DNA of 64,000 nt from Daejeonella sp. (lineage in GTDB: Bacteria; Bacteroidota; Bacteroidia; Sphingobacteriales; Sphingobacteriaceae), in the NCBI RefSeq assembly GCF_030684675.1, contig NZ_JAUXXZ010000064.1, positions 1 through 64,000 on the forward strand, given 5' to 3'. Below the pieces are notes generated by a model. The model saw only the letters and a list, made by a program, of their open reading frames with translations, was not told where the DNA came from and did not search any database. Made by a program: the position numbers and the translations under genes. Positions 1 through 64,000 of the stretch are shown here, piece after piece (position 1 is the first letter of the stretch; the number at the start of each line of letters is the position of its first letter).

Positions 1-129
1 TCCTATATTTTATCGGACAAACCAAATGGTACAACAGCAAATTCTTATTATGACGTTTATGAATATGTTCACTCATAAAACAAATATAAGATTAGGCCAG
101 AACCCCGAAGCAGAGCTTCGAGGAATTCT

Positions 130-158
130 TTTGATTAAATCATCCTGGTTTAATCAAA
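130..158 (-). terminator. Inverted repeat, possible terminator of the sulfatase gene
   Basis: Two perfect 10-nt arms, TTTGATTAAA and TTTAATCAAA, are separated by a 9-nt loop about 25 nt beyond the sulfatase stop codon. The arms are AT-rich and no long U-tract follows on the minus strand, so terminator function is only a suggestion. Nothing else was recognised in positions 1-181; a short frame there looks random. Confidence 0.3.
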
Positions 159-181
159 GATTCAAACGAAAGCGATTACCA

Positions 182-1621
182 TCAAAATTTCATTTCAGCA
201 ACTTCCTGCTCATCCGGAACAAGTTTTTCTGAGCTATATTTTTCTGAACGGGTATTTAATTGCTTCTTTAATTGATTTATAACCTTTGAATACCGGATGT
301 CCCCCGCCAGATTAATTGTTTCAAGAGGATCATTGCGTAGGTCATACAATTCTTCAGGTGCCTTAATTAGCCTATAGCGGAAAAACTTCCAGCGAGCGGT
401 GCGAACACCTTCGCTTGATGGAATTTCAGGTAACTTCCAAAGGTGTTCAATCAAAATAGATTTTCTGGCAGAATGGTAAGAATTCCCCTTAAAAAGAAAT
501 GGATTGAGACTCATTCCCTGATAATTTCTTGGTGCTTTCAAACCTGCAAATTCAAGAATAGACTTGGATACATCAATATTCAAAACCATCGCATCAATGG
601 ATGCCGGATTCCTTTTTCTTGGATCATAAATGATAAGAGGAATGCGAATGGAGGCATCGTACATCAGCCATTTATCGGCCAATTGGCGATCACCGGTAAA
701 ATATCCATTATCTCCCATCACAATGATAATAGTATTGTCAGCTAAACCCCTTTCTTTCAATAATTTACGAAGCATCCCTATTTCATCATCTATTTCACTA
801 ATCATCCGATAATACCCTTTAATACTATTTTGGTACTTATCCGGGGTATCAAATCGCCATTTCCATCTTGTTCTGTTAAAACCATTCTTTACCTCTAATG
901 GCAATTGATTGAAGTATTTCTCATCAGACAAAACTGGTGATGGTATCAGTGCATCCTTATAAAGATCATCCGACTTTGCCTGCCAAAAATATTGCTCTTT
1001 TGCAGAGTCATGTGCATGCGGTGCACTAAAAAACACAGATAAACAAAATGGCTTATCCTTTGGAGCATTGATGATGAAATCCTGTGCCTGAAAACCGCTG
1101 TATCTGGTCAGATGTACCGTATCCTTGTTAATAGTTTTATAAAAATATCCTCCTTTGTCTGGTTTAGTACCCCGATCGTAAAAATCACTCTGATCAAAAT
1201 ATTGCTCCGGATTATCAATATTCACTCCTAATTTCCCAAAAAAACCAATATGGTAGCCATTATCCTTCAATATTTTAGGATACATCATTTCAGCATATGG
1301 ACCTTGAAGTTTAGGTTTTTGAAAGGTGTATCCATGTGTACGTTCATACAATCCAGTAAGGATAGAGGCCCTGCTTGCTGCGCAAATAGGTGTAGTTGAA
1401 AAGGCATTCTTGAAATACGTTCCGGATTTTGCCAGTGCATCCATTTCCGGAGTCTTAATGATTGGATTTCCGGCAAAGCCTAAAGCATCCCAACGTTGAT
1501 CATCCGTTAAAATAAATATGATATTTGGCCTGTTAGTTTGAGAAAAGCCCCAAAAAGGACCAATAAGAATGAGTGTGAAAAAACAAAAATTCTTAACTAA
1601 ATGACAATCATAACGAAACAT
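182..1621 (-). CDS. Exported type I sulfatase (S1 family)
   Basis: 479 aa, usual length for bacterial S1 sulfatases. A signal peptide covers about residues 1-27 and ends at GFSQ. The metal-binding start NIIFILTDDQRWD (Asp40, Asp41) is followed by CAASR at 80-84. This fits the formylglycine consensus C/S-x-P/A-x-R with alanine at the usual proline, so Cys80 should be matured by an anaerobic or aerobic formylglycine-generating enzyme elsewhere. MGDNGY near residue 305 matches the second metal site. Predicted to hydrolyse sulfate esters in the periplasm, probably on a sulfated glycan; the substrate cannot be told. It lies 74 nt downstream of the malate-synthase-like gene on the same strand and may be transcribed separately. 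Confidence 0.93.
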   Translation of the reverse strand: MFRYDCHLVKNFCFFTLILIGPFWGFSQTNRPNIIFILTDDQRWDALGFAGNPIIKTPEMDALAKSGTYFKNAFSTTPICAASRASILTGLYERTHGYTFQKPKLQGPYAEMMYPKILKDNGYHIGFFGKLGVNIDNPEQYFDQSDFYDRGTKPDKGGYFYKTINKDTVHLTRYSGFQAQDFIINAPKDKPFCLSVFFSAPHAHDSAKEQYFWQAKSDDLYKDALIPSPVLSDEKYFNQLPLEVKNGFNRTRWKWRFDTPDKYQNSIKGYYRMISEIDDEIGMLRKLLKERGLADNTIIIVMGDNGYFTGDRQLADKWLMYDASIRIPLIIYDPRKRNPASIDAMVLNIDVSKSILEFAGLKAPRNYQGMSLNPFLFKGNSYHSARKSILIEHLWKLPEIPSSEGVRTARWKFFRYRLIKAPEELYDLRNDPLETINLAGDIRYSKVINQLKKQLNTRSEKYSSEKLVPDEQEVAEMKF

Positions 1622-1695
1622 AATTGACTAATTATTAAATTAATTTCGATTTAGTTATATTAAATTAAATTTCAAAAAATTATTCTATCCTGAAT

Positions 1696-3582
1696 TTATA
1701 ATACAAAATCAGGATTTTCAGTGATACGTTTGCCTTCGTTTTTAAAGGCTAGAATGTAATCTGATATTCTTTTCTTAGCTTCCTGCAGATTCTCATTATT
1801 CAGGTTGATATTGAGCAGGTCAATGAACCATGGAATTTTAAATTCATTGAAAACATAGATCTCAGCAATCTCTCTTGCAATCGGCAAGGTCGTTGTTTTT
1901 GAAGCATCATACACATCCTTATTATTCGCTTTCAGCAATTTCCCATACTCCTCATCCATCAGTCTTCTGAGCAGCTCTTTTGTGAATATATCACCAGTCC
2001 TGACACCCGTTGCAGAATCATCTTCAGTAAATTTAGCTCCCTTGTGCACCCATTCCCAAACAATGCTTAATCTGATCTCTCCGGTTGCCATATCCTCCAT
2101 CAGATAGAGTATATCATCATTCCCAAAATCATCTGCTGCCTTGAGAGCAGCCGCCTGCATACCCTGTGCGAAGGCATTTCCATACTGAATGGCTACACTC
2201 AGCAAATTTCTGGCTCCCCTGATTGTTATCGGTGCCGGTTGGAGTAAAATTAATCCGTCGGCATCCTGCTGAGTATAAGTCAGAGCCGGGAATTTTCGCC
2301 CAACCTGATTTGCTTCCCCAATCTTTTCCCATACAGGCCTTACAATATTCACCATTTTCCAATGAGCCACCCATTTGCCGCTTGCACCTTCACGCTGTTC
2401 CCGTTCTGCACCAGCTAAGGCTTTTTTCATACTTGCGGCAACACCTTCTGCCGATCCTACCGGGATATTGGGTTCCATTCCTCCCTGCCAAATTGCGCAG
2501 TTTCCATTGATATCCGGCGTGTTTACTGCCCGGCGAACCCGATCTTCATAATTCCGCATATAGCCGTAGGTCATGGTCACAGATTCAATATTTGGATTTA
2601 TAAAGCTTTTATCCCAGGCCATCGCATCAGAAACGCTGTTAATATAATCCCAGCGACCGGTATTATAACCTACGAAATGCTTGCCCAGAACCGCTCTGAT
2701 CTCCATCAGCTGATAGGTGGCTTCAAGCTGCTCTACCAGCAGATATACTTTAATCGTTCCGTTTTCAAGACCCAGATGGTCTTCCAGTGCACTTAGCATG
2801 CTATTCCATAAAGAAGCCTCTCCGGCAGTCTGTATTTTAGGTAAATACAACACTATAGAGGAGCCTGATTTCCGCAATTGTCTGTAATTATTCACAACAT
2901 AGAGACAAAGGTCGGCTATTGAGGCAGCCAGAGCCACACCATCCGCATCACGAATATGCCTGTCATCTAAATGAAGTCCGCGACAGCGGAATATCTTTGT
3001 CGTAAAATCAAGCTGACTTTTCCAGTCCTTTACAATTTCCTGGCCCAGAAATCCTTCCGACCATCGGTTCATCTCAGCGGCAACCTGCTCAGCCACTTTT
3101 AAGAAAACCGGATCTTTGGAAATGGCAAGCTTTAGATTTCGCTGGTTATCGAGTGACATACTGTCGATCTGTCCTAAAGCATCTTCCCCGTCAAACATCC
3201 AGCCATCAGCACCGGATAAGAGCGCATACGCTGCATTCCTGATGCTGCTTTCCAGACTTGCATTTGGCTTCGCTGCCGGACCTGTTCCCTGAATCCATTG
3301 TCGCTGAAGATCATGTGGAATCACAGATCCTTCGAACCTTCCCTCCCGGGCATCTTTTACCTTTATTGAAGAGCCTGGGATCAGACTTTCAGGATCGTAA
3401 AATTCAATTCTTTTACTGTTTGCATGACGATCATTGCGGCGTTTGATACGCTCATTCATCAAACGCTTCACTGATTTATTGAAATGAGCCATTGTGTTTA
3501 ATGCCAGCAAAACTTCATCAGTGTATATATCTCTGTACTGCTCTTTTAAATTATCACGAATGATGATTGAATCGTTTTTCAT
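1696..3582 (-). CDS. aceB: Malate synthase-like protein (AceB superfamily)
   Basis: 628 aa, roughly 100 aa longer than common malate synthase A. The TIM-barrel signatures are present: the DGEDALG segment (131-137), RGLHLDDRHI (201-210), YLPKIQ (246-251), a catalytic-type Glu in LLVEQLE (Glu284), GRWDY (309-313), the QGGMEPNIP loop (366-374), GKWVAH (402-407) and the catalytic Asp in LMED (Asp497). These residues bind glyoxylate, Mg2+ and acetyl-CoA and supply the base in the family. Expected reaction: glyoxylate plus acetyl-CoA to malate. No isocitrate lyase gene is visible. It starts 15 nt after lutC, so glyoxylate may come from the Lut complex. A relative acting on another 2-oxoacid is possible. 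Confidence 0.83.
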   Translation of the reverse strand: MKNDSIIIRDNLKEQYRDIYTDEVLLALNTMAHFNKSVKRLMNERIKRRNDRHANSKRIEFYDPESLIPGSSIKVKDAREGRFEGSVIPHDLQRQWIQGTGPAAKPNASLESSIRNAAYALLSGADGWMFDGEDALGQIDSMSLDNQRNLKLAISKDPVFLKVAEQVAAEMNRWSEGFLGQEIVKDWKSQLDFTTKIFRCRGLHLDDRHIRDADGVALAASIADLCLYVVNNYRQLRKSGSSIVLYLPKIQTAGEASLWNSMLSALEDHLGLENGTIKVYLLVEQLEATYQLMEIRAVLGKHFVGYNTGRWDYINSVSDAMAWDKSFINPNIESVTMTYGYMRNYEDRVRRAVNTPDINGNCAIWQGGMEPNIPVGSAEGVAASMKKALAGAEREQREGASGKWVAHWKMVNIVRPVWEKIGEANQVGRKFPALTYTQQDADGLILLQPAPITIRGARNLLSVAIQYGNAFAQGMQAAALKAADDFGNDDILYLMEDMATGEIRLSIVWEWVHKGAKFTEDDSATGVRTGDIFTKELLRRLMDEEYGKLLKANNKDVYDASKTTTLPIAREIAEIYVFNEFKIPWFIDLLNINLNNENLQEAKKRISDYILAFKNEGKRITENPDFVL

Positions 3583-3597
3583 TTGTATTGATGTAAA

Positions 3598-4182
3598 TTA
3601 TTTAATTAGATAAACGGTCATGCTTAAGGGACCATGAGCACCAAGCACCAAAGCCTGCTCAATATCGGCTGTTTTAGAAGGCCCACCAATGAAGCCTCCA
3701 AATCCATAATCTTCTGAAGCTATTTTTGAATAAGCGTCATGCATGGTTGAAACAATGCTTTCTTCCCGAACAATCACTGCAAGATGCTGGGTAATGTATG
3801 GTAATACGCGATGCCCCATAACATCCTCTGTTAACCATACTGCACCATTTTCTGCAACGCCCAAATGTGCTTCTATTATAGCTAATTCAACATCCTCCAG
3901 TGTGTGAGGATCAGCATCAGGGTCAGACAGCTCTGCTACATCAGTCAAGTCCGGTAGAGTAGTTAAAATTCGCTTGTTTTGATCAAAATCTTTTCTGATA
4001 AGATCCTTTACATTCTCAAGACTTCCTGCCGAAACAAGCAATCCACCAATACCTGCAAACACATCACTGTACTTTTTAACTACATCTTCCTCATGCACTT
4101 TAAAAACCGATATATCCGGAAGTGCTGAAAGTGCTGGCTGATTCTTTTTTACCGCCGCCAGTATATTTTCTCTAGTGCTCAT
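3598..4182 (-). CDS. lutC: Lactate utilisation protein C (LUD domain)
   Basis: 194 aa, one LUD domain. Recognisable family features are the GxGGLLVSAG segment near residue 45, the LGVAENGAVWLTE strand-turn region (about 112-124) and the C-terminal GPSKTADIEQALVLGAHGP motif. LutC is the small cytoplasmic partner of LutA and LutB in an iron-sulfur L-lactate dehydrogenase complex. It is 16 nt downstream of lutB and 15 nt upstream of the malate-synthase-like gene, so all four genes probably share one transcript read from lutA. Confidence 0.92.
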   Translation of the reverse strand: MSTRENILAAVKKNQPALSALPDISVFKVHEEDVVKKYSDVFAGIGGLLVSAGSLENVKDLIRKDFDQNKRILTTLPDLTDVAELSDPDADPHTLEDVELAIIEAHLGVAENGAVWLTEDVMGHRVLPYITQHLAVIVREESIVSTMHDAYSKIASEDYGFGGFIGGPSKTADIEQALVLGAHGPLSMTVYLIK

Positions 4183-4198
4183 TCAAAATTCATTTTAA

Positions 4199-5575
4199 TC
4201 ATTTCTTCGAACCATTCTTTGCATACCATTCCCCGAAGGATTGCTGCGAGCTATCTGGCATATCGCGTTGCTTATACCATGGATTAAACTTATTGTTGAT
4301 AGCAAATGGTGCATTATTCAATAACCAGCGTCCCGTTTTTCCGGCTGTCTTGTAAATTTCGGGAGAAGAAAGCGTTAATGCCATCGCCTTCATACTGAAG
4401 GTTTTACGGCTTGCAGAATATCCTTGTTTCACAATCTCCTGACGCCATTTATAGAGCTGATCATGGATCGGAATTTTAACAGGACATACATTGGAACAAG
4501 ATCCGCAAAGTGTTGAAGCAAAGGGTAGATCTGCATGCTGTTTCATATCCAGATTTGGCGCCAGAATTGCCCCAATAGGCCCGGAAATCGTATTATGATA
4601 GCTTAAACCACCGCTTTTACGGTAAACCGGACAAGTATTCATACAGCCTCCGCATTTAATACATTTCAGTGACTCCCTGAAATCAGGACGGGCCAATAAA
4701 TTGCTTCTGCCCTTATCAACCAGGATCAGGTGCATCTCCTGCCCCGGACGAGGTTTTTTATAGTGACTAGAGTAAATGGTTATGGGTTGTCCTATTGCAC
4801 TGCGGGCCAGTAATCTCAAAAATACCCCAAGATGCTTGCGCTCAGGGATAATCTTCTCAAGCCCCATAGAAGCAATCTGAACTTCAGAAAGATGAGCACC
4901 CATATCCGCATTTCCTTCATTAGTACAAACCACATACTCCCCGGTTTCAGCAACAGCAAAATTCACACCTGTGAGTGCTGCACGTCGGGTAAGGAATACA
5001 TTGCGAAGGTGCTTACGTGCCACGCGGGTCAGTAAAGTAGGATCTGAAAGGCCTTTCTCGGTACCAAGATGCTCATGAAACAGTTCTCCAATCTCTTCCT
5101 TGCGCTTGTGAATACAAGGCAATACAATATGACTAGGTGGCTCATTATCAATCTGTTGTATATATTCCCCCAAATCAGAATTGATTACCTCAATGCCCCG
5201 TTCTTCCAAAAATTCATTCAAATGACATTCTTCAGTAAGCATAGACTTACTTTTGACCATTTGTTTAATCTCTTTTGCTTTCAGGATCGAATAAACAATC
5301 TGATTATGCTCTTCCGCATCTGATGCCCAGTAAACCTTAACACCATTTTTCTTCAGATTCTCCTCAAACTGAATCAAATAATCGTGAAGATTCGAAATCA
5401 CATTAGATTTAATTGCTGAGGCCGCTTCCCGCAATTCCTCCCATTGAGGAGTTTGGTGAGCAGAGCGGTCACGCTTTTGTCTGATCCACCAGAGTGCACC
5501 ATCATGCCAGTCGACACGTTCTTCATCTTTATTAAATTCTTCTGCTAATGCTGCGTGATCTAAAGTACTTTTCAT
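4199..5575 (-). CDS. lutB: Lactate utilisation iron-sulfur protein B
   Basis: 458 aa, normal for LutB. An N-terminal LUD domain (about 60-290, including TGVNFAVAETG) precedes a ferredoxin-like region with CIKCGGCMNTCPVYR (Cys305, 308, 311, 315) and CGSCSNVCP (Cys357, 360, 364), the ligands of two 4Fe-4S clusters. The protein passes electrons from 2-hydroxyacid oxidation towards the quinone pool together with LutA and LutC. Its start codon overlaps the lutA stop by four bases, which implies translational coupling. Confidence 0.95.
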   Translation of the reverse strand: MKSTLDHAALAEEFNKDEERVDWHDGALWWIRQKRDRSAHQTPQWEELREAASAIKSNVISNLHDYLIQFEENLKKNGVKVYWASDAEEHNQIVYSILKAKEIKQMVKSKSMLTEECHLNEFLEERGIEVINSDLGEYIQQIDNEPPSHIVLPCIHKRKEEIGELFHEHLGTEKGLSDPTLLTRVARKHLRNVFLTRRAALTGVNFAVAETGEYVVCTNEGNADMGAHLSEVQIASMGLEKIIPERKHLGVFLRLLARSAIGQPITIYSSHYKKPRPGQEMHLILVDKGRSNLLARPDFRESLKCIKCGGCMNTCPVYRKSGGLSYHNTISGPIGAILAPNLDMKQHADLPFASTLCGSCSNVCPVKIPIHDQLYKWRQEIVKQGYSASRKTFSMKAMALTLSSPEIYKTAGKTGRWLLNNAPFAINNKFNPWYKQRDMPDSSQQSFGEWYAKNGSKK

Positions 5576-6318
5576 GCCTTTATGGATGAACTATTTAATA
5601 TTTCTGCTATATGTATGATCTTAACTTTGCTTTTGTTTCGCTGAAGAATTCCTTCCATGTGCATCAGACAGGAGAGATCGGGCGAAGTAATGTACTCGGC
5701 TCCATGCTTGGTATGATCTGTAATACGGTCTTTACCCATTTTTACAGATACGGCTTCCTCTGCAATACAGAAAAGCCCTCCAAAGCCACAACACTCATCT
5801 ACCCGGTCGAGTTCTGTTAACTCCAACCCGGATACCATGTTCAGCAAATGACGTGGCTTTGAAAAGTCTGGTGCGATCAGCTCAGACATCTGCGCCAGAT
5901 GAAGTCCTCTTAATCCATGGCAACTTTGATGAATCCCAACTTTATGTGGAAAATGGGCATCCAGTTTCTCAATCTTTAAAACATCAGTCAGAAATTCTAC
6001 CAGTTCGTAGATCTTTCCCCGAATCTCTGTTGCCGCAGCTTCATCAGCATGTGAATGCAAATGATCTTTGACATGGAGCACACAACTCGCAGATGGTGCT
6101 ACGATATAGTCAAATTTCGAAAAATTTTCTACGAAAAGATCATTACAGGATTGAGTAAGGTGTTCGTAACCCGAATTTGCCATTGGCTGCCCGCAGCAGG
6201 TTTGTTTAGCAGGATAAGTAACATCAGCACCAAACTTCTGAAGTAACTCGAGTGTAGCTATGGCAGCATTTGGATATAACTGGTTGACATAACAGGGTAT
6301 AAAAAGACCAATATTCAT
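5572..6318 (-). CDS. lutA: Lactate utilisation protein A, CCG-domain Fe-S protein
   Basis: 248 aa, typical of LutA/GlcF-like heterodisulfide-reductase subunits. Two cysteine-rich CCG motifs are seen: TCCGQPMANSG (Cys41-42) and ECCGFGGLF (Cys176-177), with accessory cysteines at about 56, 79 and 133. It is the first gene of the operon lutA-lutB-lutC-malate synthase-like and is divergent from the esterase gene at 6538. Family role: part of the cytoplasmic complex oxidising L-lactate to pyruvate. Related complexes oxidise glycolate, and the malate-synthase partner here makes that an open alternative. Confidence 0.94.
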   Translation of the reverse strand: MNIGLFIPCYVNQLYPNAAIATLELLQKFGADVTYPAKQTCCGQPMANSGYEHLTQSCNDLFVENFSKFDYIVAPSASCVLHVKDHLHSHADEAAATEIRGKIYELVEFLTDVLKIEKLDAHFPHKVGIHQSCHGLRGLHLAQMSELIAPDFSKPRHLLNMVSGLELTELDRVDECCGFGGLFCIAEEAVSVKMGKDRITDHTKHGAEYITSPDLSCLMHMEGILQRNKSKVKIIHIAEILNSSSIKA

Positions 6319-6537
6319 CTGTATATTATGTTTTTGAATTTATTTATCGGATGGGGGGCCTTTTAGATTAAATTTCGATTCCAGGAATTAATCAGACACA
6401 CAATCATTCGCAGAACAAAATACACATTTTTTGGAAAGTTAAAACAGATAAAAGTCGATTTCTATCAGTTAAACGAAGAAAATTTCATAAATTTTCCTGA
6501 TACTTGATTATCAAAGCCCCTAATGATTTTTAGCACC

Positions 6538-7455
6538 ATGAAAATTAAATTTATTTGCCTTTTTATCTGCCTATACTGTAGCCAATTTAGTTTTGGTCAA
6601 TCGCGATCAGGACAGGGTCTGCATACCGATTCCATGAGTTATGACGGCCTGCAGCGTAAATACATGTATTATATTCCATCAGGGATTGAAAACTTAGAGA
6701 AAGTACCGGTGGTATTTTTTCTTCATGGGATGGGGGCAAGTGCCCAGATTGGTGTAAATGTTCTGGGGCCACAATACCATGCACGCGCAGAGCGGGATAA
6801 GGCAATAGTTGTTTATCCGGATGCAACCTCAAAACACTGGAATGATAAATTGGGCGGCAGCTATCCTCTAACCGACAATATCAATGATGTGGGCTATTTA
6901 AGCTCTTTAATAGACCTCTTCATCAGGGATTTTAAAGGAGACCCAAAACGGGTTTATTTCTCAGGCAGTTCGAATGGTGGAATGATGACCTACCGATTAA
7001 GCTGTGATCTTCCTGAGAAGATCAGGGCAATTGCTCCTTTTGTTTCGACAATAAGTCCGGGCGTAGCCCGGGAGTTTGCAAATGCAAAACCAATACCTAT
7101 CATAATTACAAGTGGAACTGCAGATTCTGTAATTAAATGGAACGGTGGTACAATTAAAGTAACACGTACTCCTGTAATTTTATCCGGAGATGAAAACGTA
7201 GCCTATTGGGTAGCCAGAAACGGAGCAAAGAAAAAAGCGAAAATCACATATCTGCCAGATGTTGAACCCGGCGATAACTCTACCGTTGAAATCCAGCATT
7301 ATAAAGGCAAAAATGATGTGATCCTTTATAAAATCATTGGTGGCGCACATACCCATCCAACCCTCCGGGCTCCGGGAAAGGCATTGGTTAAGGGACTGAA
7401 CATGGATTATAATTCTTTTGAAAGAGTATGGGATTTTATGATGTCCTATAAATAG
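6538..7455 (+). CDS. Exported PHB-depolymerase/feruloyl-esterase-like hydrolase
   Basis: About 305 aa from the ATG at 6538, which gives a clean signal peptide (MKIKFICLF... to SFGQ); an upstream in-frame ATG at 6523 would blunt it. Alpha/beta hydrolase of the LpqC/PHB depolymerase group: oxyanion-region FFLHGMG, nucleophile GSSNGG (Ser near residue 148), acid in GTADSVIKW and the final catalytic His in GGAHTHP. This group hydrolyses esters such as polyhydroxyalkanoate oligomers, feruloyl or acetyl esters on polysaccharides. It stands alone, divergent from lutA, so the context does not identify the substrate. Confidence 0.85.
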   Translation: MKIKFICLFICLYCSQFSFGQSRSGQGLHTDSMSYDGLQRKYMYYIPSGIENLEKVPVVFFLHGMGASAQIGVNVLGPQYHARAERDKAIVVYPDATSKHWNDKLGGSYPLTDNINDVGYLSSLIDLFIRDFKGDPKRVYFSGSSNGGMMTYRLSCDLPEKIRAIAPFVSTISPGVAREFANAKPIPIIITSGTADSVIKWNGGTIKVTRTPVILSGDENVAYWVARNGAKKKAKITYLPDVEPGDNSTVEIQHYKGKNDVILYKIIGGAHTHPTLRAPGKALVKGLNMDYNSFERVWDFMMSYK

Positions 7456-7458
7456 TAT

Positions 7459-7493
7459 CAAGGATCAAAGAGCCAAGAACCAGGAACCAAGAC
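7459..7493. repeat. Heptad array 1 (5 units, CCAAGAA type)
   Basis: Five consecutive degenerate 7-bp units begin just after the esterase stop codon, consensus about CCAAGAA. The array is one of seven arrays of period 7 in this window. Its 3' part also forms an inverted repeat, GAACCAGGA (7477-7485) with TCCTGGTTC (7498-7506), which could weakly terminate transcription. Confidence 0.75.
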
Positions 7494-7599
7494 AAAATCC
7501 TGGTTCATTTGAAATTTGTACTCAAGGATTTTTAACTATTAGTAATACATTTCTAAACAACGGTAAATTACTAACCAACTAACAACTAACAACCCGAAA

Positions 7600-8556
7600 A
7601 TGCGCGATATCAGTCATAAACAGATCACACTCCGTACGGCCAGGGCGGTGGGTATCATATTTTGTTCAGAAAAAAGCATAGATCTGATCAACTCAAATAA
7701 GCTTCCCAAAGGCAATCTGTTTGATGTGGCTCGTGCAGCCGGCTTTTTGGGTGCAAAACTGACTCCACAGCTCCTACCCCATTGTCATCCGGTTACCATC
7801 GATGGCATGGATTTCACTTTTGAATTCCTTGGCAGAAAGCTGCATTCTGACTTGTTCAATGATGACATCCTTAACCGCACAGGAATAGTCATTCAGGGTG
7901 AGGCTAAATCCATAGGCCGTACCGGGATTGAAATGGAAACACTTACCGCTGTTTCAGTTGCGGCACTGGAAATTTACGATATGCTGAAACCTGTTGATAC
8001 TAGCCTGGAGATCGGGCATATCAGGCTTCTGGAAAAGAAAGGTGGAAAAAGTGACCGTAGCCGGTACACTGAAAGCTCAGCTGTATGCGCCGTTTTGGTT
8101 TGTTCTGATTCAACGGCGAGTGGTGATCGTGAAGATAAGAGCGGAAAACTTATTTGCAATATGCTCGAGAATTCAAATGCCAAAGTATGGCATTACAAAG
8201 TACTCCCTGACGATAAAGATGCTATACAAAAACAGATTTTGGATTGGGTGAAAGAAGATATACAGTTCATATTTACTACAGGAGGCACCGGACTTGGCCC
8301 AAGGGATAACACGGTCAGTGCCGTAAAAGAGATTCTTGAAAGAGATGCAGACGGTATTACTGAAGCAATACGCAGCTTCGGACAAATGCGTACCCCACTT
8401 GCGATGATGAGCCGCTCGGTCGCCGGATCCATCGGTAAAACATTAATCGTCACCCTTCCCGGAAGCACCAATGGAGCACGGGAATCCCTGGAAGCTATCC
8501 TCCCCGGCGTATTTCATGCCCGGAATATGCTTGAAGGGGAAGGACATGGGTGTTAG
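7600..8556 (+). CDS. moaCB: Bifunctional molybdenum cofactor protein MoaC-MoaB
   Basis: 318 aa fusion. Residues 1-150 are MoaC (cyclic pyranopterin monophosphate synthase): GNLFDVARAAGF, the PHCHPV metal/substrate site, and GIEMETLTAVSVAALEIYDM followed by LK, keeping the family Glu, Asp and Lys. Residues 155-318 are MoaB/MogA-like (molybdopterin adenylylation): FTTGGTGLGPRDNT and TLPGSTNGA. The two steps act in Moco synthesis in the cytoplasm. Such fusions are known in Bacteroidota. The only Moco enzyme visible in the window is the IorAB-type hydroxylase about 3 kb downstream on the other strand, which would depend on this pathway. Confidence 0.93.
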   Translation: MRDISHKQITLRTARAVGIIFCSEKSIDLINSNKLPKGNLFDVARAAGFLGAKLTPQLLPHCHPVTIDGMDFTFEFLGRKLHSDLFNDDILNRTGIVIQGEAKSIGRTGIEMETLTAVSVAALEIYDMLKPVDTSLEIGHIRLLEKKGGKSDRSRYTESSAVCAVLVCSDSTASGDREDKSGKLICNMLENSNAKVWHYKVLPDDKDAIQKQILDWVKEDIQFIFTTGGTGLGPRDNTVSAVKEILERDADGITEAIRSFGQMRTPLAMMSRSVAGSIGKTLIVTLPGSTNGARESLEAILPGVFHARNMLEGEGHGC

Positions 8557-8564
8557 TTGCCTGT

Positions 8565-8614
8565 TATCTGTTGTCAGTTATCAGTTTGTCAGTTATCTGT
8601 TACCAGTTACCAGT
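8565..8614. repeat. Heptad array 2 (7 units, TACCAGT type)
   Basis: Seven near-identical units follow the moaCB stop codon by 8 nt. Consensus is TAYCAGT, with one unit expanded to 8 bp. No open frame or stable hairpin explains it. Confidence 0.85.
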
Positions 8615-8672
8615 TTAGGGGTAGCTGCAGTAATAATATTACCTTGAAACTTTATCATTCAATTTACATCCT

Positions 8673-8742
8673 GCTTTAAGCTTTCGCCTTTTAGCTTTTA
8701 GCCTATTGCTTTATGCTTTCGCCTTTTAGCTGCTAGCTTTAT
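8673..8742. repeat. Heptad array 3 (10 units, GCTTTTA type)
   Basis: Ten units in perfect 7-bp register, consensus GCTTTTA with GCTTTCG and CCTTTTA variants. Together with array 2 it occupies most of the 368-nt gap between moaCB and the gene at 8925. A third, weaker region of ATTTACC-like units lies at about 8760-8805. Confidence 0.85.
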
Positions 8743-8924
8743 CGGTAAAAATCCCACCCCAACCTTTCACCTACCATTTACCGCCGTTTACCGAGAACTT
8801 ACCAGCATCCGCCTAATTGCTATAGACCGGCTTTGAAATCCATTATACATTTGATCAAGAAAACAAACAAAAAAAATATTAACACACACCTAAACAAAAA
8901 AATTAAAACTAAAAAACAATTATT

Positions 8925-9350
8925 ATGAAAGCTTTAAAAACTATCGCCGCAGCATTATTAGTAGTATTATCAACAAGTGCATTTGCATCAGATGATACCA
9001 AAAGTGAAAAATTAAACATCAACTATGCTCTTAAGGCTTACATTGATGCAGTAGCACACGGAAAAATCAATGGACTAAATGAAGTGATGGACAAAGACGT
9101 AAAATTCACTTCGACTCGTGGACAGCAGATCATTAATCATGACAGAAATCAGATGCTTAATTCATTGAAAAATCTTCAGAATGTTGAGCAAAACTGCACC
9201 ACTGAGTTCAGTATTGTTGAATCAACTCCTACTCAAAGTGTTGTTAAAGTAACCATGAAATATGACGGATTTTCTAAAATAAATTACCTGAACATGTCAA
9301 ATACAGGTAAGGGATGGAAAATTGTTAGTGTTGCAACTTCGTACATTTAA
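8925..9350 (+). CDS. Exported NTF2-like protein (putative lumazine-binding family)
   Basis: 141 aa. A signal peptide (MKALKTIAAALLVVLSTSAFA) is followed by an NTF2-like fold of the putative lumazine-binding type: helices around INYALKAYIDAVAHG and a C-terminal sheet ending in GKGWKIVSVATSYI. It resembles small periplasmic proteins that are abundant in Sphingobacteriaceae and have no proven role. A strong bidirectional terminator follows directly. Lumazine binding itself is a family name, not shown here. Confidence 0.75.
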   Translation: MKALKTIAAALLVVLSTSAFASDDTKSEKLNINYALKAYIDAVAHGKINGLNEVMDKDVKFTSTRGQQIINHDRNQMLNSLKNLQNVEQNCTTEFSIVESTPTQSVVKVTMKYDGFSKINYLNMSNTGKGWKIVSVATSYI

Positions 9351-9364
9351 TCAGTATTCCCCAC

Positions 9365-9403
9365 AAACGAAAAAAGGCCTGCTTTGCAGGCCTTTTTTCG
9401 TTT
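9365..9403. terminator. Bidirectional rho-independent terminator
   Basis: A perfect 18-bp inverted repeat with a TTT loop: GC-rich core GGCCTGC/GCAGGCC flanked by A6 and T6 tracts. It serves the gene at 8925 on the plus strand and the convergent YjbR gene on the minus strand, whose stop codon lies inside the right arm. Confidence 0.95.
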
Positions 9404-9752
9404 AATCATTTCCGCGCTGCCCAACCTGTTCAGCAAGCTTCCGCGGGGCAACTGTACAATAGCCACAACTAAGAATATCCCTGAACAAATCTTCTCTGAC
9501 CTTGTTCAATTCAACCAAAGTCCAGCCTTGTTTTCCCCATTTATTGGCAGGGGGATAAATAATCTGCTTATCAAAAGTCGTAAAAACATCCTGGTCAATG
9601 GGTGATAACCTGATACAGGCCAGATTATTCTTCAAATCCAGTGTAGCAAATATTTTATTTTTAACCCTGAAAGAAGTCTTTTCAAAATGCGGAGCTTCAG
9701 TTGCTTCAGGAAAGGAAAGTGCAAGCTCCCGAAAAATTGACTCCTTTATCAT
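9402..9752 (-). CDS. MmcQ/YjbR family protein
   Basis: 116 aa, family-typical. Seen: LALSFPEATEAPHFEK near the N-terminus, the strand FRVKNKIFATLDL, and the C-terminal NKWGKQGWTLVELNKV with a conserved Trp and helix DLFRDILSCGY. YjbR-like proteins have a CyaY-like fold and are annotated as DNA-binding; their cellular role is unsettled. The start overlaps the stop of the DUF4251 gene by four bases, so the two are translationally coupled. Confidence 0.88.
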   Translation of the reverse strand: MIKESIFRELALSFPEATEAPHFEKTSFRVKNKIFATLDLKNNLACIRLSPIDQDVFTTFDKQIIYPPANKWGKQGWTLVELNKVREDLFRDILSCGYCTVAPRKLAEQVGQRGND

Positions 9753-10261
9753 CTATTACTCTTTCGGGGAGGCCGGGGAGCATCAATATCTCCATAAAAT
9801 GATATGGGTTGCCGCATATTACTGGTTACCCGTAACGTTGCATAACCAGAAGTAGAAATAGAAAAATTAAGCTGATCCGGATCACTGGGATCGTTCAAGC
9901 GGATTGTAATATCATAACTACCATTCTTCATGGTCTTGATCTCATAATCAAAATCATAGGAAGTGAATTCTAATGGCCTATCTGCGATTCCAAAGCTCGG
10001 CTGGTTGTTTACTCCATAATAGGGCAAATTACTCTCAAGCGTATCCTGACTAATCTTAAGGAAGAATTCTGAGGTTAATTGGATCATGCCCCCAGAACTT
10101 GGAGTAGCTGATTGCGGACTAAAAACAAAAACCTTGCTTTCAAGCAGTTTTTTGATTTGTTCCTGTTTCTCCAGTTTGTTTTTTTGCCCAAAGGCGCTAA
10201 TGCTGAACAGAGCCAGTAGGCTCAAAAGGATAAATCCTTTTCCTAATCTGTTGACTTTCAT
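9749..10261 (-). CDS. Exported DUF4251 protein
   Basis: 170 aa. A signal peptide (LLSLLALFSISAFGQ) precedes a DUF4251 domain: KLLESKVFVFSPQSATPSSGGMI, then PYYGVNNQPSFGIADRPLEF, then the DYEIKTMKNGSYDITIRLND and SGYATLRVTSNMRQPISFYGDI strands. The family is confined largely to Bacteroidota, is exported, and has no known function. The divergent 90 nt upstream hold a TAGTATT/AATACTA inverted repeat (10261-10298) that could be a regulatory site. Confidence 0.85.
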   Translation of the reverse strand: MKVNRLGKGFILLSLLALFSISAFGQKNKLEKQEQIKKLLESKVFVFSPQSATPSSGGMIQLTSEFFLKISQDTLESNLPYYGVNNQPSFGIADRPLEFTSYDFDYEIKTMKNGSYDITIRLNDPSDPDQLNFSISTSGYATLRVTSNMRQPISFYGDIDAPRPPRKSNR

Positions 10262-10351
10262 AGTATTAATTTATGAATATTATTGATAAACAATACTATA
10301 TACGATCGAAAATAATAAATCGTTAAAGCTAAACTTAAAAAGAAAAGACTA

Positions 10352-10801
10352 TCAGGCCATAGCTACACGCTTGCTGGTACTCCTGTAGACATAGTTATTG
10401 TAAATATGTCTGCGCGCAAACCTGCCTGGAGAATCGGCATTGATCAGTTTGATGTAAACAGCACGGGGAACATCAAAATACTCGTATTCATTCCCATCGC
10501 CAAACTTTACAGTTAAAACCTGTCCCTGATATTCAAAATCAGCGATTCCAACACTGGATGTGGTCAGATTATAATCATCCAGAGTTTGCAAACGTGTTTC
10601 AGGTGCAATGCTTACCAGGAAATGATAGGCTTCAATAATGCTTTTGCTTTTTTCTTCGGCTTCAAGCTTACTTTCTGCAGATTCAGTAAATTTATCCGGG
10701 TGCCAGTTCTTCATTAGAGTACGGTAAACCGTCTTTAACTGCTGCAATTCAGCATTTTTGTCAACTCCTAAAACCTTTCTGTAATCAACGATCTTTCTCA
10801 T
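10352..10801 (-). CDS. J-domain protein with C-terminal KTSC domain
   Basis: 149 aa. Residues 5-65 form a DnaJ J domain with the diagnostic HPDK tripeptide-plus-lysine (HPDKF at about 34-38), the part that stimulates DnaK/Hsp70 ATPase. Residues about 80-145 match the KTSC domain: IADFEYQGQVLTVKFGDG, EYEYFDVP, and a SPGRFARRHIYNNYVY end. KTSC domains are small and usually stand alone or next to nucleic-acid enzymes. No Gly/Phe linker or zinc fingers are present, so this is a class C J protein. It may recruit DnaK to whatever the KTSC domain binds. Confidence 0.9.
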   Translation of the reverse strand: MRKIVDYRKVLGVDKNAELQQLKTVYRTLMKNWHPDKFTESAESKLEAEEKSKSIIEAYHFLVSIAPETRLQTLDDYNLTTSSVGIADFEYQGQVLTVKFGDGNEYEYFDVPRAVYIKLINADSPGRFARRHIYNNYVYRSTSKRVAMA

Positions 10802-10960
10802 AATTTAAGTTTAAATAATTGCGAAAGATTACAGGTGTATTGGCTGGACTTCCGGAAAATAATTTTGCAAAGGTATGCTTTTAAAAATAGGTTATGCTAT
10901 ATCCCTTGAAAATGAAGATTAAAAGAAAAGCCTTTATACTTTTGATGGTAAAAGGCTTAA

Positions 10961-11161
10961 TAATTTAACGTGATTTCAATAAATAAATATCTATAGATCA
11001 ATATCTAACCACATAGATTGTCTTATATTATGCTATAAATGACACATATATTGAAGTGAAGCTTCAAGGCTATCTGTGTCTAAAATGAAGGTTGGCAGCT
11101 ATAAAATGCTATGTTTCTATGTGGTTTTTAAATATTATGTCGCGTTCAGGTTAATTTAACA
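10961..11161. mobile_element. MITE-like intergenic element, copy A
   Basis: About 200 bp, non-coding, closely similar over its whole length to 52639-52854 in the same orientation. Outer ends read TTTAACGTGA on the left and TTCAGGTTAATTTAA on the right, imperfect inverted ends. Inside are a second inverted pair (ACCACATAG and CTATGTGGT) and the shared core GAAGCTTCAAGGCTATC. No transposase is present. It fills most of the 375-nt gap between the J-domain gene and the zf-TFIIB gene. Confidence 0.75.
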
Positions 11162-11176
11162 TTAAAGTACCCAGGA

Positions 11177-11440
11177 TTAAAAATCAAAAATATCATCTAA
11201 AAAAGATTTTTTCTTCCGCTGAGGATGGCTTTTATGGTAATCATCATCCTGATCATACTGGTATTTTTTATAATCGGAATCGTAATTACTTCTGCTTGAA
11301 TAATGTTCTACTGAACGTTCAAGAATCTTTTCCAATTCACCACGATCAAGCCAGATACCACGGCAATCCGGACAATAATCAATCTCTACTCCTTTTTTAT
11401 CTGCAATCAGTAAGGTAGTCAGACAATTTGGACATTTCAT
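11177..11440 (-). CDS. zf-TFIIB domain protein
   Basis: 87 aa. The N-terminal half is a TFIIB-type zinc ribbon: CPNC at residues 3-6, CPDCRGIWLDRGELEKIL at 23-40. The C-terminal half is low-complexity and charged (Tyr, Asp, Lys, His rich, DYKKYQYDQDDDYHK) and ends in a hydrophobic patch FLDDIFDF. Such proteins are common small bacterial zinc-ribbon proteins of unknown role. It ends beside the MITE-like copy A. Confidence 0.88.
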   Translation of the reverse strand: MKCPNCLTTLLIADKKGVEIDYCPDCRGIWLDRGELEKILERSVEHYSSRSNYDSDYKKYQYDQDDDYHKSHPQRKKKSFLDDIFDF

Positions 11441-11454
11441 AATTCATTATAATT

Positions 11455-13608
11455 TTATGAAACTGTTTTAAAGACATCCTCCTCAATAAAAGGCTGATTT
11501 CTCAAACGTTTACCTGTAGCCTTGAATATTGCATTTGCAACGGCTCCCCCTGTTGGCGGAAGAGCAGGCTCACCCAAACCGGTAGGATCAATTCCATTAT
11601 CCACAAAATGTGTCTCAATTTCAGGAACTTCCTTCATTTTAATCAGGCGGTAAGTATTATAATTATTCTGATCGACTGCACCATCTCTGAAACTTAACTT
11701 ACTATACATTGCATGTCCCAATCCGTCGACGATACCACCCATTACCTGATGGCTGGCACCATTCATACTAACAACCTGACCGCAATCAGAAACCGCACAA
11801 ATCTTTTTAACCACCGGCAATCCGTTACGCATAATCACATCAGCAACCTGGGCAACATAAGAAGCGTGGGAGAAATAAACACTGAACCCTTGCGATACAT
11901 CCTTCTTCTTACCCCAACCAGATTTCTCGGCCGCCATTTTAATTACACCTTCCATTCTGCTGATATCATAGCGAATATCTCCAACAGGTGATTTCTTAGC
12001 TTTTGCAAGAAGGTCGAGCCTGAACTGAACAGGATCTTTACCAGCTGCCTGAGCTACTTCATCAATAAAGGCCTGCTCTGCAAAAGCAAGAAAATTAGTA
12101 ATCGGAGCACGCCAGGCACCAGTTGTGATTGGCGATTTATGCTCAACTGAATCAATTAACACATTATCAACTGCTCCTGATGGGAAATTATGTTCCCTTG
12201 TTGGATTACCTGAATTGATACCTACTCCTCTCAATTTATACCCAGTAAGGTTACCTGCAGCATCCAATGCAGCCTCAAAACGATAACGACATGCGGGGCG
12301 ATAGGTTCCAGCAGTCATATCATCTTCTTTGGACCAGATCAACTTTACTGGTGCCTTGATTATACTTGACAATTCAGCAGCCTCAGTTGCAAAATCATTT
12401 TTTAATCTTCTTCCGAAACCCCCACCTAAACGGGTAAGCTGCAGGGTAATTTTATCTTCCGGAATTTTTAATAATTGAGAGACTTCTGCGCGTGCTCTGG
12501 CCGGGGTTTGTGTCGGACCAACAAGCTCAACTCCATCCTGACGGACATGAGCGAAAAAGTTCATTGGCTCCATCGGACTGTGGGAAATAAACGGACACTG
12601 ATACTCACCTTTTATCACCTTAGCGGCATTTTTAAATGCAGCATCAACATCTCCATCCTTACGCCTGACAGTCGCCTGACCGTTATCCATTAAGTTCAGG
12701 AATAATTTATCATGATCTTCAGTGCTTTCCAGATCGAATTCCTTTTCATATTCAATCTTTAGCATTTTTCTTGCCTTAAGAATCTGCCAGGTAGATTTAC
12801 CTACAACGGCCACATTGTTCTTAAAAGAAACTACGTCGATAATTCCAGGCATTGATTTAGCGATAGAACCATCAAACGATTTCAGCTTCATACCAAACTG
12901 CTCAGGACGCTGTATCATTGCATAAACCATCCCTTCACGGTAGAAATCTAAACCAAATAAAGGCTGACCAGTGACTATTTTACGGTTCTCAACATTCCTT
13001 ACTGATTTTCCGATCAGTTTGAAGTCCTTCCGGTCTTTCAACTTCACACTTGAAGGTACAGGGATTTTAGACGCTGCTTCAGCAAGTTCACCATAACTTA
13101 ATTTCTTGCCTGTACGGCTATGTGTTACGAAGCTATTTGCTGCGGTACATTCAGAGGAAGGAACAGACCATACTTTGGCCGCAGCCTCAATCAACATGAA
13201 TTTAGCTGTTGCACCCGCATTCCGAAGTAATTTCCATGAATGTGGAACTGCGCCACTACCACCAGTAAGCTGACGGTCAAACTTATTATCGAGATTTGCC
13301 TGAAGTACTTTCACTTTTTTCCAGTCGGCTTCGAGCTCTTCGGCTACAACCATCGGAAAAGAAGTGATAATATTCTGTCCTAGCTCAGGGTTTGGAGACA
13401 TAATAGTCACGACACCATCTGTAGCGATGGACAAATAACTATTAAAACCTATATTTCCGGCAGCCATTGCTGAATTGGAAATAACTACGGGCACACTGGC
13501 TTCGGCATTGAACCAATTAAATCCAAGTACAAGGCCACCCCCTGTTATTGCGGTCATTTTTAAAAAATCGCGCCTGCTGTTTGTTGTTTTACTTGTCATG
13601 ATGATCAA
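11455..13608 (-). CDS. Molybdopterin-binding subunit of an exported aldehyde/isoquinoline-type oxidoreductase
   Basis: 717 aa, one-polypeptide large subunit of the xanthine dehydrogenase family, IorB type. A twin-arginine signal SRRDFLK begins near residue 10. Seen: [21 protein letters not shown] near the N-terminus, the LGGGFGRRL Moco-region motif near residue 400, [14 protein letters not shown] upstream of it, and a C-terminal [18 protein letters not shown], where the Glu is the catalytic base in the family. No FAD subunit is present, so electrons leave through the 2Fe-2S subunit encoded just upstream (4-nt overlap). Substrate is unknown; aldehydes or N-heterocycles are typical. Confidence 0.92.
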
Positions 13609-14063
13609 ATTTTAGAGCTGGCCAATTTCACTGCATCCCGAATACGGTGATATGCGCCGCAACGGCAGATATTACCATTCATCGTAACTTCAATTTCATC
13701 CATACTGGGCTTAGGGTTTTGCTTCAAAAGCGCCGCCGCGGTCATGATCTGACCAGCCTGGCAATATCCGCACTGAGCCACATCGATCTCATCCCAAGCC
13801 AGTTGTAAAGGATGATCACCTTTTTCGGACAATCCTTCAATTGTAATTACCTGTGAATTACCGACTGCTGAAACAGGGTATACACAAGAACGTGTTGCAG
13901 ATCCATTCACATGAACTGTGCATGACCCGCATTGTGCAATACCGCAACCATATTTGGTTCCTACCAGGCCCAAATGATCACGCAATACCCACAATAATGG
14001 GGTATCGGCCTCGACATCAGCCTGCAGGGTCTTTCCGTTAACCTGAAGTTTGTAAATTGCCAT
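13605..14063 (-). CDS. 2Fe-2S subunit of molybdenum hydroxylase (IorA type)
   Basis: 152 aa. Plant-type 2Fe-2S motif [15 protein letters not shown] (about 40-54) with a further Cys at about 61, and the second all-helical cluster motif CGYCQAGQ (about 98-105) with [10 protein letters not shown] near 134-143. It carries electrons from the molybdopterin subunit. It has no signal peptide and is expected to be co-exported with the Tat-tagged large subunit. First gene of the two-gene operon. Confidence 0.94.
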
Positions 14064-14259
14064 AAGTATTAGTTTGATTCAAAGCTAAAGTTAATTAAAA
14101 AAGAAAGAATTAAACAAGAGATACTAATGTGATATTTTTGTTGCCTTCTCCCTGTTTGGATGTAAAATTTAAATAATATTGAAATTTCAGGATCAATTGA
14201 TCATAAATGTGCCGAAACATTAATTTTCTAAAAATCAAGCCGATTTCAAAGTGAGCCTG

Positions 14260-15336
14260 CTAATCAATCATCCAATGGAATGGAAAGCTCAGGAATACAT
14301 TTTTACTGTATTCATTCTTCTCGAATAGAAGTCCGATATCTCCATTCTTCATCACAACAAGATCCGAATATGCTGCAGAACCCGAATAAATAGTCTTTCC
14401 TTTGGTCCACGTTTTACCTTCATCATAACTAATTTTAATAGTCAGGTTTTTACGGGAATCCTTACTGTCCGCATTCACAAATAACAGGCAATTGATGCTT
14501 TTTAATTTGTATCGGATTATGGCAGCATTACAGGCCGGGTCCGTCAAAGCAGGCTCAGGTTTGCTCGTCCAGCTTTTTCCCTCATCCTTTGAAGTATGCA
14601 CGTATCGCATTCCGGGTGAATTCACTCTGGAATTGACCATCCAGGAACCATCACGCAACTCAATAATTTTAGATTCATCAGCCGGCTTTAAAGGTGTATC
14701 ACGTAAAAACCAGGTCATGCCATGATCATTGGATCCAAAAACAAACACACCGTGTTTCAGGTTTACCAAGGTATGTAATAAAACACCTGAAGAAGTCTGA
14801 ATGCCTTTTCCGGAAGTGATAAACTTAAAATCGCCATGCCATTCCGGCTTACTAATCTGTGGGGTAATATCTTCCGGTTCCGACCATGACTCCCCATTGT
14901 CTGTACTTTTAAGAACATGCAGGTAGTAAATATCCTTCTCTTTGTTCAGATCCATGTAATTATAAAACATGAAGATTGTACCTATTTTGCTATCGTTAAT
15001 AAAAGAAGGGTCGGATGCTGAATTTCCCAAAGGATAATCAACGAGGGTACGGATATCTGTCCACGTTTTACCATTGTCCCTGCTTTTTCGCATCACAATA
15101 TTAATATTATCATTTGCTTTCAGATCTGCACATGAAGGACCTCTTTCATCTATCGCAGCTATCAGGTCGCCATTACTTGCCACTACCAATGCCGGAATAC
15201 GGTAACAGGCAACATTGCTTTTCATTTTCACATTAAAAAGATCAAGCTGATGCAGACCACCAGCTGAACCTGGGATGGGTGTCTGAGCTTTCAAAACTGA
15301 AGCAGCAAGCAGAAAAAAAGAAAGAAAATATTTCAT
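14260..15336 (-). CDS. nanH: Exported sialidase (GH33-like, BNR repeats)
   Basis: 358 aa, compact bacterial sialidase with signal peptide ending AQT. The arginine triad start is YRIPAL, followed by IAAIDERGPSCADLK (family Asp). Asp-box repeats SRDNGKTW, STDNGESW, SKDEGKSW and SYDEGKTW mark the six-blade propeller. The candidate nucleophile Tyr is in SAAYSDL and the paired Glu in LFEKNEY. Predicted to release terminal sialic acids from glycoconjugates outside the inner membrane. It is divergent from the triple amidohydrolase operon and about 30 kb from an AGE epimerase/permease cluster that could use released sugars. Confidence 0.9.
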   Translation of the reverse strand: MKYFLSFFLLAASVLKAQTPIPGSAGGLHQLDLFNVKMKSNVACYRIPALVVASNGDLIAAIDERGPSCADLKANDNINIVMRKSRDNGKTWTDIRTLVDYPLGNSASDPSFINDSKIGTIFMFYNYMDLNKEKDIYYLHVLKSTDNGESWSEPEDITPQISKPEWHGDFKFITSGKGIQTSSGVLLHTLVNLKHGVFVFGSNDHGMTWFLRDTPLKPADESKIIELRDGSWMVNSRVNSPGMRYVHTSKDEGKSWTSKPEPALTDPACNAAIIRYKLKSINCLLFVNADSKDSRKNLTIKISYDEGKTWTKGKTIYSGSAAYSDLVVMKNGDIGLLFEKNEYSKNVFLSFPFHWMID

Positions 15337-15523
15337 AGAAATGATGTGAGTGTGATTAATTTATTCCCTGAATCTAAATGTAATAAACATGTTATAGAAT
15401 TAAAATCTTCAACAAATGGCAATTTGAGAACCTTTTCTGATTATTTGAAAGAAATTTTCAGGGGAAATGCCTGTCCTTAAAAATCTTGATTTATATTGGA
15501 GAAGAATTAACATTAAATAAACA

Positions 15524-16804
15524 ATGAGAAACAGCAAAACAAATTTTACCCTATTAAGCATTCTGAGTTTCCTTTTAGTATGCAGCAGCATGACACTGAG
15601 TGCTCAGGAAATCGATCTTTTACTTAAAGGTGGTCAGGTTATTGACCCTAAAAACAAAATAAATGCCAAAATGGATGTGGCAATTACAGGTGGAAAAATA
15701 GTCAAAGTAGCAGCAAATATTCCGGCTAATTCAGCTAAAAAAACTGTAGATGTAAGTGGTTTATATGTAACTCCGGGCATCATCGATATGCATGCACACG
15801 TATTTCAGGGGAATGATCTGGGATCATATATTGCCGACGGACAAACCGCCGTTCCGGCAGATGCATTTACCTTCAGGGCAGGTGTTACCACTGTGGTGGA
15901 TGCCGGATCATCAGGCTGGAGAAACTTTCGCCAGTTTAAAGAACAGAACATTGACCGCTCACAGACCCGTATCCTTGCTCTTTTAAATATCACCGGAAAC
16001 GGAATGTATGGTCGTTTTGAAGAGCAGGACAAAGCTGATTTTAATCCTGAGATGACTGCCTATATGATCACCAAGCTCTTCCCAAACATCATCGTTGGTA
16101 TCAAAGCTGCACACTACTGGGGTGATTTCACTCAGGTTGACCGGGCTGTAGAAGCAGGGAAACTTGCAAAAGTTCCTGTAATGGTCGATTTCGGCGAGCA
16201 TCAGCCAACCAACTCGATAAAATCGCTGTTCCTGGAGCATCTTCGTCCCGGCGATATCTTCACACATACATTTGCTTATGGTCCAAAAGACCGTGAAACA
16301 GTTGTAGATGATGATGGTATAGTAAAGCCTTTTATATTTGAAGCTCAGAAAAAGGGAATATTGTTTGATGTTGGTCATGGAGGTGGTGCATTTTTCTGGC
16401 GCCAGGCAGTTCCTGCAATTAAACAGGGGTTCAAGCCTGATGTAATCAGCACCGACCTTCACTCCGACAGCATGAACGGTGGAATGAAGGATATGGCGAA
16501 TGTGATGTCTAAATTCCTGAATATCGGTCTTACCTTAGAGGAAGTAATTGAGAAATCAACTGCTAGTCCGGCAAGGGTAATCAACAGACCAGACCTTGGT
16601 AACCTGAGTGTAGGGTCTGAAGCAGATGTTGCAGTATTCAGCGTAAAGAAAGGTGAATTCGGATTTACTGATGTTAGAAGAAATGTTCTGAAAGGAACAC
16701 AGAAAATGGATGCAGAATTAACCATCCGTGCTGGTAAAATCGTTTGGGACCTGAATGGTGTCAGCGGACCAATCTGGGATTCTCCACAAGCAATTACAAG
16801 ATAA
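15524..16804 (+). CDS. Exported amidohydrolase/deacetylase family metalloenzyme, paralogue 1
   Basis: 426 aa with a signal peptide ending SAQ. Amidohydrolase-fold features: GGQVIDPKNKINAKMDVAI beta-sandwich start, HAH metal site (His90, His92), Lys194 in GIKAAHY (bridging carboxy-lysine position), THTF (His248), FDVGHGG (His285) and STDLHS (Asp311). It belongs to the EF0837/Atu3266-like group. At the strand-5 metal position, where this group usually has MVHIG or MCHIG, it reads VMVDFG (Asp222). Likely deacylates an N-acyl or O-acyl compound in the periplasm. First of three tandem paralogues, 29 nt from the next. Confidence 0.88.
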   Translation: MRNSKTNFTLLSILSFLLVCSSMTLSAQEIDLLLKGGQVIDPKNKINAKMDVAITGGKIVKVAANIPANSAKKTVDVSGLYVTPGIIDMHAHVFQGNDLGSYIADGQTAVPADAFTFRAGVTTVVDAGSSGWRNFRQFKEQNIDRSQTRILALLNITGNGMYGRFEEQDKADFNPEMTAYMITKLFPNIIVGIKAAHYWGDFTQVDRAVEAGKLAKVPVMVDFGEHQPTNSIKSLFLEHLRPGDIFTHTFAYGPKDRETVVDDDGIVKPFIFEAQKKGILFDVGHGGGAFFWRQAVPAIKQGFKPDVISTDLHSDSMNGGMKDMANVMSKFLNIGLTLEEVIEKSTASPARVINRPDLGNLSVGSEADVAVFSVKKGEFGFTDVRRNVLKGTQKMDAELTIRAGKIVWDLNGVSGPIWDSPQAITR

Positions 16805-16833
16805 TTTATTTAAAGACCCAAATAATTAAAAGA

Positions 16834-18120
16834 ATGCAAAGCTTTTTAAAAACAACAAAGAGCCTGTCGCTTTTATTACTAATCGCCTTTTTTGCGACAA
16901 GTGTTAAGGCTCAGGAAATTGACCTACTGCTCAAGGGCGGACATGTGATCGACGCCAAAAACAAAATTAACGGCAAAATGGATGTGGCCGTTAAAGACGG
17001 TAAAGTTTTTCGTGTAGCAGCGGATATTCCGGCGAGTTCAGCGAAAAAAATAGTCAATGTCAGCGGACTTTATGTAACACCGGGACTACTTGATATTCAC
17101 GGACACGTATTTCACGGTACTGAGAATAATTACTTAAGCAATAGTCTGGATGCTCTTCCACCAGATGGATTCACTTTTCGTGCGGGAGTAACTACTGTTG
17201 TAGATGCCGGTGGTGCGGGATGGAAAAACATTGAATTATTTAGAAAGAACATTGTTGAGCATTCTAAAACCCGCGTACTTGCATTCATGAATATTGTAGG
17301 AGGGGGAATGCGTGGCACCGAGGCCTATGAGCAGGATGAAACCGACATGGATGCCAAACTCACTGGTGCCATTGCACTTAAGAATAAGGATATTGTCGTT
17401 GGAATTAAGCTGGCACATTATATCGGCCACAACTGGAATCCGACAGATAAAGCAGTAGAAGCTGGCAGAATTGCCAGCATTCCGGTGATGGTGGATTTCG
17501 GAAAATCACTTCCTCCCCTTCCGCTTGAAGATTTACTACTAAAACATTTACGCCCGGGCGACATTTTAACCCATGCCTATCGTTACGATCAGGAATTTGA
17601 CAGAAGTGGAAAAATGATTGAGCATAAACAAGCTATTGTTGATGTTAAAACCAAAAAAGTAAAGCCATTTGTGTGGGAAGCCCGCAAAAAAGGCTTGATT
17701 TTCGATGTAGGTCATGGTGGAGGAAGCTTCAACTGGAGCCAGGCGGTTCCTGCAATGGAGCAGGGTTTCCATCCGGATGTTTTAAGTTCTGACCTTCACA
17801 CCGGAAGTATGAACGCAGGTTTCAAAGATATGGCTAACCTTGCCTCCAAATTCCTGGTCTTAGGTATGCCTTTGGCAGATGTAATTGCAGCATCAACCTG
17901 GAATCCTGCCAAAGTAATTCAACGTACCGAATTGGGTAACCTGAGTGTTGGCAGCGAAGCTGACATTGCGGTATTCAGACTCAGAGAAGGCGACTTTGGA
18001 TACATCGATGCAAGCGGAATGGCATTGAGAGGAAAACAAAAACTGGAAGCAGAATTAACTTTACGCAATGGTCGTGTAGTTTGGGACCTGAACGCACTGA
18101 GTGCCCCATTAGCAAAATAA
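16834..18120 (+). CDS. Exported amidohydrolase/deacetylase family metalloenzyme, paralogue 2
   Basis: 428 aa from the ATG at 16834, chosen because it gives a signal peptide (SLLLLIAFFATSVKAQ) and follows a purine-rich stretch; an in-frame ATG at 16744 lies inside the preceding gene. Same architecture as its neighbours: HGHVF metal site, GIKLAHYIGH lysine region, ILTHAY, FDVGHGGGSFNW and SSDLHTGS. Strand 5 reads VMVDFGKS, again Asp where His is expected. It ends three bases before the third paralogue starts, so the three genes form an operon. Confidence 0.87.
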   Translation: MQSFLKTTKSLSLLLLIAFFATSVKAQEIDLLLKGGHVIDAKNKINGKMDVAVKDGKVFRVAADIPASSAKKIVNVSGLYVTPGLLDIHGHVFHGTENNYLSNSLDALPPDGFTFRAGVTTVVDAGGAGWKNIELFRKNIVEHSKTRVLAFMNIVGGGMRGTEAYEQDETDMDAKLTGAIALKNKDIVVGIKLAHYIGHNWNPTDKAVEAGRIASIPVMVDFGKSLPPLPLEDLLLKHLRPGDILTHAYRYDQEFDRSGKMIEHKQAIVDVKTKKVKPFVWEARKKGLIFDVGHGGGSFNWSQAVPAMEQGFHPDVLSSDLHTGSMNAGFKDMANLASKFLVLGMPLADVIAASTWNPAKVIQRTELGNLSVGSEADIAVFRLREGDFGYIDASGMALRGKQKLEAELTLRNGRVVWDLNALSAPLAK

Positions 18121-18122
18121 TA

Positions 18123-19382
18123 ATGAATATGAATAAGTTCATACAAGCAGGCAGATCCGTATTATTCGCGATCTGCCTGTCTGTTTCCGCACAATTTGCA
18201 ATTGCGCAGGAAATCGACATTTTACTGAAAGGCGGACATGTAATTGACGCCAAAAATAAGATAAGTGCGAAAATGGATGTTGCAGTAAGCAATGGCAAAA
18301 TCCTGAGAGTTGCACCAAATATTCCAGTAGCCGGAGCCAAAAAAGTAGTGGATGTAAGCGGGATGTATGTGAGTCCGGGTTTAATCGATATCCATACCCA
18401 TGTTTTCACCGGACCGAATCCTGGTTTCGGGCATGGCTCATCCAGTGTAAAACCCGATGATTTCACTTTTCGTGCCGGGATTACTACTGTGGTAGATGCA
18501 GGAACATCGGGTTATAAAACCTTCCCCCTGTTTAAGGAGCAAATCATCGACCGTTCCCGCACGCGTGTGCTTGCCTATCTGAATGCATTCGCACCGGGGA
18601 TGGTGGGTACAGCTGCAGAACAGGAAAATATGCAGGCCCTGGAAATTGAAAAAGCAGATGAAACGATCAAAAAATATTCGGATAATATTGTCGGAGTAAA
18701 GATTGGACATTATTCAGGCAAGGACTGGAAGCCATTTGATGCTGCCGCTTCATTGGCGCATACCAATAATCGTCCCCTTTTCGTGGAATGCCATATCACT
18801 GAGTTTTCGCTCGAAGATCAACTAAACCACATGAAGGCCGGTGATATTATCACCCATGCCTATGAGAATGTTTCAGAACGTATGCCTGTGGTAGATGAGA
18901 ACGGAAAAGTCCGGCCATTTGTGCTGGATGCCCGCAAAAAGGGAATTTTATTTGATGTGGGCCATGGTGGTGTTGGCTTCTGGTTTAACCAGGCAGTACC
19001 CTCGGTAAAACAAGGCCTTGCTCCCGATACTTTCGGAACCGACATGCACCATAACAGTGTCAATTCGGGCATGAAGGATATGCTGAACCTGATGTCGAAA
19101 TATCTGAACATGGGCATGCAGACAGAAGATATAATTCAGCGGGCAAGCTGGGGAGCCGCTACTGCTATCAAACGCCCCGATCTGGGTAACCTGAGTGTAG
19201 GCTCAGTTGCGGATATTGCTATAATCAAAGTTCTGGATGGCAAATTTGGATTTCTTGATGCTGCCGATTTTAAGCTGGAAGGCAATAAAAAATTTCAGGC
19301 TGAAATGACTATCCGGGCAGGAAGGATTGTTTGGGACTTGAATGGGATGGCTGGGGTACCATGGAGTAAGGACTTGAAATAA
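18123..19382 (+). CDS. Exported amidohydrolase/deacetylase family metalloenzyme, paralogue 3
   Basis: 419 aa from the ATG at 18123 (a second ATG six bases later is also possible). Signal peptide ends FAIAQ. Metal motifs: HTHVF, VGVKIGHYSGK, IITHAY, FDVGHGGVGFW, GTDMHHNS. Strand 5 reads LFVECHITEF, so the usual His is Glu here with a His two residues on, unlike paralogues 1 and 2. All three keep the C-terminal R-x-G-x-IVWDLNG-like strand. A terminator follows at 19405. Confidence 0.87.
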   Translation: MNMNKFIQAGRSVLFAICLSVSAQFAIAQEIDILLKGGHVIDAKNKISAKMDVAVSNGKILRVAPNIPVAGAKKVVDVSGMYVSPGLIDIHTHVFTGPNPGFGHGSSSVKPDDFTFRAGITTVVDAGTSGYKTFPLFKEQIIDRSRTRVLAYLNAFAPGMVGTAAEQENMQALEIEKADETIKKYSDNIVGVKIGHYSGKDWKPFDAAASLAHTNNRPLFVECHITEFSLEDQLNHMKAGDIITHAYENVSERMPVVDENGKVRPFVLDARKKGILFDVGHGGVGFWFNQAVPSVKQGLAPDTFGTDMHHNSVNSGMKDMLNLMSKYLNMGMQTEDIIQRASWGAATAIKRPDLGNLSVGSVADIAIIKVLDGKFGFLDAADFKLEGNKKFQAEMTIRAGRIVWDLNGMAGVPWSKDLK

Positions 19383-19404
19383 GATTTAAAATGAAAATAT
19401 TTAG

Positions 19405-19430
19405 AAGGCTCCGGGGACGGGGCTTTTTTT
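19405..19430 (+). terminator. Terminator of the triple amidohydrolase operon
   Basis: Eight-pair stem AAGGCTCC/GGGGCTTT with two G-U pairs and a six-base loop, running into a T-tract, 22 nt after the stop codon of paralogue 3. Confidence 0.8.
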
Positions 19431-19442
19431 ATTAGTGACGGG

Positions 19443-19530
19443 TCTGCTATTCGACATGTTCCGCAGGGCATGTCGAACAGCTAGATACATTTGATTTCTA
19501 TTAAAAATCCCCAAAACAAAATATATTTAA
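19443..19530. repeat. Direct repeat left of higBA
   Basis: About 85 bp, imperfect copy of 20245-20330. The best-conserved part is 28 identical bases (19450-19477) forming an inverted repeat, TTCGACATG and CATGTCGAA around TTCCGCAGGG, followed by a matching AT-rich tail with TTTGATTTCTA. Confidence 0.8.
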
Positions 19531-19535
19531 CATGA

Positions 19536-19565
19536 TTCCCAATTTGGGAACTTTTTGTATCTTTG
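19536..19565 (+). promoter_or_regulatory. Probable higBA operator and -7 box
   Basis: A perfect dyad TTCCCAA-T-TTGGGAA (19536-19550) lies 7 nt upstream of a Bacteroidota-type -7 box TATCTTTG (19558-19565), itself only 15 nt from the higB start. Position and symmetry suit autorepression by the HigA HTH protein. No good -33 box at standard spacing was seen. Confidence 0.6.
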
Positions 19566-19580
19566 TCAAAAGATTAGCAT

Positions 19581-19874
19581 GTGAGAATAATTGCAAAGAA
19601 AATATTGCGGGAGTTTTGGGAGAAGCATATGGACAGTCAGCAGCAATTGATTTCCTGGTTTCGGGAAACGAGTAATGTTATTTGGAAATCTCCTGCAGAC
19701 ATAAAAAGAGAATACCCAAGTGCTAGTTTCTTAAAGGATAATCGGGTTGTTTTCAATATCAAAGGAAACAAATACAGATTGATAGTTAGAATAAATTATG
19801 ATTACCAGATGGTTTGGATCCGCTTTATTGGAACTCATTCCCAATACGACAAAATTGATGCAGCAAAAATTTAA
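19581..19874 (+). CDS. higB: HigB-family mRNA interferase toxin
   Basis: 97 aa, usual HigB length. Starts with GTG; the overlapping ATG at 19579 runs into a stop at once. RelE-like fold signatures: IIAKKILREFWEKH, WKSPADIKREYPSASFL, NKYRLIVRINYDYQMVWIRFIGTHSQYDKI. The conserved VWIRFIGTHxxYDKI end is characteristic of HigB. Expected to cleave mRNA on the ribosome when not bound by HigA. Five bases separate it from higA. It stands between direct repeats. Confidence 0.93.
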   Translation: MRIIAKKILREFWEKHMDSQQQLISWFRETSNVIWKSPADIKREYPSASFLKDNRVVFNIKGNKYRLIVRINYDYQMVWIRFIGTHSQYDKIDAAKI

Positions 19875-19879
19875 TTCAT

Positions 19880-20239
19880 ATGACCATTAAGCCAATAAAA
19901 ACAGAAAACGATTACCTGGATGCACTTGAACGACTTGAATTAACCTTTGATTCAAAGAAAGGCTCAGCTCAGGGTGATGAATTGGAAATACTGGGTATAC
20001 TGATTGAGAAGTATGAGGATGAACACTTTCCCATAGGGTTCCCGGATCCGATTGAAGCAATAAAGTTTCGAATGGAACAAATGGGATATACTCAATCAGA
20101 CTTGGTGAAGCTTATTGGTTTGAAGAGCCGGGCTAGCGAAATACTAAACAAAAAAAGGAAACTGACGCTGGAAATGATCAGGCTCTTAAATGATAAGCTT
20201 AAAATTCCAACGGAAGTGCTGGTTCAAGCTTACAATTAG
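19880..20239 (+). CDS. higA: HigA-family antitoxin (HTH XRE)
   Basis: 119 aa. An N-terminal helical toxin-binding part (DYLDALERLELTF...DELEILGILIEKYE) is followed by PIGFPDPIEAIKFRMEQMGYTQSDLVKLIGLKSRASEILN, the XRE-type helix-turn-helix typical of HigA, and LTLEMIRLLNDKLKIP. It should neutralise HigB and repress the operon through the dyad at 19536. Toxin-first order is normal for higBA. Confidence 0.94.
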   Translation: MTIKPIKTENDYLDALERLELTFDSKKGSAQGDELEILGILIEKYEDEHFPIGFPDPIEAIKFRMEQMGYTQSDLVKLIGLKSRASEILNKKRKLTLEMIRLLNDKLKIPTEVLVQAYN

Positions 20240-20244
20240 ACTTA

Positions 20245-20330
20245 CTCTGCTGTTCGACATGTTCCGCAGGGCATGTCGAACGCATAGATAAATTTGATTT
20301 CTAATCAAATACTCCAAAATATATTCAATT
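20245..20330. repeat. Direct repeat right of higBA
   Basis: Partner of 19443-19530, beginning five bases after the higA stop codon. The 28-base inverted-repeat core (20253-20280) is identical to the left copy; the tail is diverged. The rest of the gap to tetR holds a further GGGATG/CATCCC hairpin at 20476-20497 with a similar CTTCGGAA centre, and nothing coding. Confidence 0.8.
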
Positions 20331-20569
20331 AATCTTCTCTAAATCCAGATTAATCGTTAAGTGATTGTTTCTAATATTCCTCCCCAATCTTAGGTATTGT
20401 TAGTTTAATGGGGTTTGTTTTAAATACCCTCAAGCTGAACAATGCGGGTTTGAAACACGCATTATCTGCATATTCGGGATGCCCTTCGGAACATCCCAAA
20501 CAGCAGGTTCATTATCTAAATATGCAAATCCAATTCTAATAATGATTTACCATTTTAGAATTTAATAAT

Positions 20570-20605
20570 AAAATATACCAATCGGTATATTTTATTATAT
20601 ATTTG
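20570..20605 (+). promoter_or_regulatory. TetR operator 1 overlapping the tetR promoter
   Basis: Perfect dyad with arms AAAATATACC and GGTATATTTT and a 4-nt spacer AATC (20570-20593), directly followed by a -7 box TATATTTG (20598-20605) nine bases before the tetR start. The same arms recur at 21230. Binding here should block the tetR promoter itself. Confidence 0.8.
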
Positions 20606-20613
20606 TATTAATA

Positions 20614-21216
20614 ATGAACAAATCAGAATCAAAAGCCGATCGCACCAAACAGTACATTGTTGAAAAAACCGCCCCGGTATTTAATATAAAGGGATATGCA
20701 GGGACTTCGATCAATGATTTGATGAATGCAACCGGGCTTTCCAGGGGGAGTATTTATGGCAACTTTGAGAACAAAGATGAAGTTGCCCTGGCTGCATTTG
20801 ATTATAATTTCGGGAAAGTGGTGACCTATATCAGGGAAAAAACGGCAATACGCACAGGCTGTATAGATAAGCTTTTGGTTTATCCCGAAACTTACCGCGA
20901 CCTGTTCACTCTTCCCTTCCTCGAAGCCGGATGCCCGCTTTTAAATACCTCTGCTGAAGCTGATGATACCCATCCCCTGCTCAGGGAAAAAGCAGTCAAA
21001 GCACTTAAACTATGGAAAACTTCGATTGAACTACTGGTTAAAAAAGGGATCAAAACGAAGGAAATTAATCCCTGCACCAATGCCCCCGAATTTACAGCAA
21101 TTCTGATGTCGCTGATTGAAGGTGCTGTTATGCAGGCAAAACTTACCGGCCAATTAACAGAGCTAAACTTCAGTTTGAGTTTTCTCGAAGACATGATCAA
21201 AAACTTAAAGGTTTAA
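20614..21216 (+). CDS. TetR/AcrR family transcriptional repressor
   Basis: 200 aa. The N-terminal HTH is clear: VFNIKGYAGTSINDLMNATGLSRGSIYGNFENKDEV (about 21-56). The C-terminal ligand domain resembles the TetR_C group with LLNTSAEADDTHPLLREKA, seen in regulators linked to small detoxification genes. Two identical-arm operators, one over its own promoter and one in front of the thioesterase gene at 21300, suggest it represses itself and the downstream group. Confidence 0.92.
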   Translation: MNKSESKADRTKQYIVEKTAPVFNIKGYAGTSINDLMNATGLSRGSIYGNFENKDEVALAAFDYNFGKVVTYIREKTAIRTGCIDKLLVYPETYRDLFTLPFLEAGCPLLNTSAEADDTHPLLREKAVKALKLWKTSIELLVKKGIKTKEINPCTNAPEFTAILMSLIEGAVMQAKLTGQLTELNFSLSFLEDMIKNLKV

Positions 21217-21229
21217 TTTTTTTTAAATT

Positions 21230-21253
21230 AAAATATACCGAACGGTATATTTT
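21230..21253 (+). promoter_or_regulatory. TetR operator 2 upstream of the thioesterase gene
   Basis: Same 10-nt arms as operator 1 (AAAATATACC, GGTATATTTT), spacer GAAC. It lies 46 nt upstream of the ATG at 21300. The conservation of both arms with a changed spacer supports a real binding site. Confidence 0.78.
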
Positions 21254-21299
21254 AAAAATAGGATAAACACCGTAATAAAATTTTTATAAACAGGAACAT

Positions 21300-21815
21300 A
21301 TGGAAACACTAACGTTAGAAAAAGAAGTTGAAAGTCAGACCCTGGTCCGTTTTCCCGATTGCGACCCTTTTAATCATTTAAACAACTCCAAATACATTGA
21401 TTACATCATCAATGCCCGTGAGGATCAGCTCCTAAAATATTATGATATCGACATTCATAAAATGGTAAAGGAAACTGGTCTGACATGGGTAGTTGCACAG
21501 AATAATATTTCCTATATCGTTCCTGCAGAAATTATGGAAACGGTGACCATACAAACCCGATTACTTTCATTCAATGAAAAGACCCTGCTCCTTGAAGCAT
21601 TGATGTGGGATAAGGATAAAACGATCATCAAGGCAGTCATGTGGTCAAAACAGGCACATTATAATCTTCAGACGAAGAGAAGTCACCAGCATTCGGATGA
21701 GTTTATGGACTTCTTTAAATCTATTCATTATCCCTTGCCAGATAATATGTTATTCGATGAAAGGGTTAAATCTTTAAAACAACAAAATATCAGACAATGG
21801 AAGCAAGCTATTTAG
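21300..21815 (+). CDS. Acyl-CoA thioesterase-like hot-dog protein
   Basis: 171 aa. Hot-dog fold of the 4-hydroxybenzoyl-CoA thioesterase/FatA type: VRFPDCDPFNHLNNSKYIDYI (about 17-37), where the Asp and the N/H-x-N pattern form the usual active-site region, then WVVAQNNISYIVPAEIMETVTIQT. Substrate unknown. It is preceded by TetR operator 2 and its 3' end overlaps the DUF1572 gene by 19 nt, so the two are probably co-transcribed. Confidence 0.82.
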   Translation: METLTLEKEVESQTLVRFPDCDPFNHLNNSKYIDYIINAREDQLLKYYDIDIHKMVKETGLTWVVAQNNISYIVPAEIMETVTIQTRLLSFNEKTLLLEALMWDKDKTIIKAVMWSKQAHYNLQTKRSHQHSDEFMDFFKSIHYPLPDNMLFDERVKSLKQQNIRQWKQAI

Positions 21816-22378
21816 ACAGCGTAATCAGACAGTTTGAGTATTATAAATCACTCGGAGAAAAAACCTTTTCCCAAATCAGCGATGAAAAATTTTTCTGGCA
21901 ATACAATGAAAACAGTAATAGTATCGCCATACTGGTAAAGCATTTATGGGGTAATCAAATGAGCCGCTGGACCGACTTTATGAATACCGACGGTGAAAAG
22001 GAATGGCGCGACAGGGATGCAGAATTTGAAAACAACCTGAACTCAAAAGAAGAGGTACTAAAAAGATGGGATGAAGGCTGGGCTGTATTTTTAGACACCC
22101 TAAAATCCCTGAAGGAGGAGGATCTTGATAAAACGATTTACATCCGTAACCAGGGACATTCTGTGATGGAGGCTATTAACAGGCAAATGGCCCATTACCC
22201 CTACCATATTGGTCAGATTGTGTTTATTGGTAAAATGAGTGCCCAAAACTGGAATACCCTTTCTATTGCTAAAGGAGATTCAAAAGCCTTCAATGCCGCT
22301 AAATTTTCCCTGGATAAACACCAGGAACATTTCACGGAAGAGTTTTTACCGTATTCTAAAAAACGCAATCTGAACTGA
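21797..22378 (+). CDS. DUF1572 (DinB-superfamily) protein
   Basis: 193 aa. Four-helix DinB-like fold with the metal-type histidines: one in ILVKHLWGNQMSRW (about 50-63) and two in MAHYPYHIGQIVFIGK (about 134-149). The family is cytoplasmic, metal-binding and often thought to act as a thiol-dependent transferase or detoxifying enzyme, without proof. Starts inside the 3' end of the thioesterase gene. Confidence 0.88.
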   Translation: MEASYLDSVIRQFEYYKSLGEKTFSQISDEKFFWQYNENSNSIAILVKHLWGNQMSRWTDFMNTDGEKEWRDRDAEFENNLNSKEEVLKRWDEGWAVFLDTLKSLKEEDLDKTIYIRNQGHSVMEAINRQMAHYPYHIGQIVFIGKMSAQNWNTLSIAKGDSKAFNAAKFSLDKHQEHFTEEFLPYSKKRNLN

Positions 22379-22415
22379 AAATCAGAAAAAATTGAACCAT
22401 TAAATATTCTAAGAG

Positions 22416-22937
22416 ATGTCATTTTCTATACCCAAAACCATTGCTATACTCGAAAGAACTCCAAATGTTCTCTCATCAATGCTCTATAACCTGTCTGCCG
22501 ACTGGGTGCAATGTAATGAAGGCCCTGAAACCTGGTCGGTATTTGATATTATTGGTCATTTAATTCAGGGTGAAAAAACCGACTGGATGACCAGAACTAA
22601 AATTATTCTTTCTGACAAAACAGATAAAAACTTTGAAGCCTTTGACCGCTTTGCCCAATTCAAAACCAGTCAGGGAAAATCAATAAATGATTTAATTCTG
22701 GAATTTGCCAGCTTAAGAGAAGCTAATCTTGAGGAATTAAAAAGCCTGGAAATTAGAGAAAGTGATCTCAACATGACTGGAAATCATCCCGCATTTGGCG
22801 CTGTAAGCTTAAGGCAAGTGCTGGCAACTTGGGTAGCGCATGACCTGAGCCATATTGCACAAATCTCAAGAGTAATGGCTAAACACTACAAGGAAGATAT
22901 TGGCCCTTTTGTGCAATATTTAAGGATTATGAGCTAG
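22416..22937 (+). CDS. DinB family protein
   Basis: 173 aa. DinB_2-like: WSVFDIIGHLIQGEKTDW (His about 49) and WVAHDLSHIAQISRVM (His about 142 and 146) give the three-histidine metal site. 37 nt after the DUF1572 gene. Two different DinB-like proteins next to each other under a TetR regulator hints at a detoxification role, perhaps dependent on a low-molecular-weight thiol; that is inference. Confidence 0.88.
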   Translation: MSFSIPKTIAILERTPNVLSSMLYNLSADWVQCNEGPETWSVFDIIGHLIQGEKTDWMTRTKIILSDKTDKNFEAFDRFAQFKTSQGKSINDLILEFASLREANLEELKSLEIRESDLNMTGNHPAFGAVSLRQVLATWVAHDLSHIAQISRVMAKHYKEDIGPFVQYLRIMS

Positions 22938-22996
22938 AGAAAGTTGAGTGCTAAAAGGGAATAGAAAATTGGAAATTGGAAATAAAGAATCCCTGC

Positions 22997-23038
22997 TGAT
23001 ACCTGATGCCTCATACCTGACTCTTAATACCTGATTCT
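22997..23038. repeat. Heptad array 4 (6 units, TGATACC type)
   Basis: Six units in exact 7-bp register, consensus TRATACC or TGATNCC. A weaker run of GAAATTG-like units precedes it at about 22962-22985. It lies between the DinB gene and the promoter at 23054. Confidence 0.82.
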
Positions 23039-23053
23039 AAAAAATAAAATAAA

Positions 23054-23100
23054 TTTGCGAAACCGAACAGTTGCATATATATTTGCAATCAATTGGTTTC
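23054..23100 (+). promoter_or_regulatory. Promoter with nested dyad, possible ArsR-type operator
   Basis: A -33 box TTTG (23054-23057), 20-nt spacer and -7 box TATATTTG (23078-23085) form a good Bacteroidota promoter. Superimposed are outer arms GAAACC/GGTTTC (23059-23064, 23095-23100) and inner TTGCA/TGCAA (23071-23075, 23084-23088). The AACC...GTTGC layout resembles operators I associate with ArsR regulators of DoxX or SRPBCC genes; no such regulator is present here. A CCCGCACATGCGGG near-palindrome lies further down, at about 23179. Confidence 0.55.
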
Positions 23101-23216
23101 ACAATAAATTAGAATTCGGAAAATTGAGTATTTTGAGTTAATCCCGGATATTTAGATGTGAATCTAAGTTCATGCAATCCCGCACATGCGGGACCTAAAA
23201 AACAAATTAAATCAAT

Positions 23217-23594
23217 ATGAAACAGAAAATCATTTTTGGGCTAAGTCTGCTTACCGGACTCATGCTCATTAACGCAGGTCTAAACAAATTCCTGAACTAT
23301 ATTCCTGTCCCGGAGGATTTACCCGAAAACATGAAAAAAATCAACGATGCTTTCATGGAAATAGGCTGGCTCCTGCCGCTGGTTGGTGCCGAAGAAATAC
23401 TCGGAGGTATTCTATTCATCATTCCCAAAACCAGAGCATTAGGGGCTCTGGTAATTTTACCGGTAATGGTCGGAATTCTGCTGACACATATCATCATTAT
23501 GCCTGCCGGTTTAGGTATGGCTATCGTATTAATGGCAATTAATCTGTGGGTAATCTATGAAAACAGGGAAAAATATTTGCCTATGATCCGGTAA
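23217..23594 (+). CDS. DoxX-like small membrane protein
   Basis: 125 aa with about four hydrophobic segments (4-26, 44-67, 71-92, 95-112). Seen: LTGLMLINAGLNKFLNY, a DoxX-type first helix with the conserved Asn/Gly and KF, and LVGAEEILGGILFII. DoxX proteins are linked to oxidative or thiol stress and quinone-related redox but roles vary. Promoter about 130 nt upstream; the DMT transporter follows after 70 nt. Confidence 0.8.
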   Translation: MKQKIIFGLSLLTGLMLINAGLNKFLNYIPVPEDLPENMKKINDAFMEIGWLLPLVGAEEILGGILFIIPKTRALGALVILPVMVGILLTHIIIMPAGLGMAIVLMAINLWVIYENREKYLPMIR

Positions 23595-23664
23595 AATAAA
23601 AGCAGAGGATTTATAAAAAACAATTTAACAACAGTATTTTTATAAAAACCTGTATTTAACCATC

Positions 23665-24108
23665 ATGAATAAAATAATTTGGATCGCTTTGGCATTCCTA
23701 TCCGGAGCATTATTACCCATTCAGGCCGGATTAAATGCCAAACTGGGAAAAGCGATTGAAAGTCCGGTGTATGCTTCTATGTTATCCTTTGTAATCGGAG
23801 CCCTGGGACTTATATCCTATATCTTAATAACAAAACAATCCATGTCATGGGCAGGTGTCAGAGAGGTGCCTGCTCATGTATGGATCGGAGGTCTCTTAGC
23901 TGCATTCTATGTCACTGTAATTATACTAGCCTTTCCAAAACTAGGCCCGGGATTAACTTTCGGACTGGTAGTAGCTGGCCAAATGATCATTTCGATTTTA
24001 CTGGAACATTTTAACATAATGGTGGCTCAGCAAAATTCAATTAGTTTTATGAAAATGATTGGAGTTTTGCTCGTAATTGCAGGAGTCATCATCATAAGAC
24101 GATTTTAA
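23665..24108 (+). CDS. DMT-superfamily small transporter (DUF606/YdcZ)
   Basis: 147 aa, five hydrophobic helices, single-unit DUF606 length. Signatures: LSGALLPIQAGLNAKLGKAIESPVYASMLSF and VAGQMIISILLEHFN near the C-terminus. DUF606 proteins are half-size drug/metabolite transporters that work as dimers; substrate not known. Confidence 0.88.
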   Translation: MNKIIWIALAFLSGALLPIQAGLNAKLGKAIESPVYASMLSFVIGALGLISYILITKQSMSWAGVREVPAHVWIGGLLAAFYVTVIILAFPKLGPGLTFGLVVAGQMIISILLEHFNIMVAQQNSISFMKMIGVLLVIAGVIIIRRF

Positions 24109-24189
24109 TAAGGATGCAGCTGAATTGATGTCATGCATAACTTAAACAAATCCTTTTAATACCTTCGTCCATATATTTCAGTAAAAAAC

Positions 24190-24876
24190 ATGAATTCAAA
24201 GTCAGCCGCAGATTCAGGCTCATTATCCTTTAAAGAATTTTTTGAGTTGTGCTATTGGAAAACAGTTAAGCTGTTTTCTAAAAATCTTACTAAGAATTCT
24301 CACTACAAATATTTTTATACTGATAATTTTTCTATCCCTGAAGAATTTTATAAAGACAAAACTATTCTGGATATCGGTTGTGGTCCGAGAGGTTCTTTAG
24401 AATGGGCCGATATGGCAAAAGAGAGGATAGGCATGGATCCACTGGCTGATCAATATCTCAAAATGGGTGCAAAGGAGCATAAGATGAGCTATGTTAAAGC
24501 CTATGTTGAGAACATCCCCTTTCCCGACAATTATTTCGATGTTATTTGTTCGTTCAATTCGCTGGATCATGTTGAGAATATGGAACTTGCCTGTCAGGAA
24601 ATTAAGAGAACCTTAAAAAATGATGGTTTATTTTTACTGCTTGTAGATATTCATACCATGCCAACATTAACAGAGCCGCAAACCATGAACTGGAATTTTG
24701 TCAGGGAATACTTTCCTGAATTTGAAGTTTTGGAAGAGAAGCATCTCGAACGCACAGAAACCTATAAAATTTACAGCAATGTCAGGAATAGCAAACCCGC
24801 TAAAGATGATGCTGTCAGGGGCGTTTTGACTGCAAAATTGAGAAAATGTATACTGCAGGGTAAAAACGAATTGTAA
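24190..24876 (+). CDS. Class I SAM-dependent methyltransferase
   Basis: 228 aa. SAM motif I ILDIGCGPRGSLEWA (about 57-71), the acidic IGMDPLA second-strand residue, IPFPDNYFDVICSFNSLDHVEN (motif for methyltransf_11) and LKNDGLFLLLVDIHTMP. The acceptor is unknown; the family ranges from small-molecule to lipid methylation. It is a single gene with no clear operon partner. A TACCTTCG variant -7 box about 25 nt upstream may be its promoter. Confidence 0.86.
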   Translation: MNSKSAADSGSLSFKEFFELCYWKTVKLFSKNLTKNSHYKYFYTDNFSIPEEFYKDKTILDIGCGPRGSLEWADMAKERIGMDPLADQYLKMGAKEHKMSYVKAYVENIPFPDNYFDVICSFNSLDHVENMELACQEIKRTLKNDGLFLLLVDIHTMPTLTEPQTMNWNFVREYFPEFEVLEEKHLERTETYKIYSNVRNSKPAKDDAVRGVLTAKLRKCILQGKNEL

Positions 24877-25063
24877 ATACCAAAACTTGCCCTCTGTTAT
24901 CAATAAGATTTCAGGGAGAATATTTATAGATTAGAATCACGTTTTCTCAAACAATTAAAACAAATCATTTCTGACAACGCAAAAACAGACTCTGAATCAT
25001 GCAGGGGAAAAAGTCTTTAAGCAAATCAACATTTTATACAGCGATTTAAAATCTGCTAAAGAA

Positions 25064-25528
25064 TTGGTCTATGATCCATGCGGGTATGAGCTGAAGAACC
25101 TTTTAATTCATACTGAGGGAAGTGGTTATAGCGCTTGTTCTTATGAACTGGCTGGAAAAATAATCGAATATCGGGCATCCAAAATCACACCGTCAAAAAC
25201 AGGACAATTTGTGACAATCTGGAGAAGAAATAAAGAAGGAATAACCCAGCCATTCGATGGTTCTGAGGAGATGGATTTCATCATTATTTCATCGGGAAAA
25301 GATGATAATTTCGGTCTGTTCATTTTTCCGAAAACAGTTCTTCTGAGTAAGGGAATAATCTCACAAAATGGCGAAGGAGGAAAACGAGGTATCAGGGTTT
25401 ATCCCCCATGGGACATGGTTTCAAATAAACAGGCAGAGAAAACTCAAAGCTGGCAGAAAAAATATTTCGTCTGGGTTAAGAATAATAATCAAAGCTATTT
25501 TGATTTGATAAAAACCTTATTAAAATAA
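25064..25528 (+). CDS. MepB family protein with unclear start
   Basis: MepB domain: KITPSKTGQFVTIWRRN, QPFDGSEEMDFIIISSG, FGLFIFPKTVLLSKGIIS, GKRGIRVYPPWD, and a KTQSWQKKYFVW end. The role of MepB, first named beside the staphylococcal MepA pump, is unknown. The coordinates use a TTG start, but the frame stays open back to 24959 and the extra residues (LKSAKELVYDPCGYEL) look native to the family N-terminus. No ATG occurs in that frame after the upstream stop at 24956. An ATG at 24999 in another frame ends at 25047. So a rare start codon or a frameshift is likely. Confidence 0.75.
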   Translation: MVYDPCGYELKNLLIHTEGSGYSACSYELAGKIIEYRASKITPSKTGQFVTIWRRNKEGITQPFDGSEEMDFIIISSGKDDNFGLFIFPKTVLLSKGIISQNGEGGKRGIRVYPPWDMVSNKQAEKTQSWQKKYFVWVKNNNQSYFDLIKTLLK

Positions 25529-26126
25529 CCTGAGATCGGTATAAGGAAGATAAAAAATACGGTTATAATTGGTCAGATAAGGCTTTGGAGCCACAATGCT
25601 TTGATTTTAGAAACCAATAGCAGTGTGTTATAGGCTGGTTCAGCCCTTTCCTTTGGAGTATTTCCGGCAAGAAATTGCGTTCTGGTTCAAATTACGAATA
25701 GCCGGAAGATACCTCCTCCGGCAAGGTTTATTTTAGCCGGGGCTGTTTTTCATCGGAACGGCCCGGCAATAGTACCATCAGCCATTTGAAATAAACCTAA
25801 GGGGGGGGCAGCTCTAGATTTTTTGCAATACGGGATTTCATCATGGATATAAAACTGCTGCAAAAAACTAAGCCGAACACGGGACTTTCACGACCAAAGA
25901 ATCACAGACCTTGCTTTCCAAAACAAAAAAAAATCTTCAATCAAATTAGTCCTGAAAGATTTTATATCAACTCGGGTCAAAATAGATCTTGGCATACCCA
26001 ATTGAATCCGAGTCCGCTTTTTGACTATATCAACAATAGACAGTAATCAGGAGTGTCCGGACCTGTTTAATATGACATTAAATTCCTAAATTGATTCTTC
26101 GTAACCGACTGAAATTAAAAAGAAGA
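25529..26126. other. Gene-poor stretch with GC-rich inverted repeats
   Basis: No convincing gene in 598 nt. Between about 25620 and 25770 the base composition turns GC-rich: GCCGGA (25701-25706) pairs with TCCGGC (25717-25722), and GCCGGGGC (25736-25743) pairs with GGCCCGGC (25760-25767) with one mismatch. An eight-G run sits at 25801-25808. A 67-codon frame at 25843-26046 has unusual composition and no recognisable family. Could be a structured RNA or decayed mobile DNA. Confidence 0.5.
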
Positions 26127-26999
26127 ATGAGAAATTTAAACCCGAAAACATTCGAACCAATTTTAATTTTTACAATTATTGTGAGCCTTGTATTTCCAGG
26201 ATTATCTGCTCCAAAGCCGATACTTAAGCAGAGCAGTAATATTTCTACATTAACTGCAACCAAAGGAGTCCAAAACAAATGGAATGGCTTTGAAATCATA
26301 GAGTTTAAATTTAATGGAGTTGATGCCAAAATTGTTTTTCCAAAAAAGTCTAATCTCTCAAAGAATTGGATATGGCGTACCCAGTTTTGGGCACATGAAC
26401 CTCAAACTGATATAGCCTTATTGAACCAGGGCTTCCATGTAGTTTATGTGGATGTGGTAGATTTGTACGGAAATACAGTAGCCCTCAACAGACTAAGTGA
26501 TTTCTATAATTTCCTGGTTAAAAACTTCGGTTTAAATAAAAAAACTGTGCTCGAAGGCATGAGCAGAGGTGGATTGGATGCCTTTAACTGGGCATCCGAA
26601 AATTCAGATAAAGTATTTTGCATTTATGTGGATGCACCGGTTTGTGATATTAAAAGCTGGCCGGGCGGATTGGGGAAAGGCCAGGGATCAAAAAACGATT
26701 GGGAAAAATGCCTGAAAGCCTATAGTCTGACCGAATTGTCAGTACGGGATTTTAAAGGAATCCCCCTGAATAATTGCCTGATGCTTGCAAAGGCTAAAAT
26801 TCCCATCTTAAGTGTTTGCGGGGATGCTGACACGGTTGTACCCTTTGAAGAAAACAGTCTCAAACTGGCTGAAATTTATCGCGCTGCAGGTGGAAAAATC
26901 GAACTGATCGTTAAGAAAGGCATTGGGCACCATCCGCACAGTCTGAAAGATCCGAAACCCATTGTTGATTTCATTTTAAAGTATACCAAGAATCGATAA
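26127..26999 (+). CDS. Exported alpha/beta hydrolase
   Basis: 290 aa from the ATG at 26127 (purine-rich AAAGAAG upstream); a TTG 36 nt earlier is in frame but less likely. Signal or anchor segment ILIFTIIVSLVFPGLSA. Catalytic triad visible: nucleophile in EGMSRGGLDAFNW, Asp in VCGDADTVVPF, His in GIGHHPHS. Prolyl-oligopeptidase-like esterase group, often found with polysaccharide-degrading genes and possibly a carbohydrate esterase. It stands alone here. Confidence 0.8.
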   Translation: MRNLNPKTFEPILIFTIIVSLVFPGLSAPKPILKQSSNISTLTATKGVQNKWNGFEIIEFKFNGVDAKIVFPKKSNLSKNWIWRTQFWAHEPQTDIALLNQGFHVVYVDVVDLYGNTVALNRLSDFYNFLVKNFGLNKKTVLEGMSRGGLDAFNWASENSDKVFCIYVDAPVCDIKSWPGGLGKGQGSKNDWEKCLKAYSLTELSVRDFKGIPLNNCLMLAKAKIPILSVCGDADTVVPFEENSLKLAEIYRAAGGKIELIVKKGIGHHPHSLKDPKPIVDFILKYTKNR

Positions 27000-27208
27000 A
27001 AACTATCGGATTTTATTCCTGTTGATATTGTAATAAAATAAAAAGCAGTTTAATTTTACGCCCACCACTTATCAAATTGGTGTTAAACAAATTGTAAGTG
27101 CATAAGCAGGTTTTTTGTTTAGAATATTTCATCAGAACTATTCTAAAACATCTTGAAATACAGCTAATGCTTTTAAGTTTAAGCAAGATGGAATCTTAGC
27201 TGTTTTTT

Positions 27209-27216
27209 TAACTTTG
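27209..27216 (+). promoter_or_regulatory. -7 box upstream of yjdM
   Basis: TAACTTTG matches the Bacteroidota -7 consensus TAnnTTTG and lies 20 nt before the ATG at 27236. A matching -33 TTG at standard spacing is not evident. Confidence 0.45.
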
Positions 27217-27235
27217 CCGCATAAATAAAAAAATT

Positions 27236-27577
27236 ATGAGCGATAGCAGTCCCTGCCCTAAATGCAAATCTGAATTTACCTACCAGGATCAAGACCTGAT
27301 GATTTGCTCACAATGTTTCCATGAATGGGATCCGGCTGAAGAGCCCCTTGAATCAGAAAGCACACTTAAAGTGCTCGATTCTAATGGAAATGAGTTAAAG
27401 GATGGCGATTCTCTTATCATCATCAAAGATCTTCCCGTTAAAGGAGCACCTAAACCGATCAAGGCAGGCACAAAAGTGAAAAATATTCACCTCAGCGATG
27501 GTGATCATAACATATCCTGCAAAATTGATGGATTTGGCTCTATGGCTTTAAAATCTGAATTTGTAAAGAAAGCTTAA
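27236..27577 (+). CDS. yjdM: YjdM/PhnA family zinc-ribbon protein
   Basis: 113 aa, full family length. N-terminal zinc ribbon CPKC (7-10) and CSQCFHEW (24-31), then the YjdM domain [39 protein letters not shown] with the C-terminal [20 protein letters not shown]. Formerly called an alkylphosphonate utilisation protein, but no phosphonate genes are nearby. 15 nt separate it from the glycosyltransferase gene, so an operon is possible. Confidence 0.93.
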
Positions 27578-27592
27578 GAAATTTATTCCTTC

Positions 27593-29125
27593 ATGAAGCA
27601 ACTCTTTCAGCAAAGGAATTTAGTTTTAATCGGCTTTATTGTACTCAAATTTTTCCTGCAATATTTCCTGATCAGCCCTGAATATGAATTGCACAGAGAT
27701 GAATTTCTGCATCTCGATCAGGCTCATCACCCGGCCTGGGGTTATCGTTCTGTCCCTCCTCTTAGCTCAGTTTTCTCAGGACTAATATTTTTGCTCGGAG
27801 GCAGTGTGTTTTGGGTAAAATTCTTTCCGGCACTTTTCGGCGCTTTGACTTTATTGGTGGTTTGGAAATGTATTGAACAACTCAAGGGTAATCTATTTGC
27901 ATTATGCCTTGGAGCAACGGGAGTTTTAATATCGGCCTTATTAAGGGTGAATATGCTGCATCAGCCCAATTCATTTGATGTATTATGCTGGACCAGTTTG
28001 TATTTCATGATCATTAGCTATGTTAATACTGAAAATCGGAAATGGCTGTATTATGCAGCAATAATCTTTGCACTTGGCTTTTTAAACAAATACAATATTA
28101 TATTCTTATTGGCAGGCATATTTCCTGCGATTTTACTTAGTAAAGAGCGAAAATTGCTTTGGAAAAGGGACTTCTATTTTTCTGTTTTTCTGGGCTTAAT
28201 CCTAATCTTTCCAAACCTTTTATGGCAATATGAAAATGATTTTCCCGTTTTTGCTCACATGAAAGAACTAGCCGAAACCCAATTGGTTAATGTAAACAGA
28301 TTGGATTTCTTAAAGGATCAAATGCTATTCTTCACGGGGTCAATGTTTACCATTGCCGCGGGTTTAATTGCTTTGCACATTTTTCAGCCCTATCGAAAAT
28401 TCAGATTCCTGTTTTGGTCTATGCTCTTTACCCTATCAATATTCATAGTGCTGAAGGCTAAAGCCTATTATGCTATAGGGCTATATCCAATTTATATCGC
28501 ATTGGGGGCTGTATATCTTGGTAATTTACTCAGTACAAATCGCCTGAAATACCTTCAGACAATTGTGCTGGCACTTCCAATATTATTCTTTATCCCGCTT
28601 TATAAACTCGCATTCCCCAATAAAAGTCCGGAATACATTGTTCAAAATCCAAAGCGATATGAGGAATCAGGGCAGCTGCGCTGGGAAGACGGTAAAAATC
28701 ATGCCTTACCACAAGACTATGCCGATATGCAGGGATGGAAAGAATTAGCCCGAAAAACAGATAGCTTATACTCATTAGTTCCTGATGCTGAACACACATT
28801 GGTTTTGTGCGACAACTACGGCCAGGCTGGTGCAATTAATTACTACACGAAAAGAGGTCTCAGGGCAGTTTCATTCAATGCCGATTATCTCTACTGGTTC
28901 GATCTTGAACAAAGTTATTCCAATCTTATTCGGATTAAGGAATTTGATGAAATTGAAACTGAACTCAAAACCAGCAGCCCCTATTTTAATAAATCTTCTT
29001 TAGCGGATTCTATAACAAACCGATACGCAAGGGAATACAGGACTAGAATTTATGTTTTTTCCGGAGCTAAGATTGATATAAATAAGCGTATCAATCGCGA
29101 AATTGAAAGAGTAAAAAAGCACTGA
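27593..29125 (+). CDS. GT39-type membrane glycosyltransferase (ArnT/PMT_2)
   Basis: 510 aa, about ten to eleven membrane helices over residues 5-370 and a soluble C-terminal domain. The first periplasmic loop has YELHRDEFLHLDQAHHPAWGY, with the acidic pair expected for polyprenyl-phosphate-sugar users, then PPLSSVFSGL. Family members transfer a sugar from a lipid carrier to lipid A or protein at the periplasmic face. Acceptor and donor cannot be read from this sequence. No other glycan-assembly genes are adjacent. Confidence 0.85.
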   Translation: MKQLFQQRNLVLIGFIVLKFFLQYFLISPEYELHRDEFLHLDQAHHPAWGYRSVPPLSSVFSGLIFLLGGSVFWVKFFPALFGALTLLVVWKCIEQLKGNLFALCLGATGVLISALLRVNMLHQPNSFDVLCWTSLYFMIISYVNTENRKWLYYAAIIFALGFLNKYNIIFLLAGIFPAILLSKERKLLWKRDFYFSVFLGLILIFPNLLWQYENDFPVFAHMKELAETQLVNVNRLDFLKDQMLFFTGSMFTIAAGLIALHIFQPYRKFRFLFWSMLFTLSIFIVLKAKAYYAIGLYPIYIALGAVYLGNLLSTNRLKYLQTIVLALPILFFIPLYKLAFPNKSPEYIVQNPKRYEESGQLRWEDGKNHALPQDYADMQGWKELARKTDSLYSLVPDAEHTLVLCDNYGQAGAINYYTKRGLRAVSFNADYLYWFDLEQSYSNLIRIKEFDEIETELKTSSPYFNKSSLADSITNRYAREYRTRIYVFSGAKIDINKRINREIERVKKH

Positions 29126-29253
29126 TCAGGATAAACCTTCGGGCTTAAAAAAGCAAACACTTGTTTTCACAATTTACAATCTTCTGATTTTCAAATACTT
29201 TTAATTAAATTTATTTTGTAATTTAATTGAACGGTAACATTTGAAAATCAGAA

Positions 29254-29676
29254 ATGAATCCAATTTTTAAAAACATTATTGCTGTTATAGCAGGTTTTCT
29301 ATGTGGAAGCCTGCTGAATGGAGGAATTATTATGATCAGTGGGTCTGTTATTCCACCACCAAATGGAGCAGACGTGACCACAATGGAAGGTTTGAGGGCA
29401 AGTATACATTTGTTCGAGCCCAAACACTTTCTCATGCCCTTTCTGGCACATGCATTAGGGACTTTTGCAGGTGCATTTTTGGCTGCAAAAATTGCTGCCA
29501 GTCATCAGATGAAATTTGCTATGGGTATCGGTATTCTCTTTTTGGCAGGCGGTATAACTAATGTTATTTTGCTCCCCTCTCCACTATGGTTTAGTATTCT
29601 GGATATAGCTGGAGCCTATATTCCAATGGCTTATCTGGCTTATAAATTAGCTGACAGTAAAAAAACTGAATCCTGA
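29254..29676 (+). CDS. Four-helix membrane protein of unknown function
   Basis: 140 aa. Hydrophobic segments at about 6-28, 65-85, 89-110 and 112-132. Recognisable as a small family I have seen in Bacteroidota: FKNIIAVIAGFLCGSLLNGGIIMISG near the N-terminus, a soluble loop with PPPNGADVTTMEGLR, then HALGTFAGAFLAAKIA. No function is known to me. Confidence 0.7.
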   Translation: MNPIFKNIIAVIAGFLCGSLLNGGIIMISGSVIPPPNGADVTTMEGLRASIHLFEPKHFLMPFLAHALGTFAGAFLAAKIAASHQMKFAMGIGILFLAGGITNVILLPSPLWFSILDIAGAYIPMAYLAYKLADSKKTES

Positions 29677-29761
29677 CAATAAGGGCTTAGTGAATTCAAA
29701 TCCCAGATCTAGTCAATAGATCAATTTCTCTATTATGTGATATTCAAAAGAGGATGCAGAC

Positions 29762-29791
29762 TTTGTTCGAACACCATTTCTTTTATATTTG
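29762..29791 (+). promoter_or_regulatory. Promoter of the D-aminoacylase gene
   Basis: TTTG at 29762-29765 and TATATTTG at 29784-29791, spacing 18 nt, close to the Bacteroidota consensus. It lies 41 nt upstream of the ATG at 29833. Confidence 0.65.
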
Positions 29792-29832
29792 ATAATACAT
29801 TGAGAGAGATCTTTATACAGCTAAATTAAATT

Positions 29833-31329
29833 ATGCAAATTCATTTTTTAAAAACAGGTATTCTAATTCTTTCAATAAACTTATGTATCCTCAATTCTGC
29901 ATTCTCACAGTCAGAAACTGTCTATGATATTGTCCTCACAGGTGGTAGAGTAATTGACCCTGAAACCAAACTGGATACAATCAAAAATATAGGAATCATC
30001 AATAACCGCATTGCGCAGATATCTTCTATTCCATTGAAAGGTAAAGAGAATATCAATGTGGCTGGATTAGTTGTCTCACCTGGTTTCATCGACTTGCATG
30101 TACATGGACGAAACAATCAGGTTCAGGAATACCAATTGCACGATGGCGTTACAACTGCACTGGAACTGGAATGGGGAATAGAGAATTTAAAAGAATGGTA
30201 TGCTACAAGAAAATCCAGGGCATTAATCAATTATGGTGCAAGCGTAAACTGGCCCTTTGAGCGATTCAAAGCCATGGACAAATACAAGGAAAATTTAAAA
30301 GAATCTATACAAACTACACTTAGTGGTGAATCAAGTCTGGAGACACTTTTTAAGATCATTGGTCCTTCATATACCGATAATCTCAGTCAGGAGGAAATGC
30401 AGAAAACCATTAATAACATTAAACAAGCACTCGATGCCGGAGGAATTGGCATAGGAATTCCTGTTGGCTATCTGCCTAAGACAAAATCTGAAGAATTATT
30501 CAGGATATTTCAACTGGCAGCTGAACTGAACTTACTGGTTTTTTCACATGTCCGCGAACCGAACATCCTGTCGATTCAGGAAGCAATATCAAATGCAGCA
30601 ATTACAGGTGCTGCTTTACACCTTGTTCATATCAACAGCATGGCACTCGGGCAAATTCAATTGGCTTTGGATATGATCAGTTCAGCAAACGAAAGAGGCC
30701 TGGATATCAGCACTGAACTGTACAGCTATACTGCTGCATCGACCCTGTTAAATAGTGCCTTTTTTGATGAAGGATGGCAGGGCAGGCTTGGAATTTCATA
30801 CGGTGATCTGCAATGGGTTGCAAACGGTGAGCGGCTGACTAAAGAAACCTTTGACAGTTACCGCAAATCTGGAGGAACTGTGATCATTCATATGATGAAG
30901 CCAGAATGGATTAAAACCGGCATTGCTTATCCCGGGGCAATGATCGCCTCGGATGGAATGCCCTATTCAGCATTGGCTCATCCGCGTACAGCCGGCACCT
31001 TTTCAAGAGTTCTTGGTAAATATGTACGCGAAGAAAAAGTACTCAGTTTAAATGAGGCCATCGGGAAAATGACTTTACTCCCTGCCAAAAGACTGGAGGG
31101 TACCTCACCAATGATGCGCTTTAAAGGAAGGATACAAATAGGTGCAGATGCTGATATCACTATATTTAATCCTGGGACTATAAAAGACCAGGCAAATTTT
31201 GAGAAAGGCTTGAAATTCTCTGCAGGTGTTGAATATGTTATGGTAAATGGGGCATTCGTTTTAAAAAATGGAAAAACGCTGAATAATGTTTTTGCAGGAC
31301 AGCCGGTTTACGGGAAATTTAAAAAATAA
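29833..31329 (+). CDS. Exported D-aminoacylase-like amidohydrolase
   Basis: 498 aa with signal peptide ending SAFSQ. N-acyl-D-amino-acid deacylase group: TGGRVIDPETKLDTIKNIGI start, metal HVH in GFIDLHVHG, HVREP and HLVHINS histidines, and the distinctive SDGMPYSALAHPRTAGTFSRVL followed by LSLNEAIGKMTLLPAKRL. Expected to deacylate N-acyl-D-amino acids or related compounds in the periplasm. It differs from the three paralogues at 15.5-19.4 kb. Next genes on the strand are a PPOX flavoprotein and a DUF3179 protein. Confidence 0.9.
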   Translation: MQIHFLKTGILILSINLCILNSAFSQSETVYDIVLTGGRVIDPETKLDTIKNIGIINNRIAQISSIPLKGKENINVAGLVVSPGFIDLHVHGRNNQVQEYQLHDGVTTALELEWGIENLKEWYATRKSRALINYGASVNWPFERFKAMDKYKENLKESIQTTLSGESSLETLFKIIGPSYTDNLSQEEMQKTINNIKQALDAGGIGIGIPVGYLPKTKSEELFRIFQLAAELNLLVFSHVREPNILSIQEAISNAAITGAALHLVHINSMALGQIQLALDMISSANERGLDISTELYSYTAASTLLNSAFFDEGWQGRLGISYGDLQWVANGERLTKETFDSYRKSGGTVIIHMMKPEWIKTGIAYPGAMIASDGMPYSALAHPRTAGTFSRVLGKYVREEKVLSLNEAIGKMTLLPAKRLEGTSPMMRFKGRIQIGADADITIFNPGTIKDQANFEKGLKFSAGVEYVMVNGAFVLKNGKTLNNVFAGQPVYGKFKK

Positions 31330-31468
31330 GCCATTGAATAAACCGGAAAGAAAAAATAGTTTTTTAATATAAATTAGAATAAATAATTACAAAGCTTTTC
31401 AATGTTTAAGCAAAGCCAGGAGAACTAAATTATTTTGGTAAAAAAAGAATCAGAAATTAAAAATCTAT

Positions 31469-32101
31469 ATGAAGAATCAATTTAAGGAAATTCTGAGTTC
31501 TGAGGACCAGATCAGGGAAATCCTGGGATATCCAAGCGAACTTGTAAAAAGAAAAGTAATAAACAGAATAGATAGACATTGTTTAAATTTTATCTCCCTA
31601 TCCCCTTTATTGTTCCTGTCAACAGCTGATGATAAAGGAAATTGCGATGTTTCCCCCCGTGGAGATGCACCCGGTTCAGTTTTGGTTTTAGATGACAACC
31701 ATTTTGTGATTCCTGAAAGACCAGGCAATCGAAGAATTGATACATTAAAAAACATTTTACTTAACCCTAAAATTGGAATTCTGTTTATCATACCCGGTCT
31801 TGGTGAAACTCTCAGAATTAATGGACAGGCATTTGTGATTAAAGACGAAGAAATTCTTAAGAAAATGAAGGCCCATGAAAAGATGCCAGTTCTGGGAATT
31901 GGTGTTCAGGTTGAAGAATGCTTTATTCATTGCGCGAAAGCATTTATAAGATCTAAAGCATGGGACAGTGATTCATGGAAGAAAAAAGATTCCTTACCAT
32001 CGATTTCATCAATTTTAACTGATCATCTCAATTCATCAGAATATACCGAAGAATCGATTAAACAAGGATTCCAGGAGAGCTATGAAAACAGGCTGTATTA
32101 A
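31469..32101 (+). CDS. FMN-dependent PPOX-type flavoprotein
   Basis: 210 aa, MSMEG_1061-like PNPOx-fold protein. Seen: ILGYPSELVKRKVINRID, FLSTADDKGNCDVSPRGDAPGSV (flavin-binding split-barrel core), VIPERPGNRRIDTLKNIL and IPGLGETLRINGQA. A C-terminal VEECFIHCAKAFIRSKAW matches the group. Predicted FMN-linked oxidoreductase with unknown substrate. 16 nt upstream of the DUF3179 gene, same strand. Confidence 0.88.
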   Translation: MKNQFKEILSSEDQIREILGYPSELVKRKVINRIDRHCLNFISLSPLLFLSTADDKGNCDVSPRGDAPGSVLVLDDNHFVIPERPGNRRIDTLKNILLNPKIGILFIIPGLGETLRINGQAFVIKDEEILKKMKAHEKMPVLGIGVQVEECFIHCAKAFIRSKAWDSDSWKKKDSLPSISSILTDHLNSSEYTEESIKQGFQESYENRLY

Positions 32102-32117
32102 TTATTATTTTTGAACA

Positions 32118-33257
32118 ATGAAGAAACTATTTTATTTCGGCATTCTGTTTCTGATTGTATTCGAGATTGCCAATGTGTATTTCATCATGCCGATGCCCGG
32201 TAGTCAAAAAATGGAAAGTTTGGATGCAGCCTACTTCCTCTATTCCTGGCGCTGGCTATTCCGAATACTTTTTATGCTGATGATTCTTGCGGGCATTAAA
32301 CATGCATTTTCCGTATCAAAATGGCTGGTTTCGGGAGCAATTTTAATGGTTTCGGGTATCGCAATTGCCTGCAACTTTATTATGGCCGCTGATAGTATGT
32401 TCAAACAGCCCGGTTCTGTAATATTTAAAAAAACAACAGAGAACAAGGTTGAAACAGGCCGTCTAATTTTAGGTATTAACCAAAATGGTGAATCGAAGGC
32501 CTACCCTATCCAGTTCCTTGGTTATCATCATCAGGTACGTGATAGCATTGGGGGAAAAGCAATCATGGTGACTTACTGTACAGTCTGCCGAACCGGAAGG
32601 GTTTTTGAGCCTCTTATTGAAGGTAAACCCGAAGAATTCAGACTCGTTGGAATGGATCATTTCAATGCTATGTTTGAAGATAAAAGTACCGGTTCATGGT
32701 GGCGGCAGGTTAGCGGCAAGGCGGTTGCAGGTCCGCTGAAGGGTAAAAATTTGCCTGAAATTCCCTCTATTCAAACTACTCTTGAAAAGTGGATTGAACT
32801 GTATCCAAATACACTCATCATGCAGGCCGACGAGAAATTTAAGGAAAAATATGAAGGGATGAGTAAATATGAATCCGGGACATCAACAAGCAAATTAACA
32901 TTAAGAGATAAGGCATCATGGAAAGATAAATCCTGGGTCATCGGACTGGAGAGTGGATCTGAAAGCAAGGCCTACGACTGGAATCGCCTGCAAAAGGAAG
33001 GAATTATTCATGATGAACTGGGTGGTAAACCGGTAGCAATTATACTATCCCGGGACAAAAAGAGTTTTGTGGCTCTTGAACGACTGAACAGCGGACAATT
33101 ATTTAGTATGAGTAATGACACCCTCATAACAGCCAATAACCGTTATAATTTTATCGGTATCTCGCTGGATTCGACCAAATCAAACCTTAAAAGACTCAAT
33201 GCTTATCAGGAATACTGGCATAGCTGGCAAATATTTCATCCTTTAACAAAAAAATAA
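32118..33257 (+). CDS. DUF3179 membrane-anchored protein
   Basis: 379 aa. Three hydrophobic segments at the N-terminus (about 4-22, 49-63, 74-94) precede the DUF3179 domain: ESKAYPIQFLGYHHQVRD, YCTVCRTGRVF with a C-x2-C pair, FRLVGMDHFNAMFEDKSTGSWW, a repeat-like second half with SKLTLRDKASWKDKSWVIGLE. The family is widespread in marine and soil bacteria and uncharacterised. The Cys pair might bind a metal or be redox-active; this is inference. Confidence 0.88.
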   Translation: MKKLFYFGILFLIVFEIANVYFIMPMPGSQKMESLDAAYFLYSWRWLFRILFMLMILAGIKHAFSVSKWLVSGAILMVSGIAIACNFIMAADSMFKQPGSVIFKKTTENKVETGRLILGINQNGESKAYPIQFLGYHHQVRDSIGGKAIMVTYCTVCRTGRVFEPLIEGKPEEFRLVGMDHFNAMFEDKSTGSWWRQVSGKAVAGPLKGKNLPEIPSIQTTLEKWIELYPNTLIMQADEKFKEKYEGMSKYESGTSTSKLTLRDKASWKDKSWVIGLESGSESKAYDWNRLQKEGIIHDELGGKPVAIILSRDKKSFVALERLNSGQLFSMSNDTLITANNRYNFIGISLDSTKSNLKRLNAYQEYWHSWQIFHPLTKK

Positions 33258-33343
33258 TTTAGTTTGATTCCCGGTTGTTTTTGAACAATTTAGTATTTGT
33301 CAAAATCAGGAATCTTTTATGGTTCCATTCTACCTGAAAAAAT

Positions 33344-34678
33344 ATGAAAAGAAGAAATTTTATCATTAAGACAAGTACCGTACTTGCCGGTTCTGCCATT
33401 TTACCTGCTACGGCTGAGACTTTATTAAATCCGGTAAAAAAGAAGCGAATCGCTATTGTTGGTCTAGGAGTCAGGGCAACCGGCATGTGGAGTAAAACTG
33501 TACTTGAAAAGTATGGAAATGAAGTTGAATTCGTCGGACTTTGTGATATCAATGAAGGCCGTTTAAGGCTAATGAAATCAGGCATGGGAGTAAGCTGTCC
33601 CACCTTTACTGATTTTGACAAAATGATGCGCGAAACAAAGCCTGAAATTTTGATGGTGATGACTGTAGATAATACACATCATGAATTCATTATCAAAGGG
33701 ATGGAAATGGGCGCAGATATTATCACGGAAAAACCCCTCACAACCGACGAAACGAAATGTCAGGCAATTCTGGAAGCCGAAAAACGAACCGGTAAAAGTG
33801 TTCGGGTGACCTTCAATTATAGATATTCTCCGCACCGGGTAAAGATTTATGAATTGCTTCGTTCAAATGCAATCGGTAAAATTACGTCTGTCGATTTCCA
33901 CTGGTATCTCGATACAAATCATGGGGCAGAATATTTCAGAAGATGGCACCGTCTGCGTGAAAAGGGGGGATCCTTACTGGTACATAAAGCATCCCATCAT
34001 TTTGATCTGTTAAACTGGTGGATTGACTCAGATCCGGAAGAAGTTTTCGCTTATGGTGCATTGGAGTTTTATGGTAAGAATAATTCATTCAGACATACCC
34101 ATTGCCGTACCTGTCCGCATACTAAAAACTGTGATTTCTTTTGGGACATCACCAAGAACCCTGGCATGATGAAGCTCTATGTTGAAAATGAAAAATATGA
34201 TGGCTACCTGCGTGATGGCTGTGTCTGGAAGGAAGATATCGATATCTTTGATAAAATGGCAGTTCAGATCAAATATGCAAACAAAGTCCAGGTAAGTTAT
34301 TCATTAACAGCCTATTCACCCTATGAGGGTTACCGTATTTCATTCAATGGCACCAAGGGCAAAATAGACGCATGGATTAAGGAAAGACAACCATGGGAAG
34401 AAGAAGGTTTTGATGAAATCCAACTGACCAGCAACTTTGGAAAACGTGAAATCTTCAAAATATCAAATACCGAAGGTGGACATGGAGGTGGTGATGAGCG
34501 CATGAAGCAGCATATATTTTTACCTAACCAGACCGATCCTCACAGGCAGGCTGCCGGCTTGCGTGACGGCGCTTTGGCCATACTGACGGGTATTGCAGCC
34601 AGAAACAGCATCGATAGTGGTAAACCTATTAAAATTGCTGATTTGACAAGCATTAAGCCACAGATCAAGAAAGTTTGA
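33344..34678 (+). CDS. Tat-exported Gfo/Idh/MocA family oxidoreductase
   Basis: 444 aa. Twin-arginine-type signal MKRRNFIIKTSTVLAGSAI, then a Rossmann start RIAIVGLGVRATGMW (about 36-50), EKPLTTD (conserved Lys of the EKP motif) and the C-terminal alpha/beta domain with WHRLREKGGSLLVHKASHHFDLLNWW. A cysteine-rich loop HCRTCPHTKNC plus a later DGCVWKED is a feature of one subgroup. Likely periplasmic, NAD(P)-cofactored enzyme acting on a sugar derivative or N-acetylhexosamine; periplasmic members carry tightly bound cofactor. Followed by a structured leader and the M20 peptidase gene. Confidence 0.88.
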   Translation: MKRRNFIIKTSTVLAGSAILPATAETLLNPVKKKRIAIVGLGVRATGMWSKTVLEKYGNEVEFVGLCDINEGRLRLMKSGMGVSCPTFTDFDKMMRETKPEILMVMTVDNTHHEFIIKGMEMGADIITEKPLTTDETKCQAILEAEKRTGKSVRVTFNYRYSPHRVKIYELLRSNAIGKITSVDFHWYLDTNHGAEYFRRWHRLREKGGSLLVHKASHHFDLLNWWIDSDPEEVFAYGALEFYGKNNSFRHTHCRTCPHTKNCDFFWDITKNPGMMKLYVENEKYDGYLRDGCVWKEDIDIFDKMAVQIKYANKVQVSYSLTAYSPYEGYRISFNGTKGKIDAWIKERQPWEEEGFDEIQLTSNFGKREIFKISNTEGGHGGGDERMKQHIFLPNQTDPHRQAAGLRDGALAILTGIAARNSIDSGKPIKIADLTSIKPQIKKV

Positions 34679-34686
34679 GCTTGGTA

Positions 34687-34748
34687 TCACCGTACCATAA
34701 GTACTCTCATATCTCCTGTTCGGCAATAACACCGATCAGAGGAAAAAC
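34687..34748 (+). promoter_or_regulatory. Structured leader element, copy 1 (before M20 peptidase)
   Basis: About 60 nt, nearly repeated at 36373-36431. The 3' half folds into a 12-pair-length stem: TCTCCTGTTCGG (34712-34723), loop CAATAACA, CCGATCAGAGGA (34732-34743), with two mismatches. The 3' arm contains AGAGGA, 10 nt upstream of the ATG at 34753, so pairing could hide the ribosome-binding region. Not matched by me to a known riboswitch class. Confidence 0.65.
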
Positions 34749-34752
34749 AAGA

Positions 34753-36294
34753 ATGAATTTTATGAAAAAACCTTCCCTCTTTTTCCTCCTGAGCCTTCTG
34801 ATCAGCCAGGTAGTTTCAGCGCAATCGCCCGGGGTTCTGAGCATCCGGAAATTTATCCAGTTGAATGCCGACAAAATGATCTCTGAATATTCTGAATTTC
34901 TTGCTTTGCCAAATGTGGCTGCAAACCCTGTTGATTTGAAGAGGAATGCTGCATTCATTATGGAAATGATGACTAAGCGAGGAATCAGGAACGTGCAGCT
35001 TTTAGAAGCCAGTACACGCGGAATTCCGCCTGCCGTTTATGGGGAAGTGATCGTTCCTGATGCCACTCAAACCCTTGTTTTTTATGCCCATTACGATGGA
35101 CAGCCGGTTGATCCCACACAATGGTCAAAAGGTCTGGAAGCGTTTAAGCCGGTGCTCTTTTCAAAAGCAATCCACCAGGGTGGCGTGGCTATCCCCTTCC
35201 CGTCTGATGGGAAATATGAAGGTGACTGGAGAATTTATGCCCGCAGTGCTTCGGATGACAAGGCCGGGGTTGCCGCGATACTGAATGCCTATGATGCGCT
35301 TATAAAAAGTGGATTAAGCCCGGGTTCCAATCTTAAATTTTTCTTTGAAGGGGAAGAAGAAGCTGGTTCAACCCACCTGAATGAAATTCTTGAAAAACAT
35401 AAATCCTTACTCCAATCGGATCTCTGGGTCATTGCTGACGGACCTATCCATCAATCAGGAAGGAAACAGGTTGTTTTCGGAGTTCGCGGTGATACACATT
35501 TGAACCTGACAGTTTATGCTTCAAGACGACCCCTGCACAGCGGTCAGTATGGCAATTGGGCACCAAACCCGGCCATGATGCTCGCGCGCCTTCTGTCTAC
35601 CATGAAAGATGAGAATGGACGGGTAACTATCAATGGATTTTACGATGATGTGATCGCATTAAGTCCGACTGAAAGAAAAGCATTGGAGGAAGTACCTTCG
35701 GTTGACGAAAAAATGAAAAATGAACTGGGAATTTCCGCAGTTGAAATGCCCGGAACGAGTTTGGGTGAAGCGATTAATCTGCCTTCGTTGAATATTAACG
35801 GATTACAGAGCGGCAATGTAGGCAAAATGGCAACGAACCAAATACCTGCTACAGCAAGCGCAGTGCTTGACCTCAGACTGGTTCTGGGTAACGATTGGCG
35901 AAGACAGCAACAAAAAGTAATCAGTCACATCAAAGCCCAGGGGTTTTACATCACCGAAAAAGAGCCGACAGATGAGGAAAGAAAGAATTACGGAAAGATC
36001 ATAAAAATAAGCCCTGAAGACGGCTATAATGCCCAGCGAACCACTATGGATCTTCCCATCGTTCAAAAGCTCCTGGCAGCTCTTAAAACCACTACACCGG
36101 AACAAGTGATTTTGCAACCCACAATGGGTGGAAGCCTTCCGCTATATTTATTTGAAAAACACCTGAATGCGAAAACCATCACTGTTCCGGTTGTTAATCA
36201 TGATAATAACCAGCATGCTGAAAATGAGAATATTCGCATAGGCAATTTCTTTGAGGGTATTGAAACAATGGGATCGTTGATGATAATGAAATAA
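34753..36294 (+). CDS. Exported M20 family metallopeptidase
   Basis: 513 aa from the ATG at 34753. An earlier in-frame ATG would translate the leader and hide the signal peptide, so the later start with FLLSLLISQVVSAQ is preferred. M20 signatures: YAHYDGQPVDP (metal His/Asp region), SASDDKAGVAAIL (bridging Asp), FFEGEEEAGS (catalytic Glu pair), and a C-terminal DNNQHAENENIR with the last metal His. Dipeptidase or aminoacylase activity is typical. Preceded by leader copy 1 and followed by copy 2. Confidence 0.9.
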   Translation: MNFMKKPSLFFLLSLLISQVVSAQSPGVLSIRKFIQLNADKMISEYSEFLALPNVAANPVDLKRNAAFIMEMMTKRGIRNVQLLEASTRGIPPAVYGEVIVPDATQTLVFYAHYDGQPVDPTQWSKGLEAFKPVLFSKAIHQGGVAIPFPSDGKYEGDWRIYARSASDDKAGVAAILNAYDALIKSGLSPGSNLKFFFEGEEEAGSTHLNEILEKHKSLLQSDLWVIADGPIHQSGRKQVVFGVRGDTHLNLTVYASRRPLHSGQYGNWAPNPAMMLARLLSTMKDENGRVTINGFYDDVIALSPTERKALEEVPSVDEKMKNELGISAVEMPGTSLGEAINLPSLNINGLQSGNVGKMATNQIPATASAVLDLRLVLGNDWRRQQQKVISHIKAQGFYITEKEPTDEERKNYGKIIKISPEDGYNAQRTTMDLPIVQKLLAALKTTTPEQVILQPTMGGSLPLYLFEKHLNAKTITVPVVNHDNNQHAENENIRIGNFFEGIETMGSLMIMK

Positions 36295-36372
36295 TTACCA
36301 GATTTATATCACGAAATTTAATTCCCGATTTAAGAAGGATATTTGAACAATGTTCTACTTTGGTCAATGTTT

Positions 36373-36431
36373 TCACCGTGCCATAACTCTCCTATCTCCT
36401 GGTCGGCAATAACACCGACCGGAGGAAAAAA
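36373..36431 (+). promoter_or_regulatory. Structured leader element, copy 2 (before paiB)
   Basis: Second copy of the element at 34687. Stem TCTCCTGGTCGG (36395-36406), loop CAATAACA, CCGACCGGAGGA (36415-36426). Relative to copy 1, a T-T mismatch becomes G-C and a T-A pair becomes T-G, so the fold is kept or improved. It ends 39 nt before the ATG at 36471 and starts 78 nt after the M20 stop codon. Confidence 0.65.
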
Positions 36432-36470
36432 GGGTAATAGACAATTATTGAACCTGCTATTATACATTTA

Positions 36471-37082
36471 ATGCATATTCCTGAATTTAACCGCTTAACA
36501 GACAGAAACGAGATTGTTGACTTTATGAAGCAATTTAGTTTTGCCAATATTGTCAGTGCCAAAGACAATTTACCTGTTGCCACTCCCCTGCCTTTTCTAA
36601 TAAAAGTAAAGGATGAGCAGATCATTTTAACCTCACATTTTGCAAAAGCAAATGATCATTGGAAGGATATAGAAAACAACCAGGTACTAATAATTTTCAG
36701 TGAACCACATGCTTATATTTCGCCGGTTAATTATGATAAGGATCTTAATGTACCAACCTGGAATTACATATCGGTTCATGCGTACGGCAAGGGGACGCTG
36801 ATTACAGAAAGTGAAAAGGTAGCTGAGATTCTGGAAGCGACGATAGAAAATTATGAACCAACTTACAGAAAACAATGGGATAATTTTCCTGAGGAGTATA
36901 AGTCAAAAATGTCAAAAGGAATCGTCGCATTCGAAATTGTGGTCACAGATATAAAGGCAAAGGATAAATTAAGCCAAAATCGATCGGAAACAGAGAAACT
37001 ACGAATCATTGAAACCCTGTCTAAGAGCGAAGATTCGAATGAACGGCAGATTGCCACTTTTATGAAAAAAGAGTTTCATTAG
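36471..37082 (+). CDS. paiB: PaiB-type FMN-binding protein
   Basis: 203 aa, usual length. PaiB markers: MHIPEFNRLTDRNEIVDFMKQF start, ATPLPFLI, LTSHFAKANDHW, VPTWNYISVHAYG and the terminal KLSQNR motif. It is a split-barrel flavin-binding protein. PaiB in Bacillus is called a negative regulator of sporulation and protease genes, but most members in other phyla are simply FMN-binding. A GNAT gene follows 108 nt downstream, reminiscent of the paiA-paiB pair. Preceded by leader copy 2. Confidence 0.92.
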   Translation: MHIPEFNRLTDRNEIVDFMKQFSFANIVSAKDNLPVATPLPFLIKVKDEQIILTSHFAKANDHWKDIENNQVLIIFSEPHAYISPVNYDKDLNVPTWNYISVHAYGKGTLITESEKVAEILEATIENYEPTYRKQWDNFPEEYKSKMSKGIVAFEIVVTDIKAKDKLSQNRSETEKLRIIETLSKSEDSNERQIATFMKKEFH

Positions 37083-37190
37083 GGACCATTTCCTCACAGT
37101 ATTTGTTACAAAAATCAAAAACTGTTTTATGTATGTTTGATTCATACAAAATAGAATTGTCTACTAGTCTGAATGAATCCGAAAAATTGA

Positions 37191-37643
37191 ATGATCAGTT
37201 TAATTAGAACAGATTCCGCCAACAAAGATTTTATCAGGCTGGTTAAAGATCTCGATGCAGACCTTGCCGTGAGAGATGGAGAAGAACATTCATTTTATTC
37301 CCAGTTTAATAAAGTTGACCTTATCAGGCATGTTATCGTAGTGTACCAAAATAACATCGCAATTTCCTGTGGAGCAATAAAACAATATGATCCAAAAACA
37401 ATGGAGATCAAGCGGATGTTCACCATTCCTGAAAACAGGGGTAAAGGATTTGCTGGCCTCATACTGCTTGAACTGGAGAACTGGGCAAGTGAAATGAACT
37501 TTGAGAAATGCATTTTAGAGACCGGGAAAAGACAGGCTGAAGCTATTGGACTTTACAAAAAGAGTGGCTATGATATTATTCCGAATTATGGACAGTATGT
37601 CGGAATTGAGAATAGTGTTTGCTTTGTGAAAAAGTTAAAATAA
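37191..37643 (+). CDS. GNAT family N-acetyltransferase
   Basis: 150 aa. Acetyl-CoA binding motif A is MEIKRMFTIPENRGKGFAGLILLELENWA (R/Q-x-x-G-x-G/A as RGKGFA), followed by motif B IGLYKKSGYDIIPNYGQYVGI. Compact cytosolic enzyme of the small-molecule acetyltransferase type. Its substrate is unknown; next to PaiB one may think of polyamines as for PaiA, but the sequence does not show it. Confidence 0.9.
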   Translation: MISLIRTDSANKDFIRLVKDLDADLAVRDGEEHSFYSQFNKVDLIRHVIVVYQNNIAISCGAIKQYDPKTMEIKRMFTIPENRGKGFAGLILLELENWASEMNFEKCILETGKRQAEAIGLYKKSGYDIIPNYGQYVGIENSVCFVKKLK

Positions 37644-37671
37644 AATAACAAAATATAAAACACCTAAAAAT

Positions 37672-39441
37672 ATGATACTAAAAATTATTGGCGAGTCTCT
37701 TAAAAAACCCGCTTTATATGCCATTTCCTTATTATTTATCATCAGTATCCTTAGTCTCACTTTATTTAGAAATCCCGGCGGCTTGCCACCTTCAGACCCT
37801 GATAATGGCGGACTAACATTTCCTGATGGTTTTGAAGCGGTAGTAGTTGTTGATAGTTTAGGCCCTGCCCGTCACCTCGCTGTAAACAGCAACGGCGATA
37901 TCTATGTAAAACTCAGATTTTCAACCAGGGGTGGCAATGTGGCTATGCGGGATACTGATAATGATGGGAAGGCTGATATTATCCAGCACTTTGGTAACTA
38001 TAAAGATGTTGGCAGTTTAGCAAATGGAATGAGGATTCATAAGGGATACCTTTATTACAGCTCTTCGCTAGCTATTTACAGAAGCAAGCTGACTCCAGGC
38101 AAACTGATTCCTGATAGTCCGATGGAAACTGTTCTGACCGATGACCACGGTCATGGCGCACATTGGCATATTACCAAACCTGTGTCATTTGATGATAAAG
38201 GTTTTATGTATGTTCCATTCGGAACTCCGTCCAATAACTGCATGGATCTGGCAAATACTCCGGGAGGAAAACCTGGGCAACCGGGAATAACTCCTTGTCC
38301 TGAACTGGTGCAGCATGGCGGTATCTGGCGTTTTGATGCAAATAAAATCGGTCTGACTCAAAAAGACGGAACATTATTCGCTACCGGATTACGCAGTATC
38401 GTGGCTATGGACTGGAATAAAGCAGATAAGAGTCTGTATGTAGTGCAGCATGGCCGGGATAATCTTCATCGTCTCTTTCCTGAGCTTTACACCCCATGGG
38501 AAAGTGCTGTACTACCTTCAGAAGAATTCCTGAAAATTAAGGAAGGTGATGATGCGGGATGGCCATATTATTATTATGATCAGATCCAGAAGAAAAAATT
38601 AATGACTCCTGAATATGGAGGGGATGGAAAAAAAGAAGGAAAAGGCCGGGAACTGGCGCAGCCATTAATCGGTTTTCCTGGTCACTGGGCACCAAATGAT
38701 TTATACTTTTACCAGGGAAATCAGTTTCCTGCGCGTTATAAAAATGGGGCATTTATCGCTTTCCATGGATCAACAAATCGTGCTCCCTATCCACAATCAG
38801 GCTATTTTGTAGCTTTCGTGCCATTCAAAAATGGGGTACCTTCGGGCGAATGGGAGGTGTTTGCAGACGGATTCGCCGGTGTGGACCCGATTGTTAATGT
38901 AAGGGATGCTAAGCTGCGTCCAATGGGCATTGCTGAAGGCCCCGACGGCTCATTATATATCAGTGAAACGGAGAAGGGACGTATCTGGCGGGTGATGTTT
39001 AAAGGTAATAAAAAGACCTTTGGAAATGCTCAACTCTCAACGATGGAAAAACATAAGCTACTTTCTCATATTCGTACACCCGATAAAATTAAAGACGATT
39101 TGGAAAAAGGAAAAATTAAACCGGAAGCTGCACTTTATAATACCTATTGCTCAGCATGCCACCAAAATGATGGTAAGGGCGATGGTAACCGCTTCCCTCC
39201 CCTCGGAGGAACTGATTGGGTAAGTGGCGATAAAACGAAGCTTCTAAATGTTGTATTAAAGGGTTTAAACGGAGAAATTGTTGTTAATGGCAAACCATAC
39301 AATGGTCTGATGCCTGCCCATAATTTCCTGAAAGATGAAGAAGTTGCCAATATCCTGACTTATATCCGTTCCAATTTTGGGAACAGTGCAAGCGCAGTAA
39401 GTGTGCAGGAAGTGACTGAATTCAGAAAGTCTGATAAGTAA
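37672..39441 (+). CDS. PQQ-dependent sugar dehydrogenase fused to cytochrome c
   Basis: 589 aa. An N-terminal membrane segment or uncleaved signal (YAISLLFIISILSLTLF) leads into a six-blade propeller of the soluble-glucose/sorbosone dehydrogenase type: LPPSDPDNGGLTFPDGFEA start, GHGAHWHITKP, RFDANKIG, LRSIVAMDWN, GPDGSLYISETEKGRIWRV. Residues about 480-575 are a class I cytochrome c with CSACH and the axial Met in NGLMPAH. The fusion would pass electrons straight from the alcohol or sugar to the respiratory chain. A similar protein is encoded at 53034. Confidence 0.9.
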   Translation: MILKIIGESLKKPALYAISLLFIISILSLTLFRNPGGLPPSDPDNGGLTFPDGFEAVVVVDSLGPARHLAVNSNGDIYVKLRFSTRGGNVAMRDTDNDGKADIIQHFGNYKDVGSLANGMRIHKGYLYYSSSLAIYRSKLTPGKLIPDSPMETVLTDDHGHGAHWHITKPVSFDDKGFMYVPFGTPSNNCMDLANTPGGKPGQPGITPCPELVQHGGIWRFDANKIGLTQKDGTLFATGLRSIVAMDWNKADKSLYVVQHGRDNLHRLFPELYTPWESAVLPSEEFLKIKEGDDAGWPYYYYDQIQKKKLMTPEYGGDGKKEGKGRELAQPLIGFPGHWAPNDLYFYQGNQFPARYKNGAFIAFHGSTNRAPYPQSGYFVAFVPFKNGVPSGEWEVFADGFAGVDPIVNVRDAKLRPMGIAEGPDGSLYISETEKGRIWRVMFKGNKKTFGNAQLSTMEKHKLLSHIRTPDKIKDDLEKGKIKPEAALYNTYCSACHQNDGKGDGNRFPPLGGTDWVSGDKTKLLNVVLKGLNGEIVVNGKPYNGLMPAHNFLKDEEVANILTYIRSNFGNSASAVSVQEVTEFRKSDK

Positions 39442-39570
39442 AATGAATCCTGACTGATGTAACATGAATAGTACCTATATTAGGTTGTATTTTTTATTGA
39501 AGTCCTTAAATTAGTTAATTCCTAAAGGGGTATCTTTTATCAAAAAAATAAACTTAAATCAAATATTTAA

Positions 39571-41244
39571 ATGAAACGTAGAGACGTAATTAAAGGTCTG
39601 ACGATGCTGCCATTAGCCGGCGGAATTGTTGGAAGTGCTCAGGCTGCCATCAATGCTGAAGGCACAGGCATGATTGGAATGCTGGGTGGAGAAAATAGCG
39701 CTGCAGGGCCAATGAAATTCGGGCCTGAAGTTTACCGATCATTGGGAGTTGAACCGGTAATCAATTGCCGCGGTACATTCACAATCATTGGTGCATCTAC
39801 TTTAGTTCCTGAGGCTAAAGAAGCGATGTATAATGCACAATCAAATTATGTTCAGCTTGATGAACTGGCAATGGGTGTTGGAAAAAGACTTGCCGAATTA
39901 TCGGGTGCTGAATGGGGTGTTGTTTCATGTGGTTGCGCAGGAGGTATGAAAATTACTACCATGGCTGCAGTAACCGGTGGAAATCCTGAAAAACTGGTTC
40001 GTGTTCCTGATCTTACCGGATTTGAAAAAGATGAGGTAATTATCCCGCGCAGATCACGTAACACTTATGACCATGCAATCAGAAATGTGGGTGTAAAAAT
40101 AATCACAGTAGATACTCAGGAAGAACTTGAAGCTGCTATGAACCCAAGAACGGCAATGATCTACATGATGCCATCCACAAAACCGGGAGATACCGGACCA
40201 TTGTCTGTACATGCAATCTCAAAAGCTGCCAAGCTAAAAGGAATTCCGGTACTTGTTGATGCAGCTGCAGAAGCCCTGACCTTAAATCCAAACGTTCACC
40301 TTGCTGATGGTGCAACAGTAGTTGCTTACAGTGGTGGAAAAGCCATTCGCGGTCCGCAGAGTGCCGGTTTATTATTGGGTGATAAAAAACTTCTTATGGC
40401 TGCTTGGCAGTCAAGTGCTCCGCACCATGGTGCCGGACGCGACAATAAAGTTGGTAAAGAAGAGCAAATAGGTATGCTTGCTGCCGTTGAAGCATGGACC
40501 AAACGGAATCATGCACAGGAAGAATTAACCTGGACAGGCTATCTGGAAACCATTTCAAAGCGCGTTTCAGCGATTAGTGGTGTTACTACCAGCATACGTC
40601 AGCCTACAGGTCTGGATAACCGTACTCCAACCCTTACTATTTCATGGGATCCGGCTAAATTTAATGCCAGCGGACAGGAAATGGCTACTTACCTTTCAAC
40701 AACCAAGCCGCGTATTGCACTGAGTGCAGGTGGTGGTCGCCGTGGTACTCCAGCATCCGAAAATTTAACTTCAATTTCTGTAGCAGCATTTATGATGCAG
40801 CCGGGCGATGATAAGATTGTCGCCGATCGTATCTTCGACGCACTGAACATGAAACGTCCTGCAACTCCTGAGATGAAAGCTCCTTCAGCTGATCTGAAAG
40901 GACGCTGGGATGTGACCGTAGAGTACTTCAATGAAGTGAGTAAACATACTTTCAGTATCGAAGAGCAGGATTCAAACTGGCTTAAAGGTTCTCACAAAAG
41001 CGCCTTTACAACCAATGAACTTGATGGAACGATTGATGGAAATGCAGTGATATTCAGAAGTGCCTCAAGAATGCTCGCTGATAACGTTCCATTTACTTTC
41101 TCCGGAACAGTTAATGGTGATACGATGTCAGGAAATATTCACCACGGTGAGTATCTGACCTCAAAGTTCACAGCTAAGAAAGTTATTCAGCCTAGCAGCC
41201 GTCAGAGAATTAACGTTCCGGTTGGCCCGCCTTTATCAAGCTGA
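39571..41244 (+). CDS. Tat-exported SelA-fold PLP enzyme with extra C-terminal domain
   Basis: 557 aa. Twin-arginine-type signal MKRRDVIKGLTMLPLAGGIV. Residues about 55-435 resemble the SelA/D-glucosaminate-6-phosphate ammonia-lyase group: INCRGTFTIIGASTLVPEAKEAM, YDHAIRNVGV, PVLVDAAAE (Asp230, pyridine N) and VVAYSGGKAIRGPQSAG with the Schiff-base Lys257. Residues about 448-545 form an added beta-rich domain (KGRWDVTVEYFNE, LDGTIDGNAVIF). Export of a PLP enzyme is unusual and agrees with Tat transport of folded proteins. Likely an alpha,beta-eliminase or ammonia lyase. A RidA protein with nearly the same signal is encoded at 45126. Confidence 0.87.
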   Translation: MKRRDVIKGLTMLPLAGGIVGSAQAAINAEGTGMIGMLGGENSAAGPMKFGPEVYRSLGVEPVINCRGTFTIIGASTLVPEAKEAMYNAQSNYVQLDELAMGVGKRLAELSGAEWGVVSCGCAGGMKITTMAAVTGGNPEKLVRVPDLTGFEKDEVIIPRRSRNTYDHAIRNVGVKIITVDTQEELEAAMNPRTAMIYMMPSTKPGDTGPLSVHAISKAAKLKGIPVLVDAAAEALTLNPNVHLADGATVVAYSGGKAIRGPQSAGLLLGDKKLLMAAWQSSAPHHGAGRDNKVGKEEQIGMLAAVEAWTKRNHAQEELTWTGYLETISKRVSAISGVTTSIRQPTGLDNRTPTLTISWDPAKFNASGQEMATYLSTTKPRIALSAGGGRRGTPASENLTSISVAAFMMQPGDDKIVADRIFDALNMKRPATPEMKAPSADLKGRWDVTVEYFNEVSKHTFSIEEQDSNWLKGSHKSAFTTNELDGTIDGNAVIFRSASRMLADNVPFTFSGTVNGDTMSGNIHHGEYLTSKFTAKKVIQPSSRQRINVPVGPPLSS

Positions 41245-41257
41245 TCAGTTTAACATT

Positions 41258-41302
41258 AAATCAAAAGGCCCCGTTTCAAATTGATGCGGAGCCTTTTGAT
41301 TT
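41258..41302. terminator. Bidirectional terminator between PLP gene and kinase gene
   Basis: Twelve-pair inverted repeat with outer arms AAATCAAAAGGC (41258-41269) and GCCTTTTGATTT (41291-41302), extended by CCG/CGG inside. It separates two convergent genes and ends in the kinase stop codon. Confidence 0.85.
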
Positions 41303-43079
41303 ATATTCTATTTTTTCTTAGTGAAATCTCCTTAAGTTTTGCATAAAGCTCTTTAGGATTGTAAGGTTTCGACAAATAATCATTCATCCCCGCTTCACGG
41401 ATTTTATCACTCAGATTATTGGACACCGATGCCGTTAAGGCAATGATTGGCACAGTAGATTTTTCCTTATCCGATAGTTCCCGTATTTTCATCGTAGTTT
41501 CATAACCATCAAGTAATGGCATGTGAATATCCATTAAGATCAGATCATAATTATTGGCAGTAACTTTTACTAAAGCTTCATATCCATCTCTGGCAAAATC
41601 CGGAATATTACTCCATTTCTGGAAAATCTTTTTAAGCAGCAAACTGTTTACCGGATTATCCTCAACCACAAGTACTCTCAAACCATTTAGGTCGAAAATT
41701 TGCTCCTTGCTACTGCTATCATTGTCCAATGCCTGGTTATTACGTTTAAAGCTGATATCAAACCAGAATTTCGACCCTTTACCCTCTTCGCTTTCGAGAT
41801 GTACAGAACTTTCAAACAGAGTTAGTAAACGCTTAACTATTGCAAGCCCAAGACCGGTTCCTCCATAATTACGTGTCGTACTTGTTGAAGCCTGCATAAA
41901 AGGCTCAAAAATGGCTTCCATTTTTTCTGCATTAATACCAATTCCTGTATCTGTGATCGAAAAACGAACACTGATTTTATCAGCATCCTTATCAAGAATC
42001 TTTATTTGAATCTTTACGCTACCACTTGAAGTGAACTTGATTGCATTACCTGTCAGATTAAATAAAATCTGACTAATACGAGTGGGATCAGTGGAAATCG
42101 GAATTTGCTCAATTTCTTCATCTATTTCAAGTAGTAGTTGAAGACCCTTTTCCTTTGCCTGTATCCTCAAACCTGAACAAATATTATGAATTAAAGAATG
42201 AAGATTGACTCCAATCGATTCCAAATATAGTTTTTCAGAACCTAGCTTATTAAAATCCAGAATATCATTAATTAATGTATGAAGACTTGCCGCAGAAAAA
42301 TTAAGAATTTTAAGATTTTCTTCCTGCTCCGGACTCGTAAGTTCATCACTAAGCAGCTCAGCCATCCCAATAACAGAATTTAACGGGGTTCTTAACTCAT
42401 GCGACATTGTGGAAAGAAAGTCAGACTTCGACTGAGCAGCAATATTTGCTTCTTTCACTGCGATCAGAAGTTTCTCATTCAGCAATTCCTTCTCTTTCAC
42501 ATTTCGGATCAGTGCCTGATAAAACAAATAATGTCCCAGTATCATTGTGACAAAATTCAGGAAGACCATTATCTCATAAGCAGGCGATCCCAAACCTTCG
42601 GTACTATTGTGAAGATTCTGGAGATCCCCATTTATAATCATAAACAGGATAACAGGAATAATCGCCAATATGGAATAAAATACACCAAAACCTCTGTTCA
42701 ATAAGTAAAATCCACTTAAAATTATCATGAACATAAATTGCATTGCCATTATATTAATGGTTTTTGCAAGTCCAAAAAGCACAAAAATTACGATCACTAA
42801 GCCCATTAAAATCATGAAATGGGAAATCAGAACTGAATATCTTTTATGGCTCAGTAATAATTTAGTCAGAAATGTATAGACGATCAGTAAGATAAGTGCA
42901 AGTTTCAATTGCGGAAGCTGATTACTATGATAGGCAAGAGGAATAACTATCAATACCTTCAATATTGATAAAATCAGAAAGGTATACAGGATTTTAATCC
43001 GGGATTGCTCAAGAGGATCTGGAATAGTAGATAACAGATTCTTTAATGACCAATTGAAGAATTTAGGTTTTTTAGACAT
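41301..43079 (-). CDS. Hybrid sensor histidine kinase/response regulator
   Basis: 592 aa. Six membrane helices (about 28-205) replace a periplasmic sensor, suggesting it senses a membrane state or ligand. A short coiled coil leads to HisKA with phosphoacceptor STMSHELRTPLNSV (His about 228), HATPase with GTGLGLAIVKRL, and a receiver domain with VLVVEDNPVNSLLL and acceptor Asp in DLILMDIHMPLLDGYE (about 520). No output domain and no cognate DNA-binding regulator is adjacent on this strand; the Crp-like gene is divergent. Confidence 0.93.
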   Translation of the reverse strand: MSKKPKFFNWSLKNLLSTIPDPLEQSRIKILYTFLILSILKVLIVIPLAYHSNQLPQLKLALILLIVYTFLTKLLLSHKRYSVLISHFMILMGLVIVIFVLFGLAKTINIMAMQFMFMIILSGFYLLNRGFGVFYSILAIIPVILFMIINGDLQNLHNSTEGLGSPAYEIMVFLNFVTMILGHYLFYQALIRNVKEKELLNEKLLIAVKEANIAAQSKSDFLSTMSHELRTPLNSVIGMAELLSDELTSPEQEENLKILNFSAASLHTLINDILDFNKLGSEKLYLESIGVNLHSLIHNICSGLRIQAKEKGLQLLLEIDEEIEQIPISTDPTRISQILFNLTGNAIKFTSSGSVKIQIKILDKDADKISVRFSITDTGIGINAEKMEAIFEPFMQASTSTTRNYGGTGLGLAIVKRLLTLFESSVHLESEEGKGSKFWFDISFKRNNQALDNDSSSKEQIFDLNGLRVLVVEDNPVNSLLLKKIFQKWSNIPDFARDGYEALVKVTANNYDLILMDIHMPLLDGYETTMKIRELSDKEKSTVPIIALTASVSNNLSDKIREAGMNDYLSKPYNPKELYAKLKEISLRKNRI

Positions 43080-43224
43080 GGTTTTTCAGGTCACTAAAAA
43101 TACTAATATATGCCAACAATTCACTTTAATCCGTAATTTCTTTCGAAAACATAGTTTGATTTGGATTAGATTTCCGTTTAATTAATCTAAAACGCCATCT
43201 TTGAAATAAATAATCTGCAATTAA

Positions 43225-43800
43225 ATGTTCGAAGTCCTGTTTTCAAAAGTTGAAGAGAAAATTAAGCTTAGTGATGTTGAAAAAGACATTTGCAAAAGTC
43301 TCTTCAGCCCTAAAAAGCTAAGAAAACGACAATATATTTTACAGCAGGATGATATCTGTAAAAATCTTGTTTTCGTTGAAAAGGGAATATTACGCTCCTA
43401 CAGTGTGGATAGTAAAGGAAATGAGCACATCCTTCAGTTTGCCCCTGAAGGTTGGTGGATATCAGATGTTTACAGTTTTTTGACCGGTGAGGCAGCGGTA
43501 TACAATATTGAAGCTATCGAGGATTCCGAACTGCTGCTAATCTCTAAATCCTCGCTGGATGAATTATATGAAAGAGTACCCAAGTTTGAACGCTATTTCA
43601 GACTTCTGAGTCAGGCAAACATGGTTGCAACACACCGGCGGCTTACCGCATCATTAAGTGACAGTGCCGACGAAAAATATCTGAGACTCCTTTCTGCCTA
43701 CCCTAATATTGTGGCAAGGGTCCCACAGCATATGATCGCTTCATATCTTGGCATAACACCCGAGACCCTGAGCAGAGTCAGAAAACGAATTGTGTCCTGA
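43225..43800 (+). CDS. Crp/Fnr family transcriptional regulator
   Basis: 191 aa. Cyclic-nucleotide-type sensor barrel with KRQYILQQDDICKNLVFVEKGILRSY, FAPEGWWISDVYSFLTGEAAVYNIEAIEDSELL, then a shortened HTH ending IASYLGITPETLSRVRKRI. This is the small Bacteroidota Crp type; it lacks the Fnr cysteine pattern, so no iron-sulfur cluster is expected, and the ligand is unknown. It is convergent with the yceI-like gene across a strong terminator and divergent from the hybrid kinase. Confidence 0.92.
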   Translation: MFEVLFSKVEEKIKLSDVEKDICKSLFSPKKLRKRQYILQQDDICKNLVFVEKGILRSYSVDSKGNEHILQFAPEGWWISDVYSFLTGEAAVYNIEAIEDSELLLISKSSLDELYERVPKFERYFRLLSQANMVATHRRLTASLSDSADEKYLRLLSAYPNIVARVPQHMIASYLGITPETLSRVRKRIVS

Positions 43801-43829
43801 GAGCTGAATTGATATATGATTCATGAAAA

Positions 43830-43865
43830 GAAAATGGCTGCCTGATTGATCAGGCAGCCATTTTC
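43830..43865. terminator. Bidirectional rho-independent terminator
   Basis: Perfect 16-bp stem with GGCTGCCTGA/TCAGGCAGCC core, AAAA and TTTT flanks, and a TTGA loop, between the convergent Crp/Fnr and YceI genes. Confidence 0.95.
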
Positions 43866-43887
43866 ATCATTAAAGATTTATAAATAA

Positions 43888-44463
43888 TTATTTTGCTGCA
43901 AACTCACCATCTGCCTTAATCTCAACTTCATCACTGATCATAGGAGCTTTGAAATTCGGACCAATGTTAAAGTCTGAACGCTTTAATAAACCGGTTAACT
44001 GAAAACCGGCAACATTGGTTTTATTCATCGGATGTACGATTGTACCACGATAAAGAAGGTTCATACTTACTGCTTTAGTAATTCCATGCATCGTCAGATT
44101 GCCATTCAGTGTATATTTATTCTTAGCTGCAGGCTTTATTGATGTGCTTTTGAAAGTAATTTTATCGAACTTCTCTGCATCAAAAAAGTCAGGGCTTTTC
44201 AGATGATTGTCTCTCATTTCGATTTCAGTGTCAATTGATTTTACATCAGCAGTTAATTCAAAAACTCCATCACTAAAATCTGCTTTTGTAGAAGTAATTG
44301 TTGCATCAAAATTCCTGAACAGTCCTTCAACATCCGAAATTCCGAGGTGTACAACTGAGAAGGTTAATTTGGAATGTGCTTTGTCTGACTTCCAGCTTGT
44401 TTGCGCCTGAACCGTAGCCTGGCTGATCAATATTACAAGTGCAATAAAAATTGTTTTTTTCAT
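43888..44463 (-). CDS. Exported YceI family protein
   Basis: 191 aa with signal peptide ending QATVQAQ. YceI lipocalin-like barrel: WKSDKAHSKLTFSVVHLGISDVEGLFRNFDATI, then FDAEKFDKITFKS, LNGNLTMHGITKAV and FQLTGLLKRSDFNIG. Family members bind polyisoprenoid or amphiphilic compounds in the periplasm. The gene for a small NAD(P)-binding-like protein ends 32 nt upstream, so they may be co-transcribed. Sometimes under control of Crp-like regulators such as the neighbour. Confidence 0.93.
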   Translation of the reverse strand: MKKTIFIALVILISQATVQAQTSWKSDKAHSKLTFSVVHLGISDVEGLFRNFDATITSTKADFSDGVFELTADVKSIDTEIEMRDNHLKSPDFFDAEKFDKITFKSTSIKPAAKNKYTLNGNLTMHGITKAVSMNLLYRGTIVHPMNKTNVAGFQLTGLLKRSDFNIGPNFKAPMISDEVEIKADGEFAAK

Positions 44464-44495
44464 TTTTGTTTGTTTATGGTTTATAATTAATTTGA

Positions 44496-44990
44496 TTATG
44501 TTAATTCAAAGGGAGCATGTACAAACCCTGCCTGTTTGAGTAATGCTTTAGTTTCATCAAGCGCATCCTGGTCTCTTCCGGAAATAGAAAACAACATCTG
44601 TCCCCCATTGCTTTCAATAAAACTCAGATTGATCAGTCTGGAATAAGGCAGCAGCGATTCAAGTTCAATTTCATCACTCAATGAACCCTCTCCTCTTAAT
44701 TCTGTTATATTTAGAACGATCTTTTTAGTTACGAATTCACGGATAGAGTTAACAAGTTTTAGCTGATTTTCTGCAGTAACATGCATCACAATAATATCTG
44801 CTTCCCAGCCTGTCTGAGCAGAACAATTCAGAACTTGAATATCTGCATCAGGGTAATCTAAGAACAAAGATGGACAATCATCGATCTCTTCAGATAGCAC
44901 TAAAATCCTGAAAGGGTGTGCTGCCAGCTTTTCAGCCAGGACTGAACCATATGTTCTGTTTACTCCAAATACAGCTATACTTTTAACCAT
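44496..44990 (-). CDS. Small Rossmann-fold protein, F420-reductase-like
   Basis: 164 aa. It begins KSIAVFGVNRTYGSVLAEKLAA, a Rossmann beta-alpha-beta with an altered glycine pattern, then a strand ADIIVMHVTAENQLKLV and GGQMLFSISGRDQDALDETKALLKQAGF, the end of NADPH-dependent F420 reductase-like or pyrroline-reductase-like N-terminal domains. It lacks the C-terminal dimer domain of full reductases. Cofactor binding looks possible; function not assigned. Confidence 0.6.
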   Translation of the reverse strand: MVKSIAVFGVNRTYGSVLAEKLAAHPFRILVLSEEIDDCPSLFLDYPDADIQVLNCSAQTGWEADIIVMHVTAENQLKLVNSIREFVTKKIVLNITELRGEGSLSDEIELESLLPYSRLINLSFIESNGGQMLFSISGRDQDALDETKALLKQAGFVHAPFELT

Positions 44991-45125
44991 TCCGGCTCAA
45001 ATTTCTATGCACAAAATTAGAGTCTGAAAAATGTTCAGCCAATGATTTCGGTTAAGAAATAGCATTGATTTAAATCAATAGAATGTAGAGAAAAGGATTC
45101 CCAAGCAAATAAAATAGCGATAAGC

Positions 45126-45617
45126 CTAGTCGATATAAGCGATACAATCGATCTGAACCAGAATACCGTCTCTGCCCATATGCTCAGGGCTACAACCAGT
45201 ATAAGAACGCACTGGCTTAGGATCAGGAAAGTATTCCCCGTAAACCTCATTAAGCGCTGCAATGTTCTTATTTGGTTCGGCAAGCGACATATGCACCTTT
45301 AAAACATTTCCCATATTAGTACCTGCTTTTTCCAGAAGGGTTCTCATATGCTCCAACGCACTTCTGATCTGCACCTGTATATCACCAGGTTCTTTTCTTC
45401 TGTCGGCATACCAGCCACCAACCCCAGAGATAAATACCAGATGTCCTGATCGGATGCAAGCGGATAATGGACTTGTGCTTGGATAAGGACTTGGGATTGC
45501 CACTTTTTTAGGGCTCCAATCTGATTTTTGTACCGATTCAGCTTCAGCTGTTTTTGTCCCTAAAGCACCCGCTAATGGAAGAATGGTAAGACTTTTTAAA
45601 ATTTCTCTTCTTTTCAT
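45126..45617 (-). CDS. Tat-exported RidA family protein
   Basis: 163 aa. Signal MKRREILKSLTILPLAGALG with twin arginine, very like the one on the PLP enzyme at 39571. The rest is RidA/YjgF: PSTSPLSACIRSGHLVFISGVGG, then FPDPKPVRSYTGC with the conserved active-site Arg and VQIDCIAYI, where the usual C-terminal Glu is Asp. RidA hydrolyses 2-aminoacrylate and related imines formed by PLP enzymes, normally in the cytoplasm. Last gene of the AGE-MFS-FAD-BNR-RidA run. Confidence 0.9.
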   Translation of the reverse strand: MKRREILKSLTILPLAGALGTKTAEAESVQKSDWSPKKVAIPSPYPSTSPLSACIRSGHLVFISGVGGWYADRRKEPGDIQVQIRSALEHMRTLLEKAGTNMGNVLKVHMSLAEPNKNIAALNEVYGEYFPDPKPVRSYTGCSPEHMGRDGILVQIDCIAYID

Positions 45618-45620
45618 GTT

Positions 45621-45641
45621 GGAGATGTGAGATGTGAGATG
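45621..45641. repeat. Heptad array 5 (3 units, TGAGATG type)
   Basis: Three units of TGAGATG (first starts GG) just upstream of the exported ridA gene, in the 66-nt gap to the BNR gene. Short, but in exact 7-bp register like the other arrays. Confidence 0.6.
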
Positions 45642-45683
45642 TTGTTAGCCTGATAAAATTTCGAATCAAATGTTTATTCAAAA

Positions 45684-46718
45684 TCAGTTGTTTTCAATAA
45701 CAAGATACTTAATGTTTTTCCGATCAAAGGTGTACGAAATATGCACTCTTCCATCACTGCTTTGAATGATCGCAGGATAGCTGTATTCCTCTTTTTTGCC
45801 GTCTTCAAGGAACATTATATCTTTCCAGCTCTTACCATCCGAGGACTGAGCTAAATTCAATTTAAACCTGCCATTAAACCATTCCTTACCCGGGATCAGT
45901 GGATTGTAAACGATAAGCTGAAAGCCACTTTTTAAAGTAACCGCATCAGTTCCGGAGTTTGGATTGAGTAAATCCGTACGTTTCATTTTACTCCATGTAA
46001 GTCCATGATCATCTGACCAGGATTCTATCACATTACCTTGCTTACTTCTGCAAAGGATCTGAAGCCGGCCATCAGGATAAGTCAGGATACTGGGTTGTAT
46101 TACCCCAAATTCAGTTTCAGGATCAACTGGTATATTCTGCCATGTTTTACCCTGATCCGTTGATCGTTCGATATGAACTTTCCAGTTTTCCATAGTCTCA
46201 GTGCTGGAAGGTGAAAGAATAGTGCCATCAATAAGCTGAATCGGTTTATTTTTTATCGGACCAAGAATTCCTTCTGGTAAACGAACAGCTTCCGACCATG
46301 TTTTACCCTGATCAAGAGATGTTTTGTACATGCCCCACCAATCCCGCGGATTTGGTCCGGCCTTGTAAAACAAGAAAATCTTATTCTCTGAATTTTTGAA
46401 AAACACGGGATTCCAAAGCGGGAAAGTTCCTCCTGTACCAAAATCCCCATTTGCAACTTCAACAGGAAAAGTCCATTTCCCATTTCGATTTACTGAAGTC
46501 CAGATTTTCACATCCTTATTCCCTTCATGAGTACCCCCAAACCAGGCAGCCAAAATCTCACCATTCGCGGTTTCCAACAAGGTAGAAGCATGACATTGTG
46601 CAAATGGCGCATCCTGAAATATCAATTCCTCCTTAATTTTTACAAATGAATTTTGGGCAGATAATAAATCAGGCACCAGTATAAATATAAAAAATACAGC
46701 TAACCTCAAATTTTTCAT
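45684..46718 (-). CDS. Exported BNR-repeat hydrolase-like protein (BNR_2)
   Basis: 344 aa with signal peptide ending LLSAQ. Sialidase-superfamily propeller of the BNR_2 group: FAQCHASTLLETANGEILAAWFGG, EGNKDVKIW, Asp-box-like SLDQGKTWS, STDQGKTWQ, SDDHGLTWS. It lacks the RIP motif and arginine triad order of GH33 sialidases, so it is probably not a classic sialidase. Related proteins occur in gene clusters for acidic or amino sugars. It is 144 nt downstream of the FAD enzyme gene. Confidence 0.85.
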   Translation of the reverse strand: MKNLRLAVFFIFILVPDLLSAQNSFVKIKEELIFQDAPFAQCHASTLLETANGEILAAWFGGTHEGNKDVKIWTSVNRNGKWTFPVEVANGDFGTGGTFPLWNPVFFKNSENKIFLFYKAGPNPRDWWGMYKTSLDQGKTWSEAVRLPEGILGPIKNKPIQLIDGTILSPSSTETMENWKVHIERSTDQGKTWQNIPVDPETEFGVIQPSILTYPDGRLQILCRSKQGNVIESWSDDHGLTWSKMKRTDLLNPNSGTDAVTLKSGFQLIVYNPLIPGKEWFNGRFKLNLAQSSDGKSWKDIMFLEDGKKEEYSYPAIIQSSDGRVHISYTFDRKNIKYLVIENN

Positions 46719-46783
46719 GTTAATCCTTTCTACCTGATATTTAACCCATTAATTAAGTTTCCATTCAAAAAGCATTTCCTAAA

Positions 46784-46860
46784 ACTTACAACCTATAACT
46801 TACAACCTATAACTATGAGCTTTAAGCTTTCAACTTTCTGCTTTAAGCTTTCTGCCTTCT
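46784..46860. repeat. Heptad array 6 (11 units, ACTTACA to GCTTTAA)
   Basis: Eleven units in unbroken 7-bp register. The first half alternates ACTTACA and ACCTATA; the second half is GCTTTNA or GCTTTCT, so the unit drifts within the array. It ends three bases from the stop codon of the FAD enzyme gene, inside the operon. Confidence 0.88.
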
Positions 46861-46862
46861 CC

Positions 46863-48575
46863 CTACCTCCACTTCAACTCCACCCCCTGCTTCCCAATAA
46901 AGTCCTGAAACTCCTCCAGCAATTGCTTTCCTTCCCTGACTTTCTGTGGGATCACCTGCTTTTTCAAAGAATAGCTAACTAATAAGCCAACTGCTTCGCC
47001 TATACTCCATTCAACAGGATGCAAACGATAACAGCCATTCGTAATATGGGTTGTTCCGATATTTTTATTGGCTGGCAAAAGATTTTCCATCCGAACCGGC
47101 AATAAAGAGCCTAATGGGATCTGAAATGGAAGCGATGCAAAATCGATATAATTATTGCCACGACTGCTTGGATGAAGATCAATATGATAATACCCAATGC
47201 CTACACTATCATAAAAATCAGCTGCTTTTTTCCCTGCCTCTGCTCCTGCTACCTGAATCCGATTATCCTGGCCAACATGCTCTTCCAAAACAGTAAATAA
47301 AGCCTTTATACGTCTTGATTCACGGATATACGGATATTTAGCCATTCCATCTTCAGTTCCCATAATATCCTTTCTCAATCGAAGTCCGGGCCATCCCTGC
47401 TTTCCATCCGGACGCAGAGCTTCAGTTTGAAGCCAGTGAAACAAGGATAGACTAAGCTGTTTCGCTCGTCCCAGGTGATGATCAAATTCCTTTTGAGATA
47501 CACCCACCAGGTTGCCCAGGGTATAATCATTCTGAGGCCAGTTTACTGTACAGATATCTCCCTTGAATGCCCCTGGCATGAAATTATCCTTTGCCAGAAT
47601 CCGGCGATAATTCCATAGGTTAAGATTTGGAGGGGTCGGACTTCCATCCGGGTTAAATCCAAGTGTTTTCTTCTCGAGTGTTTTGGGATTTGAGTAATTC
47701 AGATCAAGTAATTTACCTGACCATGCCGGGCTCATTTTCGGAACCAGGTTACGCCAAAAATCATATTCAGCTGGTTTTTCTGCAACATTATTAGATCCTG
47801 GAACATAATCCATCGCAAAACATACCGTAAAGGCCTGTTGGTTATCCGGATCGGCCTTATCCGGAGCATGTAGCTCTCTGGTCTCGTTGCGGGATTCCGT
47901 TCCCATTACAAATTCAGTACCTGTCATCGGGAGCAACTCGCCGGTTTCGGTAGCATCTACAAAATATGTTCCGCTAAGTACATAGGAACGTCCTGTTCTG
48001 AGGCTTTCTACTTTTAAAGCCTTCACCTTATTACCTGAAAATTCTGCAGAACGTACTTTATGTTCAATAAGCAAAATCAGTTTACCCGAACTGATGAATG
48101 GTGCCAGCATCTCATTTAGAACCGCAAGCGATACTCTTGGCTCGTGGCAAAGAGCTGAAACCATCGCATTCCCTGGATTCAGATATTGCAGGGACTTAGC
48201 CGCGTCTGTGATTGGATAGTTCTTTTTATAATATTCTCTGACACCATTTCGGTAATTACGATAAGATTGAGGTGCTCCATGGGTTTCGATCCAGGCGTGC
48301 TCATCAGGAGGTACACCCTGAGAAGTTAACTGCCCCCCAATCCAGTCAGTTTCTTCGGTCATAATTACATCCAGTCCATTGCGCAAAGCGGCTAAAGCGG
48401 CTGCACAGCCCCCGATCCCTCCACCTGCAATTACTAATGTTGCACTAAGTTCAGAGGCATTTACATCCTTCTGTAAATTAGAAGCAAATACACCTGTTGG
48501 AAAGGCTGAAAGTGCACCTGAAGCTAAGCCTGTTGCCCCTAAGCCTGTCAGACCTATAAAATTCCTTCTTTTCAT
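46863..48575 (-). CDS. Tat-exported FAD-dependent oxidoreductase
   Basis: 570 aa. Twin-arginine-type signal MKRRNFIGLTGLGATGLASG. Dinucleotide site LVIAGGGIGGCAAALAALRNGLDVIMTEE (about 46-74), then DWIGGQLTSQGVPPDEH and YFVDATETGELLPMTGTEFVMG, all of the FAD_oxidored (PF12831) family, and a C-terminal THITNGCYRLHPVEWSIGEAVG. Predicted periplasmic oxidation of a sugar or sugar acid. The start overlaps the stop of the permease gene by four bases, so the two are coupled. Confidence 0.88.
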   Translation of the reverse strand: MKRRNFIGLTGLGATGLASGALSAFPTGVFASNLQKDVNASELSATLVIAGGGIGGCAAALAALRNGLDVIMTEETDWIGGQLTSQGVPPDEHAWIETHGAPQSYRNYRNGVREYYKKNYPITDAAKSLQYLNPGNAMVSALCHEPRVSLAVLNEMLAPFISSGKLILLIEHKVRSAEFSGNKVKALKVESLRTGRSYVLSGTYFVDATETGELLPMTGTEFVMGTESRNETRELHAPDKADPDNQQAFTVCFAMDYVPGSNNVAEKPAEYDFWRNLVPKMSPAWSGKLLDLNYSNPKTLEKKTLGFNPDGSPTPPNLNLWNYRRILAKDNFMPGAFKGDICTVNWPQNDYTLGNLVGVSQKEFDHHLGRAKQLSLSLFHWLQTEALRPDGKQGWPGLRLRKDIMGTEDGMAKYPYIRESRRIKALFTVLEEHVGQDNRIQVAGAEAGKKAADFYDSVGIGYYHIDLHPSSRGNNYIDFASLPFQIPLGSLLPVRMENLLPANKNIGTTHITNGCYRLHPVEWSIGEAVGLLVSYSLKKQVIPQKVREGKQLLEEFQDFIGKQGVELKWR

Positions 48576-49819
48576 AAAACCTCAGCTTTTGACTTATAGC
48601 CGTTAACACCAAAAAATACGATATATAAATAACAAAGGACAGGAATCATAAATGCCACTGCCCATGTTGAATGATCTTTAACATAACCTTGTGAAAAGGA
48701 TACTATAGCCCCGCCTACAATCGCTGTAGATAAGATACCTGAGGCCTTCGTGGTATAATTGCCCAGCCCCTGGACTGAAAGTGAAAAGATAATAGCAAAC
48801 ATAACCGAGTTAAAGAGTCCCACTCCTATCATTGACCAGATAGCGAATGCTCCCGAAGTGCTTACGGAAAGAACGATCAGCAGAATTGCAGCAGCTGCAC
48901 AAACAGTCAGAATAAATGAAGGTCTTATTGTTTTAAGCAGGTAGGAACCGATCAAACGGCCGGCAAGCATTCCTCCCCAATAATAAGAAACATAAGAATT
49001 TGCATTCTCTACACCAACACTTAAGGTATCCGCTATGTAATTGGTCAAAAACGTTCCGACTGATACTTCCGCACCAACATAAGCGAATATTGCCCATGCC
49101 CCAAAGTTCAGATTGCGAAATGAAAAAATACTTACTCTTTCTTCAGGACTAGCCTGAAAACTCCCGGCACCGGTACTGATTTTGGGAAGTTTTAAATTAT
49201 AAACCACCAAAGCAATGCAGATCAGTAAAGCAGCAATTCCCAGATAAGGATATTTCACTGCATCACTTGATGTACCTGATTCCTGTAGTTTTGACAGAAT
49301 ATAATGTGCGCCGAAAATTGGCGCAACTGTTGTCCCGATAGAACCAACTGCCTGAATAAGAGTTAGTCTGGAAGAAGCTGTTTTTGCAGGCCCCAATGCA
49401 GTAATATATGGGTTAGACGCAACCTGTAAAACCACAATCCCAATAGCTAAAACAAATAAAGCCGCCAGAAATAAATAATAAAGATGCATATCTGCGGCAG
49501 GATAAAATAATAAAGCCCCGATAGCAGCAATCGCAAAGCCGAGCACCATACCGTTTTTATAACCAATCTTCTCTACGATCATCCCAGCCGGGAAGGACAT
49601 GAGTCCGTAGGTGAGGAAGAAATAAAACTGAACCAAAGATGAATCGGCATAGCTAAGGGTAAATCCCTCTTTAAAAAATGGCACAAGAGTATCATTCAGA
49701 CAGGTTATAAAGCCGTTCATAAAATACAATACTGCCAGGGATATGAGGGCAGGCATGTAATTCTGTCCAGAATTCTCCTGTTCAGAATTTACGGTGCTAT
49801 GTAAAGGTATATTTGCCAT
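48572..49819 (-). CDS. FucP-type sugar MFS transporter
   Basis: 415 aa, twelve membrane helices. FHS-family marks: FMNGFITCLNDTLVPFFKEGF in helix 1, FLTYGLMSFPAGMIVEKIGYKNGMVLGF, and QVASNPYITALGPAKTASSRLTLIQAVGSIGTTVAP. Relatives carry fucose, glucose/galactose or N-acetylglucosamine with protons. With the AGE-type epimerase next door the likely substrate is an N-acetylated or acidic sugar. Shares a 4-nt overlap with the FAD enzyme gene and lies 71 nt downstream of the epimerase gene. Confidence 0.92.
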   Translation of the reverse strand: MANIPLHSTVNSEQENSGQNYMPALISLAVLYFMNGFITCLNDTLVPFFKEGFTLSYADSSLVQFYFFLTYGLMSFPAGMIVEKIGYKNGMVLGFAIAAIGALLFYPAADMHLYYLFLAALFVLAIGIVVLQVASNPYITALGPAKTASSRLTLIQAVGSIGTTVAPIFGAHYILSKLQESGTSSDAVKYPYLGIAALLICIALVVYNLKLPKISTGAGSFQASPEERVSIFSFRNLNFGAWAIFAYVGAEVSVGTFLTNYIADTLSVGVENANSYVSYYWGGMLAGRLIGSYLLKTIRPSFILTVCAAAAILLIVLSVSTSGAFAIWSMIGVGLFNSVMFAIIFSLSVQGLGNYTTKASGILSTAIVGGAIVSFSQGYVKDHSTWAVAFMIPVLCYLYIVFFGVNGYKSKAEVL

Positions 49820-49829
49820 AATCTATTAG

Positions 49830-49878
49830 TTTTGAATTTTAGCTTTTGCTTTCAGCTTTAGGCTTTGAGCTTTTAGCT
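49830..49878. repeat. Heptad array 7 (7 units, TTTAGCT type)
   Basis: Seven units in exact 7-bp register, consensus TTTAGCT, within the 71-nt gap between the AGE epimerase stop and the permease start. Unit sequence is a rotation of the GCTTTTA type of array 3. Confidence 0.85.
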
Positions 49879-49890
49879 AAATTCTAGTTG

Positions 49891-51069
49891 TTATTTTGAA
49901 AACTTTCCCTCAATTTTTTCAAGGGTCTTCCAGCACTGGTATAAGCCTCTTGGAACATGGAAACATCCTTTCCATTTACCACCCTTTAAAGGAACCAATA
50001 CTTCTCCTCTACGGTTCAAATAACCATACCACTCCCCCATATTTGCATCTGGAAAATGCTTCCAGGTATATTGATGTACCTTTTCAAACCAATCCCAGCA
50101 ACGCTGATCTCCCGTATGGTAATATCCCTTTAGGAGAGTTATCAGAGTTTCCATATGTACCCACCATAGTTTCTGATCCCATTCCAGTTGCTGCGGAGGG
50201 TGACCTTTAACATCCATAAAGTATAAAATACCTTCGAACTCCTTATCCCAGCCGTATTCAAGAATATTGATGCTTATATCTACCGCCTTTTTGATCAGTG
50301 CCTGATCATTTCTGCGCTCTGCGATATCCATGATGAACCACATGGACTCCAGGCCGTGACCCGGATTAAGCAAACGGCCTTCAAATGAGTCGGAGAAGGA
50401 GCCATCCGGTTTCACATTTTCCAGAATAATTCCAAGGTCTTCCTGATAAAATACCTCCATTACCGAATGGATACCATCATTGATAGTCTTTTCAATCAGA
50501 TCTCGTTCCAGAAGATGCTCCAATTCCAACACCAGGTTACAAAGGATCATAGGTAATGAAAAACCCTGAAGCGGGCGGGTTCCCGGGAAGGCCTTATTGT
50601 ATTTTCCTTTTGGATCATCCCGCTTTCTGAGAATATTATTAAAGGTATTTACGGCAAGTTGTGCATATTCCTCAGTGCCTGTAGCTTTGAAAAGCTGTGC
50701 AAAGGCCATAGCAGCAAAACAATCAGAAAATATATTGTATGGCTGTATCAATGGCAGGCCTTCCCGGGTGAGTGAAAAGTAGAAGTTGCCCTCATTGTCT
50801 TTCCCGTGCTTCTTCATAAATTCAGCGCCCTGAATCGCGAAATCCAGCCATTCCTTTTTTTGTTCTACCTGGTTGTATAGCATACTAAAACACCATACCT
50901 GCCTGAATTGAAGCCAGACAAATTTATCTGTATCAAAAACCTTCCCTTCCCGGTCAAGACAAGTAAAATAGCCCCCGAATTCCTTATCTCCGGAATTCTT
51001 AAGCCAAAATGGAACTACATCGTTCAAAAGGTTGTCTTTGTACTTTTCAGCGTACTGTTTATAATTCAT
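49891..51069 (-). CDS. AGE family epimerase (N-acylglucosamine 2-epimerase-like)
   Basis: 392 aa, single (alpha/alpha)6-barrel. Seen: FGGYFTCLDREGKVFDTDKFVWLQFRQVWCFSMLYN, FYFSLTREGLPL, NPGHGLESMWFIMDIAERR, KLWWVHMETLITLLKGY, and the C-terminal WKGCFHVPRGLYQCWKTLE. The two histidines (in PGHGLE and FHVPR) are the acid/base pair of the family. Reaction probably interconverts GlcNAc and ManNAc or a similar aldose pair. First gene of the operon; sialic-acid lyase and kinase are not visible in the window. Confidence 0.93.
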   Translation of the reverse strand: MNYKQYAEKYKDNLLNDVVPFWLKNSGDKEFGGYFTCLDREGKVFDTDKFVWLQFRQVWCFSMLYNQVEQKKEWLDFAIQGAEFMKKHGKDNEGNFYFSLTREGLPLIQPYNIFSDCFAAMAFAQLFKATGTEEYAQLAVNTFNNILRKRDDPKGKYNKAFPGTRPLQGFSLPMILCNLVLELEHLLERDLIEKTINDGIHSVMEVFYQEDLGIILENVKPDGSFSDSFEGRLLNPGHGLESMWFIMDIAERRNDQALIKKAVDISINILEYGWDKEFEGILYFMDVKGHPPQQLEWDQKLWWVHMETLITLLKGYYHTGDQRCWDWFEKVHQYTWKHFPDANMGEWYGYLNRRGEVLVPLKGGKWKGCFHVPRGLYQCWKTLEKIEGKFSK

Positions 51070-51292
51070 TTGATTATGATCATACTAAATTTTGAGGGAA
51101 GATATTCAATTCTCTAATTAATAGAAAAATAAGCATAAAACCAATTGAATTTCCATGAAGAAATGGCATTTCAGTACTGAAAAAATAATTTTCAACTCTG
51201 AATTGTACTTGGCTGGATTACAATAATCTACAAACTAAGATTCCTTTACAAGGCAAAGAATTAGGTATATTGTAAACAAAAAAGCAATGCTC

Positions 51293-52561
51293 TTATTTAT
51301 CGAACAACTCCAGATAGATCAATGTTAGTGCTGCAACAGACATTAAAGTAAATGCAGTATAGCCAAGAATATTAGACTTTTTACTATTTGTAAACTCGCC
51401 CATTACCTCCTTATTATTGCCTATGTTAAGGATAATCAATATGAGGACTGGTGCTGTAATTCCATAAAGTATTGCAGACCATAACAAGGCCTGAATAGGA
51501 GAAATTCCAACATAATTCATCATTAAACCAAGCAGCAGAGAGATAATAGTGATTGTATAAAATGCTTTAGCCTGATGAAATTTTTTGTTCAGTCCCTTCT
51601 CCCAGCCAAAAGTTTCGGTAACAATATAGGATAAACATCCGCACAAAACCGGGATAGCTAATAATCCGGTACCAATTATACCTATGGCGAACAATAGATA
51701 AGCTGAATCTCCGGCTAATGGCCTGAGAGCTGTAGCTGCCTGCTCAACTGTATCAACTCTATGAATTCCAGCATTATACAATACTGTTCCAGAGGTCAGT
51801 ATGATAAAAAACATGATCACATTTGAAAACAACATTCCGAAATCAACATCCTGCTTCAAGTCTCCAAGAATTTTCTTATCAACAATGATTTTTTTACGTT
51901 TTGAATTCATATCCTCCGCTACCATTGTTGCCTGCCAGAAAAACAGATATGGAGAAATTGTTGTACCCAGAATGGCAACAAGTATTCCTATGAATTCCTT
52001 TGTGAATTTTATATCCGGGATTAATGTTCCTTTGAGAATAGCAATTAGATCCTGCTTGTATAAAAAAGGAACAATTAAGTAAACCAGAAGTACCCCACAA
52101 AGGTATTTGAGAAGGGAAGCAAACTTACGATAGGGCAAATAAATAAATATGCCCATCAGCATAATAGTAAAGCCAACACTGAAAAAACCGGCATGAACAG
52201 ATGGAACCAACAGATTTCCGACGGCTCCCATTCCGGCAATATTTGCACCGATATTCATCACAATGGCAGGAAAACTAAATAAAAGCATCAGATACAATAC
52301 CGGTTTTGAATAATGCTCCTTTAAAGTACCTGTCAGCCCTTTGGATGTTACCATGCCAATCCTGGCACACATTTCCTGTACTGCGGCCATAAGCGGAAAA
52401 GTGATTAGCGCAGTCCACAGTGTTGAGAGACCGAACTGTGCTCCTGCCTGTGAATAAGTAGCAATCCCTGAAGGGTCATCATCACTGGCTCCGGTTATTA
52501 ATCCGGGTCCAAGCTTCTTCCAGAATCGAATTACTTTATTCCAATTACTCCGTTTAGTCAT
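51293..52561 (-). CDS. Nramp-related metal transporter, atypical
   Basis: 422 aa, eleven helices. Helix 1 reads GPGLITGASDDDPSGIATYSQAGAQFG, so the usual DPGN metal motif is DPSG. Helix 6 reads GTTISPYLFFWQA where typical Nramps have a MPH motif; the Met ligand is Ser and the His is Tyr. That places it outside Mn/Fe Nramps and near Nramp-related (NRMT-like) transporters, some of which carry Mg2+. Single gene, no metal regulator beside it. MITE-like copy B and a truncated gene lie directly upstream. Confidence 0.88.
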   Translation of the reverse strand: MTKRSNWNKVIRFWKKLGPGLITGASDDDPSGIATYSQAGAQFGLSTLWTALITFPLMAAVQEMCARIGMVTSKGLTGTLKEHYSKPVLYLMLLFSFPAIVMNIGANIAGMGAVGNLLVPSVHAGFFSVGFTIMLMGIFIYLPYRKFASLLKYLCGVLLVYLIVPFLYKQDLIAILKGTLIPDIKFTKEFIGILVAILGTTISPYLFFWQATMVAEDMNSKRKKIIVDKKILGDLKQDVDFGMLFSNVIMFFIILTSGTVLYNAGIHRVDTVEQAATALRPLAGDSAYLLFAIGIIGTGLLAIPVLCGCLSYIVTETFGWEKGLNKKFHQAKAFYTITIISLLLGLMMNYVGISPIQALLWSAILYGITAPVLILIILNIGNNKEVMGEFTNSKKSNILGYTAFTLMSVAALTLIYLELFDK

Positions 52562-52638
52562 ACCTGTTTACCTTGCTTTTCGATTCTTCAATAAATACAG
52601 CATTTTTATCCTTGCACTCAAAATTCATTAATTATCAG

Positions 52639-52854
52639 TTAAATTAACGTGAGTTAGATATATAAATCTATAAAGATCAATATCTAACCACATAGAATGA
52701 ATTATATTATGCTTTAAAGGAAACATAGAATGTAAATTATATAGATTGAAGCGAAGCTTCAAGGCTATCTTTGTCTAAAATGAAGGTTGGCGGCTATAAA
52801 GTGCTATGTTTCTATGTGGTTTTTAAATATTATGTCGAGTTCACGTTAAATTAA
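52639..52854. mobile_element. MITE-like intergenic element, copy B
   Basis: 216 bp with perfect 14-nt terminal inverted repeats TTAAATTAACGTGA (52639-52652) and its complement (52841-52854). Interior inverted pair ACCACATAG / CTATGTGGT and core GAAGCTTCAAGGCTATC match copy A at 10961. The last bases are shared with the stop codon of the truncated frame at 52846-53019. No transposase frame. Confidence 0.82.
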
Positions 52855-53019
52855 TGCTATACCCTCCTTATCCTGAATGAAAATACTTCCCTGGATCATC
52901 GCCGCCTTAATCTGGGGCCCAAGATTAGTTAATCGTGCATCAGAGTTTTGTGAATATGAAGTAAATGAACAAATCGTAAAAATGATAAGCAAGCCTAATG
53001 ATCTCAATTGGAATAGCAT
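52846..53019 (-). pseudogene. Truncated exported protein cut off at the MITE-like element
   Basis: 57 codons. A proper signal peptide (SLGLLIIFTICSFTSYSQ) leads into NSDARLTNLGPQIKAAMIQG and SIFIQDKEG, then the frame stops inside the right terminal repeat of MITE-like copy B. The mature start looks like the first strands of a secreted propeller protein, which I cannot name with certainty. No continuation is visible beyond the left end of the element, so the 3' part seems lost. A short real peptide is less likely. Confidence 0.6.
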
Positions 53020-53033
53020 TTATTTCTATGATA

Positions 53034-54557
53034 TTATTTATTTAAAGTAGTCCGCACCTGTTTAATTAATTCAGCCTTAATCGGAGCAGCATGATTGGAG
53101 CCTAAAGAACGTACATAAGTGGTGATATCAATCAAATCCTCATCTTTAAGAAAGGCAAAAGAAGGCATAGGAGTATCATAGGTAACACCACTGATTGTGG
53201 CCGAACCATTGGAACCGGACAATATCTTCTTTATAAATTCTTTAGGATTATTTACTACAACAAGGGAAGTGAGTAAAGAGGGAAATGTACCCTTTACACC
53301 CATGCCATTATCTTTATGACAGGACGCACAATACTGCTGGTATAAAAGTGCAGATTTCGATTCCGGAGGGATTGAAGAAAGCATATTTTGGGGATTTTCC
53401 GGATCTAGTTTTGATATTTTAATGATCCTGTCGTCAGAAGGGAGTGGAAAACCTGAAACCGGGTTCCAGTCGCGGTTACTGGTTGCCAGATAAACATCCC
53501 CTGCCGGGGACACACATAAATCCCTTATTCTGCCGAATTTATTTTCAAAATAAACCTGTTCGCTAAGAACCTTTTTTCCTTCATTATCCAGTTTCAATGC
53601 TCTGAAGCTCTTTCCCTTTAGCGTAACCAATAAAAGTGAATTCTTCAAAGCTGGTATTTTATCGTAAGAATAATAATCAAGACCTGCCGGGGCGATGGTA
53701 GGCGTCCATGCTTTAATTGGATCAATAGTGTTATGTAGTCCTTTGAATGTGGTTTCTTCAACACTTTCAGCAAAACCCTGTACTGTTGGCCAACCATAAT
53801 TTTTAGCTTTACCTATCAAATTAATCTCGTCATCAGTTGCATCACCATGCTCTGAAGTATATAATTGGCCACTTTTTGAAAATACCATGCCCTGAATGTT
53901 GCGAAAGCCCCATGCCCAAACCGGATTTCCTTTCATAGGATTATCAGAAGTTGCAGATCCATCAATATTCATCCTAAGAATCTTACCATTTGGCGTTTTG
54001 GGATTTTGCGAATCAGTCAAACTAAGAGCATCGCCGGTAGCCCAATACAAGAGTCCCCCTTGCACAGCTATTCTGGATCCATTATGCCCATTAGCCGCAG
54101 GAATCTCCATTAGTATTTTTGGATCATTAAGGGTATCCAGATCCGATTTATATCGTACCAGCCGGATTAAATAATTTTTATCTTTCTGAATTGTATAGCA
54201 TAAAAAAACATAAGGAAATTTCTTCATATCAGAATGGAGTGCCATCCCAAGCAAACCGGCAGTCCGGGATTGCCAGATATCTGTTAATTTTAAAAGCACT
54301 TGTTTATTTCCGGTCTTAGGATCCATTTTGCTTATTAGGCCACCATGTTCAGCAATCCAGATCTGATTATCGGGCCCCCAGGCAATTTCGAGAGGTACGT
54401 TCAGGTTGGATGCAATTGTTTTAATTCCATCCCCCTCCTGTTTCTGATAAGATAAGGGCCCCTTATCCTTGCCAAACTGATCCCGACCAATAGAATAAAC
54501 CAAAACGAACCAGCCAAAAGCTATGAAAAGTATGATATTCAAGTAAAGATATTTCAT
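53034..54557 (-). CDS. PQQ-dependent sugar dehydrogenase fused to cytochrome c, second copy
   Basis: 507 aa. Signal/anchor NIILFIAFGWFVLVYSIG, then glucose/sorbosone dehydrogenase propeller: NLNVPLEIAWGPDNQIWIAEHGG, NGHNGSRIAVQGGLLYWATGD, WGFRNIQGMVFSKSGQLYTSEHG, DEINLIGKAKNYGWP. C-terminal cytochrome c (about 405-490) with CASCHKDNG and axial Met in PMPSF. Similar in plan to 37672-39441 but the propeller is of the YliI/sGDH kind, so substrates probably differ. Likely periplasmic aldose oxidation feeding the respiratory chain. Confidence 0.91.
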   Translation of the reverse strand: MKYLYLNIILFIAFGWFVLVYSIGRDQFGKDKGPLSYQKQEGDGIKTIASNLNVPLEIAWGPDNQIWIAEHGGLISKMDPKTGNKQVLLKLTDIWQSRTAGLLGMALHSDMKKFPYVFLCYTIQKDKNYLIRLVRYKSDLDTLNDPKILMEIPAANGHNGSRIAVQGGLLYWATGDALSLTDSQNPKTPNGKILRMNIDGSATSDNPMKGNPVWAWGFRNIQGMVFSKSGQLYTSEHGDATDDEINLIGKAKNYGWPTVQGFAESVEETTFKGLHNTIDPIKAWTPTIAPAGLDYYSYDKIPALKNSLLLVTLKGKSFRALKLDNEGKKVLSEQVYFENKFGRIRDLCVSPAGDVYLATSNRDWNPVSGFPLPSDDRIIKISKLDPENPQNMLSSIPPESKSALLYQQYCASCHKDNGMGVKGTFPSLLTSLVVVNNPKEFIKKILSGSNGSATISGVTYDTPMPSFAFLKDEDLIDITTYVRSLGSNHAAPIKAELIKQVRTTLNK

Positions 54558-54708
54558 AAATAATCTGGTTAATCACGGTTTTGTTTTGTGCAGAAATAAT
54601 AAACGGAATTTATCATCTAATCGGCTTATTAAAGCCTGTACCAATTAATCGGAAAAGATATAAAATCTACTGAAATAAATTTACCTGTTTTTAAAATGAT
54701 ACAGATTC

Positions 54709-54917
54709 TTAAAGGGAGAGCCTCAGATTTATCTCAAAATCTCCGGTAGTGCTGAATCCTCTCAAACAGACGTACCAGTGGTATACATACTGGAAATTCC
54801 AATTGCAGAATTATAATTGAAACCAATCCCAAAAGTAGTATTTTCTGTACTATGATAAATTCCTGACATATTTAAACGATCATCGGGACTGAAAACACTT
54901 CTTTCATTATTCCCTAA
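54709..54917 (-). pseudogene. Remnant of an outer-membrane beta-barrel protein (PorP/SprF-like C-terminus)
   Basis: A run of open codons on the minus strand encodes SPDDRLNMSGIYHS, then TTFGIGFNYNSAIGISSMY, alternating beta-barrel strands. A TGA interrupts it at 54762-54764. In the next frame LRGFSTTGDFEINLRLSL ends in a stop at 54709, like a C-terminal barrel strand. No start codon or upstream domain was found. Similarity to the end of PorP/SprF proteins of type IX secretion is by eye. The rest of the gap 54558-55141 holds no gene. Confidence 0.5.
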
Positions 54918-55141
54918 TCAAATGGTTCTAAACTGTTTATAATCAGATCCAGACTTTTAGAGCTTAATTAAATGGTCGGTATATTAATTGACGAGAACAA
55001 TTTAAGTAAATAGATAAATTGTTAACATTAGATTAACTAATCGATTTAGACTATAAACTTGGCATAAAATGTATTTATATGCGTATATTCAAATGGATTA
55101 ATATGCTTTAAATTATACCAATAATATTCAATTTTACAGCC

Positions 55142-55300
55142 ATGGAAACAAATTACCTCATCATAGCACTGGTTTTGATTGCTGCAGCATTTGTGCTATT
55201 CCTTCTTATCCGTAAAAACAGAAAAGACCAAAAGGAATTTGAACAGAAAATGAATCAGGAAAGTATTGATCCTGAACATCATAAGGAAGAAAAAATTTGA
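55142..55300 (+). CDS. Small single-pass membrane protein
   Basis: 52 aa. One membrane helix (YLIIALVLIAAAFVLFLLI, about 4-22) followed by a basic KNRK turn and a polar, acidic tail DQKEFEQKMNQESIDPEHHK. N-out/C-in topology is expected from the positive-inside rule. Similar short proteins with a NYLIIAL helix and KNRKDQK tail recur in Sphingobacteriaceae as hypothetical proteins, as I recall. Partner unknown. It stands alone between gaps of 841 nt... on the left counted from the dehydrogenase start region and 157 nt on the right. Confidence 0.72.
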   Translation: METNYLIIALVLIAAAFVLFLLIRKNRKDQKEFEQKMNQESIDPEHHKEEKI

Positions 55301-55457
55301 ATTAACCGCACAGGAGAATCAATTAACCAAACTCTTTTAAAATTGACTGTAATAAACAGATATTTTCAGCTTAGGAATTAATTACATCATTTCAACTGAA
55401 TTTATCTTATGTTTATATGTTCAATTGGCAGCAAAATTTTAACATATACTATCCTTT

Positions 55458-57098
55458 ATGGATCGTCGTAGTTTTTTATCTGCAAAGGCAAATTCTAAAA
55501 CGGATTTATCTTTTAAGTCCCGTACCTATACGGGATTATCTGCATTTTTCCCTCCATTTGGCAGACAAGAAATCATCCATTTGTTAAAGCGCACCTTATT
55601 TGGGACTAAACAGGCTGACATTAAAATACTAAGTGGTAAAACTCTTTCTGAAGGGTTGGATATTTTGCTGAATGCTGAGATAGTACCTGCCCCTCCACTT
55701 AATAACTACAACGACACCAATTTTACGGACCCCAACGTTACTGCAGGTCAAACCTGGGTAAATGCAGTGTTTGACGGCAATGCAAATAGTCGAAGATATA
55801 CTTCATTTAAGTCGTGGTGGACTGGCCTTATGCTCAATCAAGGTACATCAATTCACGAAAAAATGATCCTCTTCTGGCATAATCATTTTGCTACAGAAAC
55901 TCTGGACATTGGGGATGCACGCTATGTTTACAAACATCATATGTTGCTCAGAAAATATGCTTTGGGCAATTTTAAAGAGTTTGTAAAAGAAATAACTATT
56001 GATCCGGCTATGTTAAGGTATCTGAACGGATATCTAAACAATAAAAATTCACCGGATGAAAATTATGCCCGTGAATTACAGGAACTTTTCACCCTTGGAA
56101 AGGGTCCTAAATCAAATTATACCGAAGGGGATGTAAAAGCAGCTGCGCGGGTTTTAACAGGTTATACCGTAAATGCAACAACAATATCATCCGTATTTGA
56201 TCCCAACAGACACGATACTGGTATCAAACAATTTTCTTCATTTTATAATAATGCTACAATAACAGGTAAAGCAGGAGCAAATGGAGCGGGAGAGACAGAT
56301 GAGCTTATCAATTTAATCTTTCTTCAAAATGAGACCGCCCTTCATATTTGCCGTAAATTATATCGCTTCTTTGTCTATTATGAAATAGATGGGGCGACAG
56401 AGGCCAATGTAATTACACCGATGGCAAATCTTTTCAGGACAAGCAATTATGAAATAAAACCCGTCCTTAAGGTGCTTTTTAGTAGCGAACATTTTTTCGA
56501 CCTTGTAAACAGAGCTGGTTTGATTAAGAGCCCTGTTGATTTATGTATCGGACTTGCCAGAGAATTCAGTATGGTATTCCCGGATACTTCCGACTATGTT
56601 AATCAATATTTTATGCATGATTATATCCGTACGCAAGCCTCCAATATGCAGCAAAATATTGGTGATCCACCAGGAGTTGCAGGTTGGTCTGCATATTACC
56701 AGGAACCTCAATTTCATGAACTTTGGATCAATGCCGATACACTGCCCAGAAGGAATCAATTCAGTGATGTAATGATCGGTAATGGATATACCAGAAACGG
56801 TAAAAAGATCAATATCGATATCCTGGCCTTTGTAAGTGCATTATCTGATCCTGCAAACCCCAATACACTGATCAATGATAGCCTGGAAATACTTTACACC
56901 ATCGATATCACACAGCAGGTGAGAGATTTCTTAAAAAGTATTTTATTATCCGGACAAACATCCGACTCCTACTGGACAGATGCCTGGATAACATACAAGG
57001 CCAATACAAGCAATACAACCAACAGGAACATTGTATTAAATCGCCTTCAGTCCATGTACAAGTATCTCATGAATCTTCCTGAATATCAGCTATCATGA
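55458..57098 (+). CDS. DUF1800 protein
   Basis: 546 aa. Family marks: RQEIIHLLKRTLFGT near the start, MILFWHNHFATE (about 137-148), MLRYLNGYLNNKNSPDENYARELQELFTLG (about 180-209) and PGVAGWSAY (about 412-420), typical DUF1800. The N-terminus MDRRSFLSAK is MKRR-like but no long hydrophobic stretch follows. DUF1800 proteins are paired with DUF1501 proteins in many phyla and are thought to be exported; function unknown. Its stop overlaps the DUF1501 start by four bases. Confidence 0.93.
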   Translation: MDRRSFLSAKANSKTDLSFKSRTYTGLSAFFPPFGRQEIIHLLKRTLFGTKQADIKILSGKTLSEGLDILLNAEIVPAPPLNNYNDTNFTDPNVTAGQTWVNAVFDGNANSRRYTSFKSWWTGLMLNQGTSIHEKMILFWHNHFATETLDIGDARYVYKHHMLLRKYALGNFKEFVKEITIDPAMLRYLNGYLNNKNSPDENYARELQELFTLGKGPKSNYTEGDVKAAARVLTGYTVNATTISSVFDPNRHDTGIKQFSSFYNNATITGKAGANGAGETDELINLIFLQNETALHICRKLYRFFVYYEIDGATEANVITPMANLFRTSNYEIKPVLKVLFSSEHFFDLVNRAGLIKSPVDLCIGLAREFSMVFPDTSDYVNQYFMHDYIRTQASNMQQNIGDPPGVAGWSAYYQEPQFHELWINADTLPRRNQFSDVMIGNGYTRNGKKINIDILAFVSALSDPANPNTLINDSLEILYTIDITQQVRDFLKSILLSGQTSDSYWTDAWITYKANTSNTTNRNIVLNRLQSMYKYLMNLPEYQLS

Positions 57099-58687
57099 AA
57101 AGAAGGGATTTTATACGAAGTACGGCACCGGCTGGAATAGTATTCCCGGCACTGATTAATGGCTTCACATTTAAGGCTTTTGCCGAATCTCCATTAGTCT
57201 CGGCGCTTACTCAAGCTCCAACAGAAACGGATCACGTATTGGTTATTATTCAACTTAACGGAGGTAATGATGGGTTGAATATGGTTATTCCGATTGACCA
57301 GTATGATAATCTGGCCATTGCCCGTTCAAATATCATTCTTCCAAAAAACAAGATACTCAAACTAAACGGAACCAGTTTTACGGGTCTGCATCCATCTATG
57401 ACGGGACTGCAAACGCTTTTTAACCAGGAAAAGCTTCAGATCATCCAGTCTGTAGGTTATCCGCAGCCAAACTTCTCCCATTTCAGGGCAACGGATATAT
57501 GGCTTAGTGCTTCTGATTCCAACCAGACCATAAACTCAGGCTGGGCAGGGCGTTATCTGAATGAAGAATACACCAATTATCCGATGGGTTTCCCGAATAC
57601 AGTGATGCCCGATCCTCTTGCCATACAGATTGGTTCATTTGTTTCTCCCGCCATGCAAGGTCCTGCAGTAAACATGGGAATGGCTATTTCGGACCCTGTC
57701 AATTTTTACAACCTGATCAATGGAATTCAGGGCAATGCACCAAATACACGAGGCGGAAAAGAGCTGACCTATATCCGTCAGATCGCTCAACAAACACAGC
57801 AGTATGGAAGTGCCATAAAAGCCGCTGCCGCGAAAGTCACGAAGCAATTTGCAGGATATCCAACAGGAAACAGCCTTGCAGATCAGTTAAAAATCGTGGC
57901 CCGATTAATTGCAGGCGGATTAAAAACAAGGATCTATATGGTTAGTCTGGGAGGTTTTGATACACATGCTCAGCAGGTAAATGCAACAGCAAAGGAAACA
58001 GGTAATCATGCAAACCTTCTTCAAAAAGTTTCAGAAGGAATTAAAGCCTTCATGGACGACCTCAACTTTTTAAGTGCTCAAAAACGAGTAATAGGAATGA
58101 CCTTCTCCGAGTTCGGCAGACGTATCAAATCAAATGGTAGCGGTGGTACAGATCATGGAGCAGCTGCTCCCTTATTTGTATTTGGACATTATGCTCAGAA
58201 TGACGTTATTGGGAAAAGTCCGACGATTCCTTTAATTACCAATACCGGAGATAATGTTCCAATGCAGTATGATTTCAGATCAATCTATGCTTCCATCCTG
58301 CAGCAATGGTTCTGTGTTCCTGAAAGTACACTTGAGAATGTGATGCTCAAAAACTTTCAGAATATTAATGTGATTAAAAAATCAGCGCCGTGTATGTCTA
58401 CAAGCCCTGAAATTATCACTGTAAATGCCGGAAAAAATCTAATTAGTAATTATCCGAATCCATTCCAAACCTCAACTACAATATCCTATGAGAGCTTTGG
58501 CGGACATACATTAATCCAGGTATTTAATACCGAAGGAAAACTAATTAAGACTCTGGTAGATATGGAAATTGGAGCCGGAAATCATAAGGTTACTTTCGAA
58601 AATGAAGGATATTTGCCGGGTGTATATTATGCAAGATTACAGAATAATGCTATTCAGCAGATCCGAACCATGCTTCTGGTGAGGTAA
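57095..58687 (+). CDS. DUF1501 protein with T9SS type A sorting domain
   Basis: 530 aa. Twin-arginine start MKRRDFIRSTAPAGIVFPAL, then DUF1501 (sulfatase/alkaline-phosphatase-like fold): VIIQLNGGNDGLNMVIP (about 50-66), SVGYPQPNFSHFRATDIW, YMVSLGGFDTHAQQ, MTFSEFGRR, GGTDHGAAAPLFVFG. Residues about 452-530 form a type IX sorting domain (NYPNPFQTST start, GVYYARL). So it is exported across both membranes and probably attached to or released from the surface. Coupled to the DUF1800 gene. Confidence 0.94.
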   Translation: MKRRDFIRSTAPAGIVFPALINGFTFKAFAESPLVSALTQAPTETDHVLVIIQLNGGNDGLNMVIPIDQYDNLAIARSNIILPKNKILKLNGTSFTGLHPSMTGLQTLFNQEKLQIIQSVGYPQPNFSHFRATDIWLSASDSNQTINSGWAGRYLNEEYTNYPMGFPNTVMPDPLAIQIGSFVSPAMQGPAVNMGMAISDPVNFYNLINGIQGNAPNTRGGKELTYIRQIAQQTQQYGSAIKAAAAKVTKQFAGYPTGNSLADQLKIVARLIAGGLKTRIYMVSLGGFDTHAQQVNATAKETGNHANLLQKVSEGIKAFMDDLNFLSAQKRVIGMTFSEFGRRIKSNGSGGTDHGAAAPLFVFGHYAQNDVIGKSPTIPLITNTGDNVPMQYDFRSIYASILQQWFCVPESTLENVMLKNFQNINVIKKSAPCMSTSPEIITVNAGKNLISNYPNPFQTSTTISYESFGGHTLIQVFNTEGKLIKTLVDMEIGAGNHKVTFENEGYLPGVYYARLQNNAIQQIRTMLLVR

Positions 58688-58691
58688 GAAA

Positions 58692-59072
58692 TTAAATTAT
58701 AGTTTTTAGTGCTGTTAAACTTTCAGGCTTAATGGGTTTTTCCAGATAAGAAATTACATGCCTGTACTGATTTGCTTTCTCCTTATCCACAACATTTACT
58801 GATGAACTCACCACAACAACGCGAACTCTATCTATGGAAAAAGTACCAGAAATTGTATCCAGGAATTCCCACCCGTTCATTACCGGCATATTAATATCAA
58901 GTAAAATCAAAAAAGAACGGTCTTCATCGGCAGAAGCTTGAATAAAATCTAATGCCTCCCTGCCATTAATAAATACCAATGGACTATCATGCAAACCACT
59001 CATAACTACCATTCGCTTTTGAATGATCAGGAAAATTCTATCATCATCAACGATCAATACCTCCGGATTCAT
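58692..59072 (-). CDS. Single-domain response regulator
   Basis: 126 aa, stand-alone receiver. VLIVDDDRIFLII (acidic pair), acceptor Asp in FLILLDINMPVMNGWEFL (Asp about 60), Ser in VVVVSSSV and Lys in LEKPIKPE. No output domain, so it acts through protein contacts or phosphotransfer. Last gene of the operon; its start lies 26 nt inside the REC-PAS gene. Confidence 0.94.
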   Translation of the reverse strand: MNPEVLIVDDDRIFLIIQKRMVVMSGLHDSPLVFINGREALDFIQASADEDRSFLILLDINMPVMNGWEFLDTISGTFSIDRVRVVVVSSSVNVVDKEKANQYRHVISYLEKPIKPESLTALKTII

Positions 59073-60099
59073 AACTTTTAAACTCTATATTATAAGCCTC
59101 AGACTTTTTAGTAATATCTCTAACTATATCGTCAAGTTCATATGCCGATTGAAGAATATAATCAAGCATTTCTAATTTTTGTTCTTCAGAAATATCGGGA
59201 TTTTTAATCAAATCAATCAGACCCATGAGGCGTGCTATGGGTGCTCTGACTACGTGGGATTGAATCCAGGAAATCTCACTCAACTTCCTGTTCTGATCTT
59301 CAATTGCACTGACGTATTTAATCTGATCTGTAACATTTTGAGCCAGTATTATTTTTGCCACACGCCCCTTAAATAGAATTAAAGAACTCTGAATTTCAAC
59401 ATATATTACTTCTCCGCTCTTACGCTTATGCCTGAATCTATTCTCAAAAAGTTGATTTATACTAATTTTGGATTGTTGTAATACCGCTTTCAAAAGCGGA
59501 ATGTCTTCCTCGGGACGGATTTGCTCAATAGTCATTGACAAAAATTCTTCAAAGCTATATCCGTATTGCTTAATTGCAGCCTCATTGACATCTAGAAATT
59601 TAAGAGTTTCAACTTCATAAACCCACATGGGCTGTGGACTTAAATGGAACAAATCACTATACTTTTTTTCGGATTCTTCAAGTTCAAGCAAGGATTTATT
59701 ACGCTCTATACTATAGATGATACTTTTATATAGAAAAAAAGAATTAAGGTCATCCTTGAGCAGATAATCAGAAATCCCCATTGCTAAAGATTTTACACTA
59801 AAATCAAAATCTGCAAAACCAGTAAGTACAATAATCGGACTTCCTGGACAGATTTGCAACATCTCTTGAATCAGATCACTACCGCCCTTATCAGGAAGGC
59901 TAAGATCAAGTAAAATTAAATCGAAACGCTTAAAATCCTTTTCTTTAAAAAGTGATTTGGCTTCTACAAAGCTAACAGCGTGGGTAATCAAAGGAGCGGT
60001 AATGTACTCCATAATGTAGTCTTCAATTAATAAATAATCGCCAGGATTATCTTCAATAATCAAAAAACTATATGGCCTATTATCCTTAGGAACGGGCAT
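59047..60099 (-). CDS. Receiver-PAS-histidine phosphotransfer protein without ATPase domain
   Basis: 350 aa. Receiver domain (1-125) with IIEDNPGDYLLIEDYI, acceptor in LILLDLSLPDKGG and FLLKDDL; PAS (about 145-265) with LFHLSPQPMWVYEVETLKFLDVN; then a dimerisation/phosphotransfer-like helix pair WIQSHVVRAPIARLMGLIDLI (His about 286) to the end. No HATPase domain follows, the protein simply ends. It may relay phosphate rather than phosphorylate itself. One base overlaps the upstream Rcp1-like gene. Confidence 0.88.
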   Translation of the reverse strand: MPVPKDNRPYSFLIIEDNPGDYLLIEDYIMEYITAPLITHAVSFVEAKSLFKEKDFKRFDLILLDLSLPDKGGSDLIQEMLQICPGSPIIVLTGFADFDFSVKSLAMGISDYLLKDDLNSFFLYKSIIYSIERNKSLLELEESEKKYSDLFHLSPQPMWVYEVETLKFLDVNEAAIKQYGYSFEEFLSMTIEQIRPEEDIPLLKAVLQQSKISINQLFENRFRHKRKSGEVIYVEIQSSLILFKGRVAKIILAQNVTDQIKYVSAIEDQNRKLSEISWIQSHVVRAPIARLMGLIDLIKNPDISEEQKLEMLDYILQSAYELDDIVRDITKKSEAYNIEFKSYESGGIDR

Positions 60100-60524
60100 T
60101 ACTTTCGTTTAGGTAGTTGTACTATATTAATCCAAAAATCTTCAATCTTTGTAACTGCTTCAATAAAATCTATAGCATCAACTGGCTTTGTAATATAACA
60201 ATTAGCGTGACTCTCGTAAGAAAGCTTAATATCTTTATCAGAAGAAGAAGTAGTAAGCATAATTACTGGTAAACATTTAAGTTTATCATGCTGTTTTATA
60301 TGCTGAAGCACCTCATGGCCATTTTTTTTGGGTAAATTAACATCCAGAAGAACCAAATCGGGTAATTCATTGATTAAGGATGTTTGCTCTAAAAAATCAA
60401 TCGCACTTTTACCATCTTTGATAACTGTCGTCCGGTTCATAATTTTACCATCTTCGAGAGCTTCAGTTGTAAGAAGGATATCACCTTCATTGTCTTCAAC
60501 AAGTAATATGTGAAATGACTTCAT
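60099..60524 (-). CDS. Rcp1-like response regulator
   Basis: 141 aa, single receiver of the Rcp1/phytochrome-partner type: ILLVEDNEGDILLTTEALED, acceptor Asp in DLVLLDVNLPKKNGHEVLQHIKQ (about 63), TTSSSDKDI and YITKPVDAIDFIEAV. Such regulators pair with kinases like the one encoded upstream. No DNA-binding domain. Second gene of the operon, 131 nt after the kinase. Confidence 0.93.
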   Translation of the reverse strand: MKSFHILLVEDNEGDILLTTEALEDGKIMNRTTVIKDGKSAIDFLEQTSLINELPDLVLLDVNLPKKNGHEVLQHIKQHDKLKCLPVIMLTTSSSDKDIKLSYESHANCYITKPVDAIDFIEAVTKIEDFWINIVQLPKRK

Positions 60525-60655
60525 ATTTTAATTCTCCTGAATCCGTAAATATAAAAATTCCCAATGGTTAAAATTTATCTAAATACTATTTTTACGTAAA
60601 CATTCAAACACTTGTCTCTGATTTGAAAAGCCTAAGGTTTTGTATCTTATTGTAA

Positions 60656-63600
60656 TTAATCTGAATTTGTAGCGACTAATTTAGGTATAGTAAAATAAAA
60701 TATACTTCCTATGCCTTCAGCAGATTCAACCCATATCTTCCCTCCTAAATTCTCAATAAGCTTTCGACATATGGCCAATCCCATACCAGTTCCTGAATAT
60801 TCATCTTTATTGTGTAGCCTTTGAAAAATAATGAATATTCTATCGAAATACTCCTTAGAAATTCCAATCCCATTATCTTTTACTGAGAAAAGTACATGAT
60901 CTTCAAATTCTTCAGAATCCAGCTCTATTATCGGGCTTGAGCCCTTAATGCTGTATTTAATGCTGTTAGAAATCAGGTTTTGAAATAATTGTCTGATTAC
61001 TGTTTTTGTTACATTAATTATCGGCAAATTATGAATTATTAATTCTGCATTTTGCTCCTGAATTTCCTTTCTTAACAAAAGCGAAATTTCATCTATTACC
61101 TCATTAACATTTACCTGTTCAATTGTCTGATCTAATCGGCCAGCACGCGAAAAATCCAATAAATCAAGAATGATCTGCCTCATTCTTTTCGCTCCATCTA
61201 CAGCAAAATGTATATACTGGTGTGCTTTGTCATCCAACTTATCTGAATACTTCTTCTCCAGTTGAGTCAAAAAACTTGAAATCATTCTCAAAGGCTCCTG
61301 GAGATCGTGAGAAGCAACATATGCAAATTGTTCAAGTTCCTGATTAGAAATTGCAAGATCCTTAAGGTTCTTCTTAAGGACAATATTCATTTCATTTATT
61401 TGCTTATCATAAATTTTACGTTCTGTTATATCCTTGAAATATACAGAAAGCCCTTCAACTGAGGGATAAGCACTTATTTCATACCACTTATTCATTGGCT
61501 CATAATAATCCTCAAAACTAACCACCTTCCTGCTTTCAATAGCCTTCTTATAATTTTGATGTGATATTGAATCCTTACTATCAGGAAATATGTCCCAAAG
61601 GTACTGATTCACAACCTGTAGCTTTTTTGGGCCTAATAGATTTTCAGATTGTTTGTTCCAATAGGTAACAATCCAATTCTTATCTACAGCAAAAAATCCA
61701 TCACCTATGCTTTCAAGTATATTATTTCGCTCATCAAAAGCCTGCTGTAATTCATTTTTAGTTTTTACCTGCTCAGAGATATCAATACCTGCACACTGAA
61801 TTTCAAAAGGCTGATTTTCATTGCCTGTCAAACAGATAAAATCCCATAAAGTTGTGATAATTTTCCCTTTGACCTGTGATGGTTTATCGATCTCCACCTG
61901 AAAAACTTTATTAGGATGTTTAAAACATTTTTCCACTACTTCAAAAATTCGTGGGTAATGGTACTCCATAACCGCATCCATTGCTGATTTACCTAACATA
62001 TCCCCATCAGGATAGAGCCATCCAAATTCCTGCTGATATTTATTATTACAATAAGTTAAATTACCTTGAATATCTGTCCTGAAAATAAAATTGGTTTGTG
62101 ATTCAATAATCCCCCGATAGCGGGACTCACTGATTATCAACCGTTCCATAGCTAGTTGCGATTCAGTAATATCCTGCGTTGTACCTTCAAAAACAAGAAC
62201 CTTTCCATTTTCATCCCTGATTAAATTTCCTTTAGCATGAACCCACTTTATAGAACCGTCAGGCAAAATTATCCGGTGCCTGATATCATGATCTTCTTCT
62301 CCATTCAGCGCCTTCGTCCTGCTGGCAAGAAACACCTTAAGATCCTCTGGATGAATACTCTTAATCAGATAGTCATAATCAATAATTACTTTGTTTTTAT
62401 CGATTCCCCATATCTCATAAAGTTCATCCGACCAGTACAATGATTTAGTCTCTGGAATTGATTGCCAATAGCCTAAATGAGCAATTTTCTGAGCATTCAA
62501 TAATTTAGTTTCATTTTCCTTAAGTTGCTGAAAAATCCTGTCTTTCTCGGTAATGTCGTTATGTATTACCATCATACATGCTTGACCCATGTAATCAAAA
62601 CGATGACCAGAAACCTCTGCTCTGATCGAATCTCCATTCCTTTTGGTTTGCCAGGAAGTGCCAAAAGATATTACAGAATTACTATTCTCAACACCGATAT
62701 GAGCTGAAAGCATTTTTTCGGATTCCATTTTAGTGCATAAGTCGAGTATTGACATCTTAAGTATTTGCTTTGAAGAATATCCATAAAGCAAAAGTGCAGA
62801 ATTATTACAATCAAGGATTCGGTAGGTATTCAGGTCATAAATAAATTTAGGAAGTGGGCTGGACTGAAACAATAGTTTATATTTTCTTTCTGATTCCTGA
62901 AGCTGTTTGAGAGTTTTTCTTTTTTCAGTAACATCAGTTATTGTCACAAAAACACCAATTACCTTTTTAGACTCATCAAGGGCAGATTTATATCGAAGAG
63001 AGAAAATCAACTCATTTATACCCTTTAATGGAATAACCAACTCCGACTCCTCATCTTTACCCTTTAATACACGTTGATATCTTTCAAATACTTCTGAAAT
63101 CCGGCCTGGAGCTACATAATCCATAATAGAATTTCCTCTTTTTACCTCCAGACCATAATATTTTTTGAACAACCGGTTAAACTGTTGGTTAAACGATACA
63201 ATTTTCAGATCAGTATTTAATAAAATAAAACTTTCTTCGGAATTATTGATCAACAGTTTCATTTCAAGTTCATACTGTCGCTTTTCGGTAACATCCCTGA
63301 AGTTATCCACTATCCCATTAATTTCAGGATCATGCAAGAGATTAGTTATTGTGGCTTCCAGCCATCGCCAGGAACCATCTTTATGCCTTGTTCTTGAAGT
63401 ATGACCGGCAATGGGAATACCGGGTTTTTTCAAACATTCCTGTATCCTGTTAACTACTTCCTGACGATCATCCGGATGTAAAAGCCCAAACAAGTTTAAC
63501 TTAAGGGCTTCTTCTTCTGAATAACCCAAAATATTCTTAACGGAGGGTGAAATGTAAGTTGGTAAACCCATCGAATCAAGAATAACAATTGCGTCAGCAC

Positions 63601-64000
63601 CATTTTCGACCAAACTGCGAAAGCGACGCTCTTTTAATTTTAATTCAGTTTCTGCCTTTTTTATTTCAGATGCGTCTTTTGCGATGCAATACATTCTCGC
63701 AGATTTTGCATCCCATCTTACTGACCATAACAAGTCGACAAAGGTTCCGTTCTTTCTGATATAACGATTTTCAAAATTAGTCATTTCAAGTCCCTGCATG
63801 ATTTCATCAGCTGCCTTTAAGGTACGTGCAACATCTAGAGGATGTACAAAATCTGTGGAATTTCTTCCTTCGAGTTCCTTGGGCGTATAGCCTAATATTT
63901 TTAATGAAGCGTTACTTACATTAATAAATACTCCTGAACGACTCATCGTACAAATAATATCAAGCGAAGAATCCATGATGCTGCGCAGTTCAGTCATTGC
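60656..64000 (-). CDS. Multi-PAS sensor histidine kinase, 5' end beyond the window
   Basis: At least 1113 aa; the frame is still open at the window edge, so the first in-frame ATG at 63997 may be internal. About seven PAS domains in a row, with linker helices such as KERRFRSLVENGADAIVIL and SESRYRGIIESQTNFIFRTD. Then HisKA with YVASHDLQEPLRMISSFL (phosphoacceptor His about residue 877), and HATPase with GTGMGLAICRKLIENLGGKIWVES. No membrane segment is seen, so it is cytoplasmic, as in phytochrome-type kinases, though no bilin-binding GAF domain is in view. Confidence 0.92.
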   Translation of the reverse strand, partial: AMTELRSIMDSSLDIICTMSRSGVFINVSNASLKILGYTPKELEGRNSTDFVHPLDVARTLKAADEIMQGLEMTNFENRYIRKNGTFVDLLWSVRWDAKSARMYCIAKDASEIKKAETELKLKERRFRSLVENGADAIVILDSMGLPTYISPSVKNILGYSEEEALKLNLFGLLHPDDRQEVVNRIQECLKKPGIPIAGHTSRTRHKDGSWRWLEATITNLLHDPEINGIVDNFRDVTEKRQYELEMKLLINNSEESFILLNTDLKIVSFNQQFNRLFKKYYGLEVKRGNSIMDYVAPGRISEVFERYQRVLKGKDEESELVIPLKGINELIFSLRYKSALDESKKVIGVFVTITDVTEKRKTLKQLQESERKYKLLFQSSPLPKFIYDLNTYRILDCNNSALLLYGYSSKQILKMSILDLCTKMESEKMLSAHIGVENSNSVISFGTSWQTKRNGDSIRAEVSGHRFDYMGQACMMVIHNDITEKDRIFQQLKENETKLLNAQKIAHLGYWQSIPETKSLYWSDELYEIWGIDKNKVIIDYDYLIKSIHPEDLKVFLASRTKALNGEEDHDIRHRIILPDGSIKWVHAKGNLIRDENGKVLVFEGTTQDITESQLAMERLIISESRYRGIIESQTNFIFRTDIQGNLTYCNNKYQQEFGWLYPDGDMLGKSAMDAVMEYHYPRIFEVVEKCFKHPNKVFQVEIDKPSQVKGKIITTLWDFICLTGNENQPFEIQCAGIDISEQVKTKNELQQAFDERNNILESIGDGFFAVDKNWIVTYWNKQSENLLGPKKLQVVNQYLWDIFPDSKDSISHQNYKKAIESRKVVSFEDYYEPMNKWYEISAYPSVEGLSVYFKDITERKIYDKQINEMNIVLKKNLKDLAISNQELEQFAYVASHDLQEPLRMISSFLTQLEKKYSDKLDDKAHQYIHFAVDGAKRMRQIILDLLDFSRAGRLDQTIEQVNVNEVIDEISLLLRKEIQEQNAELIIHNLPIINVTKTVIRQLFQNLISNSIKYSIKGSSPIIELDSEEFEDHVLFSVKDNGIGISKEYFDRIFIIFQRLHNKDEYSGTGMGLAICRKLIENLGGKIWVESAEGIGSIFYFTIPKLVATNSD

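Follow-up and report, generated by a model that had tools for sequence, protein, structure and literature searches.

The PLP enzyme and the RidA protein in the window

The window, the whole 64,000-nucleotide stretch analysed here (contig NZ_JAUXXZ010000064.1 of Daejeonella sp., positions 1 to 64,000), encodes a predicted PLP enzyme of 557 aa starting with MKRRDVIKGLTMLPLAGG and a RidA-family protein of 163 aa starting with MKRREILKSLTILPLAGA, both exactly where the initial annotation had placed them (Table 1). The two genes are found on opposite strands in convergent, separate gene runs, with 3.9 kb and four ORFs separating them, and therefore do not constitute a single operon. The sorbosone-dehydrogenase-like/cytochrome c gene upstream neighbours the PLP gene in several relatives as well. 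The gene run of the RidA protein has the order AGE-MFS-FAD oxidoreductase-BNR-RidA-ORF164-YceI-like. Elsewhere in the window, a putative sensor kinase and a Crp-like ORF are labelled from sequence.

Table 1. Coordinates of the features discussed in the text
Feature	Position	Strand	Basis
Tandem run of three cog3964-type amidohydrolase genes, each with a Sec-like leader, some 20 kb away from the PLP gene	15524..19382	+	ORF, profile
Secreted sorbosone-dehydrogenase-like beta propeller with cytochrome c, 129 bp ahead of the PLP gene	37672..39441	+	ORF, domain
PLP enzyme with Tat leader, DGL/SelA-like (fold type I); long form, ending in a C-terminal beta barrel	39571..41244	+	ORF, profile, structure searches
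Twin-arginine leader of PLP enzyme (approximate end)	39571..39648	+	Leader alignment; RR in 18/18 paralogs
Asp230 codon (VDAAA), predicted PLP ring-nitrogen contact	40258..40260	+	Conserved 54/54 (alignment A3)
Lys257 codon (SGGK), predicted PLP Schiff-base lysine	40339..40341	+	54/54; aligns with SGAK lysine of 7lc0
C-terminal eight-stranded barrel-like domain	40900..41181	+	AlphaFold models, structure search
Tat-leader RidA-family protein, RidA-w clade	45126..45617	-	PF01042, 61.2 bits, cut-off 27.3
Arg137 codon, conserved Rid-family arginine	45207..45209	-	9/9 aligned; role as given in available text of PMC4433059
Twin-arginine leader of RidA, PLP-family leader class (approximate end)	45540..45617	-	Leader alignment
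Secreted BNR_2 (sialidase-like) protein, in RidA gene run	45684..46718	-	ORF, domain
PF12831 FAD oxidoreductase with Tat leader, possible alternative source of imines for the window RidA	46863..48575	-	ORF, domain
MFS transporter, in RidA gene run	48572..49819	-	ORF, profile
N-acylglucosamine 2-epimerase, in RidA gene run	49891..51069	-	NF052547, 723.7 bits, cut-off 600

The best NCBIfam models for the PLP protein are those of TIGR01437/DgaE, although the cut-offs of both DGL/DgaE models are missed (TIGR01437, 148.5 vs 385.3 bits; NF047797, 144.3 vs 600 bits). Membership in the SelA (selenocysteine synthase) family failed with TIGR00474 (20.2 vs 267.9 bits) and PF03841 (16.6 vs 22.8 bits). The DGL entry 7lc0 exhibits homology to the PLP protein by phmmer (1.3e-34) and profile comparison (209 bits), and is the first-ranked Foldseek hit (TM 0.85 by target length; Z 36.6). 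The PLP lysine and aspartate, found in the SG[AG]K and VDAAA motifs typical of DGL/DgaE, are kept in all 54 members of alignment A3; the role of Asp230 at the PLP ring nitrogen is presumed from knowledge of the fold type. Judged by these comparisons, the enzyme nearest to the PLP protein is an amino-sugar-acid ammonia-lyase (DGL), which narrows the generic eliminase of the initial annotation to one particular kind. The genome encodes 18 PLP paralogs, every one with a twin-arginine leader, and one scan returned at least 572 relatives of the family.

The PLP family departs from DGL at several active-site positions. The His162-His163 loop is strictly conserved in DGL (available text of PMC9529869), whereas HH is present in none of the 54 family members and any loop histidine in only seven. 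Profile alignment places Thr and Leu of the family consensus opposite DGL Arg301 and Arg346, two of the three arginines near the 6-phosphate, while Arg332 of this cluster corresponds to a weakly conserved Arg; loss of the two would be expected if the substrate is unphosphorylated and periplasmic. The position of DGL Arg-226, close to the carboxylate, is occupied by Asp271 in the window protein and varies among the paralogs. As had been proposed, the protein has an additional beta-rich domain of about 100 aa at its C-terminus; AlphaFold models show it as eight strands in residues 444-537, and 10 of the 18 paralogs have this barrel. A named fold for it was rejected, as the structure search gave a single match with E < 0.001 (1jmx, 3e-4) and the remaining matches were mostly lipid-binding-protein-like barrels with E > 0.001.

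The window RidA falls short of the tighter RidA model TIGR00004 (49.3 vs 106.25 bits). It has the domain and the arginine of the RidA family (PF01042) in common and differs by its exported-type leader and by a Gln aligned with a Glu of 2dyy, which we take to be Glu120 in E. coli/TdcF numbering. Replacement of Glu120 in the RidA of S. enterica is reported to have little effect (PMC4433059, available text).

Twin-arginine leaders

Leaders were assigned by motif and conservation and compared over 18 aa anchored at the RR, using BLOSUM62. Compared with the 18 PLP-family leaders of the same genome, the leader of the window RidA scores 38-76; for 12 further RR leaders, taken from the window and the other regions retrieved, the range is -1 to 23, with no overlap between the two sets (Mann-Whitney p = 2.6e-6); against three RidA leaders of another clade the scores are 6-13. 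The likeness of the twin-arginine signals first noticed on the two proteins thus exceeds chance. Recent copying of leader DNA between the two genes was rejected, with just 42 of 66 bases identical. That the two are unrelated Tat proteins sharing a generic MKRR leader is very improbable: this start also occurs on the Tat-type leaders of the GFO/IDH and FAD proteins of the window and the two genes are on opposite strands, but the leader class stands apart from the 12 others, the neighbourhood is conserved and the genes are co-distributed as described below.

The RR pair is present in 48 of 54 family members as matched in A3. Five of the six exceptions are acidobacterial matches that start downstream of the leader, and RR is present in 15/15 acidobacterial loci in which the upstream frame was read, including these five; the sixth exception (L105) has RKR. 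The genome encodes one copy of TatC. Among the RidA proteins of its PLP clusters, leaders of Tat, Sec and lipoprotein type were assigned by eye, as if selection acts on export. From their twin-arginine leaders, the PLP enzyme and the RidA protein of the window are predicted to be exported via Tat. RK replaces RR in one tandem RidA of G028, one RidA of G226 and the RidA of G258, as could be expected if the leaders were unused and both proteins cytoplasmic; with RR conserved across phyla in the PLP family, TatC present and three leader types on the PLP-cluster RidA proteins, this is considered very improbable.

Co-distribution of the PLP family, exported-type RidA and amidohydrolases

Of 61 genomes of the order, the same six encode members of the PLP family, a RidA with a leader and a secreted amidohydrolase, here named cog3964-type, a group that we take to be linked to hydrolysis of N-acetyl-D-amino acids. 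With the query genome excluded, leader-bearing RidA is present in 5/5 genomes with the PLP family and in 0/55 without it. Several of the six genomes encode all three in one operon. A 247-genome sample of the phylum, in which at most five PLP candidates were scored per genome, contained five PLP-bearing genomes, all five with an exported-type RidA in a PLP cluster; those of G226 and G258 were missed by the RidA search (E <= 1e-37) and found by reading the loci, so that absences in that search were left out of the counts. RidA and PLP genes are spaced 10-58 bp apart in several operons, and the observed gene orders include SusC-SusD-RidA-PLP-cog3964-RraA (G013 and G032) and RidA3-PLP-RidA-RraA-SBF-cog3964 (G190). 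Co-occurrence of Tat-tagged SelA-like and RidA-like genes across genomes, which the initial annotation had suggested looking for, was found in both samples. These distributions support a real, conserved pairing of an exported PLP enzyme with an exported RidA; the initial interpretation is thus supported in part, and the window pair itself is not co-transcribed.

The amidohydrolases around the PLP gene, also named at the outset as belonging with it, follow it closely: of the 24 full-length cog3964-type genes encoded here, 18 have a PLP gene no more than 10 kb away, in an area equal to 6.1% of the genome. Both amidohydrolases scored with the NF006689 deacetylase model exceed its cut-off of 371 bits (401.3 and 432.8 bits). 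Among 79 loci of relatives with flanks of up to 10 kb, RidA of either type is present in 25 and a cog3964-type gene in 42. An RraA-like aldolase was rejected as a constant member of the module, being near PLP in 2/6 cases in this genome and in 12 of the 79 loci. In flanks of up to 10 kb, none of the partners accompany the long-form PLP genes of Dyadobacter, nor are they present at most of the Acidobacteria loci. In Dyadobacter, leader-type RidA is found elsewhere in 9/9 genomes searched, alongside a short PLP gene and cog3964, with the RidA itself not displayed by the ORF filter in three of the nine. For three of six Acidobacteria genomes (G312-G314), all of the RidA matches listed start at model position 9 or later, whereas in the remaining three no PLP gene lies in the region of the best leader-start match among those listed.

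The RidA-w clade is also found away from PLP genes and beside FAD oxidoreductases. It is possible, though doubtful, that the window RidA partners the PF12831 FAD oxidoreductase encoded in the same run, likewise with a Tat leader, and acts on flavin-made imines, the PLP enzyme being a Tat neighbour for another reason. Imines formed by FAD amine oxidases are hydrolysed by RidA (PMC4433059, available text). A PF12831 oxidoreductase adjoins RidA-w in L163 and L164 as well, in L161 and L162 RidA-w follows another FAD oxidoreductase in tandem (in L161 a different PF12831 protein, 383.7 bits), and neither the tandem copies of this genome and G028 nor the single copies of G317 have a PLP gene within 7-10 kb on each side. 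In contrast, eight of nine further loci (L033-L038, L062 and L163; not G028) have RidA-w at most 4 kb from the ortholog of the window's PLP gene, with less than 100 bp between them in L037 and L038, the leader of the window RidA is of the PLP-family class, and PF12831 proteins are to our knowledge not amine oxidases. The pairing of PLP enzymes with other RidA clades is untouched by this alternative. On sequence evidence, the window RidA probably removes exported imines that come from the PLP enzyme, the FAD oxidoreductase of its own run, or both.

Predicted periplasmic pathway and known systems

The neighbours of the PLP genes indicate a substrate and a product. The set SusC-SusD-PLP-cog3964-DgoK-KDPG aldolase-MFS-PLP is found in L099 and L103, without SusC/SusD in L098, and a similar set with SusC/SusD in G028. 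In this genome, DgoK, Eda and MFS genes come after the C40 PLP cluster, this DgoK being the only match in the genome; DgoK is present in 3 of 10 PLP-bearing genomes. On the substrate side, the clusters encode lactonases, gluconolactonase-like SGL, GSDH/cytochrome c and PIG-L proteins. Genes for a Tat M19 dipeptidase, M20 and D-aminoacylase-like proteins lie in or close to clusters, and a 432-aa Tat protein of the C62 cluster had no match at the thresholds used. Together, the lactonases, aldolases, DgoK kinase and galactonate-type transporter point to periplasmic conversion of N-acyl amino-sugar acids to 2-keto-3-deoxy acids.

It is rather probable that the PLP family consists of Tat-exported DGL/SelA-like lyases of a periplasmic amino-sugar-acid pathway in which exported RidA clears the enamine. 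A glycan acid would enter via SusC/SusD, with oxidation of sugar to aldonate possible through the PQQ/cytochrome c dehydrogenase and lactonase. The secreted cog3964-type amidohydrolase would then take off the N-acyl group, and the PLP lyase, in the window the PLP enzyme described here, would eliminate the 3-hydroxyl and remove ammonia from the 2-amino-2-deoxy aldonic acid in the periplasm, with RidA hydrolysing the released enamine/imine to leave a 2-keto-3-deoxy acid. This product may be cleaved by a secreted RraA-like aldolase before SBF uptake, or imported by a galactonate-type MFS transporter, with DgoK then phosphorylating it and a KDPG-type aldolase cleaving it. The predicted export, substrate, reaction order and role of RidA build on the observed families, leaders, co-distribution, gene order and absent His-His loop. 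Many Bacteroidota seem to degrade amino-sugar acids outside the inner membrane with an exported PLP enzyme and RidA.

PLP and RidA chemistry is usually intracellular, with RidA guarding cells against enamine damage, whereas here RidA recurs and is co-inherited with an exported PLP enzyme, as a dedicated partner would be. According to the available text of PMC9529869, His-163 of DGL prevents release of free enamine, the H163A variant lets it go, and RidA is named as the kind of enzyme that clears such compounds. The partnership would have a direct chemical reason, because the PLP lyases lack the histidine proton donor by which DGL holds the enamine until it is protonated. More tentatively, at somewhat less than an even chance, the whole amino-sugar-acid Entner-Doudoroff branch is periplasmic, and the lyase gave up its own proton donor and passes free enamine to an exported RidA that serves as a regular pathway enzyme and not as damage control. 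DGL and the PLP family have the fold, the PLP lysine and aspartate, a downstream aldolase and, likely, elimination to a 2-keto-3-deoxy sugar acid in common. The family differs in its Tat leader, its RidA and deacetylase partners, its frequent C-terminal barrel and the two lost phosphate-site arginines; the substrate of DGL is phosphorylated by the PTS at cell entry (PMC9529869, available text).

Cap15 (8t7j), of the same fold subgroup, is structurally as near to the PLP protein as DGL is (Z 37.4, rmsd 2.6, 353 aligned), and differs as an oxygen-dependent decarboxylating enzyme of capuramycin biosynthesis; we know of no exported Cap15. An unlikely alternative is that the substrates of the family are different ones, for example D-amino acids or beta-hydroxy amino acids derived from N-acyl forms, or that it is an O2-dependent PLP oxidase like Cap15, whose substrate is a beta-hydroxy amino acid (PMC7497351, available text). 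The exported PvdN has, in the source available, been classed as a decarboxylating PLP oxygenase, the M19, M20 and D-aminoacylase-like genes would suit such substrates, and 18 paralogs suggest diverse ones, whereas DgoK, KDPG aldolase, galactonate-type MFS, lactonases and RraA aldolase suit a 2-keto-3-deoxy sugar acid.

The initial view that periplasmic PLP chemistry of this kind is poorly described needs qualifying. PvdN and PtaA of Pseudomonas are, like the PLP family, PLP enzymes exported folded by Tat; they differ in tailoring pyoverdine, and no RidA partner is named in the available text (PMC6206403). Among the papers listed by a literature search that covered few subscription journals, none dealt with an exported RidA or with the module, which is weak evidence of absence. 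The periplasmic lyase pathway proposed here resembles OngB/OngC/OngD of Pseudoalteromonas chitin oxidation, a cluster with a deacetylase, a PLP-type deaminase and a RidA-family protein that converts GlcNAc1A to KDG (PMC9537276, available text). The RidA-family OngD is required for growth on GlcNAc1A, its role being unknown to its authors, while the D-aminoacylase-like OngB and the putative D-amino acid deaminase OngC are, unlike the module, predicted to be cytoplasmic (PMC9537276, same text). The module would be a variant of known cytoplasmic pathways, relocated outside and expanded. If so, the large multi-copy PLP family would gain a function, and a periplasmic route would be added for amino-sugar acids, such as those from oxidative chitin cleavage.

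Gene arrangement and twin-arginine leaders in the window

The two genes singled out in the initial annotation, encoding a PLP enzyme and a RidA-family hydrolase, are both present as ORFs where they had been placed. The interval between them contains sensor-kinase-like, Crp-like and YceI-like ORFs and a 164-aa ORF without a Pfam match. The genes lie on opposite strands in separate gene runs, so an operon is ruled out and the arrangement is a convergent neighbourhood. Secreted amidohydrolases resembling C62_20869 are termed cog3964-type here.

Coordinates of the PLP and RidA genes and of other features, by genome (G000, query genome), contig (C) and locus (L)
Feature	Location	Strand	Context
PLP gene	window 39571-41244	+	129 bp downstream of a secreted sorbosone-dehydrogenase-like/cytochrome c gene
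RidA gene	window 45126-45617	-	in the run AGE, MFS, FAD oxidoreductase, BNR protein, RidA, 164-aa ORF, YceI-like
Three tandem secreted cog3964-type amidohydrolase genes	window 15524-19382		nearest PLP gene approximately 20 kb away
M19 membrane-dipeptidase-family protein	G000 C4:51501-52757 (L018)		leader of the PLP class; adjoins a PLP gene
432-aa Tat-type protein	G000 C62:22208-23506 (L020)		leader of the PLP-family class; adjoins SusD
Gamma-glutamyltranspeptidase and M81 (microcystinase-like) protein	G000 C62:10614-13956 (L020)		end of a PLP cluster
SGSH_C-domain sulfatase and Tat-type enolase-superfamily (MR_MLE) protein	G000 C40:93490-96492 (L028)		between the cog3964 genes and DgoK
ORF with consecutive RidA matches (408 aa)	G311 C4:166588-167661

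Leaders were compared by BLOSUM62 score across 18 residues starting at RR. The window RidA leader belongs to the PLP class, bearing out the likeness described earlier: it scores 38-76 with 18 PLP leaders, as compared with -1 to 23 for 12 further RR leaders from the window and fetched regions. It scores 6-13 against three leaders of RidA-2, the Tat-leader RidA clade of PLP clusters. Recent copying of leader DNA between the two window genes is ruled out, as only 42 of 66 bases are identical. The RR motif is found in 18/18 PLP paralogs of the query genome, which encodes TatC, and in all 15 acidobacterial loci read, where the rest of the leader differs. The RidA proteins of query-genome PLP clusters have Tat, Sec-type and lipoprotein-type leaders. 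An M19 gene is also located upstream of PLP in L066, L071 and L107. For the 432-aa Tat-type protein, comparison with Pfam, NCBIfam and PDB sequences gave no match at the thresholds applied; similar proteins are encoded near PLP in L044 and L080.

The clade of the window RidA (RidA-w) is found less than 4 kb from the orthologous PLP gene in eight of nine loci outside the window (L033-L038, L062, L163); the ninth, in G028, is without RidA-w and has a RidA-2 triplet approximately 14 kb away. RidA-w also occurs as single copies in G317 and as tandem pairs without PLP nearby in contig C4 of the query genome, G028 and G322/G324, the last two behind an FAD oxidoreductase, with a ceramidase-like gene too in G324. 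Given these PLP-free copies and FAD neighbours, either the PLP enzyme or the FAD oxidoreductase may feed the window RidA. Judging from its sequence, this RidA keeps the catalytic Arg and has Gln in place of Glu120. In L161 and L162, RidA genes in tandem follow an FAD oxidoreductase (PF12831 in L161) and a further protein, which in L161 matches the neutral ceramidase family.

Co-distribution and gene order

A RidA was called leader-type if its match to a model built from the query genome started at position 1-2 and scored at least 140 bits. Of 61 genomes from the order, the query genome among them, the same six encode the PLP family, leader-type RidA and full-length cog3964-type amidohydrolases; among profile matches alone, the other 55 have no RidA match at E ≤1e-8 beginning before model position 7. 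The proposed co-occurrence of PLP and RidA stands with the query genome left out (5/5 versus 0/55), the six genomes representing three genera and not being independent. Reading the loci confirmed RR leaders on RidA in the five other genomes.

The PLP family is present in five of 247 genomes of the phylum sample, all with an exported-type RidA inside the PLP cluster (G000, G182, G190, G226, G258); the thresholded profile search missed this RidA in two of them, where it was found by reading loci. RK replaces RR in the RidA leader of G258 and in one of two in G226, and on C53 G258 has a further PLP gene, with RidA absent from the stretch examined. Nine Dyadobacter genomes and one Chryseolinea genome encode leader-type RidA elsewhere in the genome, in regions with a short PLP gene, nearly always cog3964, and a lactonase or GSDH/cytochrome c; in L147, L149 and L150 the RidA is a profile match alone, its ORF not passing the ORF filter. 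Three of six acidobacterial genomes have, among the matches listed, no RidA that aligns from ahead of model position 9. The remaining three do have a leader-start match, and the region around the best one contains no PLP gene (in G311 the RidA ORF did not pass the ORF filter either). Single ORFs of approximately 400-516 aa with two or three consecutive RidA matches occur in G311-G316 (L047, L058, L069, L073, L080, L101) and look like single-chain RidA trimers.

The gene order in G013 and G032 is sigma-FecR-SusC-SusD-RidA-PLP-cog3964-RraA, with a RidA-PLP gap of 29 bp; this gap is 10 bp in G017, and in G016 the two genes share one run approximately 2 kb apart. G190 has RidA3-PLP-RidA-RraA-SBF-cog3964, with 22 bp on each side of PLP (RidA3 denotes C62_16404, a protein with PF14588 and PF01042 matches, and the relatives assigned on their similarity to this protein). 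G182 and G226 each have a single cluster with cytochrome c/GSDH, SGL, cog3964, RraA, SBF and two RidA types. In G028, the PLP genes closest to RidA-2 are approximately 17 and 14 kb away, and a RidA3 lies less than 1 kb from another PLP gene.

The earlier assignment of amidohydrolases to the PLP genes agrees with the query genome, where 18 of 24 cog3964-type genes lie within 10 kb of PLP (stretches that make up 6.1% of its length), as do 5/7 exported RidA and 0/3 other RidA of the same profile list, which excludes RidA3; these proximity tests assume independent genes, which is untrue for tandem copies. It counts against the pairing that, within the flanks examined, only 25 of 79 PLP loci have RidA of either type and 42 have cog3964; the 34 loci with full flanks have cog3964 in 15, RidA in eight and RidA3 in three. 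The long PLP genes of Dyadobacter have none of the partner genes in the flanks examined, and those of Acidobacteria only one cog3964 (L058).

The PLP family and the His-His loop of DGL

At least 572 PLP relatives were confirmed in one scan of genome contigs, and 79 loci were kept, by title mostly Bacteroidota and Acidobacteria (including Daejeonella, Pedobacter, Dyadobacter and Bryobacterales), with two from Balneolaceae. The query genome encodes 18 paralogs, ten long (533-560 aa, with the C-terminal domain) and eight short (403-417 aa). The nearest solved proteins are DGL, an amino-sugar-acid ammonia-lyase (7lc0), and Cap15 (8t7j), followed by SelA. The extra beta-rich C-terminal domain noted earlier is also predicted by the structural model of the window PLP, as eight strands at residues 444-537, mostly with high confidence. 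Its top Foldseek match is the quinohemoprotein amine dehydrogenase 1jmx (E 3e-4); further matches (E >0.001) are mostly lipid-binding-protein-like barrels.

All 54 family members compared retain the PLP lysine (Lys257) and Asp230. According to the DGL study (PMC9529869), His-163 protonates C-3 of the intermediate, and the H163A variant keeps about the full steady-state rate, yet the enamine escapes; its authors suggest that His-163 is retained to prevent cytotoxic enamine release, and name RidA as an enzyme degrading such enamines. At the loop aligned to DGL, none of the 54 members has the His-His pair and seven have any His. From this we infer that PLP-family lyases would release the enamine and that RidA would complete the reaction. 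Another residue may serve as the proton donor in place of His-163; His285 and His286 are present in 46/54 and 45/54 members, mostly of the long form.

The chemistry proposed here is paralleled inside cells by the dga pathway and by OngB/C/D, in which the RidA-family OngD is required, its role being unknown to the authors (PMC9537276). PvdN and PtaA are earlier examples of PLP enzymes exported by Tat (PMC6206403). No account of the exported PLP-RidA module was found among the matches listed from a library with incomplete coverage of the literature.

Candidate substrates and products

L099 and L103 share the order SusC-SusD-PLP-cog3964-DgoK-KDPG aldolase-galactonate-type MFS-PLP, and L098 has PLP-cog3964-DgoK-KDPG aldolase-MFS-PLP. 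DgoK matches PF05035 (cut-off 25) with 172.8 bits in L099 and 196.2 bits in G028, and the aldolase matches TIGR01182 (cut-off 156) with 175.3 bits in L099 and 177.2 bits in L118. The best model for the MFS proteins of L099 and L118 is TIGR00893 (250.8 and 245.8 bits, below the cut-off of 395). The single DgoK match of the query genome, followed by Eda and MFS, is downstream of the C40 PLP-cog3964-cog3964 cluster, and its C4 cluster encodes a KDPG-type aldolase and a glycerate kinase. Together with the lactonase, SGL, GSDH and PIG-L present in PLP clusters, these genes suggest that the substrates are 2-amino-2-deoxy aldonates and that 2-keto-3-deoxy acids are formed from them; the sugar used may differ among the 18 paralogs. 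The DgoK branch is not universal, as DgoK was found in only three of ten PLP-bearing genomes searched, and in G016 on a contig other than that of its PLP gene. The sulfatase and MR_MLE protein encoded between the C40 cluster and DgoK are a hint of sulfated amino-sugar substrates.
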